From NCBI RefSeq assembly GCF_014197535.1, contig NZ_JACIFV010000005.1, positions 124,001-188,000 on the forward strand: a stretch of DNA of 64,000 nucleotides, in the 5' to 3' direction. The notes below the pieces were generated by a model. It was not told the origin of the DNA. It ran no database searches and saw nothing but the letters and a program-made list of their open reading frames with translations. The stretch is from Rhizobium aethiopicum. GTDB taxonomy: Bacteria; Pseudomonadota; Alphaproteobacteria; Rhizobiales; Rhizobiaceae. A program made the position numbers and the translations under genes. Below, in pieces: positions 1 to 64,000 of this stretch (positions within the stretch are counted from its first letter, which is position 1; each line of letters starts with the position of its first letter).

Positions 1-249
1 GGCAGCTCCAAGACCGAACTCGGCATCCGCCCGGAATTCATCCGCCTCGGGCGGGAAGGCATGCCGGTCAGCATCACCAAGGTCGAGGACATCGGTCGGC
101 AGAAGATCGTCCGCGCCCGCTTCGCCGGACAACCGATTGCGATCGTCGTGCACGAGGATGCTGACATCCCCACGGATGCCCGCGTCACTTTCGATCCGTC
201 CGCCATCAGCATTTACGCCGACAGCTGGCGTGTCGGCAGGGAGGCCTGA
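1..249 (+). CDS. glpT: Glycerol ABC transporter ATP-binding protein, C-terminal end (partial)
   Basis: The frame is open from base 1 and ends at 249, so only the last 82 residues are present. What remains is the C-terminal TOBE/OB-fold region of a MalK/UgpC-type ATPase, recognisable from the GIRPEFIRL segment that starts the regulatory domain. The Walker motifs lie outside the window. It is followed after 3 bases by two permeases, a small DUF2160 protein, a binding protein and glycerol kinase, the order known for the rhizobial glpSTPQUV glycerol system, where the ATPase next to the permease is GlpT. The symbol rests on this context, not on the fragment itself. Confidence 0.8.
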   Translation, partial: GSSKTELGIRPEFIRLGREGMPVSITKVEDIGRQKIVRARFAGQPIAIVVHEDADIPTDARVTFDPSAISIYADSWRVGREA

Positions 250-252
250 GCC

Positions 253-1119
253 ATGCAGAAGACGTGGAACAACAAAGCCTGGTTTCTGGTCCTGCCGGTG
301 CTGCTGCTCGTCGCCTTTTCGGCCGCCATCCCGCTGATGACCGTCGTCAACTATTCGGTGCAGGATACGTTCGGCAACAATGAGTTCTTCTGGGCAGGCA
401 CTGACTGGTTCGTCCAGACCCTGCATTCCGATCGCTTCTGGGAAGCGCTCGAGCGCAACTTGCTCTTCTCCTTCATCATCCTGGCGCTGGAAATTCCGCT
501 CGGCATCTTCATCGCGCTCAACATGCCGAAGAAGGGTATCGGCGTTCCGGTCTGCCTCGTTCTGATGGCGCTGCCGCTGCTCATTCCGTGGAATGTCGTC
601 GGCACCATCTGGCAGGTTTTCGGACGCGTCGATATCGGCCTGCTCGGCCATACGCTCGACGGGCTCGGCCTCGATTACAACTACGTCCGCGATCCGGTCG
701 ACGCCTGGGTCACGGTCATCGTCATGGATGTCTGGCACTGGACGAGCCTCGTCGTGCTGCTCTGCTATGCCGGCCTCGTATCGATTCCCGACGCCTATTA
801 CCAGGCCGCCAAGATCGACGGCGCCTCGCGCTGGTCCGTATTCCGCTACATCCAGCTTCCGAAAATGAAACGGGTGCTGCTTATCGCCGTTCTCCTGCGC
901 TTCATGGACAGTTTCATGATCTATACCGAGCCCTTCGTCGTCACCGGCGGCGGCCCCGGCAACTCGACGACCTTCCTGTCCATCGATCTCGTGAAGATGG
1001 CCGTCGGCCAGTTCGATCTCGGCCCCGCCGCGGCGATGTCGATCATCTACTTCCTGATCATCCTGTTGCTGTCATGGATCTTCTACACGGTCATGACCAG
1101 CAGCGACGCCAACGCCTGA
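253..1119 (+). CDS. glpP: Glycerol ABC transporter permease (MalF/UgpA type)
   Basis: A 288-residue inner-membrane permease with about six hydrophobic segments. The first covers residues 11-33. The EAA loop that docks on the ATPase is seen near residues 179-205, with the core AAKIDGAS. It is one of two permeases forming the channel for glycerol import from the periplasm. It starts with ATG 3 bases after the ATPase stop and is followed by the second permease after 14 bases that contain an AAGGAGAG ribosome site. The family is certain; glycerol as substrate is inferred from the linked glycerol kinase and GlpU-like protein. Confidence 0.88.
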   Translation: MQKTWNNKAWFLVLPVLLLVAFSAAIPLMTVVNYSVQDTFGNNEFFWAGTDWFVQTLHSDRFWEALERNLLFSFIILALEIPLGIFIALNMPKKGIGVPVCLVLMALPLLIPWNVVGTIWQVFGRVDIGLLGHTLDGLGLDYNYVRDPVDAWVTVIVMDVWHWTSLVVLLCYAGLVSIPDAYYQAAKIDGASRWSVFRYIQLPKMKRVLLIAVLLRFMDSFMIYTEPFVVTGGGPGNSTTFLSIDLVKMAVGQFDLGPAAAMSIIYFLIILLLSWIFYTVMTSSDANA

Positions 1120-1133
1120 GAAAGGAGAGATCC

Positions 1134-1961
1134 ATGGGTTCGACGATGAAATACAAGCCCGCCGGGAACCTCTCATGGGTGGTCACGACGCTCTACATCG
1201 TCTTTCTGCTCCTGCCGATCTATTGGCTGATCAACATGAGCTTCAAGGAGAATGCCGAGATCACCGGCGCCTTCTCGCTCTGGCCGCAAAACCCGACGCT
1301 CCGGAACTATACCGTCATCTTCACCGATCCGTCCTGGTATAGCGGTTACATCAATTCCATCATCTACGTGGTGATGAACACGGTCATTTCAGTGCTTGCG
1401 GCGCTGCCGGCGGCCTATGCCTTCTCGCGCTACCGCTTCCTCGGCGACAAGCACCTGTTCTTCTGGCTGCTCACCAACCGAATGGCGCCGCCGGCCGTCT
1501 TTGCGCTGCCCTTCTTCCAGCTCTATTCCGCCTTCGGCCTGATCGACACCCATATCGCCGTGGCGCTTGCCCACTGCCTGTTCAACGTGCCGCTGGCGGT
1601 CTGGATCCTCGAAGGCTTCATGTCCGGCGTGCCGAAGGAGATCGACGAGACCGCCTATATCGACGGCTACTCCTTCCCGCGCTTCTTTGTGAAGATCTTC
1701 ATGCCGCTGATTGCGAGCGGGATAGGTGTCGCCGCCTTCTTCTGCTTCATGTTCTCGTGGGTCGAACTGCTGCTGGCCCGCACGCTGACGACGACCGCGG
1801 CAAAGCCGATCTCGGCGATCATGACGCGCACGGTTTCGGCGGCCGGCATGGACTGGGGTGTACTGGCGGCAGCCGGCGTGCTGACCATCATTCCCGGCGC
1901 ACTCGTTATCTATTTCGTTCGCAACTACATCGCCAAGGGCTTTGCCCTGGGCCGCGTCTGA
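1134..1961 (+). CDS. glpQ: Glycerol ABC transporter permease (MalG/UgpE type)
   Basis: A 275-residue membrane protein of the MalG family. The ATG at 1134 is preceded by AAAGGAGAG with good spacing; the frame stays open far upstream, but that part overlaps glpP and is not credible. Hydrophobic segments begin at about residue 14 (VVTTLYIVFLLLPIYWLI). The EAA loop is near residues 167-190 (EIDETAYIDGYS). It pairs with the upstream permease to form the transmembrane pore. The next gene follows after 13 bases that carry a GAGGAG site, consistent with one transcript. Confidence 0.88.
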   Translation: MGSTMKYKPAGNLSWVVTTLYIVFLLLPIYWLINMSFKENAEITGAFSLWPQNPTLRNYTVIFTDPSWYSGYINSIIYVVMNTVISVLAALPAAYAFSRYRFLGDKHLFFWLLTNRMAPPAVFALPFFQLYSAFGLIDTHIAVALAHCLFNVPLAVWILEGFMSGVPKEIDETAYIDGYSFPRFFVKIFMPLIASGIGVAAFFCFMFSWVELLLARTLTTTAAKPISAIMTRTVSAAGMDWGVLAAAGVLTIIPGALVIYFVRNYIAKGFALGRV

Positions 1962-1974
1962 GGAGGAGACGGTC

Positions 1975-2256
1975 ATGAATTTTTCCTGGATGGCCTGGAC
2001 GCTACCGACGGCGCTGTTCTTCCTGACGATCCTGACGCTTCTGATCGCCATGAGCGTCTGGGAATATTTTTCGCCGGGCGGCACGCCGCGCACGGGCGTG
2101 CTGCGTTTCGAGACGACCCGCGGCGACCGGCTGTTCATTTCGCTGCTTGGCGCAGCGTTTATTCATCTTGCATGGCTTGGGCTCGCTGGGCCCAACCTGT
2201 GGTGGGCTCTTGCCATTTCCGTAGTCTACGCCATCGGCGTGTTCCGCTACGTGTGA
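1975..2256 (+). CDS. glpU: DUF2160 small membrane protein of the glycerol transporter
   Basis: A 93-residue protein with three hydrophobic stretches (about residues 9-28, 50-64 and 72-90), matching the DUF2160 family found almost always between the permeases and binding protein of glycerol ABC systems. The ATG at 1975 follows GAGGAG; an in-frame upstream codon at 1942 would overlap the permease and is less likely. Its exact biochemical role is unknown; in the rhizobial glycerol operon the corresponding gene is called glpU. Position and size fit that gene. Confidence 0.8.
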   Translation: MNFSWMAWTLPTALFFLTILTLLIAMSVWEYFSPGGTPRTGVLRFETTRGDRLFISLLGAAFIHLAWLGLAGPNLWWALAISVVYAIGVFRYV

Positions 2257-2333
2257 CGGCAAGGAGAAGACAGATGGCCGGGGGTACTGGCCGCCTGAGA
2301 CGTGACTGCAATCGCAAACCCTGGGAGGATATT

Positions 2334-4058
2334 ATGCGACGGCACTTATTGACGACGACAGCAGGCTTGCTGCTGGCGATGACAGCATCGGCCTATGCCG
2401 GCATGGACGAGGCCAAGACCTTCCTCGACAAAGAAGTCGGCGACCTCTCGACGCTTTCCCGCGCCGACCAGGAAAAGGAAATGCAGTGGTTCGTCGATGC
2501 CGCGAAGCCCTTCGCCGGCATGGACATCAAGGTCGTTTCCGAAACGATTACCACGCATGATTACGAGTCTAAGGTGCTGGCCCCGGCCTTCACCGCGATC
2601 ACCGGCATCAAAGTCACCCATGACCTGATCGGCGAGGGCGACGTTGTTGAAAAGCTGCAGACGCAAATGCAGTCGGGCGAAAACATCTACGACGCCTATA
2701 TCAACGACTCGGACCTGATCGGCACCCATTGGCGCTACCAGCAGGCCCGCTCGCTGACCGACTGGATGGCCAATGAAGGCAAGGATGTCACCAATCCTGG
2801 GCTCGACGTCGACGACTTCATCGGCAAGTCGTTCACGACAGCGCCCGACGGCAAGCTCTACCAATTGCCGGACCAGCAGTTCGCAAACCTCTACTGGTTC
2901 CGCTACGACTGGTTCAACGACGAGAAGAACAAGGCGGACTTCAAGGCGAAGTACGGCTACGATCTCGGCGTGCCGGTCAACTGGTCGGCCTATGAGGATA
3001 TTGCCGAGTTCTTCACCGGCCGCGAGATCGACGGCAAGAAGGTCTATGGCCATATGGACTATGGCAAGAAGGACCCATCGCTTGGCTGGCGCTTCACCGA
3101 CGCCTGGCTGTCGATGGCCGGCAACGGCGACAAGGGCATTCCGAACGGCAAGCCGGTCGACGAATGGGGTATCAAGGTCGACGAGAACTCCCGTCCGGTC
3201 GGTTCGTGCGTCGCGCGCGGCGGCGACACCAACGGCCCGGCAGCGGTCTATTCCATCCAGAAGTATCTGGACTGGATGAAAGCCTATGCACCGGCCGCCG
3301 CTCAGGGCATGACCTTCTCCGAATCCGGCCCGGTCCCCTCGCAGGGTGAAGTTGCTCAGCAGATGTTCACCTACACGGCCTTCACGGCCGACTTCGTCAA
3401 GGAAGGCCTGCCGGTCGTCAATGCGGACGGCACACCGAAATGGCGCTTCGCACCGAGCCCGCACGGCGTCTACTGGAAGGACGGCATGAAGCTCGGCTAT
3501 CAGGATGCCGGCTCCTGGACGCTGATGAAGTCCACGCCTGTCGATCGCGCCAAGGCGGCCTGGCTCTATGCCCAGTTCGTCACTTCCAAGACTGTCGACG
3601 TGAAGAAGAGCCACATGGGCCTCACCTTCATCCGCCAGTCGACGCTCGACCATAAGTCCTTCACCGATCGCGCGCCGAAGCTCGGCGGCCTGGTCGAATT
3701 CTACCGTTCGCCGGCCCGCCTTCAGTGGTCGCCGACCGGTACGAACGTTCCTGACTATCCGAAGCTCGCGCAGCTGTGGTGGCAGGCGATCGGGGATGCC
3801 TCTTCCGGCGCCAAGACGGCGCAGGGAGCAATGGACTCGCTTTGCTCCGAGCAGGAAAAGGTGATGCAGCGCCTCGAACGCGCCAAGGTCCAGGGCGATA
3901 TCGGTCCGAAACTCGCCGAAGAGCATGATCTCGCATATTGGAACGCGGATGCGGTGAAGAAGGGCAACCTGGCACCGCAGCTGAAGATCGAGAACGAGAA
4001 GGAAAAGCCGCTTACCGTCAACTACGACGAACTCGTCAAGAGCTGGCAGAAGAAGTAA
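2334..4058 (+). CDS. glpV: Glycerol ABC transporter substrate-binding protein
   Basis: A 574-residue extracellular solute-binding protein (family 1), long for the family but normal for the GlpV type. The start at 2334 is chosen because GGGAGGAT lies 4 bases upstream and the product then begins with a clean Sec signal: basic MRRH, a hydrophobic core, and a cleavage site after AYA near residue 22. The mature part captures the substrate in the periplasm and delivers it to the permeases. Two strong hairpins follow the stop codon, before glpK. Confidence 0.87.
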
Positions 4059-4067
4059 GGCGGACCC

Positions 4068-4127
4068 GGTCGGAGGCGACGAGGCCTCCGACCATCACTT
4101 CCTGCCACCGGCTTGGAGCCGGTGGCA
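4068..4127 (+). promoter_or_regulatory. Two intercistronic hairpins between glpV and glpK
   Basis: Hairpin 1 has 10-bp arms, GGTCGGAGGC at 4068-4077 and its complement at 4084-4093. Hairpin 2 has 11-bp arms at 4103-4113 and 4117-4127 around TGG. Neither is followed by a T-run, so they look more like 3'-end stabilisers or partial terminators than a full stop. This would fit a binding protein made in excess over the downstream kinase. Confidence 0.6.
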
Positions 4128-4209
4128 CCCACAATCTTTCTCTCATCAAACCTTGTGCCCTGCCGCTGAGCGGCGGGCCGAGCGGTTTCGTGCGAGCCGG
4201 AGATGTTGT

Positions 4210-5712
4210 ATGAGCGGCTATATTCTTTCGATCGACCAGGGCACGACCTCTTCACGCGCCATCATCTTCGATGGCGACATGAAAATGGCCGGCTCGGCGC
4301 AGGCGGAGATCACCCAATATTATCCGCAGCCCGGATGGGTGGAGCATGACGCCGCCGAAATCTGGCAGTCCGTCCTTAATACAGTGCGCAAGGCGATCGC
4401 CGATGCCGGCATCGACGCCGCCGCGATCGCGGCAATCGGCATCACCAATCAGCGTGAGACGGCGGTCGTCTGGGATCGCAAATCCGGCATGCCGCTTTCC
4501 CGCGCGATCGTCTGGCAGGACAGGCGCACCGCCGAAATGTGCGAGAGCCTGAAGGCCGACGGATATGAGAAGCTGTTCAGCGCCAAGACCGGCCTGCTGC
4601 TCGACCCCTATTTCTCCGGAACGAAGCTGCGCTGGCTGCTCGACAATGTCGCCGGCCTGCGCGAGAAGGCGGAGGCGGGCGAGGTCTGCTTCGGCACGAT
4701 CGACAGCTGGCTGATCTACAAGCTGACTGATGGTCGCGTGCACGCCACCGATGCGACCAACGCGTCGCGAACGCTGCTCTACAATATCGATGACGGCGCC
4801 TGGGACGAGGAGCTTCTCGGCATTCTCGGCATTCCCTCTCCCATGCTGCCCGAAGTCAGAGAATGCGCCGATGATTTCGGCCGTGTCGACGAGGCTCTGT
4901 TCGGGGCCGCGCTGCCGATCCTCGGCGTCGCCGGCGACCAGCAGGCTGCGGCCATGGGCAATGCCTGCTTCGAGCCCGGCATGATGAAATCCACCTATGG
5001 CACCGGCTGCTTCGCCCTTCTGAACACCGGCAGAGACCGTGTTTCCTCCTCCAACCGGATGCTGACGACCATTGCCTGCCGGCTCGACGGCGAGACGACC
5101 TATGCGCTGGAAGGTTCGATCTTCATTGCAGGTGCTGCTGTGCAATGGCTGCGCGACGGTCTCGGCATCATCAGCCAGGCTTCCGAAGCGGGAATTCTTG
5201 CGACCAAAGCGGATCCCGGACAGCAGGTCTATATCGTTCCGGCCTTCACCGGCCTCGGCGCTCCCTATTGGGATCCGGCCGCGCGCGGCGCGATCTTCGG
5301 CCTGACGCGCAACAGCGGCCCGGCGGAATTTGCCCGCGCCGTGCTTGAATCCGTCGCCTATCAGACGCTCGACCTGCTGGTGGCGATGAAGAAGGACTGG
5401 GGCGCCAACCAGTTGGAAACCGTGCTGCGCGTCGATGGCGGCATGGCGGCTTCGGATTGGACGATGCAGTGCCTGGCCGACATCACGGGAAATCCGGTCG
5501 ACCGTTCGGCGATCCGCGAGACGACGGCGCTGGGCGCTGCCTGGCTCGCCGGCTCGAAAGCCGGTATCTGGCCAGGCAGGCGGGAGTTCGCGCGGGCCTG
5601 GGCCTGCGACCGCCGCTTCAATCCCTCGATGAAGGAGGGCGAGCGGCAGGCCAAGATCATAGGTTGGAAGAACGCCGTGTCGCGGATGATTTCGGACACA
5701 GCGGCGGGATAG
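4210..5712 (+). CDS. glpK: Glycerol kinase
   Basis: A 500-residue FGGY-family kinase, the same length class as the E. coli enzyme. It phosphorylates glycerol to sn-glycerol 3-phosphate in the cytoplasm, trapping what the upstream ABC system imports. Visible motifs are the N-terminal phosphate-binding DQGTTSSRA (about residues 8-16), the substrate loop [12 protein letters not shown] (about 80-91) and the C-terminal signature DGGMAASDW near residue 410. The ATG at 4210 lies after CCGGAG with 7-base spacing; an upstream in-frame ATG at 4153 would add an unconserved tail. It is separated from glpV by 151 bases with hairpins, probably still the same operon. Confidence 0.95.
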
Positions 5713-5775
5713 CGCCGGATCGGGTTTGGACTGTCTGACGCGGCATGTGACCAGAGGGGCCTTCGGCATCTGGCA

Positions 5776-5806
5776 AGGCCGCCTGTTATCGTCTGTCGGG
5801 CGGCCT
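5776..5806. terminator. Hairpin between convergent genes
   Basis: AGGCCGCC at 5776-5783 pairs with GGCGGCCT at 5799-5806 across a 15-base loop. It lies between glpK (plus) and the synthetase-like gene (minus), with a T/C-rich stretch following on the plus strand. It is a likely terminator that may serve both directions. Confidence 0.5.
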
Positions 5807-5814
5807 CCTCCTTG

Positions 5815-6677
5815 TTATTCGCCCATGGTCTCCTGAATGTCAGCGAGATCAATGCCATGGGTGTCAAACCACCAATCCGCACTCATGGCGCAATAGCGGT
5901 CACGCAGGCGCAGATATTTTGCGCGGAGCCGCTTCTGGCGTTCGACCTCGTCCCTGAAGAAGGGATGGTCGAGCGTGCCGCCCATTTTATGGATGCGGCG
6001 GAGCAATTTGCGCAGAACATATCCCTGTTCCTTGTTGCCCGGCCGATAACCGCTCTCCACGATCGTCATGACCGTCTCGCACAATGTCTGCAGCGCATCG
6101 CTTTGCGGCGTGCCGTTGACGATCATGTCGAGACGTTCCGCGCCGAAGCCGACGTCTATGCAGCTTCCGAGCGGATTGACGATGTTTCCGATCTCGACGC
6201 CATCCTTGTAGAACTCGGTGCAGTATCCGGTGATGCTGCCATCGCTCCAGATGCATTCCGGATCTGGAACGACGGGCATGCGCCCGGCATAGAGCGGCGT
6301 CCATTCGATCAGACGGTCCGGATGGATCGTTACATGATCCGGCGCCAGACCCAGCGTTCCCAGAAACTTAAGCCAGAAGTCGATGGCATCGCCGACTGTC
6401 ATTTCTCTGAAGGAGAAAAGGCCGAGCATGGTGAAGTGGAGAAGATGAGTCCCGTCGCCGATCTCATCGAGGTCGCCCATGCGCAGGCAAGCCTGGCTGT
6501 TTGCGACGGTTCGACGATAGGAAGGATCCAAGAACAGAGATTTGTACTGCTGCATTCCAGCGCTGCAGAAGAGCGTTGTATCGTCGTGCGGCCGTACGGA
6601 TTCAATGCGTGTGAAATCGATGCCCTTGGAAAGGCAGAAGTCTTGATAGTGCTGGATCAGGCGTCCCGCGATGACAT
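5815..6677 (-). CDS. Stand-alone alanyl-tRNA-synthetase-like class II catalytic domain, N-terminus possibly frameshifted
   Basis: The product resembles the AlaRS catalytic core only: an N-terminal segment with PHDDTTLFCSAGMQQYK (motif-like FTNAGM region), NSQACLRMGD, the class II signature GFGAERLD, and GYVLRKLLRRI. It lacks the tRNA-recognition, editing and C-Ala domains, so it is probably not the housekeeping enzyme; such paralogues may activate an amino acid for another acceptor. A strong ribosome site AAGGAGG (6684-6690) with a 6-base gap points to ATG at 6677, but that frame stops after six codons, while the conserved frame (open up to 7005, with ATGs at 6771 and 6750) passes underneath. 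A one-base change joins them. Either the gene is frameshifted, or the sequence has an error, or translation starts weakly at 6771. Confidence 0.6.
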
Positions 6678-6820
6678 AGGCAACCTCCTTTGCTGTTCGT
6701 GCCTTTCTGCAAGATAGCGATATCGCACGCCTGCGGCAATCTGCTGGCATCAAAGACAGGCTCTTGAACATTGGCTCATTTGAGACTAAATGTAACCTCA
6801 AGTGAATTGGAGCCATTGTC

Positions 6821-7252
6821 ATGACCGGATTTGCAGTCATTGCCGATGTTCTCGGCTTGCCAGCCAGGGAGCCGGCCTCGCGTTCGGCCTTCGGGCTGCT
6901 GTCCAGCATCGAGGAGGGATTGCCGGTCAAGGCGCTTGACCGGATGGCGCTGCTTCTCGCCCCGAGCGATGCGCAGTTCAAGTACCGACTGGTGCCGAAG
7001 GCCACCTATGAGCGGCGCAAGTCCAAGCATCGGCTTTCCTCCGACGAGGGCATAAAGCTCGCTCGCCTCGCGCGCGTCTGGGGACTGGCGCTCGAAGTCT
7101 GGCAGAGCGAGATCGAGGCGCGAGATTTCCTGTTCCGCCCCCATCCGATGCTGGAGGACAGGCGGCCGATCGACGTCGTTATCCAGAGCGAAATCGGCGG
7201 CGAACTCGTTCTCGATATCCTCGGAAGCCTGAAATACGGCAGTGCTGCGTGA
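6821..7252 (+). CDS. Xre/MbcA/ParS-type antitoxin (DUF2384)
   Basis: A 143-residue protein whose C-terminal half matches the DUF2384 antitoxin domain (KLARLARVWGLALEVW, about residues 77-92, then a region ending in ILGSLKYG that contacts the toxin). The N-terminal part is a Xre-like DNA-binding region (KATYERRK near 60). It is expected to neutralise the RES toxin encoded immediately downstream and to repress the operon. The start ATG has GGAG 8 bases upstream. The stop codon overlaps the toxin start by three bases, so translation is coupled. Confidence 0.85.
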   Translation: MTGFAVIADVLGLPAREPASRSAFGLLSSIEEGLPVKALDRMALLLAPSDAQFKYRLVPKATYERRKSKHRLSSDEGIKLARLARVWGLALEVWQSEIEARDFLFRPHPMLEDRRPIDVVIQSEIGGELVLDILGSLKYGSAA

Positions 7253-7731
7253 GCGCGCAACGCCTGGATCGCACGCTGACATCTGTCCGCATCGGAGATC
7301 CTGACGGAACCTATCCGATCTTCGACGCCACCGGCTCGACCATCGCGCCGGGGCGGTGGAATACGGCAGGCAGCCCGATCATTTACACGAGCGAACACTA
7401 TTCGACGGCGCTTCTCGAAAAGCTCGTGCATGGCAGCGGGCGGCTGCCGCCCAACCAGCATTATGTCACCATCACCATACCGCGCGGGGTTAGCTACGAA
7501 GTTTTCTCTGAGCCCGCGCTGCCGGGCTGGGACAGCATGCCGGCCAGCGTCAGCAAGGACTTCGGTGAAGGCTGGTGCCAGGAGAAGCGCAGCGCCATCC
7601 TGCTGGTGCCGAGCGTCGTTGCCCGCATTGACCGCAACGTGCTGATCAATCCGGCGCATCCGGAATTCTCCTCTATCACGGCGAGTCTCCACGAGCCAGT
7701 GTTCTGGGATCGCCGTCTGTTCGGCATGTGA
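7249..7731 (+). CDS. RES-domain toxin
   Basis: A 160-residue RES-family protein starting with GTG inside the antitoxin stop (GTGA overlap). The family motif residues are visible: Arg in GRWNTAG (about residues 36-42), Glu in the following YTSEHYSTALLE segment, and Ser/Asn near the C-terminus (ILLVPSVV, NVLINPAHPEF). RES toxins in this class modify or degrade cellular NAD+, arresting growth. The length is typical and the pair is complete, so it is likely a functional type II module. Confidence 0.88.
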   Translation: MSAQRLDRTLTSVRIGDPDGTYPIFDATGSTIAPGRWNTAGSPIIYTSEHYSTALLEKLVHGSGRLPPNQHYVTITIPRGVSYEVFSEPALPGWDSMPASVSKDFGEGWCQEKRSAILLVPSVVARIDRNVLINPAHPEFSSITASLHEPVFWDRRLFGM

Positions 7732-7788
7732 CGCGGCAGCAGGAAACGTTTCCCGCGACCAATGGCGCGCTGCTCCCTGATGTTGCGA

Positions 7789-8775
7789 TCAGGTCTTCTG
7801 GCGCGGCGAGCGGGCCATCAGCCTGGCATAGGCAATAGCCGACAGCATGTTGACGTGATTGGCTTTACCGGTGCCGGCGATATCGAAGGCGGTGCCGTGA
7901 TCGACTGAGACGCGGTCGATCGGCAGGCCGAGCGAGACGTTGACGGCCGTCTCGAAGGCGACGAGCTTGATCGGGATATGGCCCTGATCGTGATACTGGG
8001 CAATGACCAGATCAAAGGCGCCGTTATAGGCCCGGGCGAAAACCGTGTCGGCGGAGATCGGGCCGACAACGTCGATACCCCTGGCCTGCGCCTGCTCGAC
8101 GGCCGGCGCCAGGAATTCCATGTCCTCGGTGCCGAATAGGCCGTTTTCGCCGCAATGCGGATTGAGGCCGGCGACGGCAATGCGCGCCTTTTTGCCGAGG
8201 CGCAGGAAATGCCTGTGGCCGGCTTCGATGGTGGCGAGCACGCGCTCGGTCTTGGCGCGTTCGATCGCGCCCTTCAGCGAGATATGGGTCGAGACATGAA
8301 TGGTGTTCAGCCGCTCGGAAGCAAGCAGCATGAAGGAGCTCTTCGAGCCTGTGAGGTGTGCGAGAAGCCCGGTATGGCCGTCATGGTGATGGCCGGCAAG
8401 GTTCATCGCTTCCTTGTTGATCGGGGCGGTGACGATGACATCGGCCTGTCCGGACATGGCGAGATCGACGGCGCGGGTGATGTAGCGCACCGATGCATCG
8501 CCGGCGACCGGGCTGACCCTGCCGATCTCGGGCAGGGCGGCGCCGAGCGGCACTTCGTCGACCGCGATCCTGTCGCCGCCGGCGGCCTCGGCGGGTCCGA
8601 ATTTCAGGCCCGAGCCGGTAACGCGATCGGCCCGCTCCAGCGCTTCCACATTGCCGACGATGACGAAATCGCGGCGCTCTTCGCTTGGAAGCGCCGCCAA
8701 GGCCTTGACGATCACTTCGGGGCCGACGCCGGCGGGATCACCGAGTGTCACGGCGACTTTCGCATTCCTGTCCAT
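7789..8775 (-). CDS. pdxA2: PdxA2-type 4-phosphoerythronate/threonate dehydrogenase
   Basis: A 328-residue member of the PdxA family. Metal-binding histidines are seen in VSTHIS (about residue 164), LNPHCGE (207) and YHDQGH (262). The [10 protein letters not shown] form and the partner DUF1537 kinase at 18457 point to the PdxA2 subgroup, which oxidises and decarboxylates four-carbon acid 4-phosphates (D-threonate or D-erythronate pathways) to dihydroxyacetone phosphate, rather than making pyridoxal phosphate. ATG at 8775 is preferred; TTG three bases upstream has slightly better spacing to AAGGAA. It is last in a minus-strand run after an iron alcohol dehydrogenase. Confidence 0.85.
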
Positions 8776-8811
8776 CAATCGAGTTCCTTCTGAAACCGTT
8801 GCTTAGGTCCG

Positions 8812-8857
8812 AAGCATGATGTCGTCCGAACCGCCCACGCTTTTCGGCATCATGCTT
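8812..8857. repeat. Dispersed palindromic repeat (RIME-like), copy 1
   Basis: The outer arms, AAGCATGATG and CATCATGCTT, enclose an inner GTCCGAA/TTTTCGG pair. A near-identical copy is at 19577-19626. It abuts the stop codon of the iron alcohol dehydrogenase. Such short palindromes are typical intergenic repeats of Rhizobium genomes. Confidence 0.75.
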
Positions 8858-9990
8858 TAAAAGGCGGCAGCGTAAATCGAGCGAATGTCGGCGCGGGTGA
8901 GATCGCGCGGATTGTTGTCGAGCAGTCGGCGAATGGCAAAGGCGTCGTCGGCCATAGCGTCGAGATCGCTTTCCGGCACGCCCAGACCGGAGAGCTTCAT
9001 TTCGATGCCGAGTTCGGCGCAGAAAGCGTAAGCCGCATCGAAGACGGAGGCGATATTTTCCGCGGTTTCGTAGCCGAGCGCCGCCATCACCGCTTTCGTC
9101 TTCTCCGCCGCTGCCGGCGTGTTGAAGGCGAGAACATGCGGGAAGATCAGAGCATTCGCGGCACCATGCGCCACGTGCCAGCGCGTGCCGAGAGGGTAGG
9201 CGAGAGCATGGCCGCCGGCAGTATTGACCGGGCCGAGACAGCAGCCGCCGTAAAGGGAGGCGAGCGCGAGACCGGCGCGCGCCTCCGCGTCGCCGCCGTC
9301 CTTGACGGCACGGGCGAGATATCTGCCGACGAGCCGCGTTCCCTCGATCGCATAGATGTCGACCATCGGATGGGCTTTGCGGTTGGTGAAGGCCTCGACA
9401 CAATGGGCCATGGCGTCGACGCCGGTGGCCGCCGTGGTGCGCGCCGGTACGCTGAAGGTCAGAGCCGGATCGATGACGGCGATGTCGGCCAGCATATGCA
9501 AGCTTTCAACGGCGAGCTTCGCCATCGTCCTGGGATCGGTGACGAGCGCGCGGATGCCGGCCTCGCTGCCGGTGCCGGAAGTCGTCGGCACCTGAGCGAG
9601 CCCGACTTTGCGCGGGCCGTGCACATTGTTCGGACCGACAACCTCGTGCAGCGTCTGCGTCGAGCCGGCAAGAACGGCGGCGAGCTTTGCCAGATCCATG
9701 GCGCTGCCGCCGCCGAAGCCGACGATCAACTCGGCATCGGCGGCGTTGGCCACTGCCAATACTTTGTCGAGATTGGCCGTATCCGGCTCGGGCGTCACCT
9801 CGGAAAACACCGTGACCTCGCCCTTCAGTTCCAGCACATCGATGCGCGAAGCGTTGAACGCATCCGAGATCACAAGCGTGCGCCTGTAGCCCTTTTCGGC
9901 AGCCCATCTGCCGAGCTTTCCCGCCGTGCCGATGCCGAACTCGATCAAATGCGGCCGAACTATCGTGATTGGCAAACCCAAGCTGGCCAT
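8857..9990 (-). CDS. Iron-containing alcohol dehydrogenase (maleylacetate-reductase-like)
   Basis: A 377-residue group III Fe-dependent alcohol dehydrogenase. It has the nucleotide-binding glycine motif FGGGSAMDLAK (about residues 95-105) and the metal-binding histidine region (MAHCVEAF, then GGHALAYPLG and HGAANALIFPHVL). It should reduce or oxidise a small aldehyde or keto acid with NAD(P)H. It lies between pdxA2 and the sialidase-like gene on the same strand, so it is likely part of the same pathway. The exact substrate cannot be read from sequence. Start ATG at 9990. Confidence 0.82.
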   Translation of the reverse strand: MASLGLPITIVRPHLIEFGIGTAGKLGRWAAEKGYRRTLVISDAFNASRIDVLELKGEVTVFSEVTPEPDTANLDKVLAVANAADAELIVGFGGGSAMDLAKLAAVLAGSTQTLHEVVGPNNVHGPRKVGLAQVPTTSGTGSEAGIRALVTDPRTMAKLAVESLHMLADIAVIDPALTFSVPARTTAATGVDAMAHCVEAFTNRKAHPMVDIYAIEGTRLVGRYLARAVKDGGDAEARAGLALASLYGGCCLGPVNTAGGHALAYPLGTRWHVAHGAANALIFPHVLAFNTPAAAEKTKAVMAALGYETAENIASVFDAAYAFCAELGIEMKLSGLGVPESDLDAMADDAFAIRRLLDNNPRDLTRADIRSIYAAAF

Positions 9991-10345
9991 GAACCAGTCC
10001 TCCCTGCGGATCTTGCGGCAACAGTGTCGTCTTCTTTAATGTAAAGTTGTAATGTCAATGTCAAGTCGGCATTCCCGAGAGCTGAAAATTTTGTCGCCTG
10101 ATATCGGAACGTTGAAGCTCTCATGCGAAGAGAATACATATAAACATAGATAAATCTGAGAGTTATCGGATCTCCGTCTCTGAACTCCAATAGCCCACGC
10201 AGGCCGAACCTGCCTGTCGTATGTTCGAGGAGCCAGCCGAACTTGTTATCAAGCTCAAGACGTTCGGCCGGTCGAAGCCATTGAAACCCGCACGTCCTTC
10301 TCCTTCTTCGCAAGCAGATTTACAATTGCCCAGCCGCCGCTTCGC
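9991..10345 (-). promoter_or_regulatory. 355-base gap with candidate promoter for the dehydrogenase
   Basis: On the minus strand TTGACA (10059-10064) precedes TACATT (10038-10043) with a 15-base spacer, about 48 bases before the dehydrogenase start. AATGTC is repeated directly at the -35. The rest of the gap shows no supported gene; one 117-residue open frame through it has unlike codon use and no family resemblance. Confidence 0.4.
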
Positions 10346-11536
10346 TTACGGCACGGATTGCGGGGCGAGGCGCACATATTTGATGGCGCGCCGATAGTAT
10401 GTGTAGGCGATATGGAGTGTGCCGTCGCCTCCTTGGACGATCGACGGATAGGAGAATTCGCGGTTCAGCGAATCCTTGGAATTGTTGCTGAGGCAGTACC
10501 CGTCGCCGGTATCGAGATCCATGCGATGCGGAAAGCTCTTGCCGCCATTCCTCGATATCGCAAGGCTCAGCGGCGCACGCGGGACACCCCAGACCGCCTT
10601 GCTGCCGATATCGGGAGCAGGAACGGTAGCTGTCTCTCCAGCCTCGTCGCCCTCGATTTCATCATAGAGAGACTGGCGCCGTGCATTCGATACGGCTGCA
10701 TTCGAATGATTGTAAACCATTGCAATCGCTCCATCATCCAGGACTGTCGCCTGGATCGAGGAATTGTTGTTCGGCAGTTCCGTGGGCTCGGGAGCGCTCC
10801 ACGTCCTGCCGCCGTCGTTTGATCGGCTGGAAAGAACGGTTTCGGCGAAACGGTTGCGGTAGAAGGCGATCATCTCGTAGCCGCCGAGCGGCAGGATGTT
10901 CATGTGCACGGCGCCGATGCTGTCGGGAATATCATTCATCTGCCAGCTCGCGCCGCCATCGCATGAGATCAGCACCGCTGCCGTATCGGCGTCGCCGCTC
11001 CAGCGCCGCCCGTTGAGGCCGACACAGCGGAAGACCGGAAGCAGCCATTCGCCTCTGTCGTTCACGACGATCGGCTGGCGAACGAAGGTGCCGGGCATGT
11101 CGCAGAGGATCCGGACCGGGCCGAACGTCCGACCGCCATCATCGGAGATCCGACATTTGACAACGGAACCATCCTGATTGCCCGAGGTCTGCGAGGTATA
11201 AAGCAGCCATGTCTTTCCGTCAGGAGCATTGAAAATCAACGGGTTCTGCTCGGATTTCTCCGGGTCGTCGCTCATCTTCTCCGGCTCGGACCAGCGATCG
11301 GACCGCGGCGCCAGCCGCGACATGTAAATCGAGATATCGCCCATGCCCTCCATCGTGCCGCCGAACCAGACGCAGGTCAGTGTGCCGTCGGGCAGAAAAG
11401 CGAGATTTGCCGCATGGTTCTGGATGCAGGGCGAGGGCAGATAGGCATCCGTGCGACCCTCGACAGCGGGGTGAGGGGTGATGGCCCCGGTCATCAGGGC
11501 GGGAACGGCTTCGGCGGGCAGTCCGGTAAAGCTCAT
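10346..11536 (-). CDS. Predicted neuraminidase / sialidase-fold protein (BNR repeats)
   Basis: A 396-residue beta-propeller protein of the BNR_2/COG4692 type. Four Asp-box-like repeats are visible (SDDGGRTF, SCDGGASW, SNDGGRTW, SRNGGKSF). There is no signal peptide, so it should act in the cytoplasm on an imported oligosaccharide or glycoconjugate, or as a lyase/isomerase of the same fold. The ATG at 11536 is chosen for the GGAGA ribosome site; the frame extends upstream into the aldolase gene. It lies 11 bases after the DapA-like gene, suggesting one transcript. Sialic acid as substrate is only one possibility. Confidence 0.75.
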   Translation of the reverse strand: MSFTGLPAEAVPALMTGAITPHPAVEGRTDAYLPSPCIQNHAANLAFLPDGTLTCVWFGGTMEGMGDISIYMSRLAPRSDRWSEPEKMSDDPEKSEQNPLIFNAPDGKTWLLYTSQTSGNQDGSVVKCRISDDGGRTFGPVRILCDMPGTFVRQPIVVNDRGEWLLPVFRCVGLNGRRWSGDADTAAVLISCDGGASWQMNDIPDSIGAVHMNILPLGGYEMIAFYRNRFAETVLSSRSNDGGRTWSAPEPTELPNNNSSIQATVLDDGAIAMVYNHSNAAVSNARRQSLYDEIEGDEAGETATVPAPDIGSKAVWGVPRAPLSLAISRNGGKSFPHRMDLDTGDGYCLSNNSKDSLNREFSYPSIVQGGDGTLHIAYTYYRRAIKYVRLAPQSVP

Positions 11537-11547
11537 GGCGGGTCTCC

Positions 11548-12453
11548 TCAGGACAGATTGGCGTAGCTCTCGGCGAGTGCGGCATAATCGGTATCGCTGA
11601 GCGGCATCAGCGGTGCGCGGGTGCGCTTCCATGCCGGATTGCCTGTTTTCAACCCGACCATCGCCTTGATGGTCGGGATCTGGACGTAGGAATTGGAAAG
11701 CGTGCGATAGGCGTTGATGCGCGCCTGCGCCGCCTCGACTTCGCCAGCGCGCCTCTCGTCATGGACATGGTCGTAGACGGTGCGCAGCGAATCCGCCACG
11801 AGATTGGAGGTCGCCGTGATGCAGCCCGCGCCGCCGGCCTTCAAAAGCGGCAGCAGCAGAGGATCGGCGCCGGCCAGGACGGAAAAGCCGGGATAGGCGG
11901 CGATAATGGCCTGCATGTTATTGAAATCGCCTGCAGATTCCTTGACGCCGACGACGGTCTCCGGGAAGGCGGCAATCAGCCGGCCGATCAGCGAAATGGA
12001 GAGCGGCACACCCGAGACCTGCGGGATATGATAGAGGATGACCTGTAGCCGCGTGTCGGCGACTTTCTCCAGTACCTGCGAATAGGCGGCAAAGAGGCCG
12101 TCGTCTGAGACCCCCTTGTAATAGAAGGGCGGCAGCATCACCACCTTGGTGACGCCGAGCGACAAGGCATGCCGGGTCAGTTCGATGGTCTCCGGAATGG
12201 CGACGACGCCCGTCCCCGGCAGCAGCTTGTCGGCGGGAATGCCTGCCTCCAGCGCCGCTTCCAGAATGGCGCGCCGCTCGCTTCCGGAAAAGGAATTGGC
12301 CTCACCCGTCGTGCCGAGCAGGGCTACGCCATGACATCCCTCGGCCAGCAGCCTTCGGCAGTGGTCGGTGAAAAGGCCGAGATCCGGCGCATTGTCTGCG
12401 GTTAGCGGCGTTGCTGCCGCGCTGAAAACGCCTGTAATCCTGTGATGGCTCAT
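11548..12453 (-). CDS. Dihydrodipicolinate synthase / N-acetylneuraminate lyase family aldolase
   Basis: A 301-residue class I TIM-barrel aldolase. Conserved GTTGE is at about residues 47-51, the catalytic Tyr is in LYHIP (141) and the Schiff-base Lys in GVKES (171). Family members condense or cleave pyruvate with an aldehyde; in this catabolic context a 2-keto acid lyase or dehydratase role is more likely than lysine synthesis. The ATG at 12453 has GGGAGG upstream. It is the first gene of a minus-strand unit diverging from the ABC transporter operon, and the shared 324-base intergenic region holds candidate operators. Confidence 0.85.
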   Translation of the reverse strand: MSHHRITGVFSAAATPLTADNAPDLGLFTDHCRRLLAEGCHGVALLGTTGEANSFSGSERRAILEAALEAGIPADKLLPGTGVVAIPETIELTRHALSLGVTKVVMLPPFYYKGVSDDGLFAAYSQVLEKVADTRLQVILYHIPQVSGVPLSISLIGRLIAAFPETVVGVKESAGDFNNMQAIIAAYPGFSVLAGADPLLLPLLKAGGAGCITATSNLVADSLRTVYDHVHDERRAGEVEAAQARINAYRTLSNSYVQIPTIKAMVGLKTGNPAWKRTRAPLMPLSDTDYAALAESYANLS

Positions 12454-12566
12454 CTCGCCCTCCCTCGGCGCGCCTTGTCTTGCCGACCCGTCGAACCGTC
12501 CGGCAGCGCATGCAATTGTCATTTGTCTGTAGCGATGGAGTGAAAAGAACTTTTCCATCACGGTGC

Positions 12567-12585
12567 TTTTGTCAAGAAGACAAAA
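12567..12585. promoter_or_regulatory. Perfect inverted repeat, candidate GntR operator
   Basis: TTTTGTC at 12567-12573 and GACAAAA at 12579-12585 flank AAGAA. The TTGT/ACAA half-sites resemble those bound by FadR/FCD GntR regulators, and one such regulator is encoded at 19653. The site lies between the divergent aldolase and transporter units. Confidence 0.5.
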
Positions 12586-12674
12586 TGGATGACTGCGGAG
12601 GCTGATTATTATCTAACTGTAATCCCAGCATGATTTTTATCAGATAATTTTCCTCGGATTAAAATCGTGTTTTT

Positions 12675-12698
12675 TTGTTGACATATTTACAATAACAA
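12675..12698 (+). promoter_or_regulatory. -35 element inside an imperfect palindrome upstream of the transporter operon
   Basis: TTGTT (12675-12679) mirrors AACAA (12694-12698). A TTGACA hexamer at 12678-12683 lies within the palindrome, as expected if a repressor blocks a promoter of the binding-protein operon. No convincing -10 box at the usual 17-base spacing was found. The remainder of the 12454-12777 gap is AT-richer than its surroundings. Confidence 0.4.
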
Positions 12699-12777
12699 GG
12701 GAACGATATGACAGGGATTATGCTGCGCCTGGGAGGGTGCAGGGAGAGTGCTGCCGAATTAATCGTGGGAGGAATGC

Positions 12778-14415
12778 ATGTCTTTTGATCAATCTGACAA
12801 AACCAATCTATCACGTCGCAATGCATTGAAACTCGGCCTCGCCGCCGGCGTCGGCCTTACCGTCTTCGGGATGAATGCCCGCATCGTGCTGGCGGACGAA
12901 GGCCAGGTGCTGAAAGTCGCGCATCCGGCTTTCGACCAGGATTGGTCGCCGCTGCGCGGTGGCGGCAGAACCTTCCGCTGGAACTCGATCTGGTGGGCTT
13001 CGCCGATGTATTTCGACAGCCAGGGCAATCTCAAGCCCTATGTCTTCACCAGCTGGGAATCGCCCGACAACACCGTCTGGACCTTCAAGATCGATCCCAA
13101 GGCCGTCTTCTCCGACGGCAGCAAGATCACCTCGGCCGACGTCAAGGGGTCGTGGGAAGTCGCCTCGATGCCGAACACCAAGAGCCAGCGCGCCGACCAG
13201 GTGCTGAGCAAGGTCAAAGGTTATGCCGAGATCGCCGCCGGCTCCGGCAAAGAACTGACCGGTGTGGCGACGCCCGATGAGGGAACGGTCGTCGTAACGC
13301 TTACCGCCGCCGATCCGATCTTCTTCATGCGCCTGGCAAACCACATCGCGCCGATCACCAAGGCGTCGCAGTCACGCGGCAGCGATGGCGAGGAAGTGAT
13401 CGATTGGTACAAGCCCGACAGCAAACCGGTCTTCTCCGGCCCCTTCAAGCTGACGAGTCTGGATATCGACGCCGGCAAGCTCACTTTCGAGCCGAATGAG
13501 AATTTCTTCGGGCCGAAGCCGAAGCTTGCGCGCATCGAGATCACCTCGATCGAGGACAATGTCACCGCGACCTCGCTGATCAATTCGGGCGAGTTCAACG
13601 CCCATACCGAGCTCGTCACCTCGACCATTATTCAGGATCTCGGCCCCGAATTCTCGGCCGGCCCGCTGATCCCGACCAGCCAGCATTTCTGGTTCAATAT
13701 CTCCCGCGCTCCGATGGACGATCCGAAGGTCCGCCAGGCGCTGATCATGGCGGTCGACCGTGACGGCCTGTTCAAGGCTTCTTACCCGGATGGGCCGCAC
13801 AAGAAGGCCGACCAGATCCTCAACTCGGTTCCCGGCGCTGAGAATTCCGGTTTTGAACCTTTTCCCTATGACCCGGAAGGCGCCAAGAAGCTGCTCGCCG
13901 AATCGAGCTATGGCGGTCCGGAACGGCTGCCGAAGATCATGTTCGTCGGCATTTCGGCGCCGGCGATTGAGGCGGCAGCCCAGTTTATCGCCGAGCAGTG
14001 GCGCCAGAACCTCGGCATTACAGCGGTTGACATGAAGCCGCAGCAGGACGCCTATGCCGGCCCGGACCAGAATTCGGTCCAGATCTTCCGCGACGACGTC
14101 GGCACCCGCGTTCCCGATGCCGTCTCCTATCTCACGGGCTGCATCGCCTCGACCTCGTCGAATGCGCAGAACAAGCTCGGCGGATACAAGAACGACAAGG
14201 TCGACAGCGCCCTTGCCGAAGCGGCGACCAAGGCTGCGGACGATCCGCAGCGCATTGCTCTCGCCCAGCAGGCGCAGAAGGCCTTCCGCGACGATTGGGC
14301 CTTCATTCCGTGGTATTCTCAGGCGATGTCGCGCTGGGCCACCAAGGAGGTCAAAGGCCTCGACAAGAACCTAGACTGGCAGGTCGTCGAACCCTGGAAC
14401 ATCTCCATCGGTTGA
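12778..14415 (+). CDS. ABC transporter substrate-binding protein, family 5 (dipeptide/oligosaccharide type)
   Basis: A 545-residue periplasmic binding protein of the DppA/OppA family. The N-terminus carries a twin-arginine signal (LSRRNALKLGLAAG, about residues 11-24) with cleavage after VLA near 39, so export is probably by Tat. The ATG at 12778 follows GTGGGAGGA; a nearer ATG at 12774 is out of frame. It begins a seven-gene run with two permeases, two ATPases, a DUF1537 kinase and, after a gap, a GntR regulator. Family 5 proteins bind peptides, but many rhizobial ones bind oligosaccharides or sugar acids, which fits the neighbouring enzymes better. Confidence 0.88.
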   Translation: MSFDQSDKTNLSRRNALKLGLAAGVGLTVFGMNARIVLADEGQVLKVAHPAFDQDWSPLRGGGRTFRWNSIWWASPMYFDSQGNLKPYVFTSWESPDNTVWTFKIDPKAVFSDGSKITSADVKGSWEVASMPNTKSQRADQVLSKVKGYAEIAAGSGKELTGVATPDEGTVVVTLTAADPIFFMRLANHIAPITKASQSRGSDGEEVIDWYKPDSKPVFSGPFKLTSLDIDAGKLTFEPNENFFGPKPKLARIEITSIEDNVTATSLINSGEFNAHTELVTSTIIQDLGPEFSAGPLIPTSQHFWFNISRAPMDDPKVRQALIMAVDRDGLFKASYPDGPHKKADQILNSVPGAENSGFEPFPYDPEGAKKLLAESSYGGPERLPKIMFVGISAPAIEAAAQFIAEQWRQNLGITAVDMKPQQDAYAGPDQNSVQIFRDDVGTRVPDAVSYLTGCIASTSSNAQNKLGGYKNDKVDSALAEAATKAADDPQRIALAQQAQKAFRDDWAFIPWYSQAMSRWATKEVKGLDKNLDWQVVEPWNISIG

Positions 14416-14545
14416 TCCCGGAAGGCACTGTTCGAATTGGCAATGAGGGCGCGAAGGCCTTGCGGCCTTCGCGCAAGTTTCAAGAAGAGATGCGATCCGT
14501 CAGGCTGATGAGGGAAACACATCGTATAACAGGTGGGAGGTGGCC

Positions 14546-15502
14546 TTGCTGCGCTACGTGCTAACCCGGTTTGCCATCTGGATTCCGTCCGTTCTCGTGG
14601 TCATGCTGGCTGTCTATGCCCTGGCTTTTTACGGCGCCGGCGACCCGATCAAGCTGATCTTCCTGCGCGCGCCGGGCGACGTCGCTTACAATCCGCAGCG
14701 TATCGAAGCCATTCGCGAAAGCGCGGGTCTGAACAGGCCCTTCATCGAGCAGTTCGGCCTTTACATCTGGAACCTGCTGCACGGCCAGTTCGGCAACTCG
14801 CTGACGTCGGGCCGGGCCGTCTGGGCGATGGTCTCGGCCGCTGCGCCCGTCTCCTTCCAGCTTGCTCTCTGTTCCATCATTCTGACCGCTGTCGTCGCGA
14901 TCCCGCTCGGCATGATCGCCGCGCTGAACCAGAATTCGCGGCTCGACTATGCGATTCTGGGCTCCGCGCTTTTCCTCTGGGCGATCCCGGCCTATGTCGC
15001 CGGACCACTGCTGATGGTCGGCCTCATCGTACTGCTGCCGGGCGTAAAAGTGCCTTATGGCTGGGGCGGCATCCTCGATATAAGAATCCTGCTGCCGCTG
15101 ATCGTCCTCTCCTTCCAGCCGATCGCGCTCATCGTGCGCCAGACCCGTGCAGCCGTCATCGAGGTGCTGTCGGAGGATTTCGTCAGGACCGCCCGGGCCA
15201 AGGGCGTGCCCGAGATCATCGTGGCGCTGCGCCATATCCTGCGGCCGGTGCTGACGCCTGTCGTCACGCAGCTCGGCCTGATCATGATCACGATCGTCAA
15301 CGGCGCGATCTTCGTCGAACTCGTCTTCGGCCTGCCGGGTCTCGGCCGGCTGACAGTGCAGGCGCTGATCAATTCCGATTATCCCGTCATCCTGGCGATT
15401 ACACTGATCGGATCGTTCCTGGTGATGGTGTCGAACCTGCTGGTGGACGTGCTTTATCCGCTGCTCGACCCCCGCGCCAATGATTCAAGAAGGAGCCGCT
15501 GA
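14546..15502 (+). CDS. ABC transporter permease (DppB type)
   Basis: A 318-residue inner-membrane permease. TTG at 14546 is proposed as the start because GGGAGG ends 5 bases before it and the product then begins MLRYVLTRF, like other DppB proteins; a GTG at 14540 would overlap the ribosome site. Hydrophobic segments include residues 10-30 and several in the second half, and the EAA-type loop appears near residues 207-230 (DFVRTARAKGVPE). Two bases separate it from the next permease. It forms the import pore with the following gene. Confidence 0.87.
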   Translation: MLRYVLTRFAIWIPSVLVVMLAVYALAFYGAGDPIKLIFLRAPGDVAYNPQRIEAIRESAGLNRPFIEQFGLYIWNLLHGQFGNSLTSGRAVWAMVSAAAPVSFQLALCSIILTAVVAIPLGMIAALNQNSRLDYAILGSALFLWAIPAYVAGPLLMVGLIVLLPGVKVPYGWGGILDIRILLPLIVLSFQPIALIVRQTRAAVIEVLSEDFVRTARAKGVPEIIVALRHILRPVLTPVVTQLGLIMITIVNGAIFVELVFGLPGLGRLTVQALINSDYPVILAITLIGSFLVMVSNLLVDVLYPLLDPRANDSRRSR

Positions 15503-15504
15503 CC

Positions 15505-16460
15505 ATGTCCGCAATCCCTCTTTCCACCACCGAAACCGTCGAAGAGCCGCCGGTCAGCCTGTGGCGCGACGCCTGGCATCGGCTGCGCCGCAACAAGCTC
15601 GCCGTCTTAGGCCTCGTCGTCGTCCTGATCCTTGCCTTCACGGCGATTCTCGGGCCGTATCTCACGCCCTATGATTATCTCAGCCAGGACCTCAAAGCCC
15701 GCAATGCGCTGCCGTCGATGAGCCACCTCTTCGGGACCGACGATCTCGGCCGCGACGTCTTCAGCCGCGTCGTCTTCGGCACGCGGACCGCCTTCCTCGT
15801 CGCCGTCATCGTCACTTTTTTTGCGGTGCTGATCGGCCTGACGCTCGGCGCCGTGGCCGGTTTCTTCGGCAATCCGTTCGATCGCGCCATCATGTGGCTG
15901 ACCGACGTGACGATGTCGGTTCCAAACCTGCTGCTCGTCGTCGTCATCAACGCGTCGCTGAAATCGCCGATCACCCGATGGATGGAGGCGCGTTACCTCG
16001 AGACCCTCAATCCCTTCTACCGCCAGACCATCTGGGTGGATTTCATCCTCGTCTTCGGGTCGATGGCGCTGATCTCCTGGCCGCCTTATGCCCGTCTGGT
16101 GCGCGCCCAGGTGCTGTCGATCCGCAGTCGGCCCTACATCACCGCGGCCCAGGCGCTCGGCCTGTCGAACTGGATCATCATCAAACGTTATGTCGTGCCG
16201 AATGCGCTTGGCCCGCTGATCGTCTCGGTCAGCGCCGGTCTCGGCACAGCGATGGTGTTGGAAAGCGCCTTCAGCTTCTTGGGTGTCGGCGTCAATCCGC
16301 CGACGCCGAGCTGGGGCAACATGATCTCGGACGGCCTGCGCGTCTGGCAGCATTATCCGCATCTTCTCGCCGCTCCGGCGGCCGTGCTCGGCCTCGCCTC
16401 GGTTGCCTTCAGCTTCCTCGGCGACGGCCTCAACGACGCGCTCAACCCGCGGGGCGGCAA

Positions 16461-16464
<4 letters not shown>
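15505..16464 (+). CDS. ABC transporter permease (DppC type)
   Basis: A 319-residue DppC-family permease. The N-terminal OppC-like region has the usual WRDAWHRLRRNKLA start before the first membrane helix, and the periplasmic part carries LFGTDDLGRDVFSR, a hallmark of this family. The EAA loop is near residues 215-240 (ITAAQALGLSNW). An inserted stretch between membrane segments (about 150-175, ITRWMEARYLETLNP) is longer than in E. coli DppC. It overlaps the next gene by four bases (ATGA). Confidence 0.88.
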
Positions 16465-17467
<1,003 letters not shown>

Positions 17468-17468
<1 letters not shown>

Positions 17469-18460
17469 TGGCTGCTCAACCGCTGCTCAAGGTCGAAAAC
17501 CTGGTCAAGCATTTTCATGTCAAGCTTGGCGCATTCGGCGAGCGCTCGGCGACCGTCTATGCGCTTGACAATGTCGATCTCGACATCATGGAAGGCGAGA
17601 CGCTGAGCCTCGTCGGCGAATCCGGCTGTGGCAAATCGACGACCGGTTTCACCATTCTCAATCTCTACAAGGCGACCAGCGGCAGGGTCGTCTACAAAGG
17701 CCAGGATCTCGCGACGCTCGACGAGAAGCAGATGCGGCCCTTCCGCCGCGACCTGCAGATCGTTTTCCAGGATCCCTATTCGACGCTCAATCCGCGCATG
17801 ACCGTGGGCGAAGCGATCGGCGAGCCGATCCTCTTTCATAAGCTCTGCACCAAGGCTGAGCTGAAGGAGAGGGTAGCGACGCTGCTCACCGATGTCGGCT
17901 TGCCCAAGCGCTTTGCCCAGCGCTATCCGCACGAGCTTTCCGGCGGCCAGCGCCAGCGCGTCGTGATTGCCCGCGCGCTTGCCTGCCAGCCGAAATTCAT
18001 CGTCTGCGACGAGGCGATCTCAGCACTCGACGTGTCGATTCAGGCGCAGATCATCAACCTGCTGCTCGATCTGCAGGAGAAATACGGGCTGACATACCTC
18101 TTCATCGCCCATGATCTCGCGGTCGTGCGCCATATCAGCACCCGCGTTGGCGTCATGTATCTCGGGCGGCTCGCTGAACTGGCGACCCGCGAGGAGCTCT
18201 TCGACAATCCGCTGCATCCCTATACCAAGGCGCTGCTGTCGGCCGTTCCGGAGACCGATCCGGAACTGGAGCGCACCCGCCAGCGCCAGATCCTGCAGGG
18301 CGACGTGCCGAGCCCGCTGAACCCGCCGTCCGGCTGCCGTTTCCACACGCGCTGCCCGATCGCCATGGACGTCTGCAGCAAGGTCATCCCGACCTGGAAG
18401 GAAGCCAAGCCCGGCCATCTCGTTGCGTGCCACGCGGTCAATACGGTGCAAATCGCATGA
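17468..18460 (+). CDS. ABC transporter ATP-binding protein (DppF type)
   Basis: A 330-residue ATPase pairing with the previous one to energise uptake. It shows Walker A GESGCGKS (about residues 54-61), signature LSGGQRQR (about 157-164), Walker [12 protein letters not shown], and a C-terminal Cys-containing extension GCRFHTRCP. The DEAISALD form is normal for DppF proteins. It is coupled at both ends, TAATG with DppD and ATGA with the DUF1537 kinase, so the kinase belongs to the transporter operon. Confidence 0.9.
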
Positions 18461-19521
18461 CGCTGAAGGCTGCGATCATTGCCGACGATCTGACCGGCGC
18501 GCTCGATACCGGCACGCCCTTCGTCGAAGCCGGTCTATCGGTCGCCGTCGCCATCGATATAGAGGCGGCGCGGGAGGCGGTCGCCACCGGCTGCGATGTC
18601 GTCGTCATCAACACCGCCTCCCGCGCACTGGATGAGCGCGAAGCCGCCGAAAGTGTACGCTTGGCGGCGAAAATCTTTCATGGCGAGAAGCCTGCGGTCC
18701 TCATGAAGAAGATCGATTCCCGGCTGAAGGGCAATGTCGCGGCGGAAAGCATAGCGCTGGCGAAGGTCTTCGACCTCAAGACCATCCTCGTCGCGCCCGC
18801 TATTCCCGATCAGGAGCGGTTGACCTACCGGGGCTGTGTCGTCGGCCGCGGCGTCAACCGGCCGCTGCCGATCGCTGAGCTGTTCAAAACCGGCGCGGAC
18901 CACGTTGTCGTTGCCGATGCCGAGGAGGATGCCGATCTTGACCAGATCGCCGAGGGGCATGACTGGCAGACGACCCTTGCGGTCGGCGCACGGGGTCTCG
19001 GCGCCGCACTTGCGCGCCACCTCGGCGAGACAGGTCAGTCGACCGTGAGGGAATTTGCGGCAAGCCCGCGGACCCTGTTTGCCTTCGGCTCGCGCGACCC
19101 GATCACTGCCGCTCAGATGAACCGGCTTGAAAGCACAGGCGCCTTGCGCATGGTAGTGGACGCGCCGATGGGCGAGATCGAATGTGGAGAGGGTCTGGCG
19201 CTGCCCGTGCTGTTGCGTTGCACAGGCGATATGGCGGCCGATGCTGGGCTCGTCGCCCGTAGCTTTGCGGCAGGCGTCAAGATTGTAATCGACGACACGA
19301 GGCCGGATGTGCTGATGGTCGGCGGTGGCGATACGGCCCTTGCCGTTTTCCGCACATTGGGTGTGAATGTATTGGCGCCCAAGGGCGAGATCGAGGCGGG
19401 CATTCCCTGGTTCGATGTGGCGGCCGCCGATGGCCGGCGGTTTCGGTGCGCCGTCAAGTCGGGGGGCTTCGGCAAGCCCGATAGTCTGCTTAAACTGGTT
19501 CTTGGGAATCAGGCGGCATAG
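18457..19521 (+). CDS. Four-carbon acid sugar kinase (DUF1537 family)
   Basis: A 354-residue DUF1537 (OtnK/DtnK-like) kinase, somewhat shorter than the usual 400 or more. The N-terminal substrate domain begins IADDLTGALDTG (about residues 8-19); the C-terminal nucleotide domain has VGGGDTALAVF (about 288-298) and SGGFGKPDSL near the end. Family members phosphorylate threonate, erythronate or related acids at C4, and their products are oxidised by PdxA2, encoded at 7789. Finding both in one locus makes a four-carbon acid intermediate plausible. The start codon overlaps the ATPase stop. Confidence 0.85.
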   Translation: MTLKAAIIADDLTGALDTGTPFVEAGLSVAVAIDIEAAREAVATGCDVVVINTASRALDEREAAESVRLAAKIFHGEKPAVLMKKIDSRLKGNVAAESIALAKVFDLKTILVAPAIPDQERLTYRGCVVGRGVNRPLPIAELFKTGADHVVVADAEEDADLDQIAEGHDWQTTLAVGARGLGAALARHLGETGQSTVREFAASPRTLFAFGSRDPITAAQMNRLESTGALRMVVDAPMGEIECGEGLALPVLLRCTGDMAADAGLVARSFAAGVKIVIDDTRPDVLMVGGGDTALAVFRTLGVNVLAPKGEIEAGIPWFDVAAADGRRFRCAVKSGGFGKPDSLLKLVLGNQAA

Positions 19522-19562
19522 AACAGGATGATTTAGGCCAACCAGCCTAAATCATCCTGTTC
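19521..19562. terminator. Long perfect hairpin after the transporter operon
   Basis: Eighteen-base arms (19521-19538 and 19545-19562, beginning GAACAGGATG) enclose a 6-base loop. The hairpin starts at the last base of the kinase stop codon. There is no T-run, but its strength suggests termination or mRNA end protection. Similar palindromes recur in rhizobial intergenic regions. Confidence 0.65.
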
Positions 19563-19576
19563 TAAATTCTGTAGTG

Positions 19577-19626
19577 AGAGCATGATGTCGTCCGAAAACC
19601 GCTCACACTTTTCGGCATCATGCTCT
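19577..19626. repeat. Dispersed palindromic repeat (RIME-like), copy 2
   Basis: Arms AGAGCATGATG (19577-19587) and CATCATGCTCT (19616-19626) with an inner CCGAAA/TTTTCGG pair; nearly identical to the copy at 8812-8857. It lies just upstream of the GntR gene and may combine with the preceding hairpin. Confidence 0.75.
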
Positions 19627-19652
19627 AGTAAGATACCGTCGGGGAGAATGAC

Positions 19653-20417
19653 GTGGTTGAAGCGAATGGCGAATCTTTGAACGCGGAAGCCGGCCTGCCG
19701 GGCAAGCCCGAACGCGGCAAGGCCGTCAAGCTGGTCGATCGTGTCTTCGACCAGCTGCTCGAGCGGATCCGTGGCGGAAACTACCCACCGGATTCACGCC
19801 TTCCCGGCGAACATGAACTTGCCTCGATGCTGGGTGTTTCCCGGCCGATCGTCCGCGATGCGCTGGCGCGCCTGCGCGATCAGGGCATGGTCTATGCCCG
19901 ACAGGGGGCCGGCACCTTCGTCAGCGCGCATGGATCGCCGACGACGCAGCTTGCCTATTCGCCGGTCAAGACTATCGCCGATATTCAGCGCTGCTACGAA
20001 TTCCGTCTGACCATCGAACCGGCCGCGGCCTATTTCGCCGCCAAGCGCCGCAATGAGCAGGCGATCCAGAAGATCGCCAGCGCCCTTGCCGATCTGCGCG
20101 AAGCGACCAGCCATCAGCTGCACCGCACAGACGCCGATTTCATCTTTCATCGCGCGGTGACGGAGGCTGCCAACAACCATTATTACACCGCCTCGATCGA
20201 TGCGCTGAAAGCCCATATCGCCGTCGGCATGCACCTTCATGGTCTTTCCCTGCTCGGCCCTCGCCAGGGGCTGGAACAGGTCTATGAGGAGCATAACGCC
20301 ATCTACAAGGCGATCGCCGATGGCCGGGCTGATGATGCACAACGGCTGATGAAGGCGCATCTCGAAGGTTCCCGGGACCGTCTGTTCGAGGGCAGGGTGC
20401 TCGACCTGTCCTTTTGA
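19653..20417 (+). CDS. GntR-family transcriptional regulator, FCD (FadR) subgroup
   Basis: A 254-residue regulator. The winged helix-turn-helix spans about residues 28-95, with recognition region ELASMLGVSRPIVRDAL and wing QGAGTFVS. The all-helical FCD ligand domain follows (about 105-240), with metal- or ligand-binding residues in DADFIFHRAV, the NNHYYTAS segment and a C-terminal EEHNAIYKAI/HLEGSRDR region. GTG at 19653 is used with GGGGAGA 5 bases upstream; a nearer ATG is out of frame. It probably senses a sugar acid and controls the divergent catabolic units at 12454-12777. Confidence 0.87.
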   Translation: MVEANGESLNAEAGLPGKPERGKAVKLVDRVFDQLLERIRGGNYPPDSRLPGEHELASMLGVSRPIVRDALARLRDQGMVYARQGAGTFVSAHGSPTTQLAYSPVKTIADIQRCYEFRLTIEPAAAYFAAKRRNEQAIQKIASALADLREATSHQLHRTDADFIFHRAVTEAANNHYYTASIDALKAHIAVGMHLHGLSLLGPRQGLEQVYEEHNAIYKAIADGRADDAQRLMKAHLEGSRDRLFEGRVLDLSF

Positions 20418-20444
20418 ACCTCGTCGCCGAGCCGCTGAACTTGG

Positions 20445-20753
20445 TCATGCCGCCCGGATTGTCGGGATGCCGGAGACGTCGACTTCCCGTTCGGCATGCC
20501 AGGCGTCATAGGCAGCCTGCATGCGCAGCCATATTGCGGGGCCATCGCCAAACAGCTTCCCAAGACGGGCAGCGACATTGGGCGATACGGGCTTCTTCTC
20601 GTTCAGGATATCATAGAGGTGCTGACGCGAGATACCCAGCAGGTTAGCGATTTCCACCTTGGTCTTTCCCGTTGCCGGGATGATGTCATCGAGCAATGCC
20701 CCAGGGTGGGAAGGGCAGCGCGTCGTCGGCCTCGTCGTTTCATATACGGGCAT
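20445..20753 (-). CDS. higA: HigA-type antitoxin
   Basis: A 102-residue HTH protein of the addiction-module antidote (HigA) family. The helix-turn-helix lies at about residues 31-50 (KVEIANLLGISRQHLYDILN), followed by the family's GDGPAIWLRMQAAYD segment (about 69-83). It should bind and neutralise the toxin encoded just upstream and repress the operon. It is second in the operon, as is usual for higBA, 28 bases after the toxin stop. Confidence 0.9.
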   Translation of the reverse strand: MPVYETTRPTTRCPSHPGALLDDIIPATGKTKVEIANLLGISRQHLYDILNEKKPVSPNVAARLGKLFGDGPAIWLRMQAAYDAWHAEREVDVSGIPTIRAA

Positions 20754-20781
20754 CAGATGTTATTCCCCAGTCCGAGCCGCT

Positions 20782-21060
20782 TTAGTGATATTGCTCGAAG
20801 TCGACGCGGGCGGCATCATTGCCGTCGAATTCGAATGTGATGCACCAGGGGCCGTTGACATGAACGGTGTACCGGGTGGGATTATGCCCTTTAAGGGCAT
20901 GGAAGTCGAAGCCGGGGAGGTTCATGTCCTCCGGCTTTTCGGCTTGTTCCAAACGGTCGAGCCGGATCAGAATACGCTTTTGCAGCTTGGTATCGATCTT
21001 CGCTGTTTTGCCGGTCGCAAAGAGATCTGCCAGAGCCTTGTTTCTGAACGACTTGATCAT
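20782..21060 (-). CDS. higB: HigB-type (RelE superfamily) toxin
   Basis: A 92-residue RelE/HigB-like mRNA interferase. Features are FRNKALADLFATG near the start, the HALKGHNPTRYTVHVNGPWCITF core and DVAFEQYH-like C-terminus (VDFEQYH), typical of the family. It is expected to cleave mRNA on the ribosome. ATG at 21060 is chosen over TTG at 21066. No ribosome site is seen; the promoter's -10 box ends only six bases upstream, so the message may be leaderless. Confidence 0.9.
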   Translation of the reverse strand: MIKSFRNKALADLFATGKTAKIDTKLQKRILIRLDRLEQAEKPEDMNLPGFDFHALKGHNPTRYTVHVNGPWCITFEFDGNDAARVDFEQYH

Positions 21061-21066
21061 GGTCAA

Positions 21067-21095
21067 TATGTAAGTCTACAGCTGACACATGTCAA
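21067..21095 (-). promoter_or_regulatory. higBA promoter with overlapping operator
   Basis: On the minus strand TTGACA (21090-21095), a 17-base spacer and TACATA (21067-21072) form an almost ideal sigma-70 promoter. A palindrome TGACA-CA-TGTCA (21083-21094) overlaps the -35 and is a likely HigA operator. Transcription would start at or within a base or two of the higB ATG. Confidence 0.75.
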
Positions 21096-21167
21096 CAATT
21101 AATTGACGCTCTCGGCTGGGAATTCAAGTGTTGATCATTTGAGCATGGGCCTGAAGCGGTAATGAGA

Positions 21168-22952
21168 TTATCGTCGCGACAGGATGCCGGCAAAGAGCTG
21201 GCGGAAAGTACCGGCAATGACACCCTCCTGATGCGGATCCCCCGTCATCAGCGCCGAGGTGAGATTCCGCATCTGCTCGAAGGTGATGTGCGGCGGCAAC
21301 GGCGGCACTTCGGGGTCGGTCTTCACCTCGAGGATGACGGGGCAACCGGCGCTCAGGGCTGCTTCCCATGCGGCGCCGAGCCTATCCGGCTGGTCGACGA
21401 AAATGCCGCGCAATCCGATGAGGTCGGCGAACTTATGATAGGCTATGTCAGGGATGGATTGCGACGCGTCGAATTTCGGATCGCCCTCCATCACCCGCTG
21501 CTCCCACGTCACCTGGTTTAGATCCTGGTTGTTGAACACGCAGATGACGAAGGTCGGATCGGCCCAGTCCTTCCAGTATTTGGCAACGGTGATCATCTCG
21601 GCGAGATTGTTCATCTGCATGGCGCCGTCGCCGACCAAGCCGACGACGGGGCGATCGGAATGAGCGAATTTGGCGGCGATCGCGTAAGGGACGGCAGCGC
21701 CCATCGAGGCCAGTCCGCCGGAAAGCGATGCCTTCATGCCGCGCCGCATCTTCAGGTCCCGGGCATACCAGTTTGCGCAGGAGCCGGAATCGCTGGTGAC
21801 GACGGCGTTGGCCGGCAGCCGCGGTGAAAGTTCACTGACGACGCGCTGCGGATTGACCGGATTGGCGTCGACGTGGGCGCGCTCGTCGAGTGTCTTCCAC
21901 CAGGAGGTGACGTCTTTCTCGATCGTTTGCCGCCAGCTGCGATCTGGATTTTCCCGCAAGAGAGGCAGCAGCGCCCTGAGCGTTTCGGCCGCATCACCGG
22001 TCAGGTTGAGCTCCATCGGATAGCGCAGCGACAGCATGTCGGGATTGATGTCGATCTGCACGCCGCGCGCCCGGCCCTCCTCCGGCAGGAATTCGGAATA
22101 GGGAAAACCGGAGCCGATCATCAGCAGGGTGTCGCACTCGCGCATGAGGTTCCATGAGGGTTCTGTCCCGAGAAGGCCGATCGAACCCGTCACCCATGGC
22201 AGGTCATCCGGCAGCGCGGCCTTGCCGAGCAGGGCTTTGGCAGCGCCCGCCTGCAGGCGGTCCGCAACGGCAATGACCTCGTCCGTGGCGTTGAGCGCGC
22301 CGGCGCCGACGAGGATCGCCACTTTCTTTCCCGCGTTCAGAATATCGGCCGCAGCCTGAAGATCGTCTCCATGCGGAAACACCCGCGGCGGCCGGTAACC
22401 CGGCCCCGAATGCACGGTTCCATGCTTTCGCGCCGGCTCCTCGTAGGGCATTTCCTGCAGATCGTTCGGCAGAATGATCGCTGTCACCGTCCGGTTTGCG
22501 AGCGCGATGCGAACCGCGCGGTCGATCAGATGGCGCACCTGCGCCGGAGCGGAAGCCTGCTGCACGAAATCGCTCGCGACGTCCTTGAAGAGGGCGGCGA
22601 GGTCGAGCTCCTGCTGGTAATGTCCACCGAGCGCGCGGCGCGCCTGCTGGCCGACAATGGCGAGAACCGGCTGGTGGTCCATGCGAGCGTCGTAAAGACC
22701 GGTGATCAGATGGGTGGCACCAGGTCCCGAGGTTGCGATGCAGACGCCGAGTTCGCCTGAGAACTTCGCATAGGCGGCTGCCATGAAAGCCGCCATTTCC
22801 TCGTGTCGCGCCTGGATGAACTCCATCTTGTCGGATGCGCGATGGAGCGCCCCGAAGACGCCGTTGATGCCGTCGCCGGGATAGCCGAACAGACGTCGCA
22901 CGCCCCATTCGCCAAGCCGTGCCACAAGAAAATCGCCGACAGTTTTCGCCAT
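21168..22952 (-). CDS. ThDP-dependent enzyme, pyruvate oxidase / pyruvate:quinone oxidoreductase-like (PoxB type)
   Basis: A 594-residue protein of the acetolactate synthase/pyruvate oxidase family. The catalytic Glu region is ARHEEMAAFMAAAYAK (about residues 48-63), and the ThDP-Mg motif runs from VGDGAMQMNNLAEM to CVFNNQDLNQV in the last third. Length and the GYPGDGINGVFGAL start favour PoxB-like enzymes over biosynthetic acetolactate synthases. It would decarboxylate pyruvate, probably to acetate, passing electrons to the membrane. It is the third gene behind a DUF4142 and a DUF2934 gene and may share their stress promoter at 24069. Confidence 0.8.
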   Translation of the reverse strand: MAKTVGDFLVARLGEWGVRRLFGYPGDGINGVFGALHRASDKMEFIQARHEEMAAFMAAAYAKFSGELGVCIATSGPGATHLITGLYDARMDHQPVLAIVGQQARRALGGHYQQELDLAALFKDVASDFVQQASAPAQVRHLIDRAVRIALANRTVTAIILPNDLQEMPYEEPARKHGTVHSGPGYRPPRVFPHGDDLQAAADILNAGKKVAILVGAGALNATDEVIAVADRLQAGAAKALLGKAALPDDLPWVTGSIGLLGTEPSWNLMRECDTLLMIGSGFPYSEFLPEEGRARGVQIDINPDMLSLRYPMELNLTGDAAETLRALLPLLRENPDRSWRQTIEKDVTSWWKTLDERAHVDANPVNPQRVVSELSPRLPANAVVTSDSGSCANWYARDLKMRRGMKASLSGGLASMGAAVPYAIAAKFAHSDRPVVGLVGDGAMQMNNLAEMITVAKYWKDWADPTFVICVFNNQDLNQVTWEQRVMEGDPKFDASQSIPDIAYHKFADLIGLRGIFVDQPDRLGAAWEAALSAGCPVILEVKTDPEVPPLPPHITFEQMRNLTSALMTGDPHQEGVIAGTFRQLFAGILSRR

Positions 22953-23066
22953 GGATGCTGTTCTCCTGGGATCGTGTGGGATGCGCTGGAAGCCGATCTA
23001 CTCCGGGTCAAGCCGCAGTTTCAGTGCCGGCCAATCGATGCGACCCGGTCTGCTTCAGCTGTGGGT

Positions 23067-23462
23067 TTAATAGCTGAGGTGGCCCCAGGAGGGATCCCAT
23101 TCGACGTCCTCGACAAGTTCGACGAAGACGGGGCTGGTGCTGTTGCCTCTATGGGACTCTGCCAGTTTGAATGCCGCCTCAGGCTCCATTTCCTCGCCGG
23201 GATAGACCGTGTCGTCCAGGTCGCTTTCCGCGACCTTGCGGACATATCCCCGAATCTGGTTGCCCGATCGATAAAGTTTGATGATCAGCGACCCTGCCGG
23301 CGCCGCGCCATGGGAATATCGGATGTATTCCCGACCATCTTGCGCCGGGTCAACCGTTTCGTCATCCGCTCGATACCAATGTGCGAGGTCCTGACCTTCC
23401 GGGCGTCCCTCGCTTTCCCAAATCCGGTAGGCACGGATCCTTCTTGTCTCCTCATCAATCAT
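23067..23462 (-). CDS. DUF2934 domain protein
   Basis: A 131-residue acidic soluble protein. The N-terminal 35 residues match DUF2934 (RRIRAYRIWESEGRPEGQDLAH), a short domain common in rhizobial stress-related proteins. The remainder has no family I can name. It lies 51 bases downstream of a DUF4142 gene and 114 bases upstream of the PoxB-like gene, all on the minus strand. Function unknown. Confidence 0.7.
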   Translation of the reverse strand: MIDEETRRIRAYRIWESEGRPEGQDLAHWYRADDETVDPAQDGREYIRYSHGAAPAGSLIIKLYRSGNQIRGYVRKVAESDLDDTVYPGEEMEPEAAFKLAESHRGNSTSPVFVELVEDVEWDPSWGHLSY

Positions 23463-23513
23463 TCTTGCCTCCCGGCGGACCTCATGATCACCTTGATCAT
23501 GCGGTCTAGCCGC

Positions 23514-24041
23514 TTACTTGTTGAGCTCTTTGGCCATCTGCAGATGATGTTCCAGAGCGGGGCGCGTGCTTGCAGCCCATGCCTTCAGTTCGGGATTGTC
23601 TCCTTCGTCGCCATAGCGCTTGAAGAGATCGACCGCGTCCTCATGGGCAGATTCCTGGTCGGAGTGATATTGCTTGTTGAAATCGGCTCCTTGCAGGCCG
23701 TTCAGCTTGTCGAGCATGCTTTGCTGATCCGACGTCATGGCGCTCGGAAGCGCCGCCTTGACCTTGCCGCCGGAAACCAGCGCCTTGAGTTCCTCGCTGG
23801 TCTTCTGGTGGTCGGTGAGCATCTGCTGCGCGAAGGCCTTCGTCGCATCGTCGCCACGCTCGGTCGCAAGCTTGCTGGAGGCGATTTCGAACATGTCGCT
23901 AGTACCTGCTTCCTTGACGAAATCTTCCGTTTTCGGCGGCACACCGATCAGGGAATTGACCCCGCTTTTTTCGGCAGCTGATTGCGCGAACGCCGGAACA
24001 GCAAGCGAGAGGGCGAGCGAAGCGATAACAAAGCGTTTCAT
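23514..24041 (-). CDS. DUF4142 periplasmic protein
   Basis: A 175-residue protein with a Sec signal peptide (cleavage after AFA near residue 19) and the helical DUF4142 domain (about 38-172), including DDATKAFAQQMLTDHQKTSEEL and AHEDAVDLFKRYG-like segments. The family is ferritin-like in predicted fold and common in stress regulons, but its function is unknown. An AGGAGATC ribosome site precedes the ATG. The upstream region contains a clear EcfG-type promoter. Confidence 0.85.
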   Translation of the reverse strand: MKRFVIASLALSLAVPAFAQSAAEKSGVNSLIGVPPKTEDFVKEAGTSDMFEIASSKLATERGDDATKAFAQQMLTDHQKTSEELKALVSGGKVKAALPSAMTSDQQSMLDKLNGLQGADFNKQYHSDQESAHEDAVDLFKRYGDEGDNPELKAWAASTRPALEHHLQMAKELNK

Positions 24042-24068
24042 AAGGATCTCCTGGGTTGATGATCGCCA

Positions 24069-24093
24069 AACTTGCGGACAGGCGCAGAGTTCC
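24069..24093 (-). promoter_or_regulatory. EcfG/RpoE2-type promoter for the DUF4142 gene
   Basis: GGAAC at 24093-24089, 17 bases, then GTTT starting at 24071 on the minus strand. The -10 ends 27 bases before the ATG at 24041. It matches the alphaproteobacterial general-stress consensus (GGAAC-N18-TT). Confidence 0.7.
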
Positions 24094-24143
24094 CGCCTTA
24101 TCGCGTTGTTGATGATCGCTGTCCGTTCGACAGAGGCCGGGTC

Positions 24144-26126
24144 TTAGAGCCCAAAGGGAAAAGTTTCCGGATCCGAGGTGCCGGACTCCGGTGCCGTGAG
24201 CGGTGAAAGCGCCCGGGTTTTATCGAACCAGAGAAATGCATCATATTGCCGCGACAGCGATGTCGACATGTAATGGCTCAGCCGTTCGGTTTCCGGCCGG
24301 TAGATGACCCCGATGAAGCGCTGAAGCCGCTGTTCGACGAGGCTTGCATGCAATTCCTTATCGGCCGCGAGGTCGAGGAGAAATCGCGGCTTTTCGGAGT
24401 CGTGACAGAGGCGCTCGTAGCTTTGCGGCAGGGACGGATTGACTTGCTTCTTCTGGGCCTGTCCATCCCAGTCGTCTGCCGCAATCACCTCGCCGGAATG
24501 CGTTCCCAGTCCTATGAGGCTTGTCATTCCATCGAAACGCTGCCGGCACAGCTGGCCAAGGTTCAGCTCGTCGCGGGCGGTCGCCATATCGGTATAGCGG
24601 GCATCGCCGATATGCGAGTTGTGCGCCCATATGATGATCTTTGCCGTCGGACCGTGGAAGTCGAGGAGGTGCTCGATGGTATCGGCCATGTAGGTGTCGC
24701 GGAGATTCCAGGCTTGAGAACCGCCGTAATACATGATCCGGTAATACCGCTCGGCTGCGGCAAGCAACCGCGCCGACTGGGCGGCGTTCAGAAAGTCATG
24801 ACCGTCTGAGGCGGCGGCGTCCAGGGATCGCGCCAGGAGCTCCGTGCATTGCTTCAGCACCGCCTCCTCGCATGACCTATAGGCATCGGTAAGCACGGCC
24901 CGGCCATAAGTCGCCGGATCGCTCTGCCAGGGGCTGAGGCAGCCGTAGCGTTCCCTGGCAATCTCGGCGGCTTCCGGGCTGACATTTTCGAGATAGTCGA
25001 GGACGGAGCGGATCGATCCTGACATGTTGTAGAGATCCAGGCCGTAGAACCGGACCGGATCGGCGTGTAAAGCCTTGCGACGCTCGTTATCCCCCTTCAG
25101 CCAGCCGAGGAATCGCGAAAATTCCAGGTTCCGCCACATCCACCTGGGAAAACGGCTGAACGGCGGATCGCCTTTCGACGGCTGGCCGTTTATCCAGCGG
25201 TCGACCGCCGCGGCATCCGGCCAATCCGCCTCGACCGCCACCATATTAAACCCGTGATGTTCGATCAGGTGACGGCTGATGGCAGCGCGCGCCTCGTAAA
25301 ATTCGGCCGTGCCATGGGTGGATTCACCCAGCAGAACGATGCGGCTTTCGCCAAATCGATCGAAAAGGGCGGCAAAGCTCCGGTCGTCGACCGCGGGAAA
25401 TTCTTCCGCCACAGCCGCGATGAGTTTGTAAGGCATTTCCTCCATGCGCGATGACGGGGCTGCCGCGGTGTACATCGGATGTGCGGCAGTCCAGGCATCC
25501 TCGCCGATCAGGGGCACGAAGAAGACGCCGCCGAGATCCTCCTCCTCGAAGCTAGTTGCACCGGTGCGCGTGATGCGTTTCAGGCGCTGCTCGTCATCTC
25601 GGCCGACCGGGATGACGAGCCGCCCTCCGAGATCCAGCTGCTCCTTCAAGGCGGCCGGCACCTCGGGTGCGCCCGCCGAAACGATAATGGCATCGAAGGG
25701 AGCGGCTTTGGCCCAGCCCTTGCTGCCGTCGCCCACTCGGACGTCGATGTTGCGGTATCCGAGCTTCTCGAATCGCTCCCGAGCCTGAACCGCCAGCCTT
25801 TCATGCCGTTCAATGGAATAGACGTGTCTTGCGATCCGGCTGATGAGGGCCGAGGCGTAGCCGGAACCGGTTCCGACCTCCAGAACCTTGTCGCCAGCGT
25901 CCAGATCGGCTTTTTCGATCATCAGGGCGACGATGTAAGGCTGCGAAATTGTTTGCCCCTCGCCGATCGATAACGGCGCATCCTCATAGGCGAATTCCTC
26001 GAAACCAGGATCGACGAATTTTTCGCGCGGCACCATCCGCATCGCCCTGGTGACGCCTCGATCGCGAATGCCGCGACGCATGACGTGATGTTCCACCATG
26101 TGGTCTCGGATGCGGGTCATATCCAT
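24144..26126 (-). CDS. Fusion: protein-L-isoaspartate O-methyltransferase + erythromycin-esterase-like domain
   Basis: A 660-residue two-domain protein. Residues 1 to about 212 form a PIMT methyltransferase with the SAM motif EVGTGSGYASA (83-93) and the IGEGQTISQP region that binds the isoaspartyl peptide. Residues about 230-650 are an erythromycin-esterase (EreA/B) domain with GESTHGT (267-273) and HNSHIGDA, holding the expected catalytic His and Glu. The first half should repair isoaspartate damage; the second is a hydrolase-like domain of unknown substrate, as most chromosomal members do not confer macrolide resistance. Start ATG follows GGAGGTGA. It diverges from the KimA-like gene. Confidence 0.88.
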   Translation of the reverse strand: MDMTRIRDHMVEHHVMRRGIRDRGVTRAMRMVPREKFVDPGFEEFAYEDAPLSIGEGQTISQPYIVALMIEKADLDAGDKVLEVGTGSGYASALISRIARHVYSIERHERLAVQARERFEKLGYRNIDVRVGDGSKGWAKAAPFDAIIVSAGAPEVPAALKEQLDLGGRLVIPVGRDDEQRLKRITRTGATSFEEEDLGGVFFVPLIGEDAWTAAHPMYTAAAPSSRMEEMPYKLIAAVAEEFPAVDDRSFAALFDRFGESRIVLLGESTHGTAEFYEARAAISRHLIEHHGFNMVAVEADWPDAAAVDRWINGQPSKGDPPFSRFPRWMWRNLEFSRFLGWLKGDNERRKALHADPVRFYGLDLYNMSGSIRSVLDYLENVSPEAAEIARERYGCLSPWQSDPATYGRAVLTDAYRSCEEAVLKQCTELLARSLDAAASDGHDFLNAAQSARLLAAAERYYRIMYYGGSQAWNLRDTYMADTIEHLLDFHGPTAKIIIWAHNSHIGDARYTDMATARDELNLGQLCRQRFDGMTSLIGLGTHSGEVIAADDWDGQAQKKQVNPSLPQSYERLCHDSEKPRFLLDLAADKELHASLVEQRLQRFIGVIYRPETERLSHYMSTSLSRQYDAFLWFDKTRALSPLTAPESGTSDPETFPFGL

Positions 26127-26149
26127 GGGTCACCTCCAGTCTCGGGGAG

Positions 26150-26175
26150 AACAGCTGAAAGCAGGTGGTTGTTCC
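26150..26175 (-). promoter_or_regulatory. Probable EcfG-type promoter for the PIMT-esterase gene (19-base variant)
   Basis: GGAAC at 26175-26171, 18 bases, then GTT at 26152-26150. The spacing is one base longer than at the other sites but still within the N18-19 range. The start codon is 24 bases downstream. Confidence 0.5.
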
Positions 26176-26420
26176 CGGCCAATGCGGCCATGGCCTTGCT
26201 AGGCTTACACGCGTTTGCGGTCATGGCTTGCGGGGTTCAACCGGATCGCAGCGCCCGTCAGCTCGGCTAATATCAGGCGCGCGTCATAGATGGTCGAGCA
26301 CAATACTGCACGCAAGGCCGATTGTTCCGCACAATTCGCGAGTTTTGCACTTTCTGAGCGGATGCGATCGGCGACAGAGGGACGGTCAGCTGCCTGGGGC
26401 CGTCCATGCCGTTGGCTTCG

Positions 26421-26445
26421 GGAACCCGAGCCGCCGCTGGTTGTT
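26421..26445 (+). promoter_or_regulatory. EcfG-type promoter for the KimA-like gene
   Basis: GGAAC (26421-26425), 17 bases, GTT (26443-26445); the start codon TTG follows 35 bases later. The 354-base gap 26127-26480 between divergent genes carries this site and the one at 26150; nothing else is evident in it. Confidence 0.65.
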
Positions 26446-26480
26446 GGTTATCGCCCCAGCCCCCGGATACGGAATAGAAA

Positions 26481-28379
26481 TTGAACCTCAGCACCCTCCT
26501 GTTCGGTCGGCGTCTCGCCAATCGCGAGCACGAAGACAAGAAGATCGGTTGGATAGAAGCCGTGCCCGCCATGGGGCTGGATGGCCTCGGCTCATCATCC
26601 TACGGGCCGGAGGCAGCGCTCACCATCCTCATTCCACTCGGCGCGCTTGGCGTTGTCTATATCGGCCCGGTGATCTTCTGTATCGTTGCTCTGCTGGGGG
26701 TTCTCTATTTCTCCTACCGGCAGACGCTCGCCGCTTACCCGACGAATGGCGGCGCCTATGTGGTGGCGAAGGAGAATCTCGGAGAATATCCGAGCCTGCT
26801 TGCCGCCGCGGCGTTGATGATCGATTACGTCCTGAATGTCGCTGTCGGCGTTTCTGCAGGGGTTGGGGCACTCGTCTCGGCGGTACCGAGCCTTCACCCC
26901 TACATTCTGCCCCTCTGCCTTGGCATCGTCCTCCTCGTCATGCTGGCCAATTTGCGAGGAACGGGAGAGGCCGGCTGGCTATTCGCATCGCCGACCTACC
27001 TCTTCATCATCTGCTTCCTGGGCGCCATCGGTTTTGGGTTAACCGGGATCGTTCTGGCGGAGAAACCTGCACCCGTCGTCCCGCCGCCTCCGCTCGGTCT
27101 GGCAGCACAAGGCGCGACGATATGGATTCTCATGCATGCATTTGCCAGCGGTTGCACGGCGATGACCGGGGTTGAAGCCGTTTCCAACGGAATGGGTTCG
27201 TTTCGGCAACCGGTCATGCGCAACGCCTACATCACCCTCACGATTATCGTCGTTATTCTCACGTTGTTGCTCGGCGGCATCGCAACCATCGCCACTGTCT
27301 TCGAGATCGGCGCAATGGATCAGACGAAGGAAGGATACCAGAGCGTGTTGTCGCAGCTGGTCGCCGCCGTCGCCGGCCATGGCGCTTTCTACTATATCGC
27401 GATGGCAAGCCTTCTCAGCGTTCTTTGCCTATCGGCCAATACCAGCTTTGTCGGCTTTCCACGTCTTTGCCAGATGGTTGCCGCCGACGGTTATCTTCCC
27501 AAGGCCTTCGCTCAGCCGGGACGCCGGCTGGTATTTACAGTCGGCATCCTCTTTCTTTCCGGCTTCGCCGCACTGCTTCTGATCGTCTTCGGAGGGATCA
27601 CCGATCATCTGATCCCGCTCTTTGCAATCGGCGCATTCTTGACGTTCACGATTTCTCAGGCAGGCATGACTGTACATTGGCGCCGTCGATCCAGGGGATA
27701 CGCGGCAAAACTGACGATGAACGCCGTCGGTGCGGCAGCGACCGGCGTTGCGCTCGTCATCATCCTGACGGCAAAATTTGCGGAAGGCGCGTGGATCACG
27801 TTGATTACCGTGCCGCTGACGATCGCCATTCTGAAGTCGATCAAAAACTACTACCGATCGCTTCAGCGCGAGTTGCGCAAACCCGGTCCGATCACCGTCG
27901 AAGACGTCGAGCCGCCGACCGTTATCGTTGTCACTGAAACTTGGAACAGATTGAGCGAACGCGCCATCAAGTTTGCATTGACGATCTCGCCTGATGTGGT
28001 CGCCGTCCATTTGATCCGTCTCGGTGGACCGGAGCTGGATGAACGTGAAACCGCGCTTCGCGAGGAATGGCGTGTCGAGGTGGAAGAACCGATCGCCGCG
28101 CATGGACTGAAGCCGCCCAGACTCATGTTCATCCCCGCACCTTATCGGCAACTGCATGAACCGCTGCTGCGACTGATCGAAAAGCTCGATGCCGATAGTC
28201 CGGAACGGCGGGTGGCGGTTCTCATCCCTGAAACGGTTAAAGACAAGTGGTGGCAGAAGTTGCTGCATATGAACAGGGCAGGGCGGCTCAGGGCAAAACT
28301 GGTCAAGCTCGGCGGGCCTCGTCTGACCGTAGCAACGGTTCCCTGGCGATTATATCGGGAAGAGCAGGAGGCGGGGTGA
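26481..28379 (+). CDS. APC-superfamily permease, KimA-like (potassium or amino acid uptake)
   Basis: A 632-residue membrane protein with about 12 helices in residues 40-460, then a soluble C-terminal region of roughly 170 residues. The N-terminal MGLDGLGSSSYGPEAAL segment is the helix-1 break of the family. The architecture matches the KimA/YdaO group of the APC superfamily, in which the Bacillus member imports potassium; other APC proteins carry amino acids, so the substrate is open. The start is TTG at 26481 with only a weak GGAA site. Osmotic potassium uptake would fit a general-stress promoter. Confidence 0.75.
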   Translation: MNLSTLLFGRRLANREHEDKKIGWIEAVPAMGLDGLGSSSYGPEAALTILIPLGALGVVYIGPVIFCIVALLGVLYFSYRQTLAAYPTNGGAYVVAKENLGEYPSLLAAAALMIDYVLNVAVGVSAGVGALVSAVPSLHPYILPLCLGIVLLVMLANLRGTGEAGWLFASPTYLFIICFLGAIGFGLTGIVLAEKPAPVVPPPPLGLAAQGATIWILMHAFASGCTAMTGVEAVSNGMGSFRQPVMRNAYITLTIIVVILTLLLGGIATIATVFEIGAMDQTKEGYQSVLSQLVAAVAGHGAFYYIAMASLLSVLCLSANTSFVGFPRLCQMVAADGYLPKAFAQPGRRLVFTVGILFLSGFAALLLIVFGGITDHLIPLFAIGAFLTFTISQAGMTVHWRRRSRGYAAKLTMNAVGAAATGVALVIILTAKFAEGAWITLITVPLTIAILKSIKNYYRSLQRELRKPGPITVEDVEPPTVIVVTETWNRLSERAIKFALTISPDVVAVHLIRLGGPELDERETALREEWRVEVEEPIAAHGLKPPRLMFIPAPYRQLHEPLLRLIEKLDADSPERRVAVLIPETVKDKWWQKLLHMNRAGRLRAKLVKLGGPRLTVATVPWRLYREEQEAG

Positions 28380-28404
28380 TCGCTCTTTTGCCCGGTCTGT
28401 CTAT

Positions 28405-28429
28405 GGAACTTAGTATAAGAAGCGAAGTT
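28405..28429 (+). promoter_or_regulatory. EcfG-type promoter, deciding the start of the next gene
   Basis: GGAAC (28405-28409), 17 bases, GTT (28427-28429). An in-frame ATG at 28403 lies upstream of this element and so cannot be used from this promoter. The GTG at 28457 lies 27 bases downstream. Confidence 0.65.
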
Positions 28430-28456
28430 GGACAGGCATCAAGCAAAGAGGCGCCA

Positions 28457-28702
28457 GTGTCCACCAAACCACTTACCAGCGAACCGGTCGAAGATTTCGT
28501 CTCCCGCCTTGAGGCGATGACGGACGACGAGTTGTTCGTGATCATGAATGATCTGGAAAAAGCGAGTGAGGCCGCCAAAGGCGGCGCAGCAGAGGAGATT
28601 CTTGCCCGTATCGCTTTGACTGAAAGCGAGATCGAACGGCGCTATCCCGGCCGGTTGCTCGCCCCGTATCGCGACTGGAAGCAAAGACAACCACTCCTGT
28701 AA
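28457..28702 (+). CDS. Small hypothetical protein
   Basis: An 81-residue acidic, helical protein starting MSTKPLTSEPVEDF. The GTG start at 28457 is supported by AAAGAGG 6 bases upstream and by the EcfG-type promoter at 28405. It has no signal peptide or membrane segment. A helical repeat of Glu/Ala (SEAAKGGAAEEILARIAL) covers the middle. No family recognised. It is followed 31 bases later by another small gene on the same strand, probably co-transcribed. Confidence 0.65.
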   Translation: MSTKPLTSEPVEDFVSRLEAMTDDELFVIMNDLEKASEAAKGGAAEEILARIALTESEIERRYPGRLLAPYRDWKQRQPLL

Positions 28703-28733
28703 GCACTCGGACATCATGTGAAAGGAAGCTTTA

Positions 28734-28997
28734 ATGAGCAGCTCTGAGACAACGACGGACCACAAGAAAATCCGCAAGTGGGCGGAGGAAAGAGCCGGCA
28801 GGCCGGCGGCTATCAGGACCCGCGGCAAGGGCGGCGTTCTCCGGATCGATTTCGGCGAAAAGGAAGAGGAATTCGACGAGATCGACTGGGACGAATTCTT
28901 CAAGATCTTCGACGAAAACAAACTCGCCTTTCTCTACCAGGACAAGACCAAGGACGGAAAGACGAGCCGCTTCAACAAATTCGTCGAGCGCGACTGA
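28734..28997 (+). CDS. Small conserved hypothetical protein
   Basis: An 87-residue acidic protein with a central run rich in Glu, Asp and Phe (about residues 40-65, EEFDEIDWDEFFKIFDE). It has a clear AAAGGAAG ribosome site. Homologues in rhizobia are often mislabelled as glucan branching enzymes, for which there is no domain support here. No signal peptide. It is likely in an operon with the previous small gene and so under the same stress promoter. Function unknown. Confidence 0.75.
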   Translation: MSSSETTTDHKKIRKWAEERAGRPAAIRTRGKGGVLRIDFGEKEEEFDEIDWDEFFKIFDENKLAFLYQDKTKDGKTSRFNKFVERD

Positions 28998-29048
28998 GCG
29001 CTCAACCTCATTGCCTTCTGCTCGCTGCCGTGATGACGGCGGCGTCCG

Positions 29049-29852
29049 CTATTTTGTGCCCGAACCGGGCTTTGCCACTTTCGAATGCTGATAGGCGAGC
29101 ACGCTTGCCGGCGTGACATTGGCAACCGCTGCCTGGAGCTTGTTCTTCCAACCGCTCACAACATCGCCTTCGCCGTCCATCATCGCGTCATAGCCGATGC
29201 GCGCGACCTCGCCGGCGTCGTCCTTCTTCGACTGACCGATCGCCGTATCCAGAAGGCCGGCGCGTTTGAAGAACTCGGTTTCCGTCGCTCCCGGCATGAG
29301 GCAGCTGACGGTGACGCCGGACTCCTTCAACTCCTCGCGCAAGGCGAAGGAGAAGCTGTTGATGAAGGCCTTGGTGGCATTATAGACGGCCTGGTAGGAG
29401 CCCGGCATGAATCCGGCGATCGAGCCTGTCAGCAGGATGCGACCCGCGCCGCGGCTACGCATCTGGTTGCCGATCTGATGGATCAGATAGATCGTTCCGG
29501 TGATGTTGGTATCGACGACTTTGCGCGCCTCGTTGAAATTCTGATCGAGGAAACCTTCGCCAATGCCGCGGCCGGCATTGGCCATCAAGAGATCGACCGA
29601 ACGGCCGCTGGCGGTGATGCGCTCGGTCAGCCGGTCGACGCCTTCAAGCGTCGAAAGGTCGGCCTCGACAGCATCGACCGACGTGCCGAACGCCTTGAGA
29701 TCTGCGGCTGCGTGGCTGATCCGCTCCTCGTCGGCGACAACGATGAGATCATACCCGTCACGGGCCGCACACTTCGCCAGTTCGTATCCGATGCCGGTGG
29801 AGGCGCCGGTGACGACGGCCAGGCCTTTGCCTGGTTCATCAGGAGCCATCAT
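29049..29852 (-). CDS. Short-chain dehydrogenase/reductase
   Basis: A 267-residue classical SDR. The cofactor motif is TGASTGIG (about residues 16-23), the NAG motif is MANAGRG near 95, and the catalytic residues are Ser in LTGSIAG and the YNATK tetrad (Y and K near 161-165). The N-terminus has AAGGAGA upstream; two consecutive ATGs exist and the first (29852) is used. It follows the zinc alcohol dehydrogenase by 8 bases, so the two share a transcript and the EcfG-type promoter at 31120. Substrate unknown. Confidence 0.87.
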   Translation of the reverse strand: MMAPDEPGKGLAVVTGASTGIGYELAKCAARDGYDLIVVADEERISHAAADLKAFGTSVDAVEADLSTLEGVDRLTERITASGRSVDLLMANAGRGIGEGFLDQNFNEARKVVDTNITGTIYLIHQIGNQMRSRGAGRILLTGSIAGFMPGSYQAVYNATKAFINSFSFALREELKESGVTVSCLMPGATETEFFKRAGLLDTAIGQSKKDDAGEVARIGYDAMMDGEGDVVSGWKNKLQAAVANVTPASVLAYQHSKVAKPGSGTK

Positions 29853-29860
29853 GTTTCTCC

Positions 29861-31030
29861 TTAAGGTTTGAGAACGACCTTGATGCATCCGTCCTGCTTG
29901 TCGCGGAACGTCTTGTAGAGGGTCGGACCGTCTTCCAGCGTGCCGCGATGGGTGATGACGAAGGACGGGTCGATGTCGCCCTTTTCAATACGCTCCATCA
30001 GGATCGGCAGATAACGCTGGACCGGCGTCTGCGCCATCTTGAAGGTCAGGCCCCGATTGATTGCCGAACCCATCGGGATCTTGTCGAGAAAACCGCCATA
30101 GACGCCGACGATAGAGACCGTGCCGAAGTTGCGGCAGCATTGGATTGCCTGACGCAGCACATGCGGGCGGTCGGTTCCCATGAACATGGCGACCTTGATG
30201 CGATCGAGGCGCGAATCCCAGCTGGCAGCCGCCTCGGCTTCGGTTCCCACCGCGTCGATGCAGGCATCCGCACCGCGGCCATCGGTCAATTCCATGATCT
30301 GGTCGTAGACGTCCTTGTCCATGAAATCGAGGGTGACGGCGCCGGCCGCTTCAGCAAGCGCCATCCGCTCGGGCACTGCATCGATGGCGATCACCCGTTG
30401 GGCGCCAAGCAGGAAGGCCGAGCGTATTGCCATCTGGCCGACCGGGCCGCAGCCCCAGATCGCGATCGTATCGCCGGGCTGGATGTTGCAGAAATCGGCT
30501 GCCATATAACCGGTCGGGAAAATATCGGAAAGGAAGAGCACCTGCTCGTCGGAAAGCCCTGCCGGCACTTTGACCGGCCCGATATTGGCATAGGGCACGC
30601 GCAGATATTCCGCCTGTCCGCCGGCATAGCCGCCGAGCAGATGCGAGTAGCCGAACAGGCCCGCCGGCGAATTGCCCCAGAGTTTCGTAACCTTGGCTCG
30701 ATCGGGATTGGAGCGCTCGCAGCCGGAATAGAAGCCGCGCTTGCAGAAGAAACATTCGCCGCAGGAAATGGTAAAGGGCACGACGACGCGGTCGCCGACC
30801 TTCAGCTTGGCATTGTCCTTTCCGACTTCCACCACTTCGCCCACCGTCTCATGACCCATGACGTCGCCGCTGTGCATCTCCGGCATGACGCCGTCGTAGA
30901 GATGCAGATCCGATCCGCAGATCGCACAGGCCGTGACCTTGATGATGGCATCGCGCCCGTCCTGGATCTGAGGATCGGGAACGCTGTCACAGCGGATGTC
31001 GTGCTTGCCGTGCCACGTCAGAGCTCTCAC
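29861..31030 (-). CDS. Zinc-dependent alcohol dehydrogenase (formaldehyde-dehydrogenase-like)
   Basis: A 389-residue medium-chain dehydrogenase. Catalytic zinc ligands are Cys38 (AICGSDLH), His60 and Glu61 (GHE); structural zinc Cys are C90, C93, C96 and C104. The Rossmann motif is WGCGPVGQM near 185. Length and sequence resemble the glutathione-independent formaldehyde-dehydrogenase group with a long insertion. GTG at 31030 is chosen, with AGAGGA 8 bases upstream; the frame opens further, to a TTG at 31102, without a ribosome site. It is first in an operon with the SDR, reading from a stress-type promoter. Confidence 0.85.
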
Positions 31031-31119
31031 GGGTGGTTCCTCTCGCCCGATGCGCAGATTCAAGGTGTTAGCGCGCCGTTGAGCGTCCGAAAGGACGCGC
31101 AACGCTCTAATGGCGCTTC

Positions 31120-31144
31120 AACCTCAGCTTCGGAGAAATGTTCC
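31120..31144 (-). promoter_or_regulatory. EcfG-type promoter for the zinc dehydrogenase-SDR operon
   Basis: GGAAC (31144-31140), 17 bases, GTT (31122-31120) on the minus strand, about 90 bases before the GTG start. It stands back to back with the plus-strand site at 31192. Confidence 0.65.
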
Positions 31145-31191
31145 CGGCAATGCAGGGCTTTCATGGTGACGGGTTCATGGGTCGCTTCAGG

Positions 31192-31216
31192 GGAACCAGG
31201 GGCTACGCAGTGAGTT
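31192..31216 (+). promoter_or_regulatory. EcfG-type promoter for the 68-residue protein
   Basis: GGAAC (31192-31196), 17 bases, GTT (31214-31216). The ATG at 31254 is 37 bases downstream. Confidence 0.65.
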
Positions 31217-31253
31217 CACTCCGGAAGGGTCGCAACGTTTCAAGGAGAAAATC

Positions 31254-31460
31254 ATGACCTCCCCCAAACATGCCAAGACCACCAAGCCTAGCGATATCGA
31301 CCTTTCGGACGACCTGGGCATCAGCCGTTCGCGTGGCATCGTCTCGCCGCCGGACGACGAAATGATGCAGGCCGAAAACACCGTCGAAGGCGATACAGCC
31401 AACGATACGACGCCGCAGGGCGGTGTGGATCCACGCCATCGTGGACGCACCAACAAATAG
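31254..31460 (+). CDS. Small hydrophilic hypothetical protein
   Basis: A 68-residue, probably disordered protein rich in Asp, Thr and Pro, ending RHRGRTNK. The ATG follows AAGGAGAAAATC, a strong ribosome site. No domain is recognised. A single-gene unit: it has its own stress-type promoter, and the next gene is convergent. Its character (hydrophilic, low complexity) resembles other small stress proteins, but no function can be assigned. Confidence 0.7.
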   Translation: MTSPKHAKTTKPSDIDLSDDLGISRSRGIVSPPDDEMMQAENTVEGDTANDTTPQGGVDPRHRGRTNK

Positions 31461-31478
31461 TCGTGGCGCTCGGCCCGG

Positions 31479-32201
31479 TCAGAGATCAAGCAACGCGTAA
31501 GTCTTGCCGGTGGGTTTCTCGATATGGGCCGCGACATTGTAGACGGGGGCGCCGCCCGGCGTGCGGCCCTCATAGGATCCGCGGTGGGCATGACCGTGTA
31601 CGACCGCATTGACGCGGAATCGGTCGATCGTTTCGGCCAGCCGTGAAGAGCCGAGAAACGGATAGATTTCCAGGGGCTCGCCGACCACTGTTTCGGCAAT
31701 CGGCGCGTAGTGCAGGATAACAAGGGAACGATCGGAGCGGACCTGGCGCATCGCGTTTTCCAAGCGCATCGATTCCTCGACGCTTTCGGCGACCATCGCC
31801 TTGATCGCCGCCTCGCCGAACGAGCCGAGCATGTGCCGCCCGAAACCGCCGGCAAAGCCCTTGACGCCGACGAAACCGACGCCGGCGACTTCGGCCGCCT
31901 GGCCGTTGAGCAGTTTCACGCCGGCATCGGTCAGGACCCGGCAGACGTCATCGACCTGGCCGCTCTCGTGATCATGGTTGCCGAGGACGGCGACGGTCGG
32001 CACCGTGCAATGGCGCAGATCGCTCGCAAGCAGCTCGGCCTCCTTGGGCTTGCCGAGATCGGTGAGGTCGCCGGCGATGACGAGAACGTCGGCCACGGAG
32101 GAGATCTCCGCGAACAGATCCTTGTAGGACTTCGCACCATCTTCGGTCATATGAAGATCGGCAACCGCCGCAATTCTCACGCTCTTTCGCTGATCATCCA
32201 T
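31479..32201 (-). CDS. Calcineurin-like metallophosphoesterase
   Basis: A 240-residue phosphoesterase with all metal-site motifs in order: DLH (D15, H17), GDLTD (44-48), GNHDHE (74-79), a His in VILHYAP, and GHAHRG near the C-terminus. Small stand-alone members hydrolyse phosphodiesters or cyclic nucleotides, and the substrate is not predictable. Its start lies 9 bases after the nucleotidyltransferase stop, so both are probably made from one message. Confidence 0.88.
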   Translation of the reverse strand: MDDQRKSVRIAAVADLHMTEDGAKSYKDLFAEISSVADVLVIAGDLTDLGKPKEAELLASDLRHCTVPTVAVLGNHDHESGQVDDVCRVLTDAGVKLLNGQAAEVAGVGFVGVKGFAGGFGRHMLGSFGEAAIKAMVAESVEESMRLENAMRQVRSDRSLVILHYAPIAETVVGEPLEIYPFLGSSRLAETIDRFRVNAVVHGHAHRGSYEGRTPGGAPVYNVAAHIEKPTGKTYALLDL

Positions 32202-32210
32202 CAGGTTCTC

Positions 32211-33017
32211 CTAATCTCCTCGCAGTTCACCTTCGCCGCCGACATCGGCAAAACCCCACTCCCTCACGTCGATTTCGAAATCCACGCGGGAATACATGCG
32301 GCCGCGGCATATTTTCATTTGCGGCAGCGGCAGCTCCTGCTGCGCCTTGAGCCGGTCCAGCAGCTCTTCCAGCAGCCACTGCGGAATCTTGTCTCGCTCG
32401 GTCGGGTAGATCCACCTGAAATTGAGGAGATGGATGAGAAGGACTTCCCAGTGGACTTCCAGATAAGCCAGCAATTTGCGCCAATCGATGGAATCATGTG
32501 CCTTCAAGATGACGTGCGCAATATCGGCGCCGTCATAACGGTGGCGCAACTGGACAAAGCACTTCGACCAGACCAGTTCGGTCGGGCTGACGATCCTGAC
32601 CGTGTGGCCGCACATCTTGACCCTGCGCGCATCCTCGAACCAGTCGTCGCCGACCGGCATCGTTCCGTTGGAGGAGGCAAAGATGACGTCGAAGAAATGG
32701 TTGCCCTTGAAGACCTTTCCGAGCCAGCGCTCGTCTTCGACTTCGACCGTGTAACCCTTTGCCTTGAAGTGGCCGAGGATGCGCGCGTAGTCGCCCGCTT
32801 TGCAAAATATGTCGAAGTCCTTCGTCTGGCGCGAAATGCCCGTATAGGCGCAGACAGCATAGGTGCCGGCGACTAGAAACGGGATCTGCGATCCGACCAG
32901 TTCTCGCACGGCCTGGGTCACGAACGGCTCGGCGTCTGGATCGATGAGTTCCGGAACCGCCTTCACTTTCATGAGCGTATTGTTGCTTTTGTCTCTTTCG
33001 GCACTTCGAGCGGTCAT
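32211..33017 (-). CDS. Nucleotidyltransferase-like protein
   Basis: A 268-residue protein with a nucleotidyltransferase-type core: helix then FLVAGTYAVCAYTGISRQTKDFDIF, in which the Gly and the DFD acidic pair correspond to the GS...DxD region. It resembles uncharacterised nucleotidyl-transferase proteins of rhizobia. Two in-frame ATGs (33032 and 33017) are possible; 33017 is preferred because the promoter's -10 ends 29 bases upstream of it. Coupled with the downstream phosphoesterase, it may form a synthesis/hydrolysis pair for a nucleotide-modified product, which is speculation. Confidence 0.7.
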   Translation of the reverse strand: MTARSAERDKSNNTLMKVKAVPELIDPDAEPFVTQAVRELVGSQIPFLVAGTYAVCAYTGISRQTKDFDIFCKAGDYARILGHFKAKGYTVEVEDERWLGKVFKGNHFFDVIFASSNGTMPVGDDWFEDARRVKMCGHTVRIVSPTELVWSKCFVQLRHRYDGADIAHVILKAHDSIDWRKLLAYLEVHWEVLLIHLLNFRWIYPTERDKIPQWLLEELLDRLKAQQELPLPQMKICRGRMYSRVDFEIDVREWGFADVGGEGELRGD

Positions 33018-33045
33018 CGTCGATCCCAGCATTGATACGAAAAGC

Positions 33046-33070
33046 AACACCTGGATGGCTTCTATGTTCC
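33046..33070 (-). promoter_or_regulatory. EcfG-type promoter for the nucleotidyltransferase-phosphoesterase operon
   Basis: GGAAC (33070-33066), 17 bases, GTT (33048-33046) on the minus strand. It faces away from the plus-strand site at 33137. Confidence 0.65.
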
Positions 33071-33136
33071 GCCGCGCCCGTCCGGGCGATGAAGCTGCGG
33101 TAATGACAGGGGCCGACGAAAGCTCTCGAATCATCC

Positions 33137-33161
33137 GGAACTTCGCTACCGGCGCGTCGTT
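33137..33161 (+). promoter_or_regulatory. EcfG-type promoter for the small membrane protein operon
   Basis: GGAAC (33137-33141), 16 bases, CGTTT from 33158: a full match including the preferred C before GTT. The ATG at 33215 follows 53 bases later. Confidence 0.75.
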
Positions 33162-33214
33162 TGGACCATAACAAGCATCGCAGAAACGTTCCCGAGATCT
33201 GAACGGAGGATGTC

Positions 33215-33436
33215 ATGGACAAGCGAGCGAAAATATCTACCGGCACCAACGACAGGCCCAGAAACGAGACCATTGCTGAAAGCGGCCCCGGCATTCCCGA
33301 CGATAGCGGCCGGATGGTTGAGGTGCCGGATGTGGAAGCAAGGCGTATGAAAGCATCGCTGCTGCGCGATCGGCTCGACGAACTCAAGGAGAAGCTCGAT
33401 GAAGAGACCGAGCTTCCGCAAAGGGGTTCGCCATGA
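33215..33436 (+). CDS. Small hydrophilic hypothetical protein
   Basis: A 73-residue charged protein. The second half (about residues 40-68, ARRMKASLLRDRLDELKEKLDEE) is predicted to be a single amphipathic helix. GGAGGA lies 4 bases before the ATG. It overlaps the next start by four bases and heads a three-gene unit of small proteins. No family recognised. Confidence 0.7.
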   Translation: MDKRAKISTGTNDRPRNETIAESGPGIPDDSGRMVEVPDVEARRMKASLLRDRLDELKEKLDEETELPQRGSP

Positions 33437-33630
33437 GCGAGGTGAGGAAAGGCGGCCTCAACCCTTCAGGAATGAGCCACGATAACTCCAAACCGCCGCG
33501 GCGCATGATGATATTCGTCGTCACCATATTCCTGATCGCCTGCCTTGTCGCACTCGCATTCACATGGATGAGGCATCCCGGCGAACCGGACAAGACATCA
33601 CCTGCGGCGACGACGGAGCAGACACGATGA
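33433..33630 (+). CDS. Small single-pass membrane protein
   Basis: A 65-residue protein with one membrane segment (about residues 26-45, MIFVVTIFLIACLVALAFTW), a basic N-terminal side and a short hydrophilic tail. Its start overlaps the previous stop (ATGA) and its stop overlaps the following start (ATGA). No family known. Probably an inner-membrane stress-related small protein. Confidence 0.65.
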   Translation: MSEVRKGGLNPSGMSHDNSKPPRRMMIFVVTIFLIACLVALAFTWMRHPGEPDKTSPAATTEQTR

Positions 33631-33797
33631 GCGAGGGGGATAGAGATCCTGTTCAGCGGCCGTCGTCCTCTTCCGTAGGCAAGCGCACCAGGCTCAATGC
33701 CGGCAGAATAGCCCTGATCCTGGTCGGGACGGTCGCCGTTGTCGCATTCACCCTTTATGCGACAATTGTTCTCTACGGGCTCATCAAGGGCTCCTGA
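33627..33797 (+). CDS. Small single-pass membrane protein
   Basis: A 56-residue protein with a hydrophobic segment (about residues 28-52, IALILVGTVAVVAFTLYATIVL) preceded by a basic stretch (GKRTRLNAGR). ATG at 33627 overlaps the preceding stop; a start at 33564 is in frame but would overlap the previous gene. Third gene of the small-protein unit. Function unknown. Confidence 0.65.
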   Translation: MSEGDRDPVQRPSSSSVGKRTRLNAGRIALILVGTVAVVAFTLYATIVLYGLIKGS

Positions 33798-33801
33798 TCG
33801 A

Positions 33802-34827
33802 TCACATGCCGGCGCCATAGATGCCGTCGATCGCTTCCGCGACCGCGATGAAATTCTCGGACGCGGGATCGTAGCGCTGGCCTCCGGCGAGCTTTCTTGC
33901 CCAATCTACGGCAGCCCGTCCGCCCCAGTCGTCGGGAGGGATGGCCAGAGTTTCTCTCGAAGTGCCGGACATCCTGACGGCCGTAAAATCGTAGAATGAG
34001 CCATCGACATTCCTGAAGGAGGCGCCTCCCTCGGTTCCGAAGAAATCGGCGCCGATCTCGGCGTCACAGCCGGCGTTGAGGCGCCAGGAGCATGTCAGTC
34101 GGATGATTTCGCCGCCGGCAAGCGTCAGCGTTGCGGCCGCAAAATCCTCGACCTGACCTTTGTTTTCAAGCCGTTTCCCGCCCGCTCTCAAGCCGCTCGT
34201 GACGTTGGTGACGGAAGGAAAATCGAGGCACCATAAGGCCAGATCGACGAGGTGGACCCCGAGATCGATGACACAGCCGCCGCCGGACTGGTGCTTGTCA
34301 TAGAACCAGGGCTTGTCAGGGCCAAAGGCGTTATGAAAGGTCAGATCGGCGGCAAAGATCTTTCCAAGAGCATTCGAACGGATGAGCTGCCGGATCTGCT
34401 GCATGCCTTGCGTGTGTCGATAGGAAAGATCGACGCCAAGCAGCCTGTCGGCGGTTCTGGAAGCATCGACAACAGCCCCGACCTCGGATGCCGTTCGGCC
34501 AAGCGGCTTCTGGCAGAAGACGGCAAAGCCTGCCCCGAGGGCGCGGATGGACTGTTCGGCATGTGCGGCGCTCGGCGTCGCAATGACGATTCCGTCGAGC
34601 TCCAGGTCAAGCAACGCGTCCAGATCGGAAACGATCATGGCATCGGGGGCCAGTGCCGCGGCCTCCCGCGCCATGTCTGCGGAAGGATCGGCGATAGCGA
34701 CGGCTTTGGCCACGCCGCTCTCGAGGATCGCTTTCATTCGATGCCGGCCGATCCACCCTACGCCGAGAAAGCCGAGCTTCAGCCGTTTGGCGGTCGCCGC
34801 ATTACCCTCGGAAATCAACACATTCAT
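33802..34827 (-). CDS. Gfo/Idh/MocA-family sugar oxidoreductase
   Basis: A 341-residue NAD(P)-dependent oxidoreductase. The N-terminal Rossmann motif is GVGWIGRHRM (about residues 22-31), and the catalytic-site Lys is in CQKPLG near 115, the EKP equivalent of the family; the C-terminal half is the mixed-sheet substrate domain. It would oxidise or reduce a sugar or cyclitol hydroxyl. Its start overlaps the stop of the zinc dehydrogenase (ATGA), so the two form a unit diverging from the glycan cluster; it probably supplies a modified sugar. Confidence 0.83.
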   Translation of the reverse strand: MNVLISEGNAATAKRLKLGFLGVGWIGRHRMKAILESGVAKAVAIADPSADMAREAAALAPDAMIVSDLDALLDLELDGIVIATPSAAHAEQSIRALGAGFAVFCQKPLGRTASEVGAVVDASRTADRLLGVDLSYRHTQGMQQIRQLIRSNALGKIFAADLTFHNAFGPDKPWFYDKHQSGGGCVIDLGVHLVDLALWCLDFPSVTNVTSGLRAGGKRLENKGQVEDFAAATLTLAGGEIIRLTCSWRLNAGCDAEIGADFFGTEGGASFRNVDGSFYDFTAVRMSGTSRETLAIPPDDWGGRAAVDWARKLAGGQRYDPASENFIAVAEAIDGIYGAGM

Positions 34828-35813
34828 GAATATTGCACCAAAGCCTTGAGAAAACCGTCCGGCCGGTCGCGCGTCGTGTTGAGGGCGTCGTCCAGCCTCT
34901 CCAGCGGATAGATATGCGTGTAGAGCGGCTGCGGATCGATGCGGCCCTGGCGCACGGCTTCTATGGCGTCGCGAATGCCTTTGATATAGACGGCCGGCTC
35001 GCGCTCATGAGCGTTGATGACGTCGAGCCCGCGCCAGTTCCAAAGCTGCATGTTGATTTGACGAGGCCCGTCCTGGTGATAACCGGCGATGATCAGTCGC
35101 CCCCGTTCCTTCGTAAGCTCGCCCGCCAGGTCGAGCGGCCATTGTTTGCCGACGGCTTCGATGACGCAGTCGCAGAATTTTCCGCCCGTAAGTGCTTTGA
35201 CGCGCTCGATGATGCGCCAATGATCGTCCATCGGAATGGTCTCGGCCGCTCCCATCTCTCTCGCCACCTCAAGGGAATAGGGCCGGCGCGAGATGGCGAT
35301 CACCCTTGCGCCGGCTGCCGCGGCAAGGCGGGTGAGGAGGGCGCCCAAGAATCCGATGCCGATGATGGCGACGGTGTGGCCGCGCTCGATGTTGCTGCGG
35401 CCGAAGATGTTCATGGCGCAGCCGAGCGGTTCGCCCGGAAAGGGCTTGCCATCCAATTCTTTCGGCAGTGATGCGACCATGGAGGCTTCGGCAATGTCGT
35501 GCGTGGCGTAGGCATGATAGGAAAGAGCAGCAACCCGCTCTCCGATCTGAATCCCCGTGACATCGGCGCCAATGGCGTCGACAATACCCCAGCCCTCGTG
35601 GCCTAGCCCACCTGCCTCGGTGGGGAACGTCATCCAGTCCGGTCCGGCCCAGGGCGTGAGGTTCGAGGCGCAGACGCCGCATCCTTCCAGTTTAACCCTG
35701 ACCTGGCCCGGACCAGGTTCGGGCAGGGGGCGGGTCTCCACCGAGATATGTCCGGGGCCGGTGACGATGGCAGCCCGCATGAGCCCGGCCTTCTGTGTCG
35801 CCGCAATGTCCAT
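34824..35813 (-). CDS. Zinc-type medium-chain dehydrogenase, sugar-linked
   Basis: A 329-residue MDR protein with an N-terminal catalytic domain (CGVCASNLTPWAG near residue 45, GHEGWG near 72) and a nucleotide-binding domain with IGIGFLGALL near 150. The structural-zinc Cys cluster of alcohol dehydrogenases is absent, as in bacterial sugar-dehydrogenase-like relatives. The ATG at 35813 has GGAGGA 7 bases upstream. First gene of a two-gene unit reading away from the glycan cluster, with the EcfG-type site at 35841 just upstream. Confidence 0.82.
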   Translation of the reverse strand: MDIAATQKAGLMRAAIVTGPGHISVETRPLPEPGPGQVRVKLEGCGVCASNLTPWAGPDWMTFPTEAGGLGHEGWGIVDAIGADVTGIQIGERVAALSYHAYATHDIAEASMVASLPKELDGKPFPGEPLGCAMNIFGRSNIERGHTVAIIGIGFLGALLTRLAAAAGARVIAISRRPYSLEVAREMGAAETIPMDDHWRIIERVKALTGGKFCDCVIEAVGKQWPLDLAGELTKERGRLIIAGYHQDGPRQINMQLWNWRGLDVINAHEREPAVYIKGIRDAIEAVRQGRIDPQPLYTHIYPLERLDDALNTTRDRPDGFLKALVQYS

Positions 35814-35840
35814 GAGATGTCCTCCATGTGGCACCCCTAG

Positions 35841-35865
35841 AACAATAGGCCTCCTGAAGAGTTCC
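35841..35865 (-). promoter_or_regulatory. EcfG-type promoter for the dehydrogenase pair
   Basis: GGAAC (35865-35861), 17 bases, GTT (35843-35841), minus strand; the ATG at 35813 is 27 bases further. Confidence 0.65.
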
Positions 35866-35902
35866 GGTAGAGCTCAAAGAAGTCATTGATGATGAAGTCA
35901 AT

Positions 35903-35942
35903 AAAGATGTCATTGAAGCAGGAAAGATGTCATTGAAGCAGG
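35903..35942. repeat. Tandem duplication of a 20-base unit
   Basis: AAAGATGTCATTGAAGCAGG occurs twice head to tail (35903-35922 and 35923-35942). The last GG of the second copy forms the start of the GGAAC -35 box of the glycan operon promoter. Confidence 0.9.
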
Positions 35943-35965
35943 AACTTTTCCATCCGCGTTCGGTT
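35941..35965 (+). promoter_or_regulatory. EcfG-type promoter for the glycan operon
   Basis: GGAAC (35941-35945), 17 bases, GTT (35963-35965). The first epimerase gene starts 46 bases downstream. Together with 35841 it forms a divergent stress promoter pair. Confidence 0.65.
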
Positions 35966-36011
35966 CGGCGCCTATCTCCGAAGCAAATTATTCAACCGGA
36001 CGGATCTCATA

Positions 36012-37115
36012 ATGACGATTTTGATAACTGGCGGGTGCGGCTTCATTGGTCGCCACGTTGCTGAAGAACTTCTGAACAACGGCTATGAGGTGCGCATCCT
36101 CGATGCGCTGATCGACCAGGTGCATGGCGATGCCGAAGTCAGCGTGCCTGATGGAGCCGAGATTATTCAAGGCGACGTCAGAGACAAGGACGCCGTGCGG
36201 GCGGCGCTTGCCGGTGTGAACGGCGTCATCCATCTCGCTGCCGAAGTAGGCGTCGGACAGTCGATGTACGAAATTGCCCGCTATGTCGGCTGCAACGACC
36301 TCGGCACGGCGGTGCTCCTCGAAGCCATGATCGGCCTTCCCGTCAAGACGATCGTCGTCGCCTCATCGATGAGTGTCTATGGAGAAGGGCTCTATCGGAC
36401 TGGGGATGGAAAGCGGCTCGGCTATGTCAGGCGACGCATGCAGCATGTCAAGCAGGGCCAGTGGGATCCGCTTGATCGGGACAACCAGCCGCTGACTCCG
36501 GTCGCCACCGATGAGGAGAAACCGGTCGATCTTGCGTCCATTTACGCTTTGACGAAATACGCCCAGGAGAGGCAGGTTCTGATTTTCGGTGAAGCCTACG
36601 GCCTGGATGCCGTCGCGCTGCGTCTCTTCAACGTGTTCGGTGCTGGCCAGGCGCTTTCCAATCCTTACACCGGCGTGCTCGCCAATTTCGGTTCGCGCCT
36701 CGCCAACGGCCAGCCGCCGATGATCTTCGAGGACGGCAGGCAGCGGCGCGATTTCGTCCATGTCCGCGATGTGGCGACAGCCTTTCGCCTGGCGCTCGAA
36801 AAACCCGCGGCAGCCGGCCACGTGATCAATATCGGCAGCGGCCAGGCCTATTCGATCGCCGATGTCGCGACGCTTCTCGCCGATGCCATGGGCGTGCCCG
36901 AGATTGGCCCGGACATCATGAACAAGGCGCGTTCGGGAGACATCCGCAATTGCTTCGCCGACATTTCCAAGGCGCGCGAACTGCTCGGCTTCGAACCGAA
37001 ATATCGTCTCGAAAATACCCTCGCTCCCTTCGCCGAATGGGTGCGGCAGACGGGGGCGGTCGACCGTGGCGCCGAAATGAAGCGGCAACTGGAAGAGCGG
37101 GGGCTGGTTTCATGA
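36012..37115 (+). CDS. NAD-dependent epimerase/dehydratase (extended SDR)
   Basis: A 367-residue extended SDR. NAD motif GGCGFIGRH (about residues 7-15), Ser in VASSMSVYGEG (near 118) and catalytic YALTK (178-182). The YGEG segment and long loop before the catalytic Tyr resemble dTDP- or UDP-sugar 4-epimerases. It should act on a nucleotide sugar in the cytoplasm. First gene of a plus-strand operon whose members overlap by four bases or are closely spaced, all encoding glycan functions. Confidence 0.85.
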   Translation: MTILITGGCGFIGRHVAEELLNNGYEVRILDALIDQVHGDAEVSVPDGAEIIQGDVRDKDAVRAALAGVNGVIHLAAEVGVGQSMYEIARYVGCNDLGTAVLLEAMIGLPVKTIVVASSMSVYGEGLYRTGDGKRLGYVRRRMQHVKQGQWDPLDRDNQPLTPVATDEEKPVDLASIYALTKYAQERQVLIFGEAYGLDAVALRLFNVFGAGQALSNPYTGVLANFGSRLANGQPPMIFEDGRQRRDFVHVRDVATAFRLALEKPAAAGHVINIGSGQAYSIADVATLLADAMGVPEIGPDIMNKARSGDIRNCFADISKARELLGFEPKYRLENTLAPFAEWVRQTGAVDRGAEMKRQLEERGLVS

Positions 37116-39154
37116 ACAAGGCCGGTGCTCGAGCATCCGATCACCAGGAGACGAGGCGGTTCGGTTTCGTCGAATGGTTCCGGCCCGGAGAATATGAGCG
37201 GGCTGAAGCCGCGTTGCCGGATATTCTGGAAAGCGGCGCCAGTTATCTCCGTACGCATCTTTCCTGGGCCGAATATCTGGCCCCTGGCGGCCAGCAATGG
37301 TTCGATTGGCTGATCCCGCGTATCGGCAGCGAAATCGATCTTCTGCCGTGCATACATTATACGCCGCCCTCTCTGTCCCGGACGGGCAGGTCTTCGGGCC
37401 CGCCGGTCGATCTCAAATCCTATGCCGATTTCGTCGATCACATCCTGACGCGCTATGGCCGCTATATCAGTCATATCGAGCTCTGGAACGAGCCGAACAA
37501 CCTGCTTGACTGGGACTGGCGCCACGACAGCGACTTCCTGCTTTTCTGCGAAATGGTCGGGAGCGCCGCCTACTGGGCGAAGCAGAGGGGCTACAAACCT
37601 GTGCTTGGCGGCCCGTGCCCCTTCGATCCCTATTGGCTCAATCTGATGGGCACGCGCGGCGTACTCGGCGTCGTCGACGCAGTCGGCTTCCACGGCTTCC
37701 CTGGAACCTGGGACAGTGAGGAGGCAAGCTGGGGCGGCTGGGACATGCATCTCGGAGAGATGCGTGGGATTATCGATCGTTATAATGCCGATGCAGAAAT
37801 ATGGATCACCGAAACCGGCTACTCGACCTGGCGCAATGACGAGATCGAACAGGCGCGGCGCTTTATCAGGGCGCTGAACGTGCCGGCCGATCGCATGTAC
37901 TGGTATTCATGGCGCGATGTGCCGCCGGATGTTCCGGTTCAGGAAGGCCTGTGGTTCGATCCCAGGCATTATCATCTGGGTGCTGTCGGTCACGACAATA
38001 AACCGAAGCTGCTTGCCCGCCTTCTCACGGAAGGAGGCGTCAAGAGGCTGGAGGAGGTCGCGGCCCTTGCCGCTCCCAATGTCGCCTCCGGCGCCGCGCC
38101 GATCGTCGTCACCGGCGGCAGCGGGTTTGTCGGCTGCAATCTCGCCGACCGCCTGCTCAGCGACGGCGAGGACGTCATCATTCTCGACAATCTGGCACGG
38201 TCGGGGGTCGATCAGAATCTCTCCTGGCTGAAAGAGCGGCATGGCGGGCGGGTGCATCCGGTCCTCGCCGACGTTCGCGACCTGCTAGGCATCGAAGCAG
38301 CCTTCAGGGATGCCAAGGCAGTGTTCCACTATGCTGCGCAGACGGCGGTGACCACCAGTCTCGTCGACCCGCTGGAGGATTTCGAAACGAACGCGCGCGG
38401 CACGCTCAATGTGCTGGAATCGGTTCGCAGGGCAGGCAAACGGGCTCCGGTCATCTTCGCCAGCACCAATAAGGTCTATGGCGCTCTCGACGATCTCGGC
38501 ATGATCGAACTCGATGATCGTTATCTTCCCGAAGACGAGACCATCAGGACGCAAGGGATCGGCGAGGACCGGCCCCTCGATTTCTGCACGCCTTACGGAT
38601 GTTCGAAGGGCGTGGCCGACCAGTATATCCTCGACTACGCGAAATCCTACGGCATCCCTGCCGCCGTCCTGCGGATGAGCTGCATTTATGGACCGCGCCA
38701 GTTCGGCACCGAGGACCAGGGCTGGGTGGCGCATTTCCTGATCCGTGCGCTCGGCGGCGAACCCATTTCCATCTACGGCGACGGCAAACAGGTTCGCGAT
38801 ATTCTCCATGTCGATGATGCCGTCGCTGCCTATCGGCTGCTGCTTTCCAATATTGAGCGGGTCAGCGGCAGAGCCTTCAACCTCGGCGGCGGGCCGCGTA
38901 ACGCCGTCAGCGTCCTCGCGGTGTTGCGCGAGATCGAAGAGCTTGCGGGCCGTCCTCTCGAAACCAGTTTTGGCCCATGGCGCGCCGGCGATCAACTCTA
39001 TTTCGTGGCCGACACGACGAAGCTTGAACGGGAAACCGGCTGGCAAGCCGGAATCGGATGGCGTCATGGTTTGCGGCACCTCGCCGAATGGCTGATCGCC
39101 CATCGTTTCGGCGGCCGGCAGGTCCGCAGGGAAAAGCGGAAGGCATCGGCATGA
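37112..39154 (+). CDS. Fusion: glycoside-hydrolase-like (clan GH-A) domain + nucleotide-sugar epimerase
   Basis: A 680-residue two-domain protein. Residues about 15-320 form a TIM-barrel glycosidase-like domain, with acid/base Glu in WNEPNN (near 127) and nucleophile-position Glu in WITETGYS (near 233). Residues about 330-665 are an extended SDR with TGGSGFVGCNLADRLL, STNKVYG and YGCSK (495-499); PRQFGTEDQGWVAHF resembles CDP-paratose 2-epimerases. No signal peptide, so both halves are cytoplasmic. The hydrolase half may trim or transfer the sugar the epimerase makes. The ATGA overlap with the previous gene fixes the start. Confidence 0.85.
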   Translation: MNKAGARASDHQETRRFGFVEWFRPGEYERAEAALPDILESGASYLRTHLSWAEYLAPGGQQWFDWLIPRIGSEIDLLPCIHYTPPSLSRTGRSSGPPVDLKSYADFVDHILTRYGRYISHIELWNEPNNLLDWDWRHDSDFLLFCEMVGSAAYWAKQRGYKPVLGGPCPFDPYWLNLMGTRGVLGVVDAVGFHGFPGTWDSEEASWGGWDMHLGEMRGIIDRYNADAEIWITETGYSTWRNDEIEQARRFIRALNVPADRMYWYSWRDVPPDVPVQEGLWFDPRHYHLGAVGHDNKPKLLARLLTEGGVKRLEEVAALAAPNVASGAAPIVVTGGSGFVGCNLADRLLSDGEDVIILDNLARSGVDQNLSWLKERHGGRVHPVLADVRDLLGIEAAFRDAKAVFHYAAQTAVTTSLVDPLEDFETNARGTLNVLESVRRAGKRAPVIFASTNKVYGALDDLGMIELDDRYLPEDETIRTQGIGEDRPLDFCTPYGCSKGVADQYILDYAKSYGIPAAVLRMSCIYGPRQFGTEDQGWVAHFLIRALGGEPISIYGDGKQVRDILHVDDAVAAYRLLLSNIERVSGRAFNLGGGPRNAVSVLAVLREIEELAGRPLETSFGPWRAGDQLYFVADTTKLERETGWQAGIGWRHGLRHLAEWLIAHRFGGRQVRREKRKASA

Positions 39155-40263
39155 GCGAACATGGACGAAGCAAGGGGCACCGCCGCGTGCTGATGACGGT
39201 TGACGCCATCGGCGGCGTCTGGCGCTACGCCATGGACTTGGGCGCAGCCCTGAAATCGAATAATATCGAGGTTGTCTTTGCGGGGCTGGGGTCTTTCCCG
39301 GCAGACGACAAGGTCGCCGAGGCCGGCCGGGTCGGCAAGCTCGTCTGGCTGGATGCGCCGCTCGACTGGACGGTCGAGAATGAAGAGGCAGTTGCCGAAG
39401 TTCCGCGGCTGATCGCCGATCTCGCGCGCCGCGAACAGGCCGATCTTCTGCATCTCAATCTGCCGTCGCAGGCGGCGGGCATGGAAACAAACCTGCCGAT
39501 TGCCGTGGTTTGCCATTCCTGTGTCGTCACTTGGTTTGCCGCCGTCCGCGGAAGTGAAGTGCCAAAGGACTGGCAATGGCAGTACAGGCTGAACCAGGAG
39601 GGCTTTGCATGTGCGGACGCCGTGATCGCGCCAAGCCGCAGCCATGCGAGAGCGATGGAAGCGGCCTATGGAACCATCGGAAATCTGCAGGTCGTTCACA
39701 ACGCCAGCGCCCTTGAGGCTTCCGACGAGCCCAAGCAGGACTTTGTTCTTGCCGCCGGGCGCTGGTGGGACGACGGCAAAAACGGCGCCGTGTTGGATAA
39801 GGCTGCAGCTATGACGCGATGGACGGTGGCGGCGGCCGGCGCGACCACCGGCCCGAACGGCCAGACCATGCGATTTCGCCATGCCGATTACCGAGGCGAG
39901 CTTTCGCATCAGCGGATGAGCGCCTTGACGCTGCAGGCGGCCATCGTGGCCTCGCCGTCCCTCTATGAGCCGTTCGGTCTTGCCGCTCTCGAGGCGGCGC
40001 GGGCGGGCGCGGCCTTGGTGCTTTCTGATATCCCCACCTATCGCGAGATATGGGACGGAGCCGCTCTTTTTGCCGATCCGCATCGTCCCGAGATCTTCGC
40101 CAATGCTTTCAATACGCTTGCCGACGATCCGCAGCTGCGCGCTGCGTTCGGACGAAAAGCGCGTGCCAGGTCCGCCGGCTTCAGCGTCGAGGCTCAGGCA
40201 GAGGCGATGTGCTCGATCTATTCCGGCATGTCCGCCCGCGATTTTTCAACAGCGGCGGAGTGA
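39151..40263 (+). CDS. Glycosyltransferase, GT4-like (GT-B fold)
   Basis: A 370-residue cytoplasmic GT-B glycosyltransferase. An N-terminal glycine-rich segment DAIGGVWRYAMDL (about residues 18-30) binds acceptor, and the C-terminal nucleotide-sugar region has SLYEPFGLAALEAARAG (about 270-286), with the E-x7-E pattern of family GT4. It starts in the overlap with the previous gene (ATGA). It would add one sugar from a nucleotide donor to a growing glycan; donor and acceptor unknown. Confidence 0.85.
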   Translation: MSEHGRSKGHRRVLMTVDAIGGVWRYAMDLGAALKSNNIEVVFAGLGSFPADDKVAEAGRVGKLVWLDAPLDWTVENEEAVAEVPRLIADLARREQADLLHLNLPSQAAGMETNLPIAVVCHSCVVTWFAAVRGSEVPKDWQWQYRLNQEGFACADAVIAPSRSHARAMEAAYGTIGNLQVVHNASALEASDEPKQDFVLAAGRWWDDGKNGAVLDKAAAMTRWTVAAAGATTGPNGQTMRFRHADYRGELSHQRMSALTLQAAIVASPSLYEPFGLAALEAARAGAALVLSDIPTYREIWDGAALFADPHRPEIFANAFNTLADDPQLRAAFGRKARARSAGFSVEAQAEAMCSIYSGMSARDFSTAAE

Positions 40264-40265
40264 TC

Positions 40266-41396
40266 ATGAAGTTCGTTTTCTACACCCATTCGCTGGTCTC
40301 CGACTGGAATCACGGCAATGCTCATTTTCTTCGCGGCGTCATGCGCGATCTCCAGCGGCGCGGCCATGACACGCTGGCGCTGGAGCCGCAGGATGCCTGG
40401 AGCCGGGTCAATCTGGTGAGGGACCAGGGGCCGGCCGCAGTCGAGGCATTTCACCAGGCATTTCCGCAGCACCGTTCGCAGATCTACAGCGAAAGATTCG
40501 ACCACGAAGCAGCGCTTGGCGATGCCGATGTCGTCATCGTCCACGAGTGGACGGAACCGCAATTGATCGAGAGGCTCGGCCGCATCCGGCGCGATGGCGC
40601 GATCTTCACCCTGCTTTTCCACGATACGCACCATCGGGCCGTTTCCGCCCAGGGCGACATCGCAGGACTGGCGCTTGACGACTACGATGGCGTGCTGGCC
40701 TTCGGACAGACACTGCGTGAACGTTATCTCAGAGCCGGCTGGGGAAAATCGGTATTTACCTGGCACGAGGCGGCGGACGACGCCCTCTTTCGGGCGCTGC
40801 CGGATATCGAGAAAACCGGAGACCTGATCTGGATCGGCAACTGGGGCGACGATGAAAGGTCCGCCGAAATCGGCGAATTCCTTATCCGTCCCGCGAAAGA
40901 CCTGAAGCTCGACACCGTCGTTCGCGGCGTGCGCTATCCCGACCATGCATTGGACGAGCTTCGCAAGGCTGGCGTCGCCTATGGCGGCTGGATCGCCAAT
41001 GCCGATGTTCCCGCGGCCTTCGCCCATCACAAAGCAACGATTCACATTCCGCGGCGGCCCTATGTCGAACATCTGCCGGGTATTCCGACCATCCGCGTCT
41101 TCGAGGCGCTCGCCTGCGGAATACCCCTGATCTCGGCGCCCTGGAACGACGTCGAACATCTCTTCGACACCGGCAGCGACTATTTGGTCGCCGGTGATTG
41201 CGAGGAGATGAAGAAAAGACTGCGCGATGTCCTCTCCGACACCGATCTGGCTGCGAGCCTTGCCGCCGCCGGGCTTGAAACAATCAAGACCCGTCACACC
41301 TGCCGCCACCGCGTCGACGAGCTTTTGGCCATCCTGGCGCGCTGTGGCACGCACAGGGTCACTGCAAACCTGCAATCCAGGGAGGCTGCCGAATGA
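40266..41396 (+). CDS. CgeB-like glycosyltransferase 1
   Basis: A 376-residue GT-B protein of the CgeB/Glyco_trans_1_2 type. It begins MKFVFYTHSLVSDWNHGNAH and carries the nucleotide-site segment IRVFEALACGIPLISAPW at about residue 275. It is homologous to the next two genes, which share the opening SLVS/SLSS-W-GNA motif. The start is 2 bases after the previous stop; its own stop overlaps the next start by four bases. Confidence 0.82.
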   Translation: MKFVFYTHSLVSDWNHGNAHFLRGVMRDLQRRGHDTLALEPQDAWSRVNLVRDQGPAAVEAFHQAFPQHRSQIYSERFDHEAALGDADVVIVHEWTEPQLIERLGRIRRDGAIFTLLFHDTHHRAVSAQGDIAGLALDDYDGVLAFGQTLRERYLRAGWGKSVFTWHEAADDALFRALPDIEKTGDLIWIGNWGDDERSAEIGEFLIRPAKDLKLDTVVRGVRYPDHALDELRKAGVAYGGWIANADVPAAFAHHKATIHIPRRPYVEHLPGIPTIRVFEALACGIPLISAPWNDVEHLFDTGSDYLVAGDCEEMKKRLRDVLSDTDLAASLAAAGLETIKTRHTCRHRVDELLAILARCGTHRVTANLQSREAAE

Positions 41397-42481
41397 AGAT
41401 CGCTTTTTACGGTTCCAGTCTCGTCTCCGCCTATTGGAACGGCGCCGCTACCTATTATCGCGGCCTGCTGCGGGCGCTGGCGGAAAAGGGTTACGAGATC
41501 ACTTTCTACGAACCCGACGTCTATGACCGGCAGAAGAACCGCGACATGGATCCGCCGGACTGGTGCAGGGTCGTGGTCTACGAGGGGACGATCGATGCCC
41601 TCAAGGCCGTGACAAGCGAGGCGGCCGAGGCTGATATCGTCGTCAAGGCAAGCGGTGTCGGCTTCGAGGACGATCGATTGCTGGAAGAGGTGCTGCGTCA
41701 CGCACGCCCGCACGCGTTGAAAATCTTCTGGGATGTCGATGCGCCGGCGACGCTCGCCGAACTCAGGGCCAACCCCGATCATCCATTGCGCCGTGCGCTC
41801 GCCGGGCTTGATCTCGTGCTGACCTATGGCGGCGGCGACCCCGTCGTGAACGCATACCGTTCCGTCGGAGCGGCCGAATGCGTGCCGATCTACAATGCGC
41901 TGGACCCGCAAACGCATCATCCGGTGCCGCAGAACTACCGCTTCGCCGCCGACCTCGGTTTCCTTGGCAACCGTCTGCCGGATCGCGAGACGAGGGTCGA
42001 GCATTTCTTCCTGGAACCGGCGTCGCGTCTGCCGAACCGGACATTCCTGCTTGGCGGGTCCGGCTGGCAGGACAAGCCGATCCCTTCAAACGTCCGCTAT
42101 ATCGGCCATGTCCCGACGCGCGATCACAACGCCTTCAACGTGACGCCGATGGCGGTCCTCAACATATCGCGTGCCAGTATGGCGGAGAATGGTTTTTCCC
42201 CGGCGACGCGGGTCTTCGAGGCGGCCGGCGCCGGGGCTTGCCTCATTACCGACTACTGGGAAGGCATAGATGTCTTTTTGAAGTCCGGCGAGGAGATCCT
42301 GGTCGCGCGCGACGGACAGGACGTGGCTGCCTTGCTCAGCGGCTTGTCCCACCAGTCCGCACGGGAAATTGGAGAAAGGGCGCGCCGGCGCGTTCTGGCC
42401 GAACATACCTATGTCAATCGCGCCGAAACGGCAGACGAGATTTTTCGCGCCCGTCTTGGCGCGCGGGAGGCGGCCGAATGA
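41393..42481 (+). CDS. CgeB-like glycosyltransferase 2
   Basis: A 362-residue GT-B protein paralogous to its neighbours. It opens MKIAFYGSSLVSAYWNGAAT, has FWDVDAP (acceptor-side region near 115) and TRVFEAAGAGACLITDYWEG at about residue 270. ATGA overlaps exist on both sides. The three CgeB-like copies have diverged strongly from each other, suggesting that each adds a different residue or linkage. Confidence 0.85.
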   Translation: MKIAFYGSSLVSAYWNGAATYYRGLLRALAEKGYEITFYEPDVYDRQKNRDMDPPDWCRVVVYEGTIDALKAVTSEAAEADIVVKASGVGFEDDRLLEEVLRHARPHALKIFWDVDAPATLAELRANPDHPLRRALAGLDLVLTYGGGDPVVNAYRSVGAAECVPIYNALDPQTHHPVPQNYRFAADLGFLGNRLPDRETRVEHFFLEPASRLPNRTFLLGGSGWQDKPIPSNVRYIGHVPTRDHNAFNVTPMAVLNISRASMAENGFSPATRVFEAAGAGACLITDYWEGIDVFLKSGEEILVARDGQDVAALLSGLSHQSAREIGERARRRVLAEHTYVNRAETADEIFRARLGAREAAE

Positions 42482-43578
42482 CGAGATCGCTCGACATCGT
42501 CTTCCTCGGGCTTTCCCTTTCCTCTTCCTGGGGGAACGGTCACGCCACGACCTATCGCGCCCTGATCAAGGGTCTTCGGCAGGACGGCCATCGGCTCTTG
42601 TTCCTGGAGCGGGACGTGCCGTGGTATGCCTGCCATCGGGATCTGCCTTCACCTGACTTCTGCGAGCTCGCCTATTATTCCGATATCGGCGCAATGATCG
42701 AGCGTCACGGTGAAAGGCTCGGCAAGGCCGATGCCGTCATCGTCGGATCCTACGTTCCCGATGGCGTGCTGCTCATCGACAGGCTCGAGGCGTTGGAGCT
42801 GAAACGCCTCTGCCTCTATGACATCGACACGCCGGTCACCCTCGCCAAGCTCGATCGCGGCGATGAGGAATATCTGGCGCTGCGGCAGGTTCCCCTGTTT
42901 GACACCTATTTCTCCTTCTCCGGAGGAAGGGTGTTAACGCGGCTCGAACAGAGATATGGCGCGCGCAGAGCCATCGCGCTCTATTGTTCGGTCGACGAGG
43001 GCCGCTATGCCAATACCGGCGAATCCACCTGTTGGGATCTCGGTTATCTCGGAACTTATAGTCCTGACCGCCAGCCGACACTGGAGAGCCTTCTCTTGGA
43101 GCCGGCACGCCGCCTGCCGTCGATGCGCTTCGTTGTCGCCGGGCCGCAATATCCGGCCGAAATCGAATGGCCGGCCAATGTCGAACGTATCGAGCATCTG
43201 CCGCCTGCCGATCATGCAGGCTTTTATAGCCGGCAGCGCTTCACGCTGAACGTGACCCGCAGCGATATGATTGCCGCCGGCTGGTCTCCCAGCGTGCGGC
43301 TGTTCGAGGCTGCCGCCTGCGGGGCGCCTATTATCAGCGACTTCTGGCAGGGTCTCGATGAGCTGCTGCCGGACGGCGAGGCTTTGTTCATTGCGCGCGC
43401 GCCGGAGGATGTCGCGGCGCTGCTGACGGAACTTCCCGACAGCGACCGTCTGGCGGCCGCCGCCGCAGCGAGAAAGCTGGTGATGAGCAGTCATACCGGT
43501 GCCGCACGTGCCGGCGAGCTCGTCAGGGCTCTTTCCGACCTGCCCGCCAAGCCAGCTTTCGACCGTATCTCAGCGTGA
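42478..43578 (+). CDS. CgeB-like glycosyltransferase 3
   Basis: A 366-residue GT-B protein. N-terminus MTRSLDIVFLGLSLSSSWGNGH; YDIDTPVTLAKL (near 104) parallels the FWDVDAP region of copy 2; nucleotide-site segment VRLFEAAACGAPIISDFWQG at about residue 272. ATG at 42478 overlaps the previous stop. An in-frame open stretch upstream to 41878 overlaps copy 2 and is rejected. The next gene follows after 12 bases. Confidence 0.85.
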   Translation: MTRSLDIVFLGLSLSSSWGNGHATTYRALIKGLRQDGHRLLFLERDVPWYACHRDLPSPDFCELAYYSDIGAMIERHGERLGKADAVIVGSYVPDGVLLIDRLEALELKRLCLYDIDTPVTLAKLDRGDEEYLALRQVPLFDTYFSFSGGRVLTRLEQRYGARRAIALYCSVDEGRYANTGESTCWDLGYLGTYSPDRQPTLESLLLEPARRLPSMRFVVAGPQYPAEIEWPANVERIEHLPPADHAGFYSRQRFTLNVTRSDMIAAGWSPSVRLFEAAACGAPIISDFWQGLDELLPDGEALFIARAPEDVAALLTELPDSDRLAAAAAARKLVMSSHTGAARAGELVRALSDLPAKPAFDRISA

Positions 43579-43590
43579 AGGAGAGTATCG

Positions 43591-44637
43591 ATGCTTCAAG
43601 TCAATCGTCGCGGAAAAGGCAAGACTGTTCTGGTGGCAGGAGGCGCTGGCTTTGTCGGCTCGCATCTCTGCGATGCTCTGCTCGGCCGTGGCGACACCGT
43701 CATTTGCGTCGACAGCTATATTACCGGCTCGCGCGACAATGTCAGGCCGTTGATGAACCATCCGAGCTTCCGGCTCATCGAACAGGATATCTGCAAATTC
43801 ATTGAAATCGGCGAACCGCTCGATCAGATCTATAATCTGGCCTGCGCCGCGTCCCCGCCGCAATATCAGGCGGATCCCGTTCACACGATGATGACGTGCG
43901 TCGCCGGTACGGGCAATCTGCTGGCGCTCGCCGAGCGGCACCGGGCCGCCTTTCTCCAGGCCTCGACGAGCGAGGTCTATGGTGATCCCGCCGAGCATCC
44001 GCAAAAGGAAGACTATCGCGGTAATGTCAGCTGCACAGGACCGCGCGCCTGCTATGACGAGGGAAAACGCGCCGCCGAAGCTCTTTGCTTCGACATGCTG
44101 CGTGGCGGCCGCGTCGACGTGCGGGTCGCCCGCATCTTCAACACCTATGGGCCGCGAATGCAGGCCAATGACGGCCGGATCGTATCCAACCTGATCGTGC
44201 AGGCACTCTCGGGGAAACCGCTCACCATCTACGGAAGCGGCATGCAGACCCGGTCCTTCTGCTACGTCAGCGATCTTGTCGGCGGCCTCATGGCGCTGAT
44301 GGATGTGCGGCCAAACCCTGGCGTGCCCGTCAACCTCGGCAATCCCGGGGAGTTCACCATCAACGAGCTCGCGCAGATGATCCGTTCGATGGTGCCGGTG
44401 CGAACGGCTGTTGCCTACAGACCTTTGCCGAAGGATGATCCTCAACGCCGCCGGCCCGATATTTCCCGCGCGAGCGAACTTCTCGATTGGCAGCCGACGG
44501 TGCCCCTTGCCGAGGGGCTCAGATCTACGATCGACTGGTTTGCCGCCAATTTGGACGATCGTCCCCGTAAACGCGTCGCTTCGCCTCGCCGTCATCGCGG
44601 CGCGGCTGCTTCGCAGGCTGCCCCCTTCGACAACTGA
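43591..44637 (+). CDS. UDP-glucuronate decarboxylase-like SDR
   Basis: A 348-residue extended SDR close to UDP-xylose synthases. It has GGAGFVGSHL (about residues 17-26), the NLACAASPPQYQADPVHT segment (near 87, typical of UXS), STSEVYGDP, CYDEGKR with catalytic Tyr and Lys (about 155-159) and RIFNTYGPRM. It would convert UDP-glucuronate to UDP-xylose or a related pentose for the adjacent glycosyltransferases. The C-terminal 20 residues are basic and extra. Same operon. Confidence 0.85.
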   Translation: MLQVNRRGKGKTVLVAGGAGFVGSHLCDALLGRGDTVICVDSYITGSRDNVRPLMNHPSFRLIEQDICKFIEIGEPLDQIYNLACAASPPQYQADPVHTMMTCVAGTGNLLALAERHRAAFLQASTSEVYGDPAEHPQKEDYRGNVSCTGPRACYDEGKRAAEALCFDMLRGGRVDVRVARIFNTYGPRMQANDGRIVSNLIVQALSGKPLTIYGSGMQTRSFCYVSDLVGGLMALMDVRPNPGVPVNLGNPGEFTINELAQMIRSMVPVRTAVAYRPLPKDDPQRRRPDISRASELLDWQPTVPLAEGLRSTIDWFAANLDDRPRKRVASPRRHRGAAASQAAPFDN

Positions 44638-44642
44638 CGCGG

Positions 44643-45386
44643 ATGCACGCGATGATGAACCTAGCTTTGCAACAGCGTATCAAAGAACTAGGCCCCTGGT
44701 TTCAGAATATTCGGTTCGGAGAGATCGAAACCGCGCCGGATCATATTCTCGGCGACTATCCAGCGTTCAAATGGGAACGCTTCAAGCATGTCGTGCCCAA
44801 GGATCTGGAAGGGCGCAGCGTTCTCGATATCGGCTGCAACGCCGGCTTTTATGCGCTGGAGATGAAGCGCCGCAATGCGGGGCGGGTGTTGGGCATCGAC
44901 AGCGATCCACGTTATCTCGAGCAGGCCCGTTTCGCCGCCGATCATTTCCGCCTCGGTGTCGAGTTCAGGCAAATGTCGGTTTACGAGGTGTCGAAACTTG
45001 GGGAGAGGTTCGATCTGGTGCTCTTCATGGGCGTGCTTTACCACTTGCGCCACCCGTTGCTAGCATTGGATCTGCTCTACGAGCACGTGGTCGAAGACCT
45101 CATGCTGTTCCAATGCCTACAGCGTGGCGAAGAGCATATTGCCACGCTTGAAGAGGACTACGACTTTTCGGAATGGAAGGTTTTTGATCGGCCGGATTTT
45201 CCGAAGCTGTTCTTTGTCGAAGAGCGCTTTGCCGCCGATCCCACCAATTGGTTCATTCCCAACAAGGCGGCGGTCGAAGCGATGCTGCGCAGCTCGGGCT
45301 TTGTCATAGAGGCCAATCCCGAGCGAGAAGTTTATCTCTGCCGCCGAGGCCGGCGGCCATACATGGTCGAGCCGCCGCCCGGTTGA
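44643..45386 (+). CDS. SAM-dependent methyltransferase of the glycan cluster
   Basis: A 247-residue class I methyltransferase with SAM motif VLDIGCNAGFYALEM (about residues 60-74), acidic loop GIDSDPRYLEQA and motif IV DLVLFMGVLYHL. It resembles the DUF1698/CmoB-like and TIGR04290-type methyltransferases found with glycosyltransferases. Likely O-methylates a sugar or lipid acceptor in the cluster's product. The first ATG is at 44643, with M4 and M5 also possible; no strong ribosome site is seen. It lies 5 bases after the SDR stop and ends the operon. Confidence 0.78.
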   Translation: MHAMMNLALQQRIKELGPWFQNIRFGEIETAPDHILGDYPAFKWERFKHVVPKDLEGRSVLDIGCNAGFYALEMKRRNAGRVLGIDSDPRYLEQARFAADHFRLGVEFRQMSVYEVSKLGERFDLVLFMGVLYHLRHPLLALDLLYEHVVEDLMLFQCLQRGEEHIATLEEDYDFSEWKVFDRPDFPKLFFVEERFAADPTNWFIPNKAAVEAMLRSSGFVIEANPEREVYLCRRGRRPYMVEPPPG

Positions 45387-45399
45387 GGCGATTGTTCAC

Positions 45400-45530
45400 C
45401 TGGAGCGGTTCAGCTTTCCATGGAAGCGCAGAACGGCTCTAAGTTTTTGTTTTTACGCAATTCCCGGCAAAAGCGCTTCGCGCTTTGCCTGGGAAACCGT
45501 TTCACACTTTTCCTGGAGTTGCTCTGGCGG
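45400..45530. repeat. Compound palindromic repeat (RIME-like)
   Basis: Nested inverted repeats: GAGCGGTTC...GAACGGCTC near 45403-45440, and GGCAAAAGCGC...GCGCTTTGCC near 45467-45490. A GCAATTCC segment before the second hairpin is echoed in inverse by GGAGTTGC near 45514. This layout is typical of rhizobial intergenic mosaic elements. It fills the gap between the glycan operon and the cytochrome gene and probably terminates the former. Confidence 0.6.
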
Positions 45531-45537
45531 TTTCAGA

Positions 45538-46452
45538 ATGCTTAGAGGTGCCCGATTGTTTTCGACCGCTGTCGCTGCGGTCCTCCTTGTCTTCTCCTCG
45601 ACCTGGCTGCTGACGAGACCGCACCCGCGTTTCGCGGCCGGCGATCCCACGCTGACGCCGGGAGATGCCGGGCGCGGCAGACTGGTCTTTGCCGCAGGCG
45701 GATGTGCCTCCTGCCATGCTTCCCCCGGTCAGCCGGACCGCTTCAGGCTGGGAGGAGATCTTGCGCTGGCCTCGCCCTATGGGACCTTCAGAGTTCCCAA
45801 TATCTCGCCCGACCCGCAGGCCGGCATCGGATCGTGGTCGGTTGCCGATCTCGCCAATGCGCTGATCTCAGGGGTTTCTCCGTCAGGTCAACATTACTAT
45901 CCCGCATTCCCCTATGCCAGCTACACCGGCATGACGCTCGACGATATCAGCGATCTCTATGCCTTTCTGCATACGCTTTCGCCTGTGCCGGAGCACCCGC
46001 AACCGCATGATATTTCCCCCTTATTTCGCATCCGCCGCTTCGTCGGCTTCTGGAAGCTCCTGTTCTTCCACGAAGGCAGATCGGAAGGAACGGAGAACGG
46101 CGATTCCGTTCATGATCGCGGCGCCTACCTCGTGGAGACGCTTGGCCATTGCGCCGAGTGTCACTCCTCCCGCAATATCTTCGGGGCGGTAAAGCCGAAA
46201 ACCCGGTTCGCCGGTGGGGTGAGTTCGGAAAATGTCGGCTTCAACCCCAATATCACACCGACAGGCATCGGCTCGTGGTCGGAGCAGGATCTCGCCGAAA
46301 TGCTTCGCAGCGGCAGGACGCCCGATCACGGCTATGTCGGCTGGTCCATGGCGGATGTAGTCGAGAATACGGCGGAGCTCCCGGAGGCCGACAGGATGGC
46401 CATCGCCCGGTACCTGAAATCGCTGCCGCCGCGCCCGACGCCCTATCCTTGA
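45538..46452 (+). CDS. Dihaem cytochrome c
   Basis: A 304-residue exported protein with an N-terminal membrane anchor or signal (about residues 8-26) and two haem c sites, CASCH (56-60) and CAECH (near 205). Layout matches the cytochrome c subunits of alcohol/aldehyde or gluconate dehydrogenases, which pass electrons to the respiratory chain. No dehydrogenase partner is adjacent, so it may accept electrons from a distant or shared partner. No clear promoter; the RIME element lies upstream. Confidence 0.82.
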   Translation: MLRGARLFSTAVAAVLLVFSSTWLLTRPHPRFAAGDPTLTPGDAGRGRLVFAAGGCASCHASPGQPDRFRLGGDLALASPYGTFRVPNISPDPQAGIGSWSVADLANALISGVSPSGQHYYPAFPYASYTGMTLDDISDLYAFLHTLSPVPEHPQPHDISPLFRIRRFVGFWKLLFFHEGRSEGTENGDSVHDRGAYLVETLGHCAECHSSRNIFGAVKPKTRFAGGVSSENVGFNPNITPTGIGSWSEQDLAEMLRSGRTPDHGYVGWSMADVVENTAELPEADRMAIARYLKSLPPRPTPYP

Positions 46453-46546
46453 TGCGTATCGTCGATCGTGTGATCTTCAAGAAAGCGAGGGAAACGGCGA
46501 GCGCTTAAACTATTATTGATGCAACGTCGTCAGGTTTGGCACCGAC

Positions 46547-46571
46547 GGAACAGGGCAATGGCCGCAACGTT
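46547..46571 (+). promoter_or_regulatory. EcfG-type promoter for the REC-Crp fusion gene
   Basis: GGAAC (46547-46551), 16 bases, CGTTT from 46568: a full match including C before GTT. The ATG at 46609 is 37 bases downstream. Confidence 0.75.
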
Positions 46572-46608
46572 TTGAGGTGAACAGGTATAATGTGGGAGGC
46601 AGATCGTC

Positions 46609-47781
46609 ATGAATACGGCTTTTGACGAACTCGCGCAAAAAGCTGTCTTGGTCGTCGAGGACAATTACGCTCTCGCCAGCGAACTCGCATCGAAGCTGAC
46701 CGCAACCGGAATCAAGATTGTCGGGCCCGCACCGAGCGTCGAACGAGCGTTGCAATATATTGAAGATTCCCAAATTGAAGTTGCCATTCTGGATATCAAT
46801 CTCGGTGGAACGATGGTGTTCCCTGTCGCCGATGCGCTGGCGAAGCGCAATATCCCGTTCTTCTTCGCAACCGGCTACAGCCGCGACGTTGTGCCTCCCC
46901 GCTTTGCGGATCGGATTTTCGTGGAAAAGCCGCTGGACACGAGCGCGATTTACGCTGCCCTTTCCGATTGTCGAACTTCGACGGCGAAGTCATCAGGCGG
47001 TCAGAAGAATCTCGTTCTTTCCGCTCTTTCTCTGCGAGAAAATGATCTTATCCGGCCGCTTCTCAAGCAGGTTCAGCTGATTCAAGGCGAGGTTCTTGAA
47101 AAGCAGTTTGGAGAGATCACGACGGTTTCCTTCATTGAAAGCGGGACGGTCTCGCTGGTCGCCTCGTCTCTGGATGGCTCACAGGTAGAGGTTGGCCTTA
47201 TCGGGCGTGAAGGGGTAACCGGCACGGGGCTGTTGGAGGGCGATTGGCGCACTCCCTACAATCTGGTGGTGCAGACCGAAGGAACCGCGCAGCGCATTGA
47301 CATCGACAGCTTCCTTCGTCTGACGCAGAGGGCACCGCAGTTGCGCTCGCTTTCATCAACGTTTTCAAGGACGCTCGCAATTCAGATGGGTTATACGGCC
47401 CTCGCCAACGGCCGATATTCCATCGAACAGAGACTGGCCCGTTTGCTGCTTATGCTCGATGATCGATCGGAAAGCCAGGTGCTGCTTCTCACCCACGAGG
47501 ACATGTCTTCCATGCTCGGCGTCCGGCGTTCCGGAGTTACGGGCGTGCTTCCCATCCTGGAGGGCGAAAAACTCATCAGGTCGGTACGAGGCAAGGTGAT
47601 CGTCCTCGATCGCGAGGGCCTCATTCTCAAGGCCAATGGCTCTTATGGCATTCCGGAGGCGGAATACGAGCGGTTAATGGGGTTTTCATTGCGGGGCAGC
47701 GAGAATGTTAGAAGGGCTCATAACCAATCACGTCCTCACTTCTACAGCCCCCAAATTCCGGGGAGAGATAGCCGCTCATAA
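46609..47781 (+). CDS. Response-regulator receiver fused to Crp/Fnr-type regulator
   Basis: A 390-residue hybrid. Residues about 12-120 are a receiver domain (VVEDN acidic pocket, phospho-acceptor Asp in AILDINLGG near 62, Lys in FVEKPL). Residues about 140-265 form a cNMP-binding-like beta roll (LIQGEVLEKQFGE, GLIGREGVTGTGLL), and 270-350 a Crp-type winged helix with MLGVRRSGVTGVL as recognition helix. The effector pocket looks unlike CRP's cAMP site. It combines phosphorelay input with direct DNA binding. A HWE kinase is encoded 1.8 kb downstream, making partnership plausible but unproven. Confidence 0.85.
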   Translation: MNTAFDELAQKAVLVVEDNYALASELASKLTATGIKIVGPAPSVERALQYIEDSQIEVAILDINLGGTMVFPVADALAKRNIPFFFATGYSRDVVPPRFADRIFVEKPLDTSAIYAALSDCRTSTAKSSGGQKNLVLSALSLRENDLIRPLLKQVQLIQGEVLEKQFGEITTVSFIESGTVSLVASSLDGSQVEVGLIGREGVTGTGLLEGDWRTPYNLVVQTEGTAQRIDIDSFLRLTQRAPQLRSLSSTFSRTLAIQMGYTALANGRYSIEQRLARLLLMLDDRSESQVLLLTHEDMSSMLGVRRSGVTGVLPILEGEKLIRSVRGKVIVLDREGLILKANGSYGIPEAEYERLMGFSLRGSENVRRAHNQSRPHFYSPQIPGRDSRS

Positions 47782-47946
47782 ATCTCAGTGGCCAAAATTG
47801 CTGAATTTCGTCACAGACGGAGATCTCGTCTAAAAGCGTGCAACTTTTGCCGCCCTTAGCCGTTCGGCCCTACAACCCGCATTTTTCGGACGCGCAAAGG
47901 ACTTTGTAACAGTTTGAATCGATGCATCGTGCTCGAAAGGCGCCCG

Positions 47947-48342
47947 ATGGAAAAAATCAATCAAGCGAGACTTTTCGCGGGAAAGCGTATTCTGGTTGTC
48001 GAAGACGAGTATTTTCTTGCCGACGAGACCCGCCGGAAATTGGAAAATCTTGGGGCAATCGTCGTGGGCCCCACCGCAAATATCCGCCGCGCGCTCGACC
48101 TGATCGCTGGGGAAGATGTCGACGCGGCGATCCTTGACGTCCACCTCCGTGACGAGTTGGTGTTTGCTGTCGCCGATGAACTGGAGGCGCGACAAATCAA
48201 CTTCGTCTTTGCCACCGGCTACGACCCGTCCTTCATTCCGGCAAGGTATAATGGTTTTGCCTTGTGTGAAAAACCGACCGAACTCGAAAAGATCGCCGTT
48301 GCACTCTTTGGTGCGGCCGATGGTTTGAAACGGTTTGATTGA
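47947..48342 (+). CDS. Single-domain response regulator
   Basis: A 131-residue receiver-only protein with VVEDEYF acidic residues, phosphorylation Asp in AAILDVHLRDE (near 60), and the Thr/Lys switch positions in FATGYD and LCEKPTE. The ATG at 47947 follows AAAGG; a TTG at 47914 is in frame without a ribosome site. Similar stand-alone receivers, often paired with HWE kinases, modulate the alphaproteobacterial general stress response. It lies between the REC-Crp gene and CheB. Confidence 0.85.
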   Translation: MEKINQARLFAGKRILVVEDEYFLADETRRKLENLGAIVVGPTANIRRALDLIAGEDVDAAILDVHLRDELVFAVADELEARQINFVFATGYDPSFIPARYNGFALCEKPTELEKIAVALFGAADGLKRFD

Positions 48343-48441
48343 TCGCCTCGGTGGAGCTGTTTTGCAGGGTGCTGAGGCGCCGCCAGCCGTCGCTTCGAGC
48401 CGGTGCCCGGCGGACTGATTCCGTTTGCGCTCGCGCGCAAG

Positions 48442-48466
48442 GGAACCATATGGAGCATCGGCTGTT
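48442..48466 (+). promoter_or_regulatory. EcfG-type promoter for the cheB-like gene
   Basis: GGAAC (48442-48446), 17 bases, GTT (48464-48466). The ATG at 48491 follows 24 bases later. Confidence 0.65.
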
Positions 48467-48490
48467 GGGATGACATGAAAGGGCAAGACC

Positions 48491-49516
48491 ATGTCTTCCA
48501 GCGCCACCAAGGATATCATTGCGATCGGCGGGTCGGCGGGGAGCAGAGCTGTCCTCAAGACCCTCTTTGCCGATTTGCCCTCCGACCTTCCGGCAAGCAT
48601 TTTCGTCAGCACCCATATTCCTGCAAACTCTCCCAGCCTGCTGGCTGAGATTCTTGCCGATAGTTCCAACCTGCCCGTCAGGCAGGCGGTCGACGGGCAG
48701 CCGATCGAGCGCGGCCATATCTATGTCGCTGCACCCGACCGCCACCTTCTTCTCATGGGGGAAACGATCAAGTTCGGAGCCGGTCCTCGCGAGAACATGG
48801 TCCGTCCGTCGATTGACCCGATGTTTCGATCTGCTGCCCTGTCGTTCGGTCCACGAGCAGTGGGGCTCGTCCTGACGGGGATGCTCAATGACGGAGCGGC
48901 GGGGCTGCATGCGATCAAGTCCCATGGCGGGACGACCGTGGTGCAACACCCGCTTGATGCGGAGGCGGATCAAATGCCCTTGGCCGCGCTGGAAGCAGTG
49001 GAGGTCGATCACGTCGCCTCGGCAGCCGACCTCGGCGGGCTTCTTGTCAAAATTGCCGGAAGCGAGGCAGGGCCGGCTCCTGATGTGCCATCCGACGATC
49101 TGCGGCTCGAGGTCGAAATTGCCGCTGGCGACCGGCTTGGCAGTGCCGAACTTCGGAAGATCGCGTCTCCCAGCGCCCTGACCTGCCCCGATTGTCATGG
49201 CGTGCTTTCCGAGGTTCGGGGTTCGCGGCCGTTGCGATTTCGGTGCCAGATCGGCCACGCCTATACCGCCGACGTCCTTGCTTCGCATATCGACGAGCTT
49301 GATGAGGCGATCAGAATCGCCATGCGCATCATGGAGGAGCGTCTGACGCTTGTGGAACGGATGGCACGAGACGCTCGCGCCACCGGGCGCAACGCCGTCG
49401 CCGAACTCTACGAGGCAAGGGCGGCCGAGTATCGGCAATATTCCGCGACCCTGCGTGACGCCGCTCTAAGCTCGCTGCGCCACGGTCGCGCGTCGCCGTT
49501 CCAGGACATCTGCTAA
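48491..49516 (+). CDS. CheB-type methylesterase with C-terminal zinc-ribbon-like extension
   Basis: A 341-residue protein lacking the receiver domain of classical CheB. The catalytic triad is present: Ser in GGSAGS (about residues 13-18), His in VSTHIP (near 42) and Asp in LTGMLNDGAAG. After residue 230 a Cys/His cluster CPDC...CQIGH suggests a zinc site, then a helical C-terminus. It should demethylate or deamidate a glutamate on a partner protein. It precedes the pseudo-CheB/CheR kinase by 61 bases, so the two may act as an adaptation pair. Confidence 0.85.
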   Translation: MSSSATKDIIAIGGSAGSRAVLKTLFADLPSDLPASIFVSTHIPANSPSLLAEILADSSNLPVRQAVDGQPIERGHIYVAAPDRHLLLMGETIKFGAGPRENMVRPSIDPMFRSAALSFGPRAVGLVLTGMLNDGAAGLHAIKSHGGTTVVQHPLDAEADQMPLAALEAVEVDHVASAADLGGLLVKIAGSEAGPAPDVPSDDLRLEVEIAAGDRLGSAELRKIASPSALTCPDCHGVLSEVRGSRPLRFRCQIGHAYTADVLASHIDELDEAIRIAMRIMEERLTLVERMARDARATGRNAVAELYEARAAEYRQYSATLRDAALSSLRHGRASPFQDIC

Positions 49517-49577
49517 AGTTGTATCTTTCTACCGTGCGGACGGTTTAGAATCGCCGCGGCAGAGGCATGGATCGACG

Positions 49578-52500
49578 ATGGCGTACGACGAACGGGACAT
49601 GGAGCAACAGGCAGGCGCGGCTGAGCTGGATCAGCACGAGCAGCCTATCGTGATCGTCGGGATAGCGGTGTGCGCTCGCTCGCTCCGTTCGCTCGAGCGG
49701 ATATTCTCCGACATCGGCGTTGGCCTCGGCGCATCCTACCTCGTGGCGGTGCGCCAGCAGGAGGGGCTCAGTGCAGCTGCCGTCCTTGAAATGCTGGCAC
49801 AGCAGCAACGACTGGCGGTGACGGTCGCGGTGGACGGAGAGCGTATCCTTCCGAATCATATCTACGTCGGCGGCTCCGACGATATGATGACCGTCGAGGA
49901 TGGTCATATCCGCATTCGGCCAGCCTCGGAACCCGTCGGCCATCGTGGCACGGTCGACACGATGTTGATCTCGCTGGCAGAACATGCCCATGAGCGCGCG
50001 ATCGCTGTGGTTCTGGCGGGTCTCGACAATGACGGCATCGCCGGGGTGGCGGCAACCAAGAAATTTGGCGGTCTGTCGATCACGGAGATAGGCGACGGCG
50101 ACGATCAATCTGCTGAGGAGGGAGGGGCGTTGGCAATCGCCGACTTGCGACTGCCGGCGAAGGGTATCGCAGCCCACATTGCGCTCTATGCCGGCAATGT
50201 CGTCGAGGAGGAAGACGCCGGCCTGGATGAGGAGCCATCGAGCGCCATCGAGGCACAGATCACGCAAATTGCTACGGTTCTTCGTAATGTCACCAGCCAT
50301 GACTTCCACGGATACAAGCGCGGCACCTTCACGCGGCGCGTTCAGCGGCGTATGCAGGTGCTGCAAATCGGCGATATCGATACCTATATCGAGCGGCTGC
50401 GCGCCAGCCGCGACGAAGTTCAAAACCTCTTTCAGGACCTGCTGATCGGCGTTACCCAGTTTTTCAGAGATCCCGCCGAGTTCGAAGCGCTGGAGCGTGA
50501 AATTCCGAGGCTGTTCGAGGGAAAGGAACCTAGTGATCAGCTGCGCGTCTGGGTGCTGGGCTGCGCGACCGGGGAAGAAGCCTATTCGATCGCGATGCTG
50601 CTGCGCGAGCACATGGCGACCATGGATTACCCCCCCGACGTGCAGATCTTCGCGACAGATCTCGATGCCCGCGCGCTGGGGATTGCGCGTGCCGGGCGTT
50701 ATTCCGCAGCGATAACCTCCCAGCTCCAGCCGGACCGGCTTGCCCGATGGTTCGTGCGTGAGGGCGACACCTATTGCGTCGTCAAGGAATTGCGGGAAAT
50801 GTGCATCTTCTCGCCGCACAACATCGTCAAGGATGCGCCATTCTCTCGAATCGACATCCTCTCCTGCAGGAACTTGTTGATCTATCTCGACAGCGAGCTG
50901 CAGAACCGGGTCATCCCGATCTTTCACTTTGCCCTCAGGCCGAGTGGTATTCTTTTTCTGGGTTCATCGGAAAACGTCACCCGCCACGCTAAGCTTTTCG
51001 CGCCCGTCGACCGAAAGAACCGGCTGTTTCGAAGGCTGGAGACGGCGACCCGCATCATTCCGGACTTCCCGCTCACTCCACGTCCTCGCAGCCCCGACCA
51101 TGCGCTTTCGGCGCCGGCGCCGATGCTGCAGACCGGCCGGCTGTCGGCCACGATCAGCCGCCAGGCAGAGGTCGTCGCCGAGCGATTCGCACCGGCCTAT
51201 GTCGTCGTCGATTCACACTATGACGTGCTGCACTTCTCGGGACGCACGGGCCGCTACCTCGAACCGGCTTCGGGGACTGCGACCCTCAATCTCCTGAGCC
51301 TTGCCCATCGTGATCTCAGGCTCGACATGCGATCCGCCTTGCAGCGTGCCACGACCGAGGCGGTCAAGGTCGAAGTTCCAAGGGTGCTGCTGCGCCAGGA
51401 CGATCGCACCTACGCCGTCAACATTATTGTCGAACCCCTCGGAAGCGGCGACGTCACCTCGCTGATCGTGCTTTTTCAGGATGCCGGACAGGTGGCCGAA
51501 GGGACGGCTCCTGACGGAGGAAGGCTGACGAGCGAAGAGCATGTTCAGCGTCTGGAGACCGATCTGCGCGTCACCCGAGATCGCCTTCAGGCAACGATCG
51601 AGGAGCTCGAATCGACCAATGAGGAGCTCAAATCTTCCAATGAGGAATATCAGTCGATCAATGAAGAGCTGCAGTCGGCCAACGAGGAGATGGAAACCTC
51701 GAAGGAAGAATTGCAGTCGGTGAACGAGGAGCTGCAGACCGTCAATGGCGAGCTTGCCCATCGCGTTACCGAACTCGATCGGACGAATTCCGACTTGAAG
51801 AACCTTCTCGAAGCGACGCAGATCGCCACTGTGTTCCTCGACAACGATCTGCGCGTCAGGAGCTTCACGCCGGCGGCGACGGAAATATTCCATCTGCTCG
51901 AAACCGACGTCGGGCGACCACTGGACCATGTCGTCTCGCGCGTCGCCTATCCGGAACTGCTGGACGATGTTCGCCTTGTCCTGAGAACGCTGGTGCCCGT
52001 CGATCGGAAAGTCAGCGATCCCGTTAATAATCGCCATTATGCTGCACGCGCCCTGCCTTACCGCAGTGTCGACAACTATATCAGCGGTGCTGTCGTCACC
52101 TTTACCGATCTGACCGCCACGTACGAGGCGGAGGTGGCGCTTCGACGGAGCGAGGAGCGACTGCAGCGCGTCCTGGAGACGGACGCGGTCGGGGTGATTT
52201 TTCTTCATCGGGACGGCGTCATATTCGACGCCAACGAGGTTTTCCTGAAGATGTCCGGCTACAGCCGCTCGCAGATGGAACGCGGCGAGCTGCACTGGCG
52301 TCGGCTGACTCCGGAGGAGCATCTCGCCGAGACCGAAGCCCAGATGGAGGCTCTGAAGGAGACCGGCAAGATCGGGCCATATGAGAAGGAGTTTTTCCTC
52401 GCCGACGGGACGCGCCGCTGGATGTTGATTGCCGGGCGTGATCTCGGCGATGGCACGATCGCCGAGTTCTGTATCGACATCTCGGCGCGAAAACAGGCGC

Positions 52501-53546
52501 AAGCAGCTGTGCGGCAGGGGGAGGAACAGTTCCGCCTGTTCGGCGAAGCCTCTTCCGACGTTTTGTGGATCCGAGACGCGGAGACGCTGCAATGGGTCTA
52601 TTTGGCGCCGGCTTTCGAGACCATCTACGGTGTCGACCGGGAGCAGGCCATGACCGGCAACCATTTCCGCAGCTGGGCCGAACTCATCATTCCTGAGGAC
52701 CGGGAACAGGCGCTTTCCGAGATCCGCCGTGTACGAGAGGGGGAACGGGTGGAATTCGAGTATCGCATCAGGCGGGCCTCGGACCATGAAATTCGCTGGT
52801 TGCGCAGCGCCGATTTCCCACTTTTCGGTGAAGAGGGGAACGTCAAGCAGATCGGCGGTATCGGCCGCGATATCACCGACGAGAAGGCCTCTGCCGACCG
52901 AATGAAGGTACTCGTCGCCGAGCTTCAGCACCGCACGCGCAACCTCATGGCCGTTGTCCGCTCGATGGCTGATAAGACCATGCGAACCAGCGTTAATCTT
53001 GCCGATTTCAACGAAAGATTTTGCGACCGTCTGGATGTGCTGGCGCGTGTGCAAAGCCTCCTCTCGCGGCTGCAGGAGGGTGAGCGCATCACGTTCGACC
53101 AGCTTGTCCGCTCCGAACTGGCGGCTCACGGCGCACTGGACGGCCAGATGGACCGGATCACCCTGGGTGGCGCGGAAGGCGTCAGGCTTCGCTCGACCAG
53201 CGTACAGACTATGGCCTTGGCAATGCATGAGTTGGCCACCAATGCCGTCAAATATGGGGCGCTTAGCCAACCTCAAGCGCAACTGTCGATCATGTGGCGC
53301 GTGGAAGAAGCCGGTGAAGGTGGCAAGCCGTGGCTGCATGTCGACTGGCGGGAGAACGGAGTGAAGATGCCGTCCGAAGATTCCGGACCGCAAGGGGGCG
53401 GCCAAGGCCGCGAACTGATCGAGCGCGCGCTGCCCTACCAGCTTGATGCAAAAACCTCCTACACATTTGGAGAGGATGGAATCAGTTGCTCGATCGCAGT
53501 TCCCATTTCCGTCAGCAATTTGCTCGAGGACGAGGCGAACGGCTGA
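49578..53546 (+). CDS. CheB/CheR/PAS hybrid sensor with HWE histidine kinase
   Basis: A 1322-residue multidomain kinase. In order: degenerate CheB-like domain (about residues 22-205), CheR methyltransferase (about 225-480, with GCATGEEAYS SAM motif), long heptad-rich coiled coil (about 670-740), three PAS-like domains (about 740-845, 858-975, 980-1105) and a HWE-family kinase (about 1110-1315) with phospho-His in LQHRTRN, N-box HELATNAVKYGALS and WREN. The CheB part has lost the nucleophile Ser and His. HWE kinases of this sort feed the PhyR/EcfG stress pathway. It is coupled in position to cheB and a receiver. Confidence 0.9.
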   Translation: MAYDERDMEQQAGAAELDQHEQPIVIVGIAVCARSLRSLERIFSDIGVGLGASYLVAVRQQEGLSAAAVLEMLAQQQRLAVTVAVDGERILPNHIYVGGSDDMMTVEDGHIRIRPASEPVGHRGTVDTMLISLAEHAHERAIAVVLAGLDNDGIAGVAATKKFGGLSITEIGDGDDQSAEEGGALAIADLRLPAKGIAAHIALYAGNVVEEEDAGLDEEPSSAIEAQITQIATVLRNVTSHDFHGYKRGTFTRRVQRRMQVLQIGDIDTYIERLRASRDEVQNLFQDLLIGVTQFFRDPAEFEALEREIPRLFEGKEPSDQLRVWVLGCATGEEAYSIAMLLREHMATMDYPPDVQIFATDLDARALGIARAGRYSAAITSQLQPDRLARWFVREGDTYCVVKELREMCIFSPHNIVKDAPFSRIDILSCRNLLIYLDSELQNRVIPIFHFALRPSGILFLGSSENVTRHAKLFAPVDRKNRLFRRLETATRIIPDFPLTPRPRSPDHALSAPAPMLQTGRLSATISRQAEVVAERFAPAYVVVDSHYDVLHFSGRTGRYLEPASGTATLNLLSLAHRDLRLDMRSALQRATTEAVKVEVPRVLLRQDDRTYAVNIIVEPLGSGDVTSLIVLFQDAGQVAEGTAPDGGRLTSEEHVQRLETDLRVTRDRLQATIEELESTNEELKSSNEEYQSINEELQSANEEMETSKEELQSVNEELQTVNGELAHRVTELDRTNSDLKNLLEATQIATVFLDNDLRVRSFTPAATEIFHLLETDVGRPLDHVVSRVAYPELLDDVRLVLRTLVPVDRKVSDPVNNRHYAARALPYRSVDNYISGAVVTFTDLTATYEAEVALRRSEERLQRVLETDAVGVIFLHRDGVIFDANEVFLKMSGYSRSQMERGELHWRRLTPEEHLAETEAQMEALKETGKIGPYEKEFFLADGTRRWMLIAGRDLGDGTIAEFCIDISARKQAQAAVRQGEEQFRLFGEASSDVLWIRDAETLQWVYLAPAFETIYGVDREQAMTGNHFRSWAELIIPEDREQALSEIRRVREGERVEFEYRIRRASDHEIRWLRSADFPLFGEEGNVKQIGGIGRDITDEKASADRMKVLVAELQHRTRNLMAVVRSMADKTMRTSVNLADFNERFCDRLDVLARVQSLLSRLQEGERITFDQLVRSELAAHGALDGQMDRITLGGAEGVRLRSTSVQTMALAMHELATNAVKYGALSQPQAQLSIMWRVEEAGEGGKPWLHVDWRENGVKMPSEDSGPQGGGQGRELIERALPYQLDAKTSYTFGEDGISCSIAVPISVSNLLEDEANG

Positions 53547-53726
53547 AGGACAAGGCGTCGATGCTTGGCGTGCGATGGAGGGCAGGTTGTTGCTGACGGA
53601 GTTCTGGGGCGGCTGAGACAAAGCCCTTGAACGTCAAGCCCATAGGCTGACGGCCGTGCGTCTGCCGCAGCTGTTTCGATGTCAGCGGGTGCTGTAGCTA
53701 AAATAACGGCGTAAAATTCTCGCCTG

Positions 53727-53984
53727 TTACAAGGCCAACCTGGATCTGCCGGCCTGATGCTTCTCATCACATTCTCGCAGCTCTTCCTTAAGCCTCTCAA
53801 GGTGCGCCACATGCATGACCTGCGACTCCTCGAAATTGGTCAAAAGCCGTATCGCTTCCGTCACGTCGGTGCCGCGGTTGGTCAGTTCAGCGACGATCTC
53901 GCGCTGGCGAGCTATATGCTGTCCTCCCAGGGCGACATGTTCCAGGGCCTGCTCTAAATGCTTCTTCACAATCGCGCGATCCAT
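53727..53984 (-). CDS. Small hypothetical protein
   Basis: An 85-residue, probably helical protein beginning MDRAIVKKHLEQALEHVALGG, with no membrane segment. AAGGAGAT lies 6 bases before the ATG. It recalls short rhizobial proteins that accompany stress kinases, but no family is recognised. It is transcribed towards the kinase gene, with 180 bases between them that show no feature. A palindrome lies 13 bases upstream of its start. Confidence 0.7.
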   Translation of the reverse strand: MDRAIVKKHLEQALEHVALGGQHIARQREIVAELTNRGTDVTEAIRLLTNFEESQVMHVAHLERLKEELRECDEKHQAGRSRLAL

Positions 53985-53997
53985 GCGGATCTCCTTC

Positions 53998-54037
53998 TAA
54001 AGCGCGTCGAGCAAATACATTCATGTCACGCGCTTTA
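53998..54037. repeat. Palindromic repeat (RIME-like), truncated form
   Basis: TAAAGCGCGT (53998-54007) and ACGCGCTTTA (54028-54037) are exact inverted repeats, followed by a T-rich run GTTTTTTGTTTTG. This matches a type of intergenic palindrome common in Rhizobium. It could also act as a terminator on the plus strand. Nothing else is seen in the 208-base gap 53985-54192. Confidence 0.65.
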
Positions 54038-54192
54038 GTTTTTTGTTTTGATGCATGTCTCGATCTTGGAACTGCAGACTTCCGGACGGCATGCACCGGA
54101 GCATGATCATGCGCTTATTATCAACGTTTGGATACTGGCGCTGTGATGGACCGAGTAACTTTAAAGGCGGGTTGATCGGAAAGCCAAATTTC

Positions 54193-54615
54193 TTAACGAG
54201 CATAGAGATAGGCCGCGAGATCACGGGCTTCCTGTTCGGATATTCCGGTCGCCGGCATCGCCGTCTTTGGCGAATGGGCCTGCGGCGCGACGATCCAGCC
54301 GACGAGGTTGTCGGCGGAATTATTGAGGACACCGGCAATGTAGACCCGCTCGCGCAGACCGGAAAGATCGCCGCCCACCTTGCCGTCGGCACCCTCGATG
54401 CCCGGAATGGTGTGACATCCGGCGCAGCCATATCGGCGAAAAATTGCCGGCGCCCGCGCCGGATCGCCTTTTGTCATGGCGACGGCAACAGCCTGCCTTT
54501 CGGATCGCTGCCGGTAGATGTCGGTCAAGGCCAATGCCGCCGTCAGGCTCACCACGCAGGCGGCGATGACAAAGGCGGGGCGAAGGGAATTATGGGGCAG
54601 CGATACGCGTTCCAT
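54193..54615 (-). CDS. Membrane-anchored monohaem cytochrome c
   Basis: A 140-residue protein with an N-terminal membrane helix (about residues 12-33) and one haem c motif CAGCH (near 64), with axial Met in TAMPATG. Size and motif arrangement fit a cytochrome c that serves as electron donor to the adjacent oxidase. The start lies inside the last codons of the ctaG-like gene (26-base overlap), so it ends the oxidase operon. Confidence 0.83.
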   Translation of the reverse strand: MERVSLPHNSLRPAFVIAACVVSLTAALALTDIYRQRSERQAVAVAMTKGDPARAPAIFRRYGCAGCHTIPGIEGADGKVGGDLSGLRERVYIAGVLNNSADNLVGWIVAPQAHSPKTAMPATGISEQEARDLAAYLYAR

Positions 54616-55486
54616 CTGCGCCTCCCTTTCCGGAATCCCTGATCCACAACGCCGTCAGCGCCAGCGCAACCGTGGCGTAGACGATGCCGGCGGGAACCCA
54701 CATCACCAGCCCCGCCATCTGCTGATCTTCGAGCGGCGACAGCCCCCAAGCTCCAGACGATCGTGTCTGCACGGTGTAGAGCACGCTCGGTGAAAGGGCG
54801 ATGAGAGCTCCGAGAATGCTCATATGGAGCATGGTCAGGAAGAGATGCCAGGCCGCAAGCCCTCTGTCCGTCTTCCAGATGACCGGCCACCAGAACAGGA
54901 CGGCGCTCAGGAAAAAGGAAAGATGCTGCAGGCGATGGAGCGGCGTGCTTTCGATCGCCGCGTCGAAGAGGACGGGCGAATGCCATGCCCAGATCGCCGC
55001 CCCGTGCAGCAGCGTCGTTACGGTGCCGTTGCTCAGCAACGTCCAGGTCGTGCGGACCACGCGCGACGCGAGCACCTGCCCCGCCCGGCGCCTGACGATC
55101 CTGGGCAGCCCCCACAGCAGCACCGCCGCCGGGCGTGCCAGGACGATGAGCGGCGCGGCGACCGCCATAACCAGCTCATGTTCGATCATGTGGAAGGTGA
55201 AAAGCTGCTCTCCCAGCCAATGCAGGGGAGAGACAAGTGCGGCGGCAAGCACCAGCCAGCCGGCCCAATAGGCCAAAAGACGGTGCGCGAAGACGCGACG
55301 GCCTGCCGATGATCTCGACATGAAGCGAAGGCTTCCGCTTGCATAGAGGACTGCGCAGACTGCTAGCGGCGCAATTATCCAGGTATCGGCCGTCCAGGGA
55401 AGGGAACTCGCATGGGTATGGCCTTCATGTGCCAACCCCGGTGTCGCCATCAGAAAAAGAAAGGCGATTGTCGCTGCTGTTCTCAT
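54590..55486 (-). CDS. CtaG-type cytochrome c oxidase assembly protein
   Basis: A 298-residue membrane protein of the caa3_CtaG family, with a signal-like N-terminus (MRTAATIAFLFLMATPGLAHEG) and about seven helices, including HWLGEQLFTFHMIEHE, where metal-binding His residues cluster. It helps insert copper into the oxidase. The start ATG overlaps the stop of the subunit III gene (ATGA). A further in-frame upstream stretch runs into subunit III and is rejected. Confidence 0.85.
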   Translation of the reverse strand: MRTAATIAFLFLMATPGLAHEGHTHASSLPWTADTWIIAPLAVCAVLYASGSLRFMSRSSAGRRVFAHRLLAYWAGWLVLAAALVSPLHWLGEQLFTFHMIEHELVMAVAAPLIVLARPAAVLLWGLPRIVRRRAGQVLASRVVRTTWTLLSNGTVTTLLHGAAIWAWHSPVLFDAAIESTPLHRLQHLSFFLSAVLFWWPVIWKTDRGLAAWHLFLTMLHMSILGALIALSPSVLYTVQTRSSGAWGLSPLEDQQMAGLVMWVPAGIVYATVALALTALWIRDSGKGGADGTRIAAP

Positions 55487-56085
55487 AGTCGTGGCACCCA
55501 GTAGATGCATCCGTAGAGGGGAAGCCACGCCAGCACGACAAAGTTCCAGTAGAGCGCATTGTCTTCGACATCGCCGTAGCGCCGGGTGTTGTCGCCATGC
55601 TTCGAAAACATCAGGCAGGCGAGAACGACTGTATCGACGAGGTCGGTGATGATGTGGGTCGCGTGCAGGCCGAGCATCGTCCAGACGATCGATCCGTAGG
55701 CATCGTCGTCCCAGCCTATGTGAAGGGCAGGAAATTCGTAGGCGCGAGGTATGAGGGGCGCAGCTCCAAGAAGCGCCATGATGATCAGCCCCGCGCGCAC
55801 CTTGCGGAGATCCCTCTGCTTCGCCCATCGCGCAACGAGCATATTCGGCACGATGCTGGCGAGAAGCAGCAGGGTCAGAATCGTCCCGGGAAGGAGATCC
55901 GGGGCAGGCGCTTCGATCGGCCAACGCGGCGCCAGGCTCATGAGATAGAAGTAGACCACGATCGCCAAAGCGAACCCCATGCCTTCGATCAGCATGAAGG
56001 CGCTGGTGCCCCAGAAGGTCAGGCTGGCGCTGCCCAGGCCGTGCAGGGGAAGCTTCGACAGATCGGTGACCACGCGCTCCTTCAT
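55483..56085 (-). CDS. Cytochrome c oxidase subunit III
   Basis: A 200-residue membrane protein with five or more helices, matching the short CoxC/CyoC-like subunit III. FWGTSAFMLIEGMGFALAI and HATHIITDLVDT are characteristic segments. It is coupled by four-base overlaps to subunit I before it and to ctaG after it. It stabilises the catalytic subunit in the inner membrane. Confidence 0.83.
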   Translation of the reverse strand: MKERVVTDLSKLPLHGLGSASLTFWGTSAFMLIEGMGFALAIVVYFYLMSLAPRWPIEAPAPDLLPGTILTLLLLASIVPNMLVARWAKQRDLRKVRAGLIIMALLGAAPLIPRAYEFPALHIGWDDDAYGSIVWTMLGLHATHIITDLVDTVVLACLMFSKHGDNTRRYGDVEDNALYWNFVVLAWLPLYGCIYWVPRL

Positions 56086-57992
56086 GACTCATCCTCCGGC
56101 GTTTGCTTCGGCCAGAACCATCCTGTGAGGGTGATAGCCACCGGAACGGCTCCCCAAACCACCGCCCACGGGCTGAAGATCGAGCCGATCAGCATGATGC
56201 TCGTGGCGATGGCGGCCAGAAATGGCCAGATGGAATCGGCTGGCGAGGACTCCCGCGCCTCCGGCTTGCCCGCGGCGACGCTGCTGACGATCAGTTCGCG
56301 CCGATCGAGCCGAAGTCCCGTCGCCACCGGCAAGGTCTCCCCATCGGTCCAGAGCGGTTCGGCGGTTTCGACCACGGGAATATGCCGAAAATTATAGGGG
56401 GGAGGGGGCGAGGATGTGGCCCATTCCAATGTCGATGCGTTCCAGGGGTTCGGTCCCGCAGGCGGACCGGATCTAAAGCTGCGGATGGCATCGATGAAGA
56501 AGACCAGGAAGCCGGCGGCCAGGATCACCGCGCTGAGACTGACGAAGAGGTTCAGGCCGGCCCAGGGCAGCTCGGGCTGATAGGTGTAGACTCGCCGCGG
56601 CATGCCCTGGAGCCCTAGGATGTGCATCGGAAAGAAGGTCAGGTGAAAGCCGGTGAAGATCAGGCCGAAGGCCCACCGGCCGAGCCTTTCGCTCATCATC
56701 CGCCCGGTCATCTTCGGGAACCAGTAGTAGATCGCGCCGATCAGCGGGAAGACGGAGCCGCCGATCAGGACATAGTGGAAATGGGCGACGACGAAATAGG
56801 TGTCGTGGACCTGGGTATCGAGCGGCACCGACGCCACCATCACGCCGGTCAGACCGCCGATGACGAAGGTGATGAGGAAGCCGATGATGAAAAGCAGCGG
56901 CGTCTTGAAGACTGGACGGCCATCCCACAGCGTTGCCAGCCAGCAGAAGATCTGGGTTCCGGCGGGAATGGCGATCGCCATGCTCGACGCGGTAAAAAAG
57001 CTGCTCCCCAGTCGCGGCAGTCCTGCCACGAACATGTGGTGCACCCACAGGCCGAAGGAGAGAATTCCGGTGGCGATCATCGCCAGCACCAGCGGCATGT
57101 AGCCAAAGACAGGACGCTGCGTGAAGGTGGAAATCATGGCGGAGACTATGCCGACCGCCGGCAGGAAGATGATGTAGACCTCGGGATGGCCGAAGAACCA
57201 GAACAGGTGCTGCCACAGAAGTACATCGCCACCTTCTGCGGGATTATAGAACTGAGTGCCGACCAGCCGGTCGAGAATGAGCGACGAGCTGGCGAACATG
57301 ATGGCCGGCATGGCCAGGATGACCAGAAAGGCCGTGACCAGCATCGACCAGACGAAGACGGGGATCCGGTCGAGCGACATGCCGGGCGCCCGCAGCTTGA
57401 AGACGGTCACGACGATTTCGACGGCAACGGCGAGGGCGGAGACCTCGGTAAAGGTGATCATCTGTGCCCAGATGTCCGTCCGCTTTCCCGCGCCGTATTC
57501 GGGGCCGGCCAGAGGCACGTAGGAGAACCAGCCGACATCGGGAGCGGTATCGAGCGCAAGCGAGATCCATAGCAGCAGCCCGCCGGCGAGATAGATCCAG
57601 TACGAAAAGGCATTCAGCCTGGGAAAGGCGATGTTGCGGGTTCCGACCATCAGAGGAACGAGATAGACCGCCATGGCCTCCATCACCGGAACCGCAAACA
57701 GGAACATCATGTTGCTCCCGTGCACGGTGAAGATCTGGTTGTAGCGGTCGGCGCTGATGAAGCGAGCCTCCGGGAAAGCAAGCTGGAGGCGCATCGCCAG
57801 TGCAAGGATGCCGCCGAGGAGCAGGAAGATGAAGGCTGTCGCGATATAGCGTCGGCCGATGATCTTGTGATCAACCGTGGAGAGCGCTGCCAGCAATCCA
57901 GGCGGCGTCGACCATGTGCGCCTGAGGAAGGCCTCCGCTTCGGGACAGCCGGCAGCCAGGTCGGCGGGGGAAGGGGTTCTGCCGCCCCTCAT
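56082..57992 (-). CDS. Cytochrome c oxidase subunit I (caa3-type)
   Basis: A 636-residue haem-copper oxidase catalytic subunit. Visible ligands are haem a His in TVHGSNMMF (near 91), the CuB His plus cross-linked Tyr in GHPEVY (near 268), the His pair in WVHHMF (near 317) and the haem a3/a His in VAHFHYVL (near 404). ATG at 57992 overlaps the subunit II stop; upstream in-frame sequence is not part of the protein. The C-terminus is about 100 residues longer than minimal subunits. It reduces oxygen to water while pumping protons. Confidence 0.9.
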   Translation of the reverse strand: MRGGRTPSPADLAAGCPEAEAFLRRTWSTPPGLLAALSTVDHKIIGRRYIATAFIFLLLGGILALAMRLQLAFPEARFISADRYNQIFTVHGSNMMFLFAVPVMEAMAVYLVPLMVGTRNIAFPRLNAFSYWIYLAGGLLLWISLALDTAPDVGWFSYVPLAGPEYGAGKRTDIWAQMITFTEVSALAVAVEIVVTVFKLRAPGMSLDRIPVFVWSMLVTAFLVILAMPAIMFASSSLILDRLVGTQFYNPAEGGDVLLWQHLFWFFGHPEVYIIFLPAVGIVSAMISTFTQRPVFGYMPLVLAMIATGILSFGLWVHHMFVAGLPRLGSSFFTASSMAIAIPAGTQIFCWLATLWDGRPVFKTPLLFIIGFLITFVIGGLTGVMVASVPLDTQVHDTYFVVAHFHYVLIGGSVFPLIGAIYYWFPKMTGRMMSERLGRWAFGLIFTGFHLTFFPMHILGLQGMPRRVYTYQPELPWAGLNLFVSLSAVILAAGFLVFFIDAIRSFRSGPPAGPNPWNASTLEWATSSPPPPYNFRHIPVVETAEPLWTDGETLPVATGLRLDRRELIVSSVAAGKPEARESSPADSIWPFLAAIATSIMLIGSIFSPWAVVWGAVPVAITLTGWFWPKQTPEDES

Positions 57993-58972
57993 CGCAAACC
58001 ACTCAGATAGGCGCTCACTTGTCGCAGCTCTTCGCCGGTGAGGGGAACCAACGGCATGTTGTTGCCCGGCTTCAGTGTTTGCGGGTCGGCAATCCATGCC
58101 GCAACCGATCCCCGCGTGTTCTCCAGCAGCCCCGCGGCAATCATGCTGCGGCTGCCGACATGGGTGAGGTCAGGCCCCGAGGTGCCCGATGCCTCGGTAC
58201 CGCGGATGGTGTGACAGGCAGCGCAAGGCTTGCCCATGAAGACGAGCTTTCCCGCCGCGGCATCACCATCGGCCGGTGCGGCTGCCGTCTTTCGCTGCGA
58301 CTCCAGCCATCTGGCATAGTCCTCCGGCTCCTCGGCGATCACCAACAGCGCCATGTGGCTGTGCTGCAGGCCGCAGAATTCGGCACATTGGCCGCGATAG
58401 ATGCCGGCTTTGCTGGCATGCAGCGTCAGCCCGTTCTCGCGGCCGGGGACCAGATCCTGCTTTCCCGTCAGGTTCGGCACCCAGAAGGAATGAATGACAT
58501 CAGTCGCTTCCAGACGCAGCCGGACATCGGTTCCCACCGAAATATGCAGCTCGTTGGCGGTCTGGAATGTCCTGGCGGGATCCGCATCGAGATAGGTAAA
58601 CTGCCACCACCACTGCTGCCCGCGAACGGCGATGGTCGGCGGATTGTCCCAGCCGCGGTCGACGCCATTGGTTGCGTAAAAGCTGGTGATGGCCAGGAAG
58701 CTTACGACCAGGAAGGTCGTCATGATGGCGCCGGTAACGACCCTGCCCATGGAAAGCTCGGTCTGCGGTTCGCTGGGGCGCTCGTTCTTCCCGCGTACCA
58801 GCGCCCATACCATGACGCCCATGACGAGCACGAAGACGACGCCGCAGACGGCGACGAATAGGAATAACAGGCTCTTGAGTTCCGAAGCGGCGGGTCCGTC
58901 CGCATTCAGCGCGGATTGCGTCCCTGCAGTGCAGCCGGACAGAAACAGGGTGCATGCCGGGGCGATCTTCAA
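57989..58972 (-). CDS. Cytochrome c oxidase subunit II with fused cytochrome c domain
   Basis: A 327-residue lipoprotein-like subunit II (lipobox LSGC near residue 14), with two membrane helices (about 37-58 and 82-102), CuA site GQCAEFCGLQHSHM (near 196) and an added C-terminal haem c domain, CAACH (near 253). The fusion defines a caa3-type oxidase that takes electrons from cytochrome c without a separate docking partner. The start overlaps the preceding stop by four bases (ATGA). Confidence 0.9.
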   Translation of the reverse strand: MKIAPACTLFLSGCTAGTQSALNADGPAASELKSLLFLFVAVCGVVFVLVMGVMVWALVRGKNERPSEPQTELSMGRVVTGAIMTTFLVVSFLAITSFYATNGVDRGWDNPPTIAVRGQQWWWQFTYLDADPARTFQTANELHISVGTDVRLRLEATDVIHSFWVPNLTGKQDLVPGRENGLTLHASKAGIYRGQCAEFCGLQHSHMALLVIAEEPEDYARWLESQRKTAAAPADGDAAAGKLVFMGKPCAACHTIRGTEASGTSGPDLTHVGSRSMIAAGLLENTRGSVAAWIADPQTLKPGNNMPLVPLTGEELRQVSAYLSGLR

Positions 58973-59718
58973 GGCCAGACACCTCGATCGGAGCGGAAGC
59001 CCGCCGGCCCTTCCTCGAAAAGAGTTGCGGCCGGCGCCCGGTTCTCGGCCGGCCTCGTATGCTTGTCGTCATTGCGGCTCGGCGCGGTATAGAGGGCGGA
59101 ATAGGCGCCGATTGTCCTGACATAGCCGGCGAGCTGCCAGATCTGGTCGCTCGTCATTTGGTTCGCAAAGGCAGGCATGCCGTGAGGCCGTCCGTCGCGT
59201 ATAGATGCCACGACCGATACCATTTCCGAGCCATAAAACCACCAGCCGTCAAGAAACGAAGGGCCGGTCCCGCCTCGTCCATCCCCATGGCAAGTAGGGC
59301 AGCCGAACCAGGAATAAAGGCGCTTGCCCTGGCTCAGATCATAGGCGGTGCTCTCATAGGGCTTACCAAGCGCGAAATAGACGTCGGGTGGTGTGCCGCC
59401 GATCATATCTGGCATCAGCCGGAACTGATCGAGAGACGATGTGACCGGTGGATCGGCGCGGTATTGTCTTGGATGTCTTGCCCCGCCGATCGCGGCTCCG
59501 ATCACGAACATAGAGAGCAGCACCATCGAGACCAACCAGATGCCGTCCTTCTTGACGGCGCTATCGGCAAGCAAAGGGAACCGATCGGGACCGGACGCCA
59601 CGGGGGGACGGGCGCGACGCAAGCGTGGACGGCTTGCCCGGGCGATGGCGGCCCAGACGGCGGCCATCGCGAGAAGCGATACTGCCGCCGACCAGGGAAC
59701 GTGCTTGCTTTCGCGCAT
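58969..59718 (-). CDS. Membrane-anchored cytochrome c
   Basis: A 249-residue protein with two membrane segments (about residues 8-27 and 60-80) and a haem c site CPTCH (near 142) in a domain with HGMPAFANQM supplying the axial Met. It probably carries electrons between the molybdoenzyme and the oxidase. It follows the molybdoenzyme gene by 14 bases and overlaps the subunit II start. Confidence 0.8.
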   Translation of the reverse strand: MRESKHVPWSAAVSLLAMAAVWAAIARASRPRLRRARPPVASGPDRFPLLADSAVKKDGIWLVSMVLLSMFVIGAAIGGARHPRQYRADPPVTSSLDQFRLMPDMIGGTPPDVYFALGKPYESTAYDLSQGKRLYSWFGCPTCHGDGRGGTGPSFLDGWWFYGSEMVSVVASIRDGRPHGMPAFANQMTSDQIWQLAGYVRTIGAYSALYTAPSRNDDKHTRPAENRAPAATLFEEGPAGFRSDRGVWP

Positions 59719-59732
59719 CGCCGGGACCTGGG

Positions 59733-62135
59733 TCAGGAGCGCGACGAGAGGGCCGAGAGACTGAGCCGCACCGGCAACATCTTGTAAGAGGGGGTCTTGG
59801 CTTTGGCGTCGTGATGCGCCAGCGGAAAGAGCGGGTTCGCCTCAGGGTAATAGGCCGCACAGCACCCGGTCGGAATCGCGTGCCTGGCAATCTTGAAGCC
59901 GGTGACGCGGCGCGTTGTCGCAACGTCGATGGCAGTCGTCAGATCGACGAAATCGCCTTCTTTGAAGCCCAGTCTGCCAATATCCTCTTCGTTCATGAAG
60001 ACCACCTTTCGCGTTCCCTTCACGCCGCGATAGCGATCGCCGTAACCGTAGATGGTCGTGTTGAACTGGTCGTTGGAGCGCAGCGTGGCGAGGTTGAGAA
60101 CCTCAGTGGCGCCCGGACCGATGTCGAGTTCGGGAAAGAGCCGCGGCGGCGTGATGAAATTGGCCTTCTGGTTAGGCGTCGTCCATTTGCGCTCCCTGGC
60201 CGGCACCGGTCTCGGAATGCCGCCCGGCTGAAACATGCGTTTGTTGAAATCCCTGAACGTCTCGGGATAGGTCGCTTCGATCGCGTCGCGGATCTTCGAA
60301 TAATCGCCGACCCATTCGTCCCACGGGACTCGGCCCTTCGCCAGCGTCGCCTTGGCGATGCCGGCGATGATGGCGGGCTCCGACAGAAGCTCCTCGCTTG
60401 CGGGCTTCGCCTTCCCGCGCGAGCCATGGAAATGCGCCACGGAACTTTCGATAGAGACGGCTTGCGGACCGCTCGCCTGTTCATCGATCTCGATGCGGCC
60501 GAGACAGGGAAGGAGATAGGCGATTTCGCCATGGATGACGTGGCTGCGATTGAGCTTCGTCGCGATCTGTACGGTCAGGCGGAGTTTGCGCCAGGCCTCT
60601 TCCATCGCTTCCGTTTCCGGGACAGCGCGCAAGAAATTGCCGCCGAGGCTGACGAAGGCCTTGGCTTCGCCCTCCATGATCGCCTTGCAGGTGTCAACGG
60701 TCGCGCGTCCTTCCCATTGTGGCGATTCGAACTGGTAGAGTTCCTTCAGCTTATCGAGCGGCACGAGGTCCGGCTTTTCCGTTATCCCGACCGTGCGCTG
60801 GCCCTGCACGTTCGAATGGCCGCGCACGGCGCAGATATTGGCGCCCGGCTTGCCGATATTGCCGCGCAACAGCGCGAGGTTGGCGACCATATGAACGTTC
60901 TGGACACCCATCACATGCTGCGTGAGACCCATGCCGTAGATCATCAGCACCGCCTCCGAATGGGCGTAGGTGCGGGCTGCCTGAATCATCTGTTCGCGGG
61001 TCAAGCCGGAAACACGTTCCAGCTCGGCCCAGTTATAGTGGCGGGCGGCTTCGGCAAACTCCTCGAAACCCGACGTATGCGTGTTGATGAAATCGTGGTC
61101 GAGAACATGCTTCTTGTCGGCGGCGGCAATGGAAGCGGCGAAGGCCACCGCCGCGGCATTATCCGGCTTATGGGGCACGGCATCGGAGCCTGAAACCTTG
61201 CTCATGCCCAGTGCCTTCATCGCATCGTCGGCTTCGATCAAGGCTTTGCAGACCCCGAAGAGGGCCGCGATGTCGCCTCCGTTCTTCACCTGGTAATATT
61301 CCGATGAAATCGGCGTCGACCGACCGGTCAGCATCTGGCTCGGCATTTGCGGGTTGATGAAACGTTCAAGCCCCGGTTCGCGCAACAGATTGAAGGTAAC
61401 GATTTTCACGCCCCGGTCCACGGCATCCTGAAGGTCATGCAGCATCCGCGGGGAGGAGGTGGCGACGTTCTGCGCCATATAGAAAATGCAATCGCAGTTC
61501 TGGAAATCGGACAGGATTGCCGTGCCTACGGAGGCTCCGATGCTTTCCGGCAGACCGACCGAGGAGCTTTCGTGACACATGTTGGAAGAGTCGGGCAGGT
61601 TGTTGCTGCCAAAGATCCGGGCAAAAAGCTGATACATGTAGGAGGTCTCGAGGGAGGCGCGCCCGGAGGTGTAGAAATCGACCTCACGCGGAGGAATTGA
61701 CCGCAGCGCCTCGCCGATGTCTGCGAATGCATCGTTCCAGTCTACCGGCTCGTATTTGTCGGTCGAGCGGTTCCACCGCATCGGATGGGTCAGGCGCCCT
61801 TGTTCTTCGAGATCGTGATCGCTCCACTGCTCCAACTCATGCAATGTATGGGCGGCGAAGAAGGCGCGGTCGGCGCGGCGGGAGGTGACCTCCCAGGCGG
61901 TCGCCTTTGCGCCGCTTTCGCAAAATTCCATGGCATGCGGTTTTGCAGGCTTGGCCCAGGCGCAACTGACGCACATGTAGCCGTCGGGTTTGTTGTGATG
62001 GGAAAGCAGCGACGGCCCCGATCGGGGGACGTGTTCGCGCAGCAGAATTTCTCCAAGAGATCTCGCCGCCGCCCAGCCGCCAGCCGCAGGCGTGCTCTCG
62101 CCGATCGTTGGCGGATGTTTCGATCGCGCTGACAT
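59733..62135 (-). CDS. FdhF/YdeP-family molybdopterin oxidoreductase
   Basis: An 800-residue molybdopterin enzyme of the formate-dehydrogenase-alpha-like YdeP group. Cys-containing CVSCAWA (near residue 55) and MCHESSSVGL (near 190), the latter at the metal-ligand region, and ALLRGNIGKPGANICAVRGHSNVQG are family marks. The ATG at 62135 follows GGGAGG; sequence opens further upstream without support. It heads a seven-gene operon ending in a caa3 oxidase. The substrate is not certain; YdeP relatives are linked to acid resistance and formate, so a formate-oxidising role is only one option. Confidence 0.83.
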   Translation of the reverse strand: MSARSKHPPTIGESTPAAGGWAAARSLGEILLREHVPRSGPSLLSHHNKPDGYMCVSCAWAKPAKPHAMEFCESGAKATAWEVTSRRADRAFFAAHTLHELEQWSDHDLEEQGRLTHPMRWNRSTDKYEPVDWNDAFADIGEALRSIPPREVDFYTSGRASLETSYMYQLFARIFGSNNLPDSSNMCHESSSVGLPESIGASVGTAILSDFQNCDCIFYMAQNVATSSPRMLHDLQDAVDRGVKIVTFNLLREPGLERFINPQMPSQMLTGRSTPISSEYYQVKNGGDIAALFGVCKALIEADDAMKALGMSKVSGSDAVPHKPDNAAAVAFAASIAAADKKHVLDHDFINTHTSGFEEFAEAARHYNWAELERVSGLTREQMIQAARTYAHSEAVLMIYGMGLTQHVMGVQNVHMVANLALLRGNIGKPGANICAVRGHSNVQGQRTVGITEKPDLVPLDKLKELYQFESPQWEGRATVDTCKAIMEGEAKAFVSLGGNFLRAVPETEAMEEAWRKLRLTVQIATKLNRSHVIHGEIAYLLPCLGRIEIDEQASGPQAVSIESSVAHFHGSRGKAKPASEELLSEPAIIAGIAKATLAKGRVPWDEWVGDYSKIRDAIEATYPETFRDFNKRMFQPGGIPRPVPARERKWTTPNQKANFITPPRLFPELDIGPGATEVLNLATLRSNDQFNTTIYGYGDRYRGVKGTRKVVFMNEEDIGRLGFKEGDFVDLTTAIDVATTRRVTGFKIARHAIPTGCCAAYYPEANPLFPLAHHDAKAKTPSYKMLPVRLSLSALSSRS

Positions 62136-62188
62136 TTGTGCCTCCCGATATTGCCGTAGCGGACCCCCGGCAGATATTTTGCGATCCA

Positions 62189-62213
62189 AACTCTTCGAGA
62201 AACAAACTGTTCC
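62189..62213 (-). promoter_or_regulatory. EcfG-type promoter for the molybdoenzyme-oxidase operon
   Basis: GGAAC (62213-62209), 17 bases, GTTTGG starting at 62191 on the minus strand, 53 bases before the ATG at 62135. Confidence 0.65.
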
Positions 62214-62306
62214 AGGCGAGTCGGCAAAGTGACGAGCGGGGCTGCCGACAGCCGATGACGGGAGACGATTGGCATAGGCTGGGCTTCCCAGCCGCATCGC
62301 ATATGC

Positions 62307-62558
62307 TCAGAGCGGCGTCGGAGCGTCGGCCTCCACCTCGGCATAGAGCTGACCGCACATCGTCAGCGATCGCCGCATCGCAGCGACGCGATCTTCGGCG
62401 TCTTTGGCTGAATAGGCCCAGATGTCGGTCGCCCAGCTCTTGCCATCCATCTCGTACTGCAGGGCAAATCTATAGAGCCGTCGCTCATTTGCATCGGTGC
62501 TGACGAAAGCGCGATCGGGATCATCGTGGCGCTGGCGCGGGAAACTTACAACATTCAC
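62307..62558 (-). CDS. Small hypothetical protein
   Basis: An 83-residue soluble protein starting MNVVSFPRQR. The middle (about residues 27-60) contains LYRFALQYEMDGKSWATDIWAYSAKDAEDRV, recalling a short domain of unknown function seen in rhizobia. It lies 93 bases beyond the next EcfG-type site and upstream of the molybdoenzyme gene. No clear ribosome site. Function unknown. Confidence 0.6.
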   Translation of the reverse strand: MNVVSFPRQRHDDPDRAFVSTDANERRLYRFALQYEMDGKSWATDIWAYSAKDAEDRVAAMRRSLTMCGQLYAEVEADAPTPL

Positions 62559-63116
62559 AACCTGCTCCTCGGGTTCACCTCATCGCCAGGGCTCGAAAGG
62601 CCGCTTTTCCTTTGGACTAACCTGATCGCCCGGATTTCGTTCCCTGCGCACCTCGTCGGAGCAGGCCCATTCGCGGTCTGGCCCGGCCATGACGACTCCG
62701 ACCGTTCATGGTCTCGACCAGGCTGGAGGTCGTCATCCTTGCTCCTGGCGTTGGCATTGACCAGAACATCGAGAGGCGAGACTGTCGCATCTCTAACTGG
62801 CCCAACTGTCGCATTACTAAATAGGCGCTACAGGCGAATCTGGCGTAAGCTGAATTATGGAACTTGATTCATGGGGTCGGCTGTTCAACATGGCCGCGCG
62901 TTGTGCTCGGCCCGGTGCCGAGCATCTGACGGAATTTCTTAACGAGAAAACGTTATTTTCAGCCACTTAATCAGGCCATGCGCAGATCCTCGGCACAAGG
63001 CCTGGGATGACGTCGCCGGTTTTGCAGTGGTTTGTCAGCAGGCCCACACTGGCGTGCGGGCTCTTCCCCTGAGGCGCCGCAGCTTTGTTTCGAATAGCCG
63101 CGAAACCGACGTGGCC
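62559..63116. other. 558-base gap: stress-type promoter plus probable IS-end remnant, no gene
   Basis: Apart from the promoter at 62619, the stretch holds ACTGTCGCAT twice, at 62781-62790 and 62805-62814, a 24-base period that recalls the internal end-repeats of IS21-type elements. Open frames here are short and without family resemblance. Probably a scar of a lost element or decayed gene. Confidence 0.4.
62619..62643 (-). promoter_or_regulatory. EcfG-type promoter for the 83-residue gene
   Basis: GGAAC (62643-62639), 17 bases, GTT (62621-62619), minus strand. The start codon at 62558 follows about 60 bases later. Confidence 0.6.
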
Positions 63117-63448
63117 CTACTCCACGGTCTCGCTGTTTGCCGGTTCGTCGAGCAATGCGCGGTAGCGGTTCAAGCTTTCTTCCAGATGCGCGGCGATGGC
63201 GTTCTTCGCGGACTTGGCGTCACCCTGGGTGATCGCCGAATCCCTGATAGGCGCGTGAGGACTGCCGGTGCTTGAGCACGCGACGTCAGCGCCTCGCGCA
63301 CTACCGTTCGCGACGCGCCGAACTCCTCGCAAAGCTGGGCGCTCGATGGTATTTTCTCCCCCGGCGCATATAATCCGGAGTCGATGCGCTCGGTGAGCTT
63401 GGCAACGACGATTTCTGCGAGGTTTCCCCGTTGCGTGATGATCGACAA
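63117..63448 (-). pseudogene. GntR-family regulator, internally deleted and frameshifted
   Basis: The N-terminal half is a sound GntR winged helix (IDSGLYAPGEKIPS, then QLCEEFGASRTVVREAL). It then breaks at about 63300 and resumes in another frame with the C-terminal end of an FCD domain (AITQGDAKSAKNA, HLEESLNRY). About 120 residues of the ligand domain are missing, followed by a shift near 63275. The TTG at 63448 would be the start. It lies beside the FAD/Fe-S dehydrogenase gene, which it may once have regulated. Confidence 0.8.
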
Positions 63449-63518
63449 CTTATGCTCCGATTCTATGTTTCTAATTTAGCACATATCACATATCACGCCA
63501 GCTGCGGCGCCGGGGTTT

Positions 63519-64000
63519 TCAACTTAGCATATCCCGGATGACTTCCAGCGGATGGGGGATTGTCTTGCGATCTATTTCCTTGACCTGCGATCGGCAGGAA
63601 TAACCGGTCGCCATGACGACGGTCCCGTTCTTGCCGGCGGCGATCTGTTCCGCCCAGCTCATCGCATAGAGCCTTTCGGACATCTCTCTGTTGCGGGCTT
63701 CGTGGCCGAACGTTCCCGCCATGCCGCAGCAGCCCGCATCGGCCACCTGCAGGTCGATGCCGAGGCTGCGGAAGACCGCTTTCCACTGCGCCACCGCCGA
63801 GGGCATGTTGGTGCGTTCGGTACAGTGCGGCAGAAGCCGGACCGTCGCCCCGGCCTGCCGCCGGATCGCCTCCTCCAGGTTCTTGCCGTTTGCGACCAGC
63901 CATTCCTGCGGCAGCAGCACGGATGGGGAGGATGGCCCTTTCGGCAGGGTCTTGTACTCGCTGCGATAGGCAAGGGTCATGGATGGGTCCAGCCCGACAA
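63519..64000 (-). CDS. FAD/FMN and Fe-S dehydrogenase (YdiJ-like), C-terminal part
   Basis: The gene runs off the right edge of the window; about 160 residues are visible. They form the C-terminal (Fe-S)-binding region of D-lactate/glycolate/2-hydroxyglutarate-type dehydrogenases: GLDPSMTLAYRSEY at the edge, LLPHCTERT, the Cys-rich AGCCGMAGTFGHE and ATGYSCRSQVKE. This is the end of a protein usually about 1000 residues long, in which an FAD-linked oxidase precedes the iron-sulphur domain. The substrate is likely a 2-hydroxy acid. Confidence 0.8.
   Translation of the reverse strand, partial: VGLDPSMTLAYRSEYKTLPKGPSSPSVLLPQEWLVANGKNLEEAIRRQAGATVRLLPHCTERTNMPSAVAQWKAVFRSLGIDLQVADAGCCGMAGTFGHEARNREMSERLYAMSWAEQIAAGKNGTVVMATGYSCRSQVKEIDRKTIPHPLEVIRDMLS

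Follow-up and report, generated by a model that had tools for sequence, protein, structure and literature searches.

A conserved ten-gene locus in Rhizobium aethiopicum with stress-type promoters and a small methylated glycan as its possible product

A 64,000-nucleotide stretch of Rhizobium aethiopicum DNA (the window) carries ten genes in two divergent arms, with sugar-nucleotide enzymes, glycosyltransferases and a methyltransferase downstream of general-stress-type promoter motifs, and the set recurs widely in Alphaproteobacteria. We see an even chance that the locus is a general-stress pathway for the cytosolic synthesis of a small soluble glycan. Our best reading of the product is an O-methylated, probably xylose-containing oligosaccharide, assembled in the cytosol as part of the general stress response. 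In the parts of the open-licence literature that were accessible, including PMC12542648, PMC3616915, PMC3892343, PMC6180224, PMC8877191 and PMC2912261, we found no description of the cluster or its product, and in the open-licence literature we found no paper naming TIGR04290, the family of its methyltransferase; product and function appear uncharacterised so far.

Results

The two arms are tightly packed and share a 177-bp intervening region (Table 1). The two minus-arm genes share 4 bases. Among the seven junctions of the plus arm, whose gene starts were refined from the reading frames, four are likewise 4-base overlaps and the others are gaps of 2, 12 and 5 bases. An earlier sequence-only reading of this DNA had the gene count, strands, families and coordinates right. 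It had also argued from the lack of a polymerase, flippase or export gene for a small product, and within the locus this is borne out: Pfam and NCBIfam profiles together with a hydropathy scan find no polymerase, flippase, exporter or priming phosphoglycosyltransferase among the ten genes, the hydropathy scan finds no membrane protein among them, and a membrane-type open reading frame falls within the span of 1 in 78 compact related loci. We rejected an exopolysaccharide cluster, as the locus has no polymerase or export gene.

Table 1. Genes, domains and promoter motifs of the locus (positions in the window)
Feature	Position	Strand	Basis
Gfo/Idh/MocA oxidoreductase	33802-34827	-	PF22725, PF01408
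MDR zinc-type dehydrogenase	34824-35834	-	PF00107, PF08240
EcfG/RpoE2-type motif GGAAC-N16-TGTT, before minus arm	35841-35865	-	Pattern search
EcfG/RpoE2-type motif GGAAC-N16-GGTT, before operon	35941-35965	+	Pattern search
SDR1, GalE-like nucleotide-sugar epimerase/dehydratase	36012-37115	+	PF01370 6.1e-53
Fusion gene, GH39-like glycosidase domain + SDR2	37112-39154	+	
Fusion: GH39-like domain	~37112-38086		
Fusion: SDR2, CDP-tyvelose-2-epimerase-like domain	~38096-39103		
GT4 glycosyltransferase	39151-40263	+	PF13439, PF00534 (found on longer frame 39058-40263)
Glycosyltransferase PF13524 copy A	40266-41396	+	
Glycosyltransferase PF13524 copy B	41393-42481	+	
Glycosyltransferase PF13524 copy C	42478-43578	+	
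UDP-glucuronate decarboxylase (UDP-xylose synthase, UXS)-like SDR	43591-44637	+	Best PDB matches
TIGR04290-family methyltransferase	44643-45386	+	376.4 bits

The cluster is not a local oddity. Retrieval with the fusion protein as query gave 80 named homologous loci, of which 75 have the operon colinear, 62 of them with the methyltransferase, and the cluster is found on pSymB of Sinorhizobium meliloti 1021, where the operon from SDR1 to the methyltransferase lies at about 242.4-251.0 kb, and on p42b of Rhizobium etli CFN 42. Conservation across loci shows that the ten genes stand together by more than chance, which a single sequence could not tell; the conserved order that the earlier reading had proposed looking for in other alphaproteobacteria exists, and its remark that this is not a standard rhizobial polysaccharide set is supported. 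Six loci show a surplus of ~1 kb in the fusion match. We rejected an extra gene within the fusion as its cause and attribute it to SDR1 aligning with the query's SDR2 portion, because SDR1 and SDR2 stand side by side in those loci.

Between the arms lie two outward-facing GGAAC-N16-NGTT motifs. The pattern searched, the EcfG/RpoE2-type GGAAC-N15-17-NGTT, has 18 matches in the whole window versus 3.25 expected from dinucleotide shuffles. Across 74 divergent loci it occurs upstream of SDR1 in 70 and upstream of MDR in 62 (0.78 expected from shuffles in each case), both arms exceeding the background rate of 268 in 9,868 other 300-bp segments of the same loci. This conservation supports the divergent stress-type promoter pair proposed in the earlier reading. 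The R. etli consensus ends in CGTT; the two sites between the arms end in TGTT and GGTT, not in CGTT, and the strict form is found at SDR1 in 5/74 and at MDR in 8/74 loci. In 9 of 20 more distant loci, the 400 bases next to the examined genes contain no motif. Term searches in accessible main texts of papers, with locus tags presumed from numbering, turned up no mention of the cluster genes.

Among the three SDRs, none attains a listed NCBIfam cut-off; SDR1 scores 156.6 bits with the GalE profile, under its cut-off of 262.3. By sequence comparison with other SDRs the UXS-like protein is clearly nearest to proven UXS enzymes: its top PDB hits are four UDP-glucuronic acid decarboxylases at 1.1e-104 or better (top 1.5e-105), and the next entry lies at 6.5e-37. 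The methyltransferase is a member of the NCBIfam family TIGR04290, above the cut-off of 300 bits, and its sequence similarity to CmoB suggests that it may use carboxy-SAM. Within its own genome PF13524 copy B hits, apart from itself, its two operon neighbours alone (E up to 0.001). For the Gfo/Idh protein, the best PDB sequence match is DgpA (1.3e-25), which we take to be a glycoside dehydrogenase, and among solved structures it is closer to DgpA than to inositol dehydrogenases.

SDR2 has its listed PDB matches in 9rl0 (2.4e-82) and 1orr (7.7e-76), and its model superposes on 1orr with a VIA Z of 36.9 and an rmsd of 2.3 over 323 residues. It aligns with CDP-tyvelose 2-epimerase along its whole length at 38% identity, but the ten genes include no CDP-sugar 4,6-dehydratase at NCBIfam cut-offs, and its substrate is therefore probably another one. 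Pfam, searched with an E limit of 10, has no family that matches the glycosidase half. By profile its nearest solved sequence is PslG, a weak match (3.8e-6), followed by beta-xylosidases at 0.0047 and worse. The GH39 catalytic pair would be E127 (in WNEPNN) and E234 (in TETG), both invariant in 27 aligned rows. In the predicted model, strands 121-125 and 229-235 place them where GH39 enzymes would have the acid/base glutamate after strand 4 and the nucleophile after strand 7, with some residues around E127 at pLDDT under 50. Structure search with the fusion model gave only epimerases among the matches listed and is uninformative on the glycosidase half.

Sister clusters carry a stand-alone glycosidase that is a circular permutation of the domain fused here, and both forms occur in this genome. 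In Foldseek the stand-alone model superposed poorly on assorted barrels, with no GH39 enzyme among the best 50 listed. Together the canonical and permuted forms are a natural pair for studying how a TIM barrel tolerates cutting and rejoining. Fusion shows no association with MDR presence; against local Ino1 (myo-inositol-1-phosphate synthase), five of six independent pairs differ in opposite directions and one shows no difference (p 0.0625, not significant). L099 and L135 were counted as fused, their two hits overlapping by a few bases in frame.

Members of TIGR04295 (B12_rSAM_oligo), a B12 radical-SAM family, lie within homologous clusters, whereas the window cluster has MDR and Gfo/Idh instead. 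MDR and TIGR04295 are mutually exclusive: in 40 TIGR04290-bearing genomes, MDR (a match at E up to 1e-60) occurs in 16, TIGR04295 in 22 and both together in none. A concatenated tree of 43 rows, hand-picked for spread and without L135, forces at least five switches between them; another tree left out 11 near-copy or incomplete loci and every locus lacking a 300-residue CgeB match. The 'oligo' in the model name suggests that those who built the model were thinking of an oligosaccharide. If true, the exclusion would indicate a function for an orphan radical-SAM family by comparison alone.

Ino1 is carried by sister clusters, and in a phylum sample it is present in 12 of 14 TIGR04290-bearing genomes versus 25 of 384 others. 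The only Ino1 of this genome adjoins a second TIGR04290 methyltransferase copy on another contig; the sequence-only reading missed this partner block, which lies outside the window. Both here and in S. meliloti the Ino1 block adjoins a polysaccharide pyruvyl transferase and an FrhB-like protein. In S. meliloti 1021 cluster and block are neighbours within 18 kb, and the motif precedes each of SDR1, MDR, Ino1 and the pyruvyl transferase. Ino1 is absent from 11 fused-type genomes, three of whose fused forms run off the end of their stretch. Inositol scavenging was rejected as a general answer for them, since iolB, found in six (G007, G008, G019, G033, G321 and G466), is missing from five (G371, G481, G536, G594 and G684). 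An inositol acceptor is supported for Ino1-bearing genomes only, and the acceptor may differ in the others.

Discussion

From these parts we infer the reactions, acceptor, product and stress-protectant role of a cytosolic pathway. The UXS-like enzyme would supply UDP-xylose, and SDR1 and SDR2 further nucleotide sugars by C4-type and C2-type epimerisation. The GT4 enzyme would begin a short chain on an acceptor, probably inositol where Ino1 is present, as in this genome; the three PF13524 transferases would lengthen the chain and the TIGR04290 enzyme would add a methyl group to it. The MDR and Gfo/Idh pair could oxidise and then reduce one carbon, most simply inverting it, a place that the B12 radical-SAM protein would take in lineages without the pair. 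The glycosidase domain may trim or transglycosylate an intermediate.

A rather unlikely alternative is a surface or secreted glycan that would be completed on a lipid carrier, the lipid A core or a capsule and leave the cell through an export system whose genes lie outside the locus. Besides the neighbours of the Ino1 block, a pyruvyl transferase match is also present in L133 and L148, and in Xanthomonas sacchari the cluster comes after the lipid A and phospholipid genes msbA, lpxK, kdsB and pgsA, which hints at the envelope. PslG belongs to the Psl operon of Pseudomonas aeruginosa, a surface-polysaccharide operon, which like this one includes a GH39-type glycosidase. Here, by contrast, the domain is joined to an epimerase-like nucleotide-sugar enzyme, and no polymerisation or export gene (a priming phosphoglycosyltransferase, flippase or ABC exporter included) is among the ten. 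The glycosidase lacks a strongly hydrophobic N-terminus in the hydropathy scan; the near-absence of membrane-type frames from related loci also counts against this alternative, and no pyruvyl transferase match occurs in the Roseomonas, Azospirillum, Bradyrhizobium and Sphingobium loci. A glycolipid head group, made by soluble glycosyltransferases on a membrane lipid, would need no exporter and would suit both the frequent lipid acceptors of GT4 enzymes and the position after pgsA in X. sacchari, but neither the ten genes nor the intervals between core genes in annotated loci encode an acyltransferase or any other lipid enzyme, and we consider it distinctly improbable.

We regard as highly unlikely a diffusible specialised metabolite, a signal or antibiotic akin to the cyclitol antibiotics. 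The cyclitol branches of spectinomycin and hygromycin A use Ino1, a phosphatase, a Gfo/Idh dehydrogenase, radical SAM, a glycosyltransferase and a methyltransferase, and the same kinds of parts occur in sister clusters. The ten genes differ from those sets in having four glycosyltransferases, three nucleotide-sugar SDRs and general-stress-type promoters, and profile searches detect neither an aminotransferase nor resistance or efflux genes among them; an antibiotic pathway would not usually show so broad and order-conserved a distribution with such promoters. Rhizopines (3-O-methyl-scyllo-inosamine) are a likeness as O-methylated inositol derivatives in rhizobia, but their mos genes are not known to resemble the set described here.

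Returning to the small cytosolic glycan, a wider proposal, to which we give somewhat less than even credence, is that of a widespread, undescribed general-stress pathway for a methylated pentose-containing oligosaccharide, with an inositol core in many species. It would be a bacterial equivalent of the galactosyl cyclitols that protect seeds, with one step performed by two interchangeable, unrelated chemistries and a glycosidase that is either canonical and fused or circularly permuted. If true, a stress metabolite common to many plant-associated and marine bacteria has gone unnoticed, and the proposal is directly testable in S. meliloti 1021 and R. etli CFN 42. As a minor observation on the former, SMb20231, an ABC transporter protein, as far as can be told lies outside the S. 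meliloti cluster.

Conservation and promoters of the cluster

On a gene-by-gene check of the window, the ten genes that the sequence-only reading had assigned to the cluster (33802-45386) were all borne out. Its end was placed at 45386 because the next gene, for a cytochrome c, lies directly 3' of the methyltransferase gene only in close Rhizobium loci. The window covers positions 124001-188000 of contig 5 in a genome that comprises 6.49 Mb in 61 contigs.

Conservation was evaluated in the best 80 loci from a scan of genome contigs with the fusion protein (GH39-like glycosidase domain plus SDR2) as query, and the sample is hence selected for the fused form. These loci show 66-97% identity to the query (97% in Rhizobium esperanzae CNPSo 668) and span Rhizobiaceae, Phyllobacteriaceae, Aurantimonadaceae, Devosiaceae, Paracoccaceae and Roseobacteraceae, among others. 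Gene order along the operon is kept through to the methyltransferase in 62/80 loci, and as far as UXS (a UDP-glucuronate-decarboxylase-like SDR), with no adjacent methyltransferase match, in 13/80. The remaining five deviate: the operon is cut short in L047 (13-kb contig) and L076, UXS is missing from L051 and L060, and L081 carries UXS on the opposite strand. MDR lies upstream of SDR1 and divergent in 71 of the 78 loci that have it. The methyltransferase family, TIGR04290, was found in 14/398 genomes phylum-wide, all 14, own included, in the own genome's class; in 16/385 genomes of the class sample; and, in the relatives sample, in 12/37 genomes of the genus, counting the own one. A gammaproteobacterial instance, in Xanthomonas sacchari, is plasmid-borne.

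The EcfG/RpoE2-type motif GGAAC-N15-17-NGTT occurs within 300 bases upstream of SDR1 in 70/74 divergent loci and upstream of MDR in 62/74, in loci that represent several families but are related and so not independent. Simple shuffles of the same upstream stretches give an expectation of 0.78 loci for each gene, and the background rate in the remaining 300-bp windows of the 80 loci is 268/9868. The R. etli consensus given in PMC3892343 ends exactly in CGTT; this strict form is rare (5/74 for SDR1 and 8/74 for MDR). Among 20 more distant loci, 11 have the motif no more than 400 bases upstream of one or more of the genes checked, and nine have it upstream of none. The whole window (1-64000) holds 18 motifs against 3.25 expected, an excess that makes it look, at the level of sequence, like a general-stress-response island. 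A direct repeat of ~20 bases adjoins the operon's promoter motif.

Circular permutation of the glycosidase

The fused glycosidase domain has a clan-A layout, with WNEPNN following strand 4 and TETG following strand 7. By profile it comes closest, among solved proteins, to PslG (3.8e-6), with weak matches to beta-xylosidases. All 28 stand-alone glycosidases from the fetched loci match this domain as two pieces in swapped order, fused residues 119-310 corresponding to stand-alone 2-199 and fused 6-124 to stand-alone 186-302 (outer limits, n = 28). Aligning the profiles of the two forms, 19 rows each, gave the same arrangement (123-304 to 5-188, 4.8e-28; 12-118 to 191-295, 2e-11). In four proteins tested, the moved part scored 104-117, with no more than 65 reached in 200 shuffles per protein; once the swap was reversed, the local score rose from 204-258 to 286-338. 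A stand-alone model (mean pLDDT 78.3, pTM 0.82) has eight strands, with the two glutamates falling at strand 1 (E10) and strand 4 (E112), which fits the order 4-8 then 1-3. Residues 1-295 of the model align with TIM-barrel proteins, best with a GH20 enzyme (Z 14.3, rmsd 3.5 over 247). The stand-alone gene starts are consistent with the records and lie immediately after the upstream gene; the Azospirillum gene overlaps the methyltransferase gene by 4 bases. The 28 stand-alone glycosidases are a natural circular permutation of the fused domain, with strands 4-8 followed by 1-3.

Coordinates of the features discussed (bare numbers, window; L-numbers, fetched loci)
Feature	Position	Strand	Remark
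Fused glycosidase domain	37112-38086	+	
Direct repeat	~35900-35945		
Stand-alone glycosidase, own genome	L124:15254-16192		one of 28
Contig 35 block, own genome	L124:10860-18680		Ino1, second TIGR04290 methyltransferase, phosphatase, 582-aa conserved protein, permuted stand-alone glycosidase, FrhB-like protein, pyruvyl transferase
Ino1, S. meliloti 1021	L185:15215-16339		one open frame
Ino1 matches, S. meliloti R28	L119:7507-8594		
Methyltransferase-esterase gene	24144-26126	-	
Crp-type regulator gene	46609-47781	+	near cluster
CheB-CheR-PAS-HWE kinase gene	49578-53546	+	near cluster

The inositol link

Homologous clusters of Roseomonas, Azospirillum, Bradyrhizobium and Sphingobium contain Ino1 (myo-inositol-1-phosphate synthase) and a histidine phosphatase. 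The own genome has a single Ino1, on contig 35 in the same block as its second TIGR04290 methyltransferase; the 582-aa protein of that block has no Pfam match above cut-off. In S. meliloti 1021, the Ino1 block and the ten genes are adjacent within one 18-kb stretch, SDR2 is without the glycosidase domain, and the motif lies upstream of SDR1, MDR, Ino1 and the pyruvyl transferase gene. Unlike in strain 1021, Ino1 matches in S. meliloti R28 are split over two reading frames, through either a genuine break or an error in the sequence.

With kinship ignored, Ino1 is present in 12/14 TIGR04290 genomes against 25/384 others in the phylum sample (Fisher 5e-12), and in 8/12 against 0/25 within the genus. 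Other counts speak against a universal link. In the 43-row tree set, Ino1 is in the fetched stretch of 17/19 unfused rows, and the remaining two (L131 and L132) have it on the same contig, ~37 kb and ~3 kb beyond; it is absent from the fetched stretch in all 24 fused rows. Ino1 is missing altogether from eleven fused-form genomes, five of which likewise lack iolB. The fused type therefore either obtains its acceptor from another source or uses another acceptor altogether.

Three Bradyrhizobium-type clusters (L128, L151 and L152) add a nucleotidyltransferase (PF00483), a gene annotated as phosphopentomutase (PF01676) and an extra transferase resembling PF13524 copy C, additions that hint at a pentose phosphate as the source of a pentose donor.

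Mutual exclusion of MDR and TIGR04295, and the probable product

Among 40 TIGR04290 genomes drawn from the phylum, class and genus samples, 16 have MDR (E up to 1e-60), 22 have the B12 radical-SAM family TIGR04295 (over cut-off) and none has both (Fisher 2.4e-9, kinship ignored); the two with neither are G040, with its methyltransferase on an 8-kb contig, and G573, which is 83% complete. TIGR04295 sits directly between an SDR gene and GT4 in 17/17 loci showing both TIGR04295 and GT4, and in X. sacchari MDR occupies this slot with Gfo adjoining. In a tree built from the concatenation of eight shared proteins (43 rows, LG+G4, quick, single support measure), the MDR/TIGR04295 label switches at least five times on well-supported branches; the tree of PF13524 copy B alone needs seven changes, of which just one is forced. 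The simplest reading is that MDR (with Gfo) and TIGR04295 are two solutions to one step, although they may instead be alternative decorations of the product.

UXS is the most secure enzyme assignment of the cluster, as predicted from sequence, and SDR2 resembles a C2 epimerase. The nearest solved structure to Gfo/Idh is DgpA, a likeness that fits oxidation of a bound sugar and equally of inositol. The literature searched (open-licence papers) contained no description of the cluster. The favoured reading, given even chances, is a cytosolic small-glycan pathway controlled by the general stress response.

Elsewhere in the window, a single gene encodes protein-L-isoaspartate methyltransferase and erythromycin-esterase-like domains, and near the cluster lie genes for a Crp-type regulator fused to a response regulator and for a CheB-CheR-PAS-HWE kinase.
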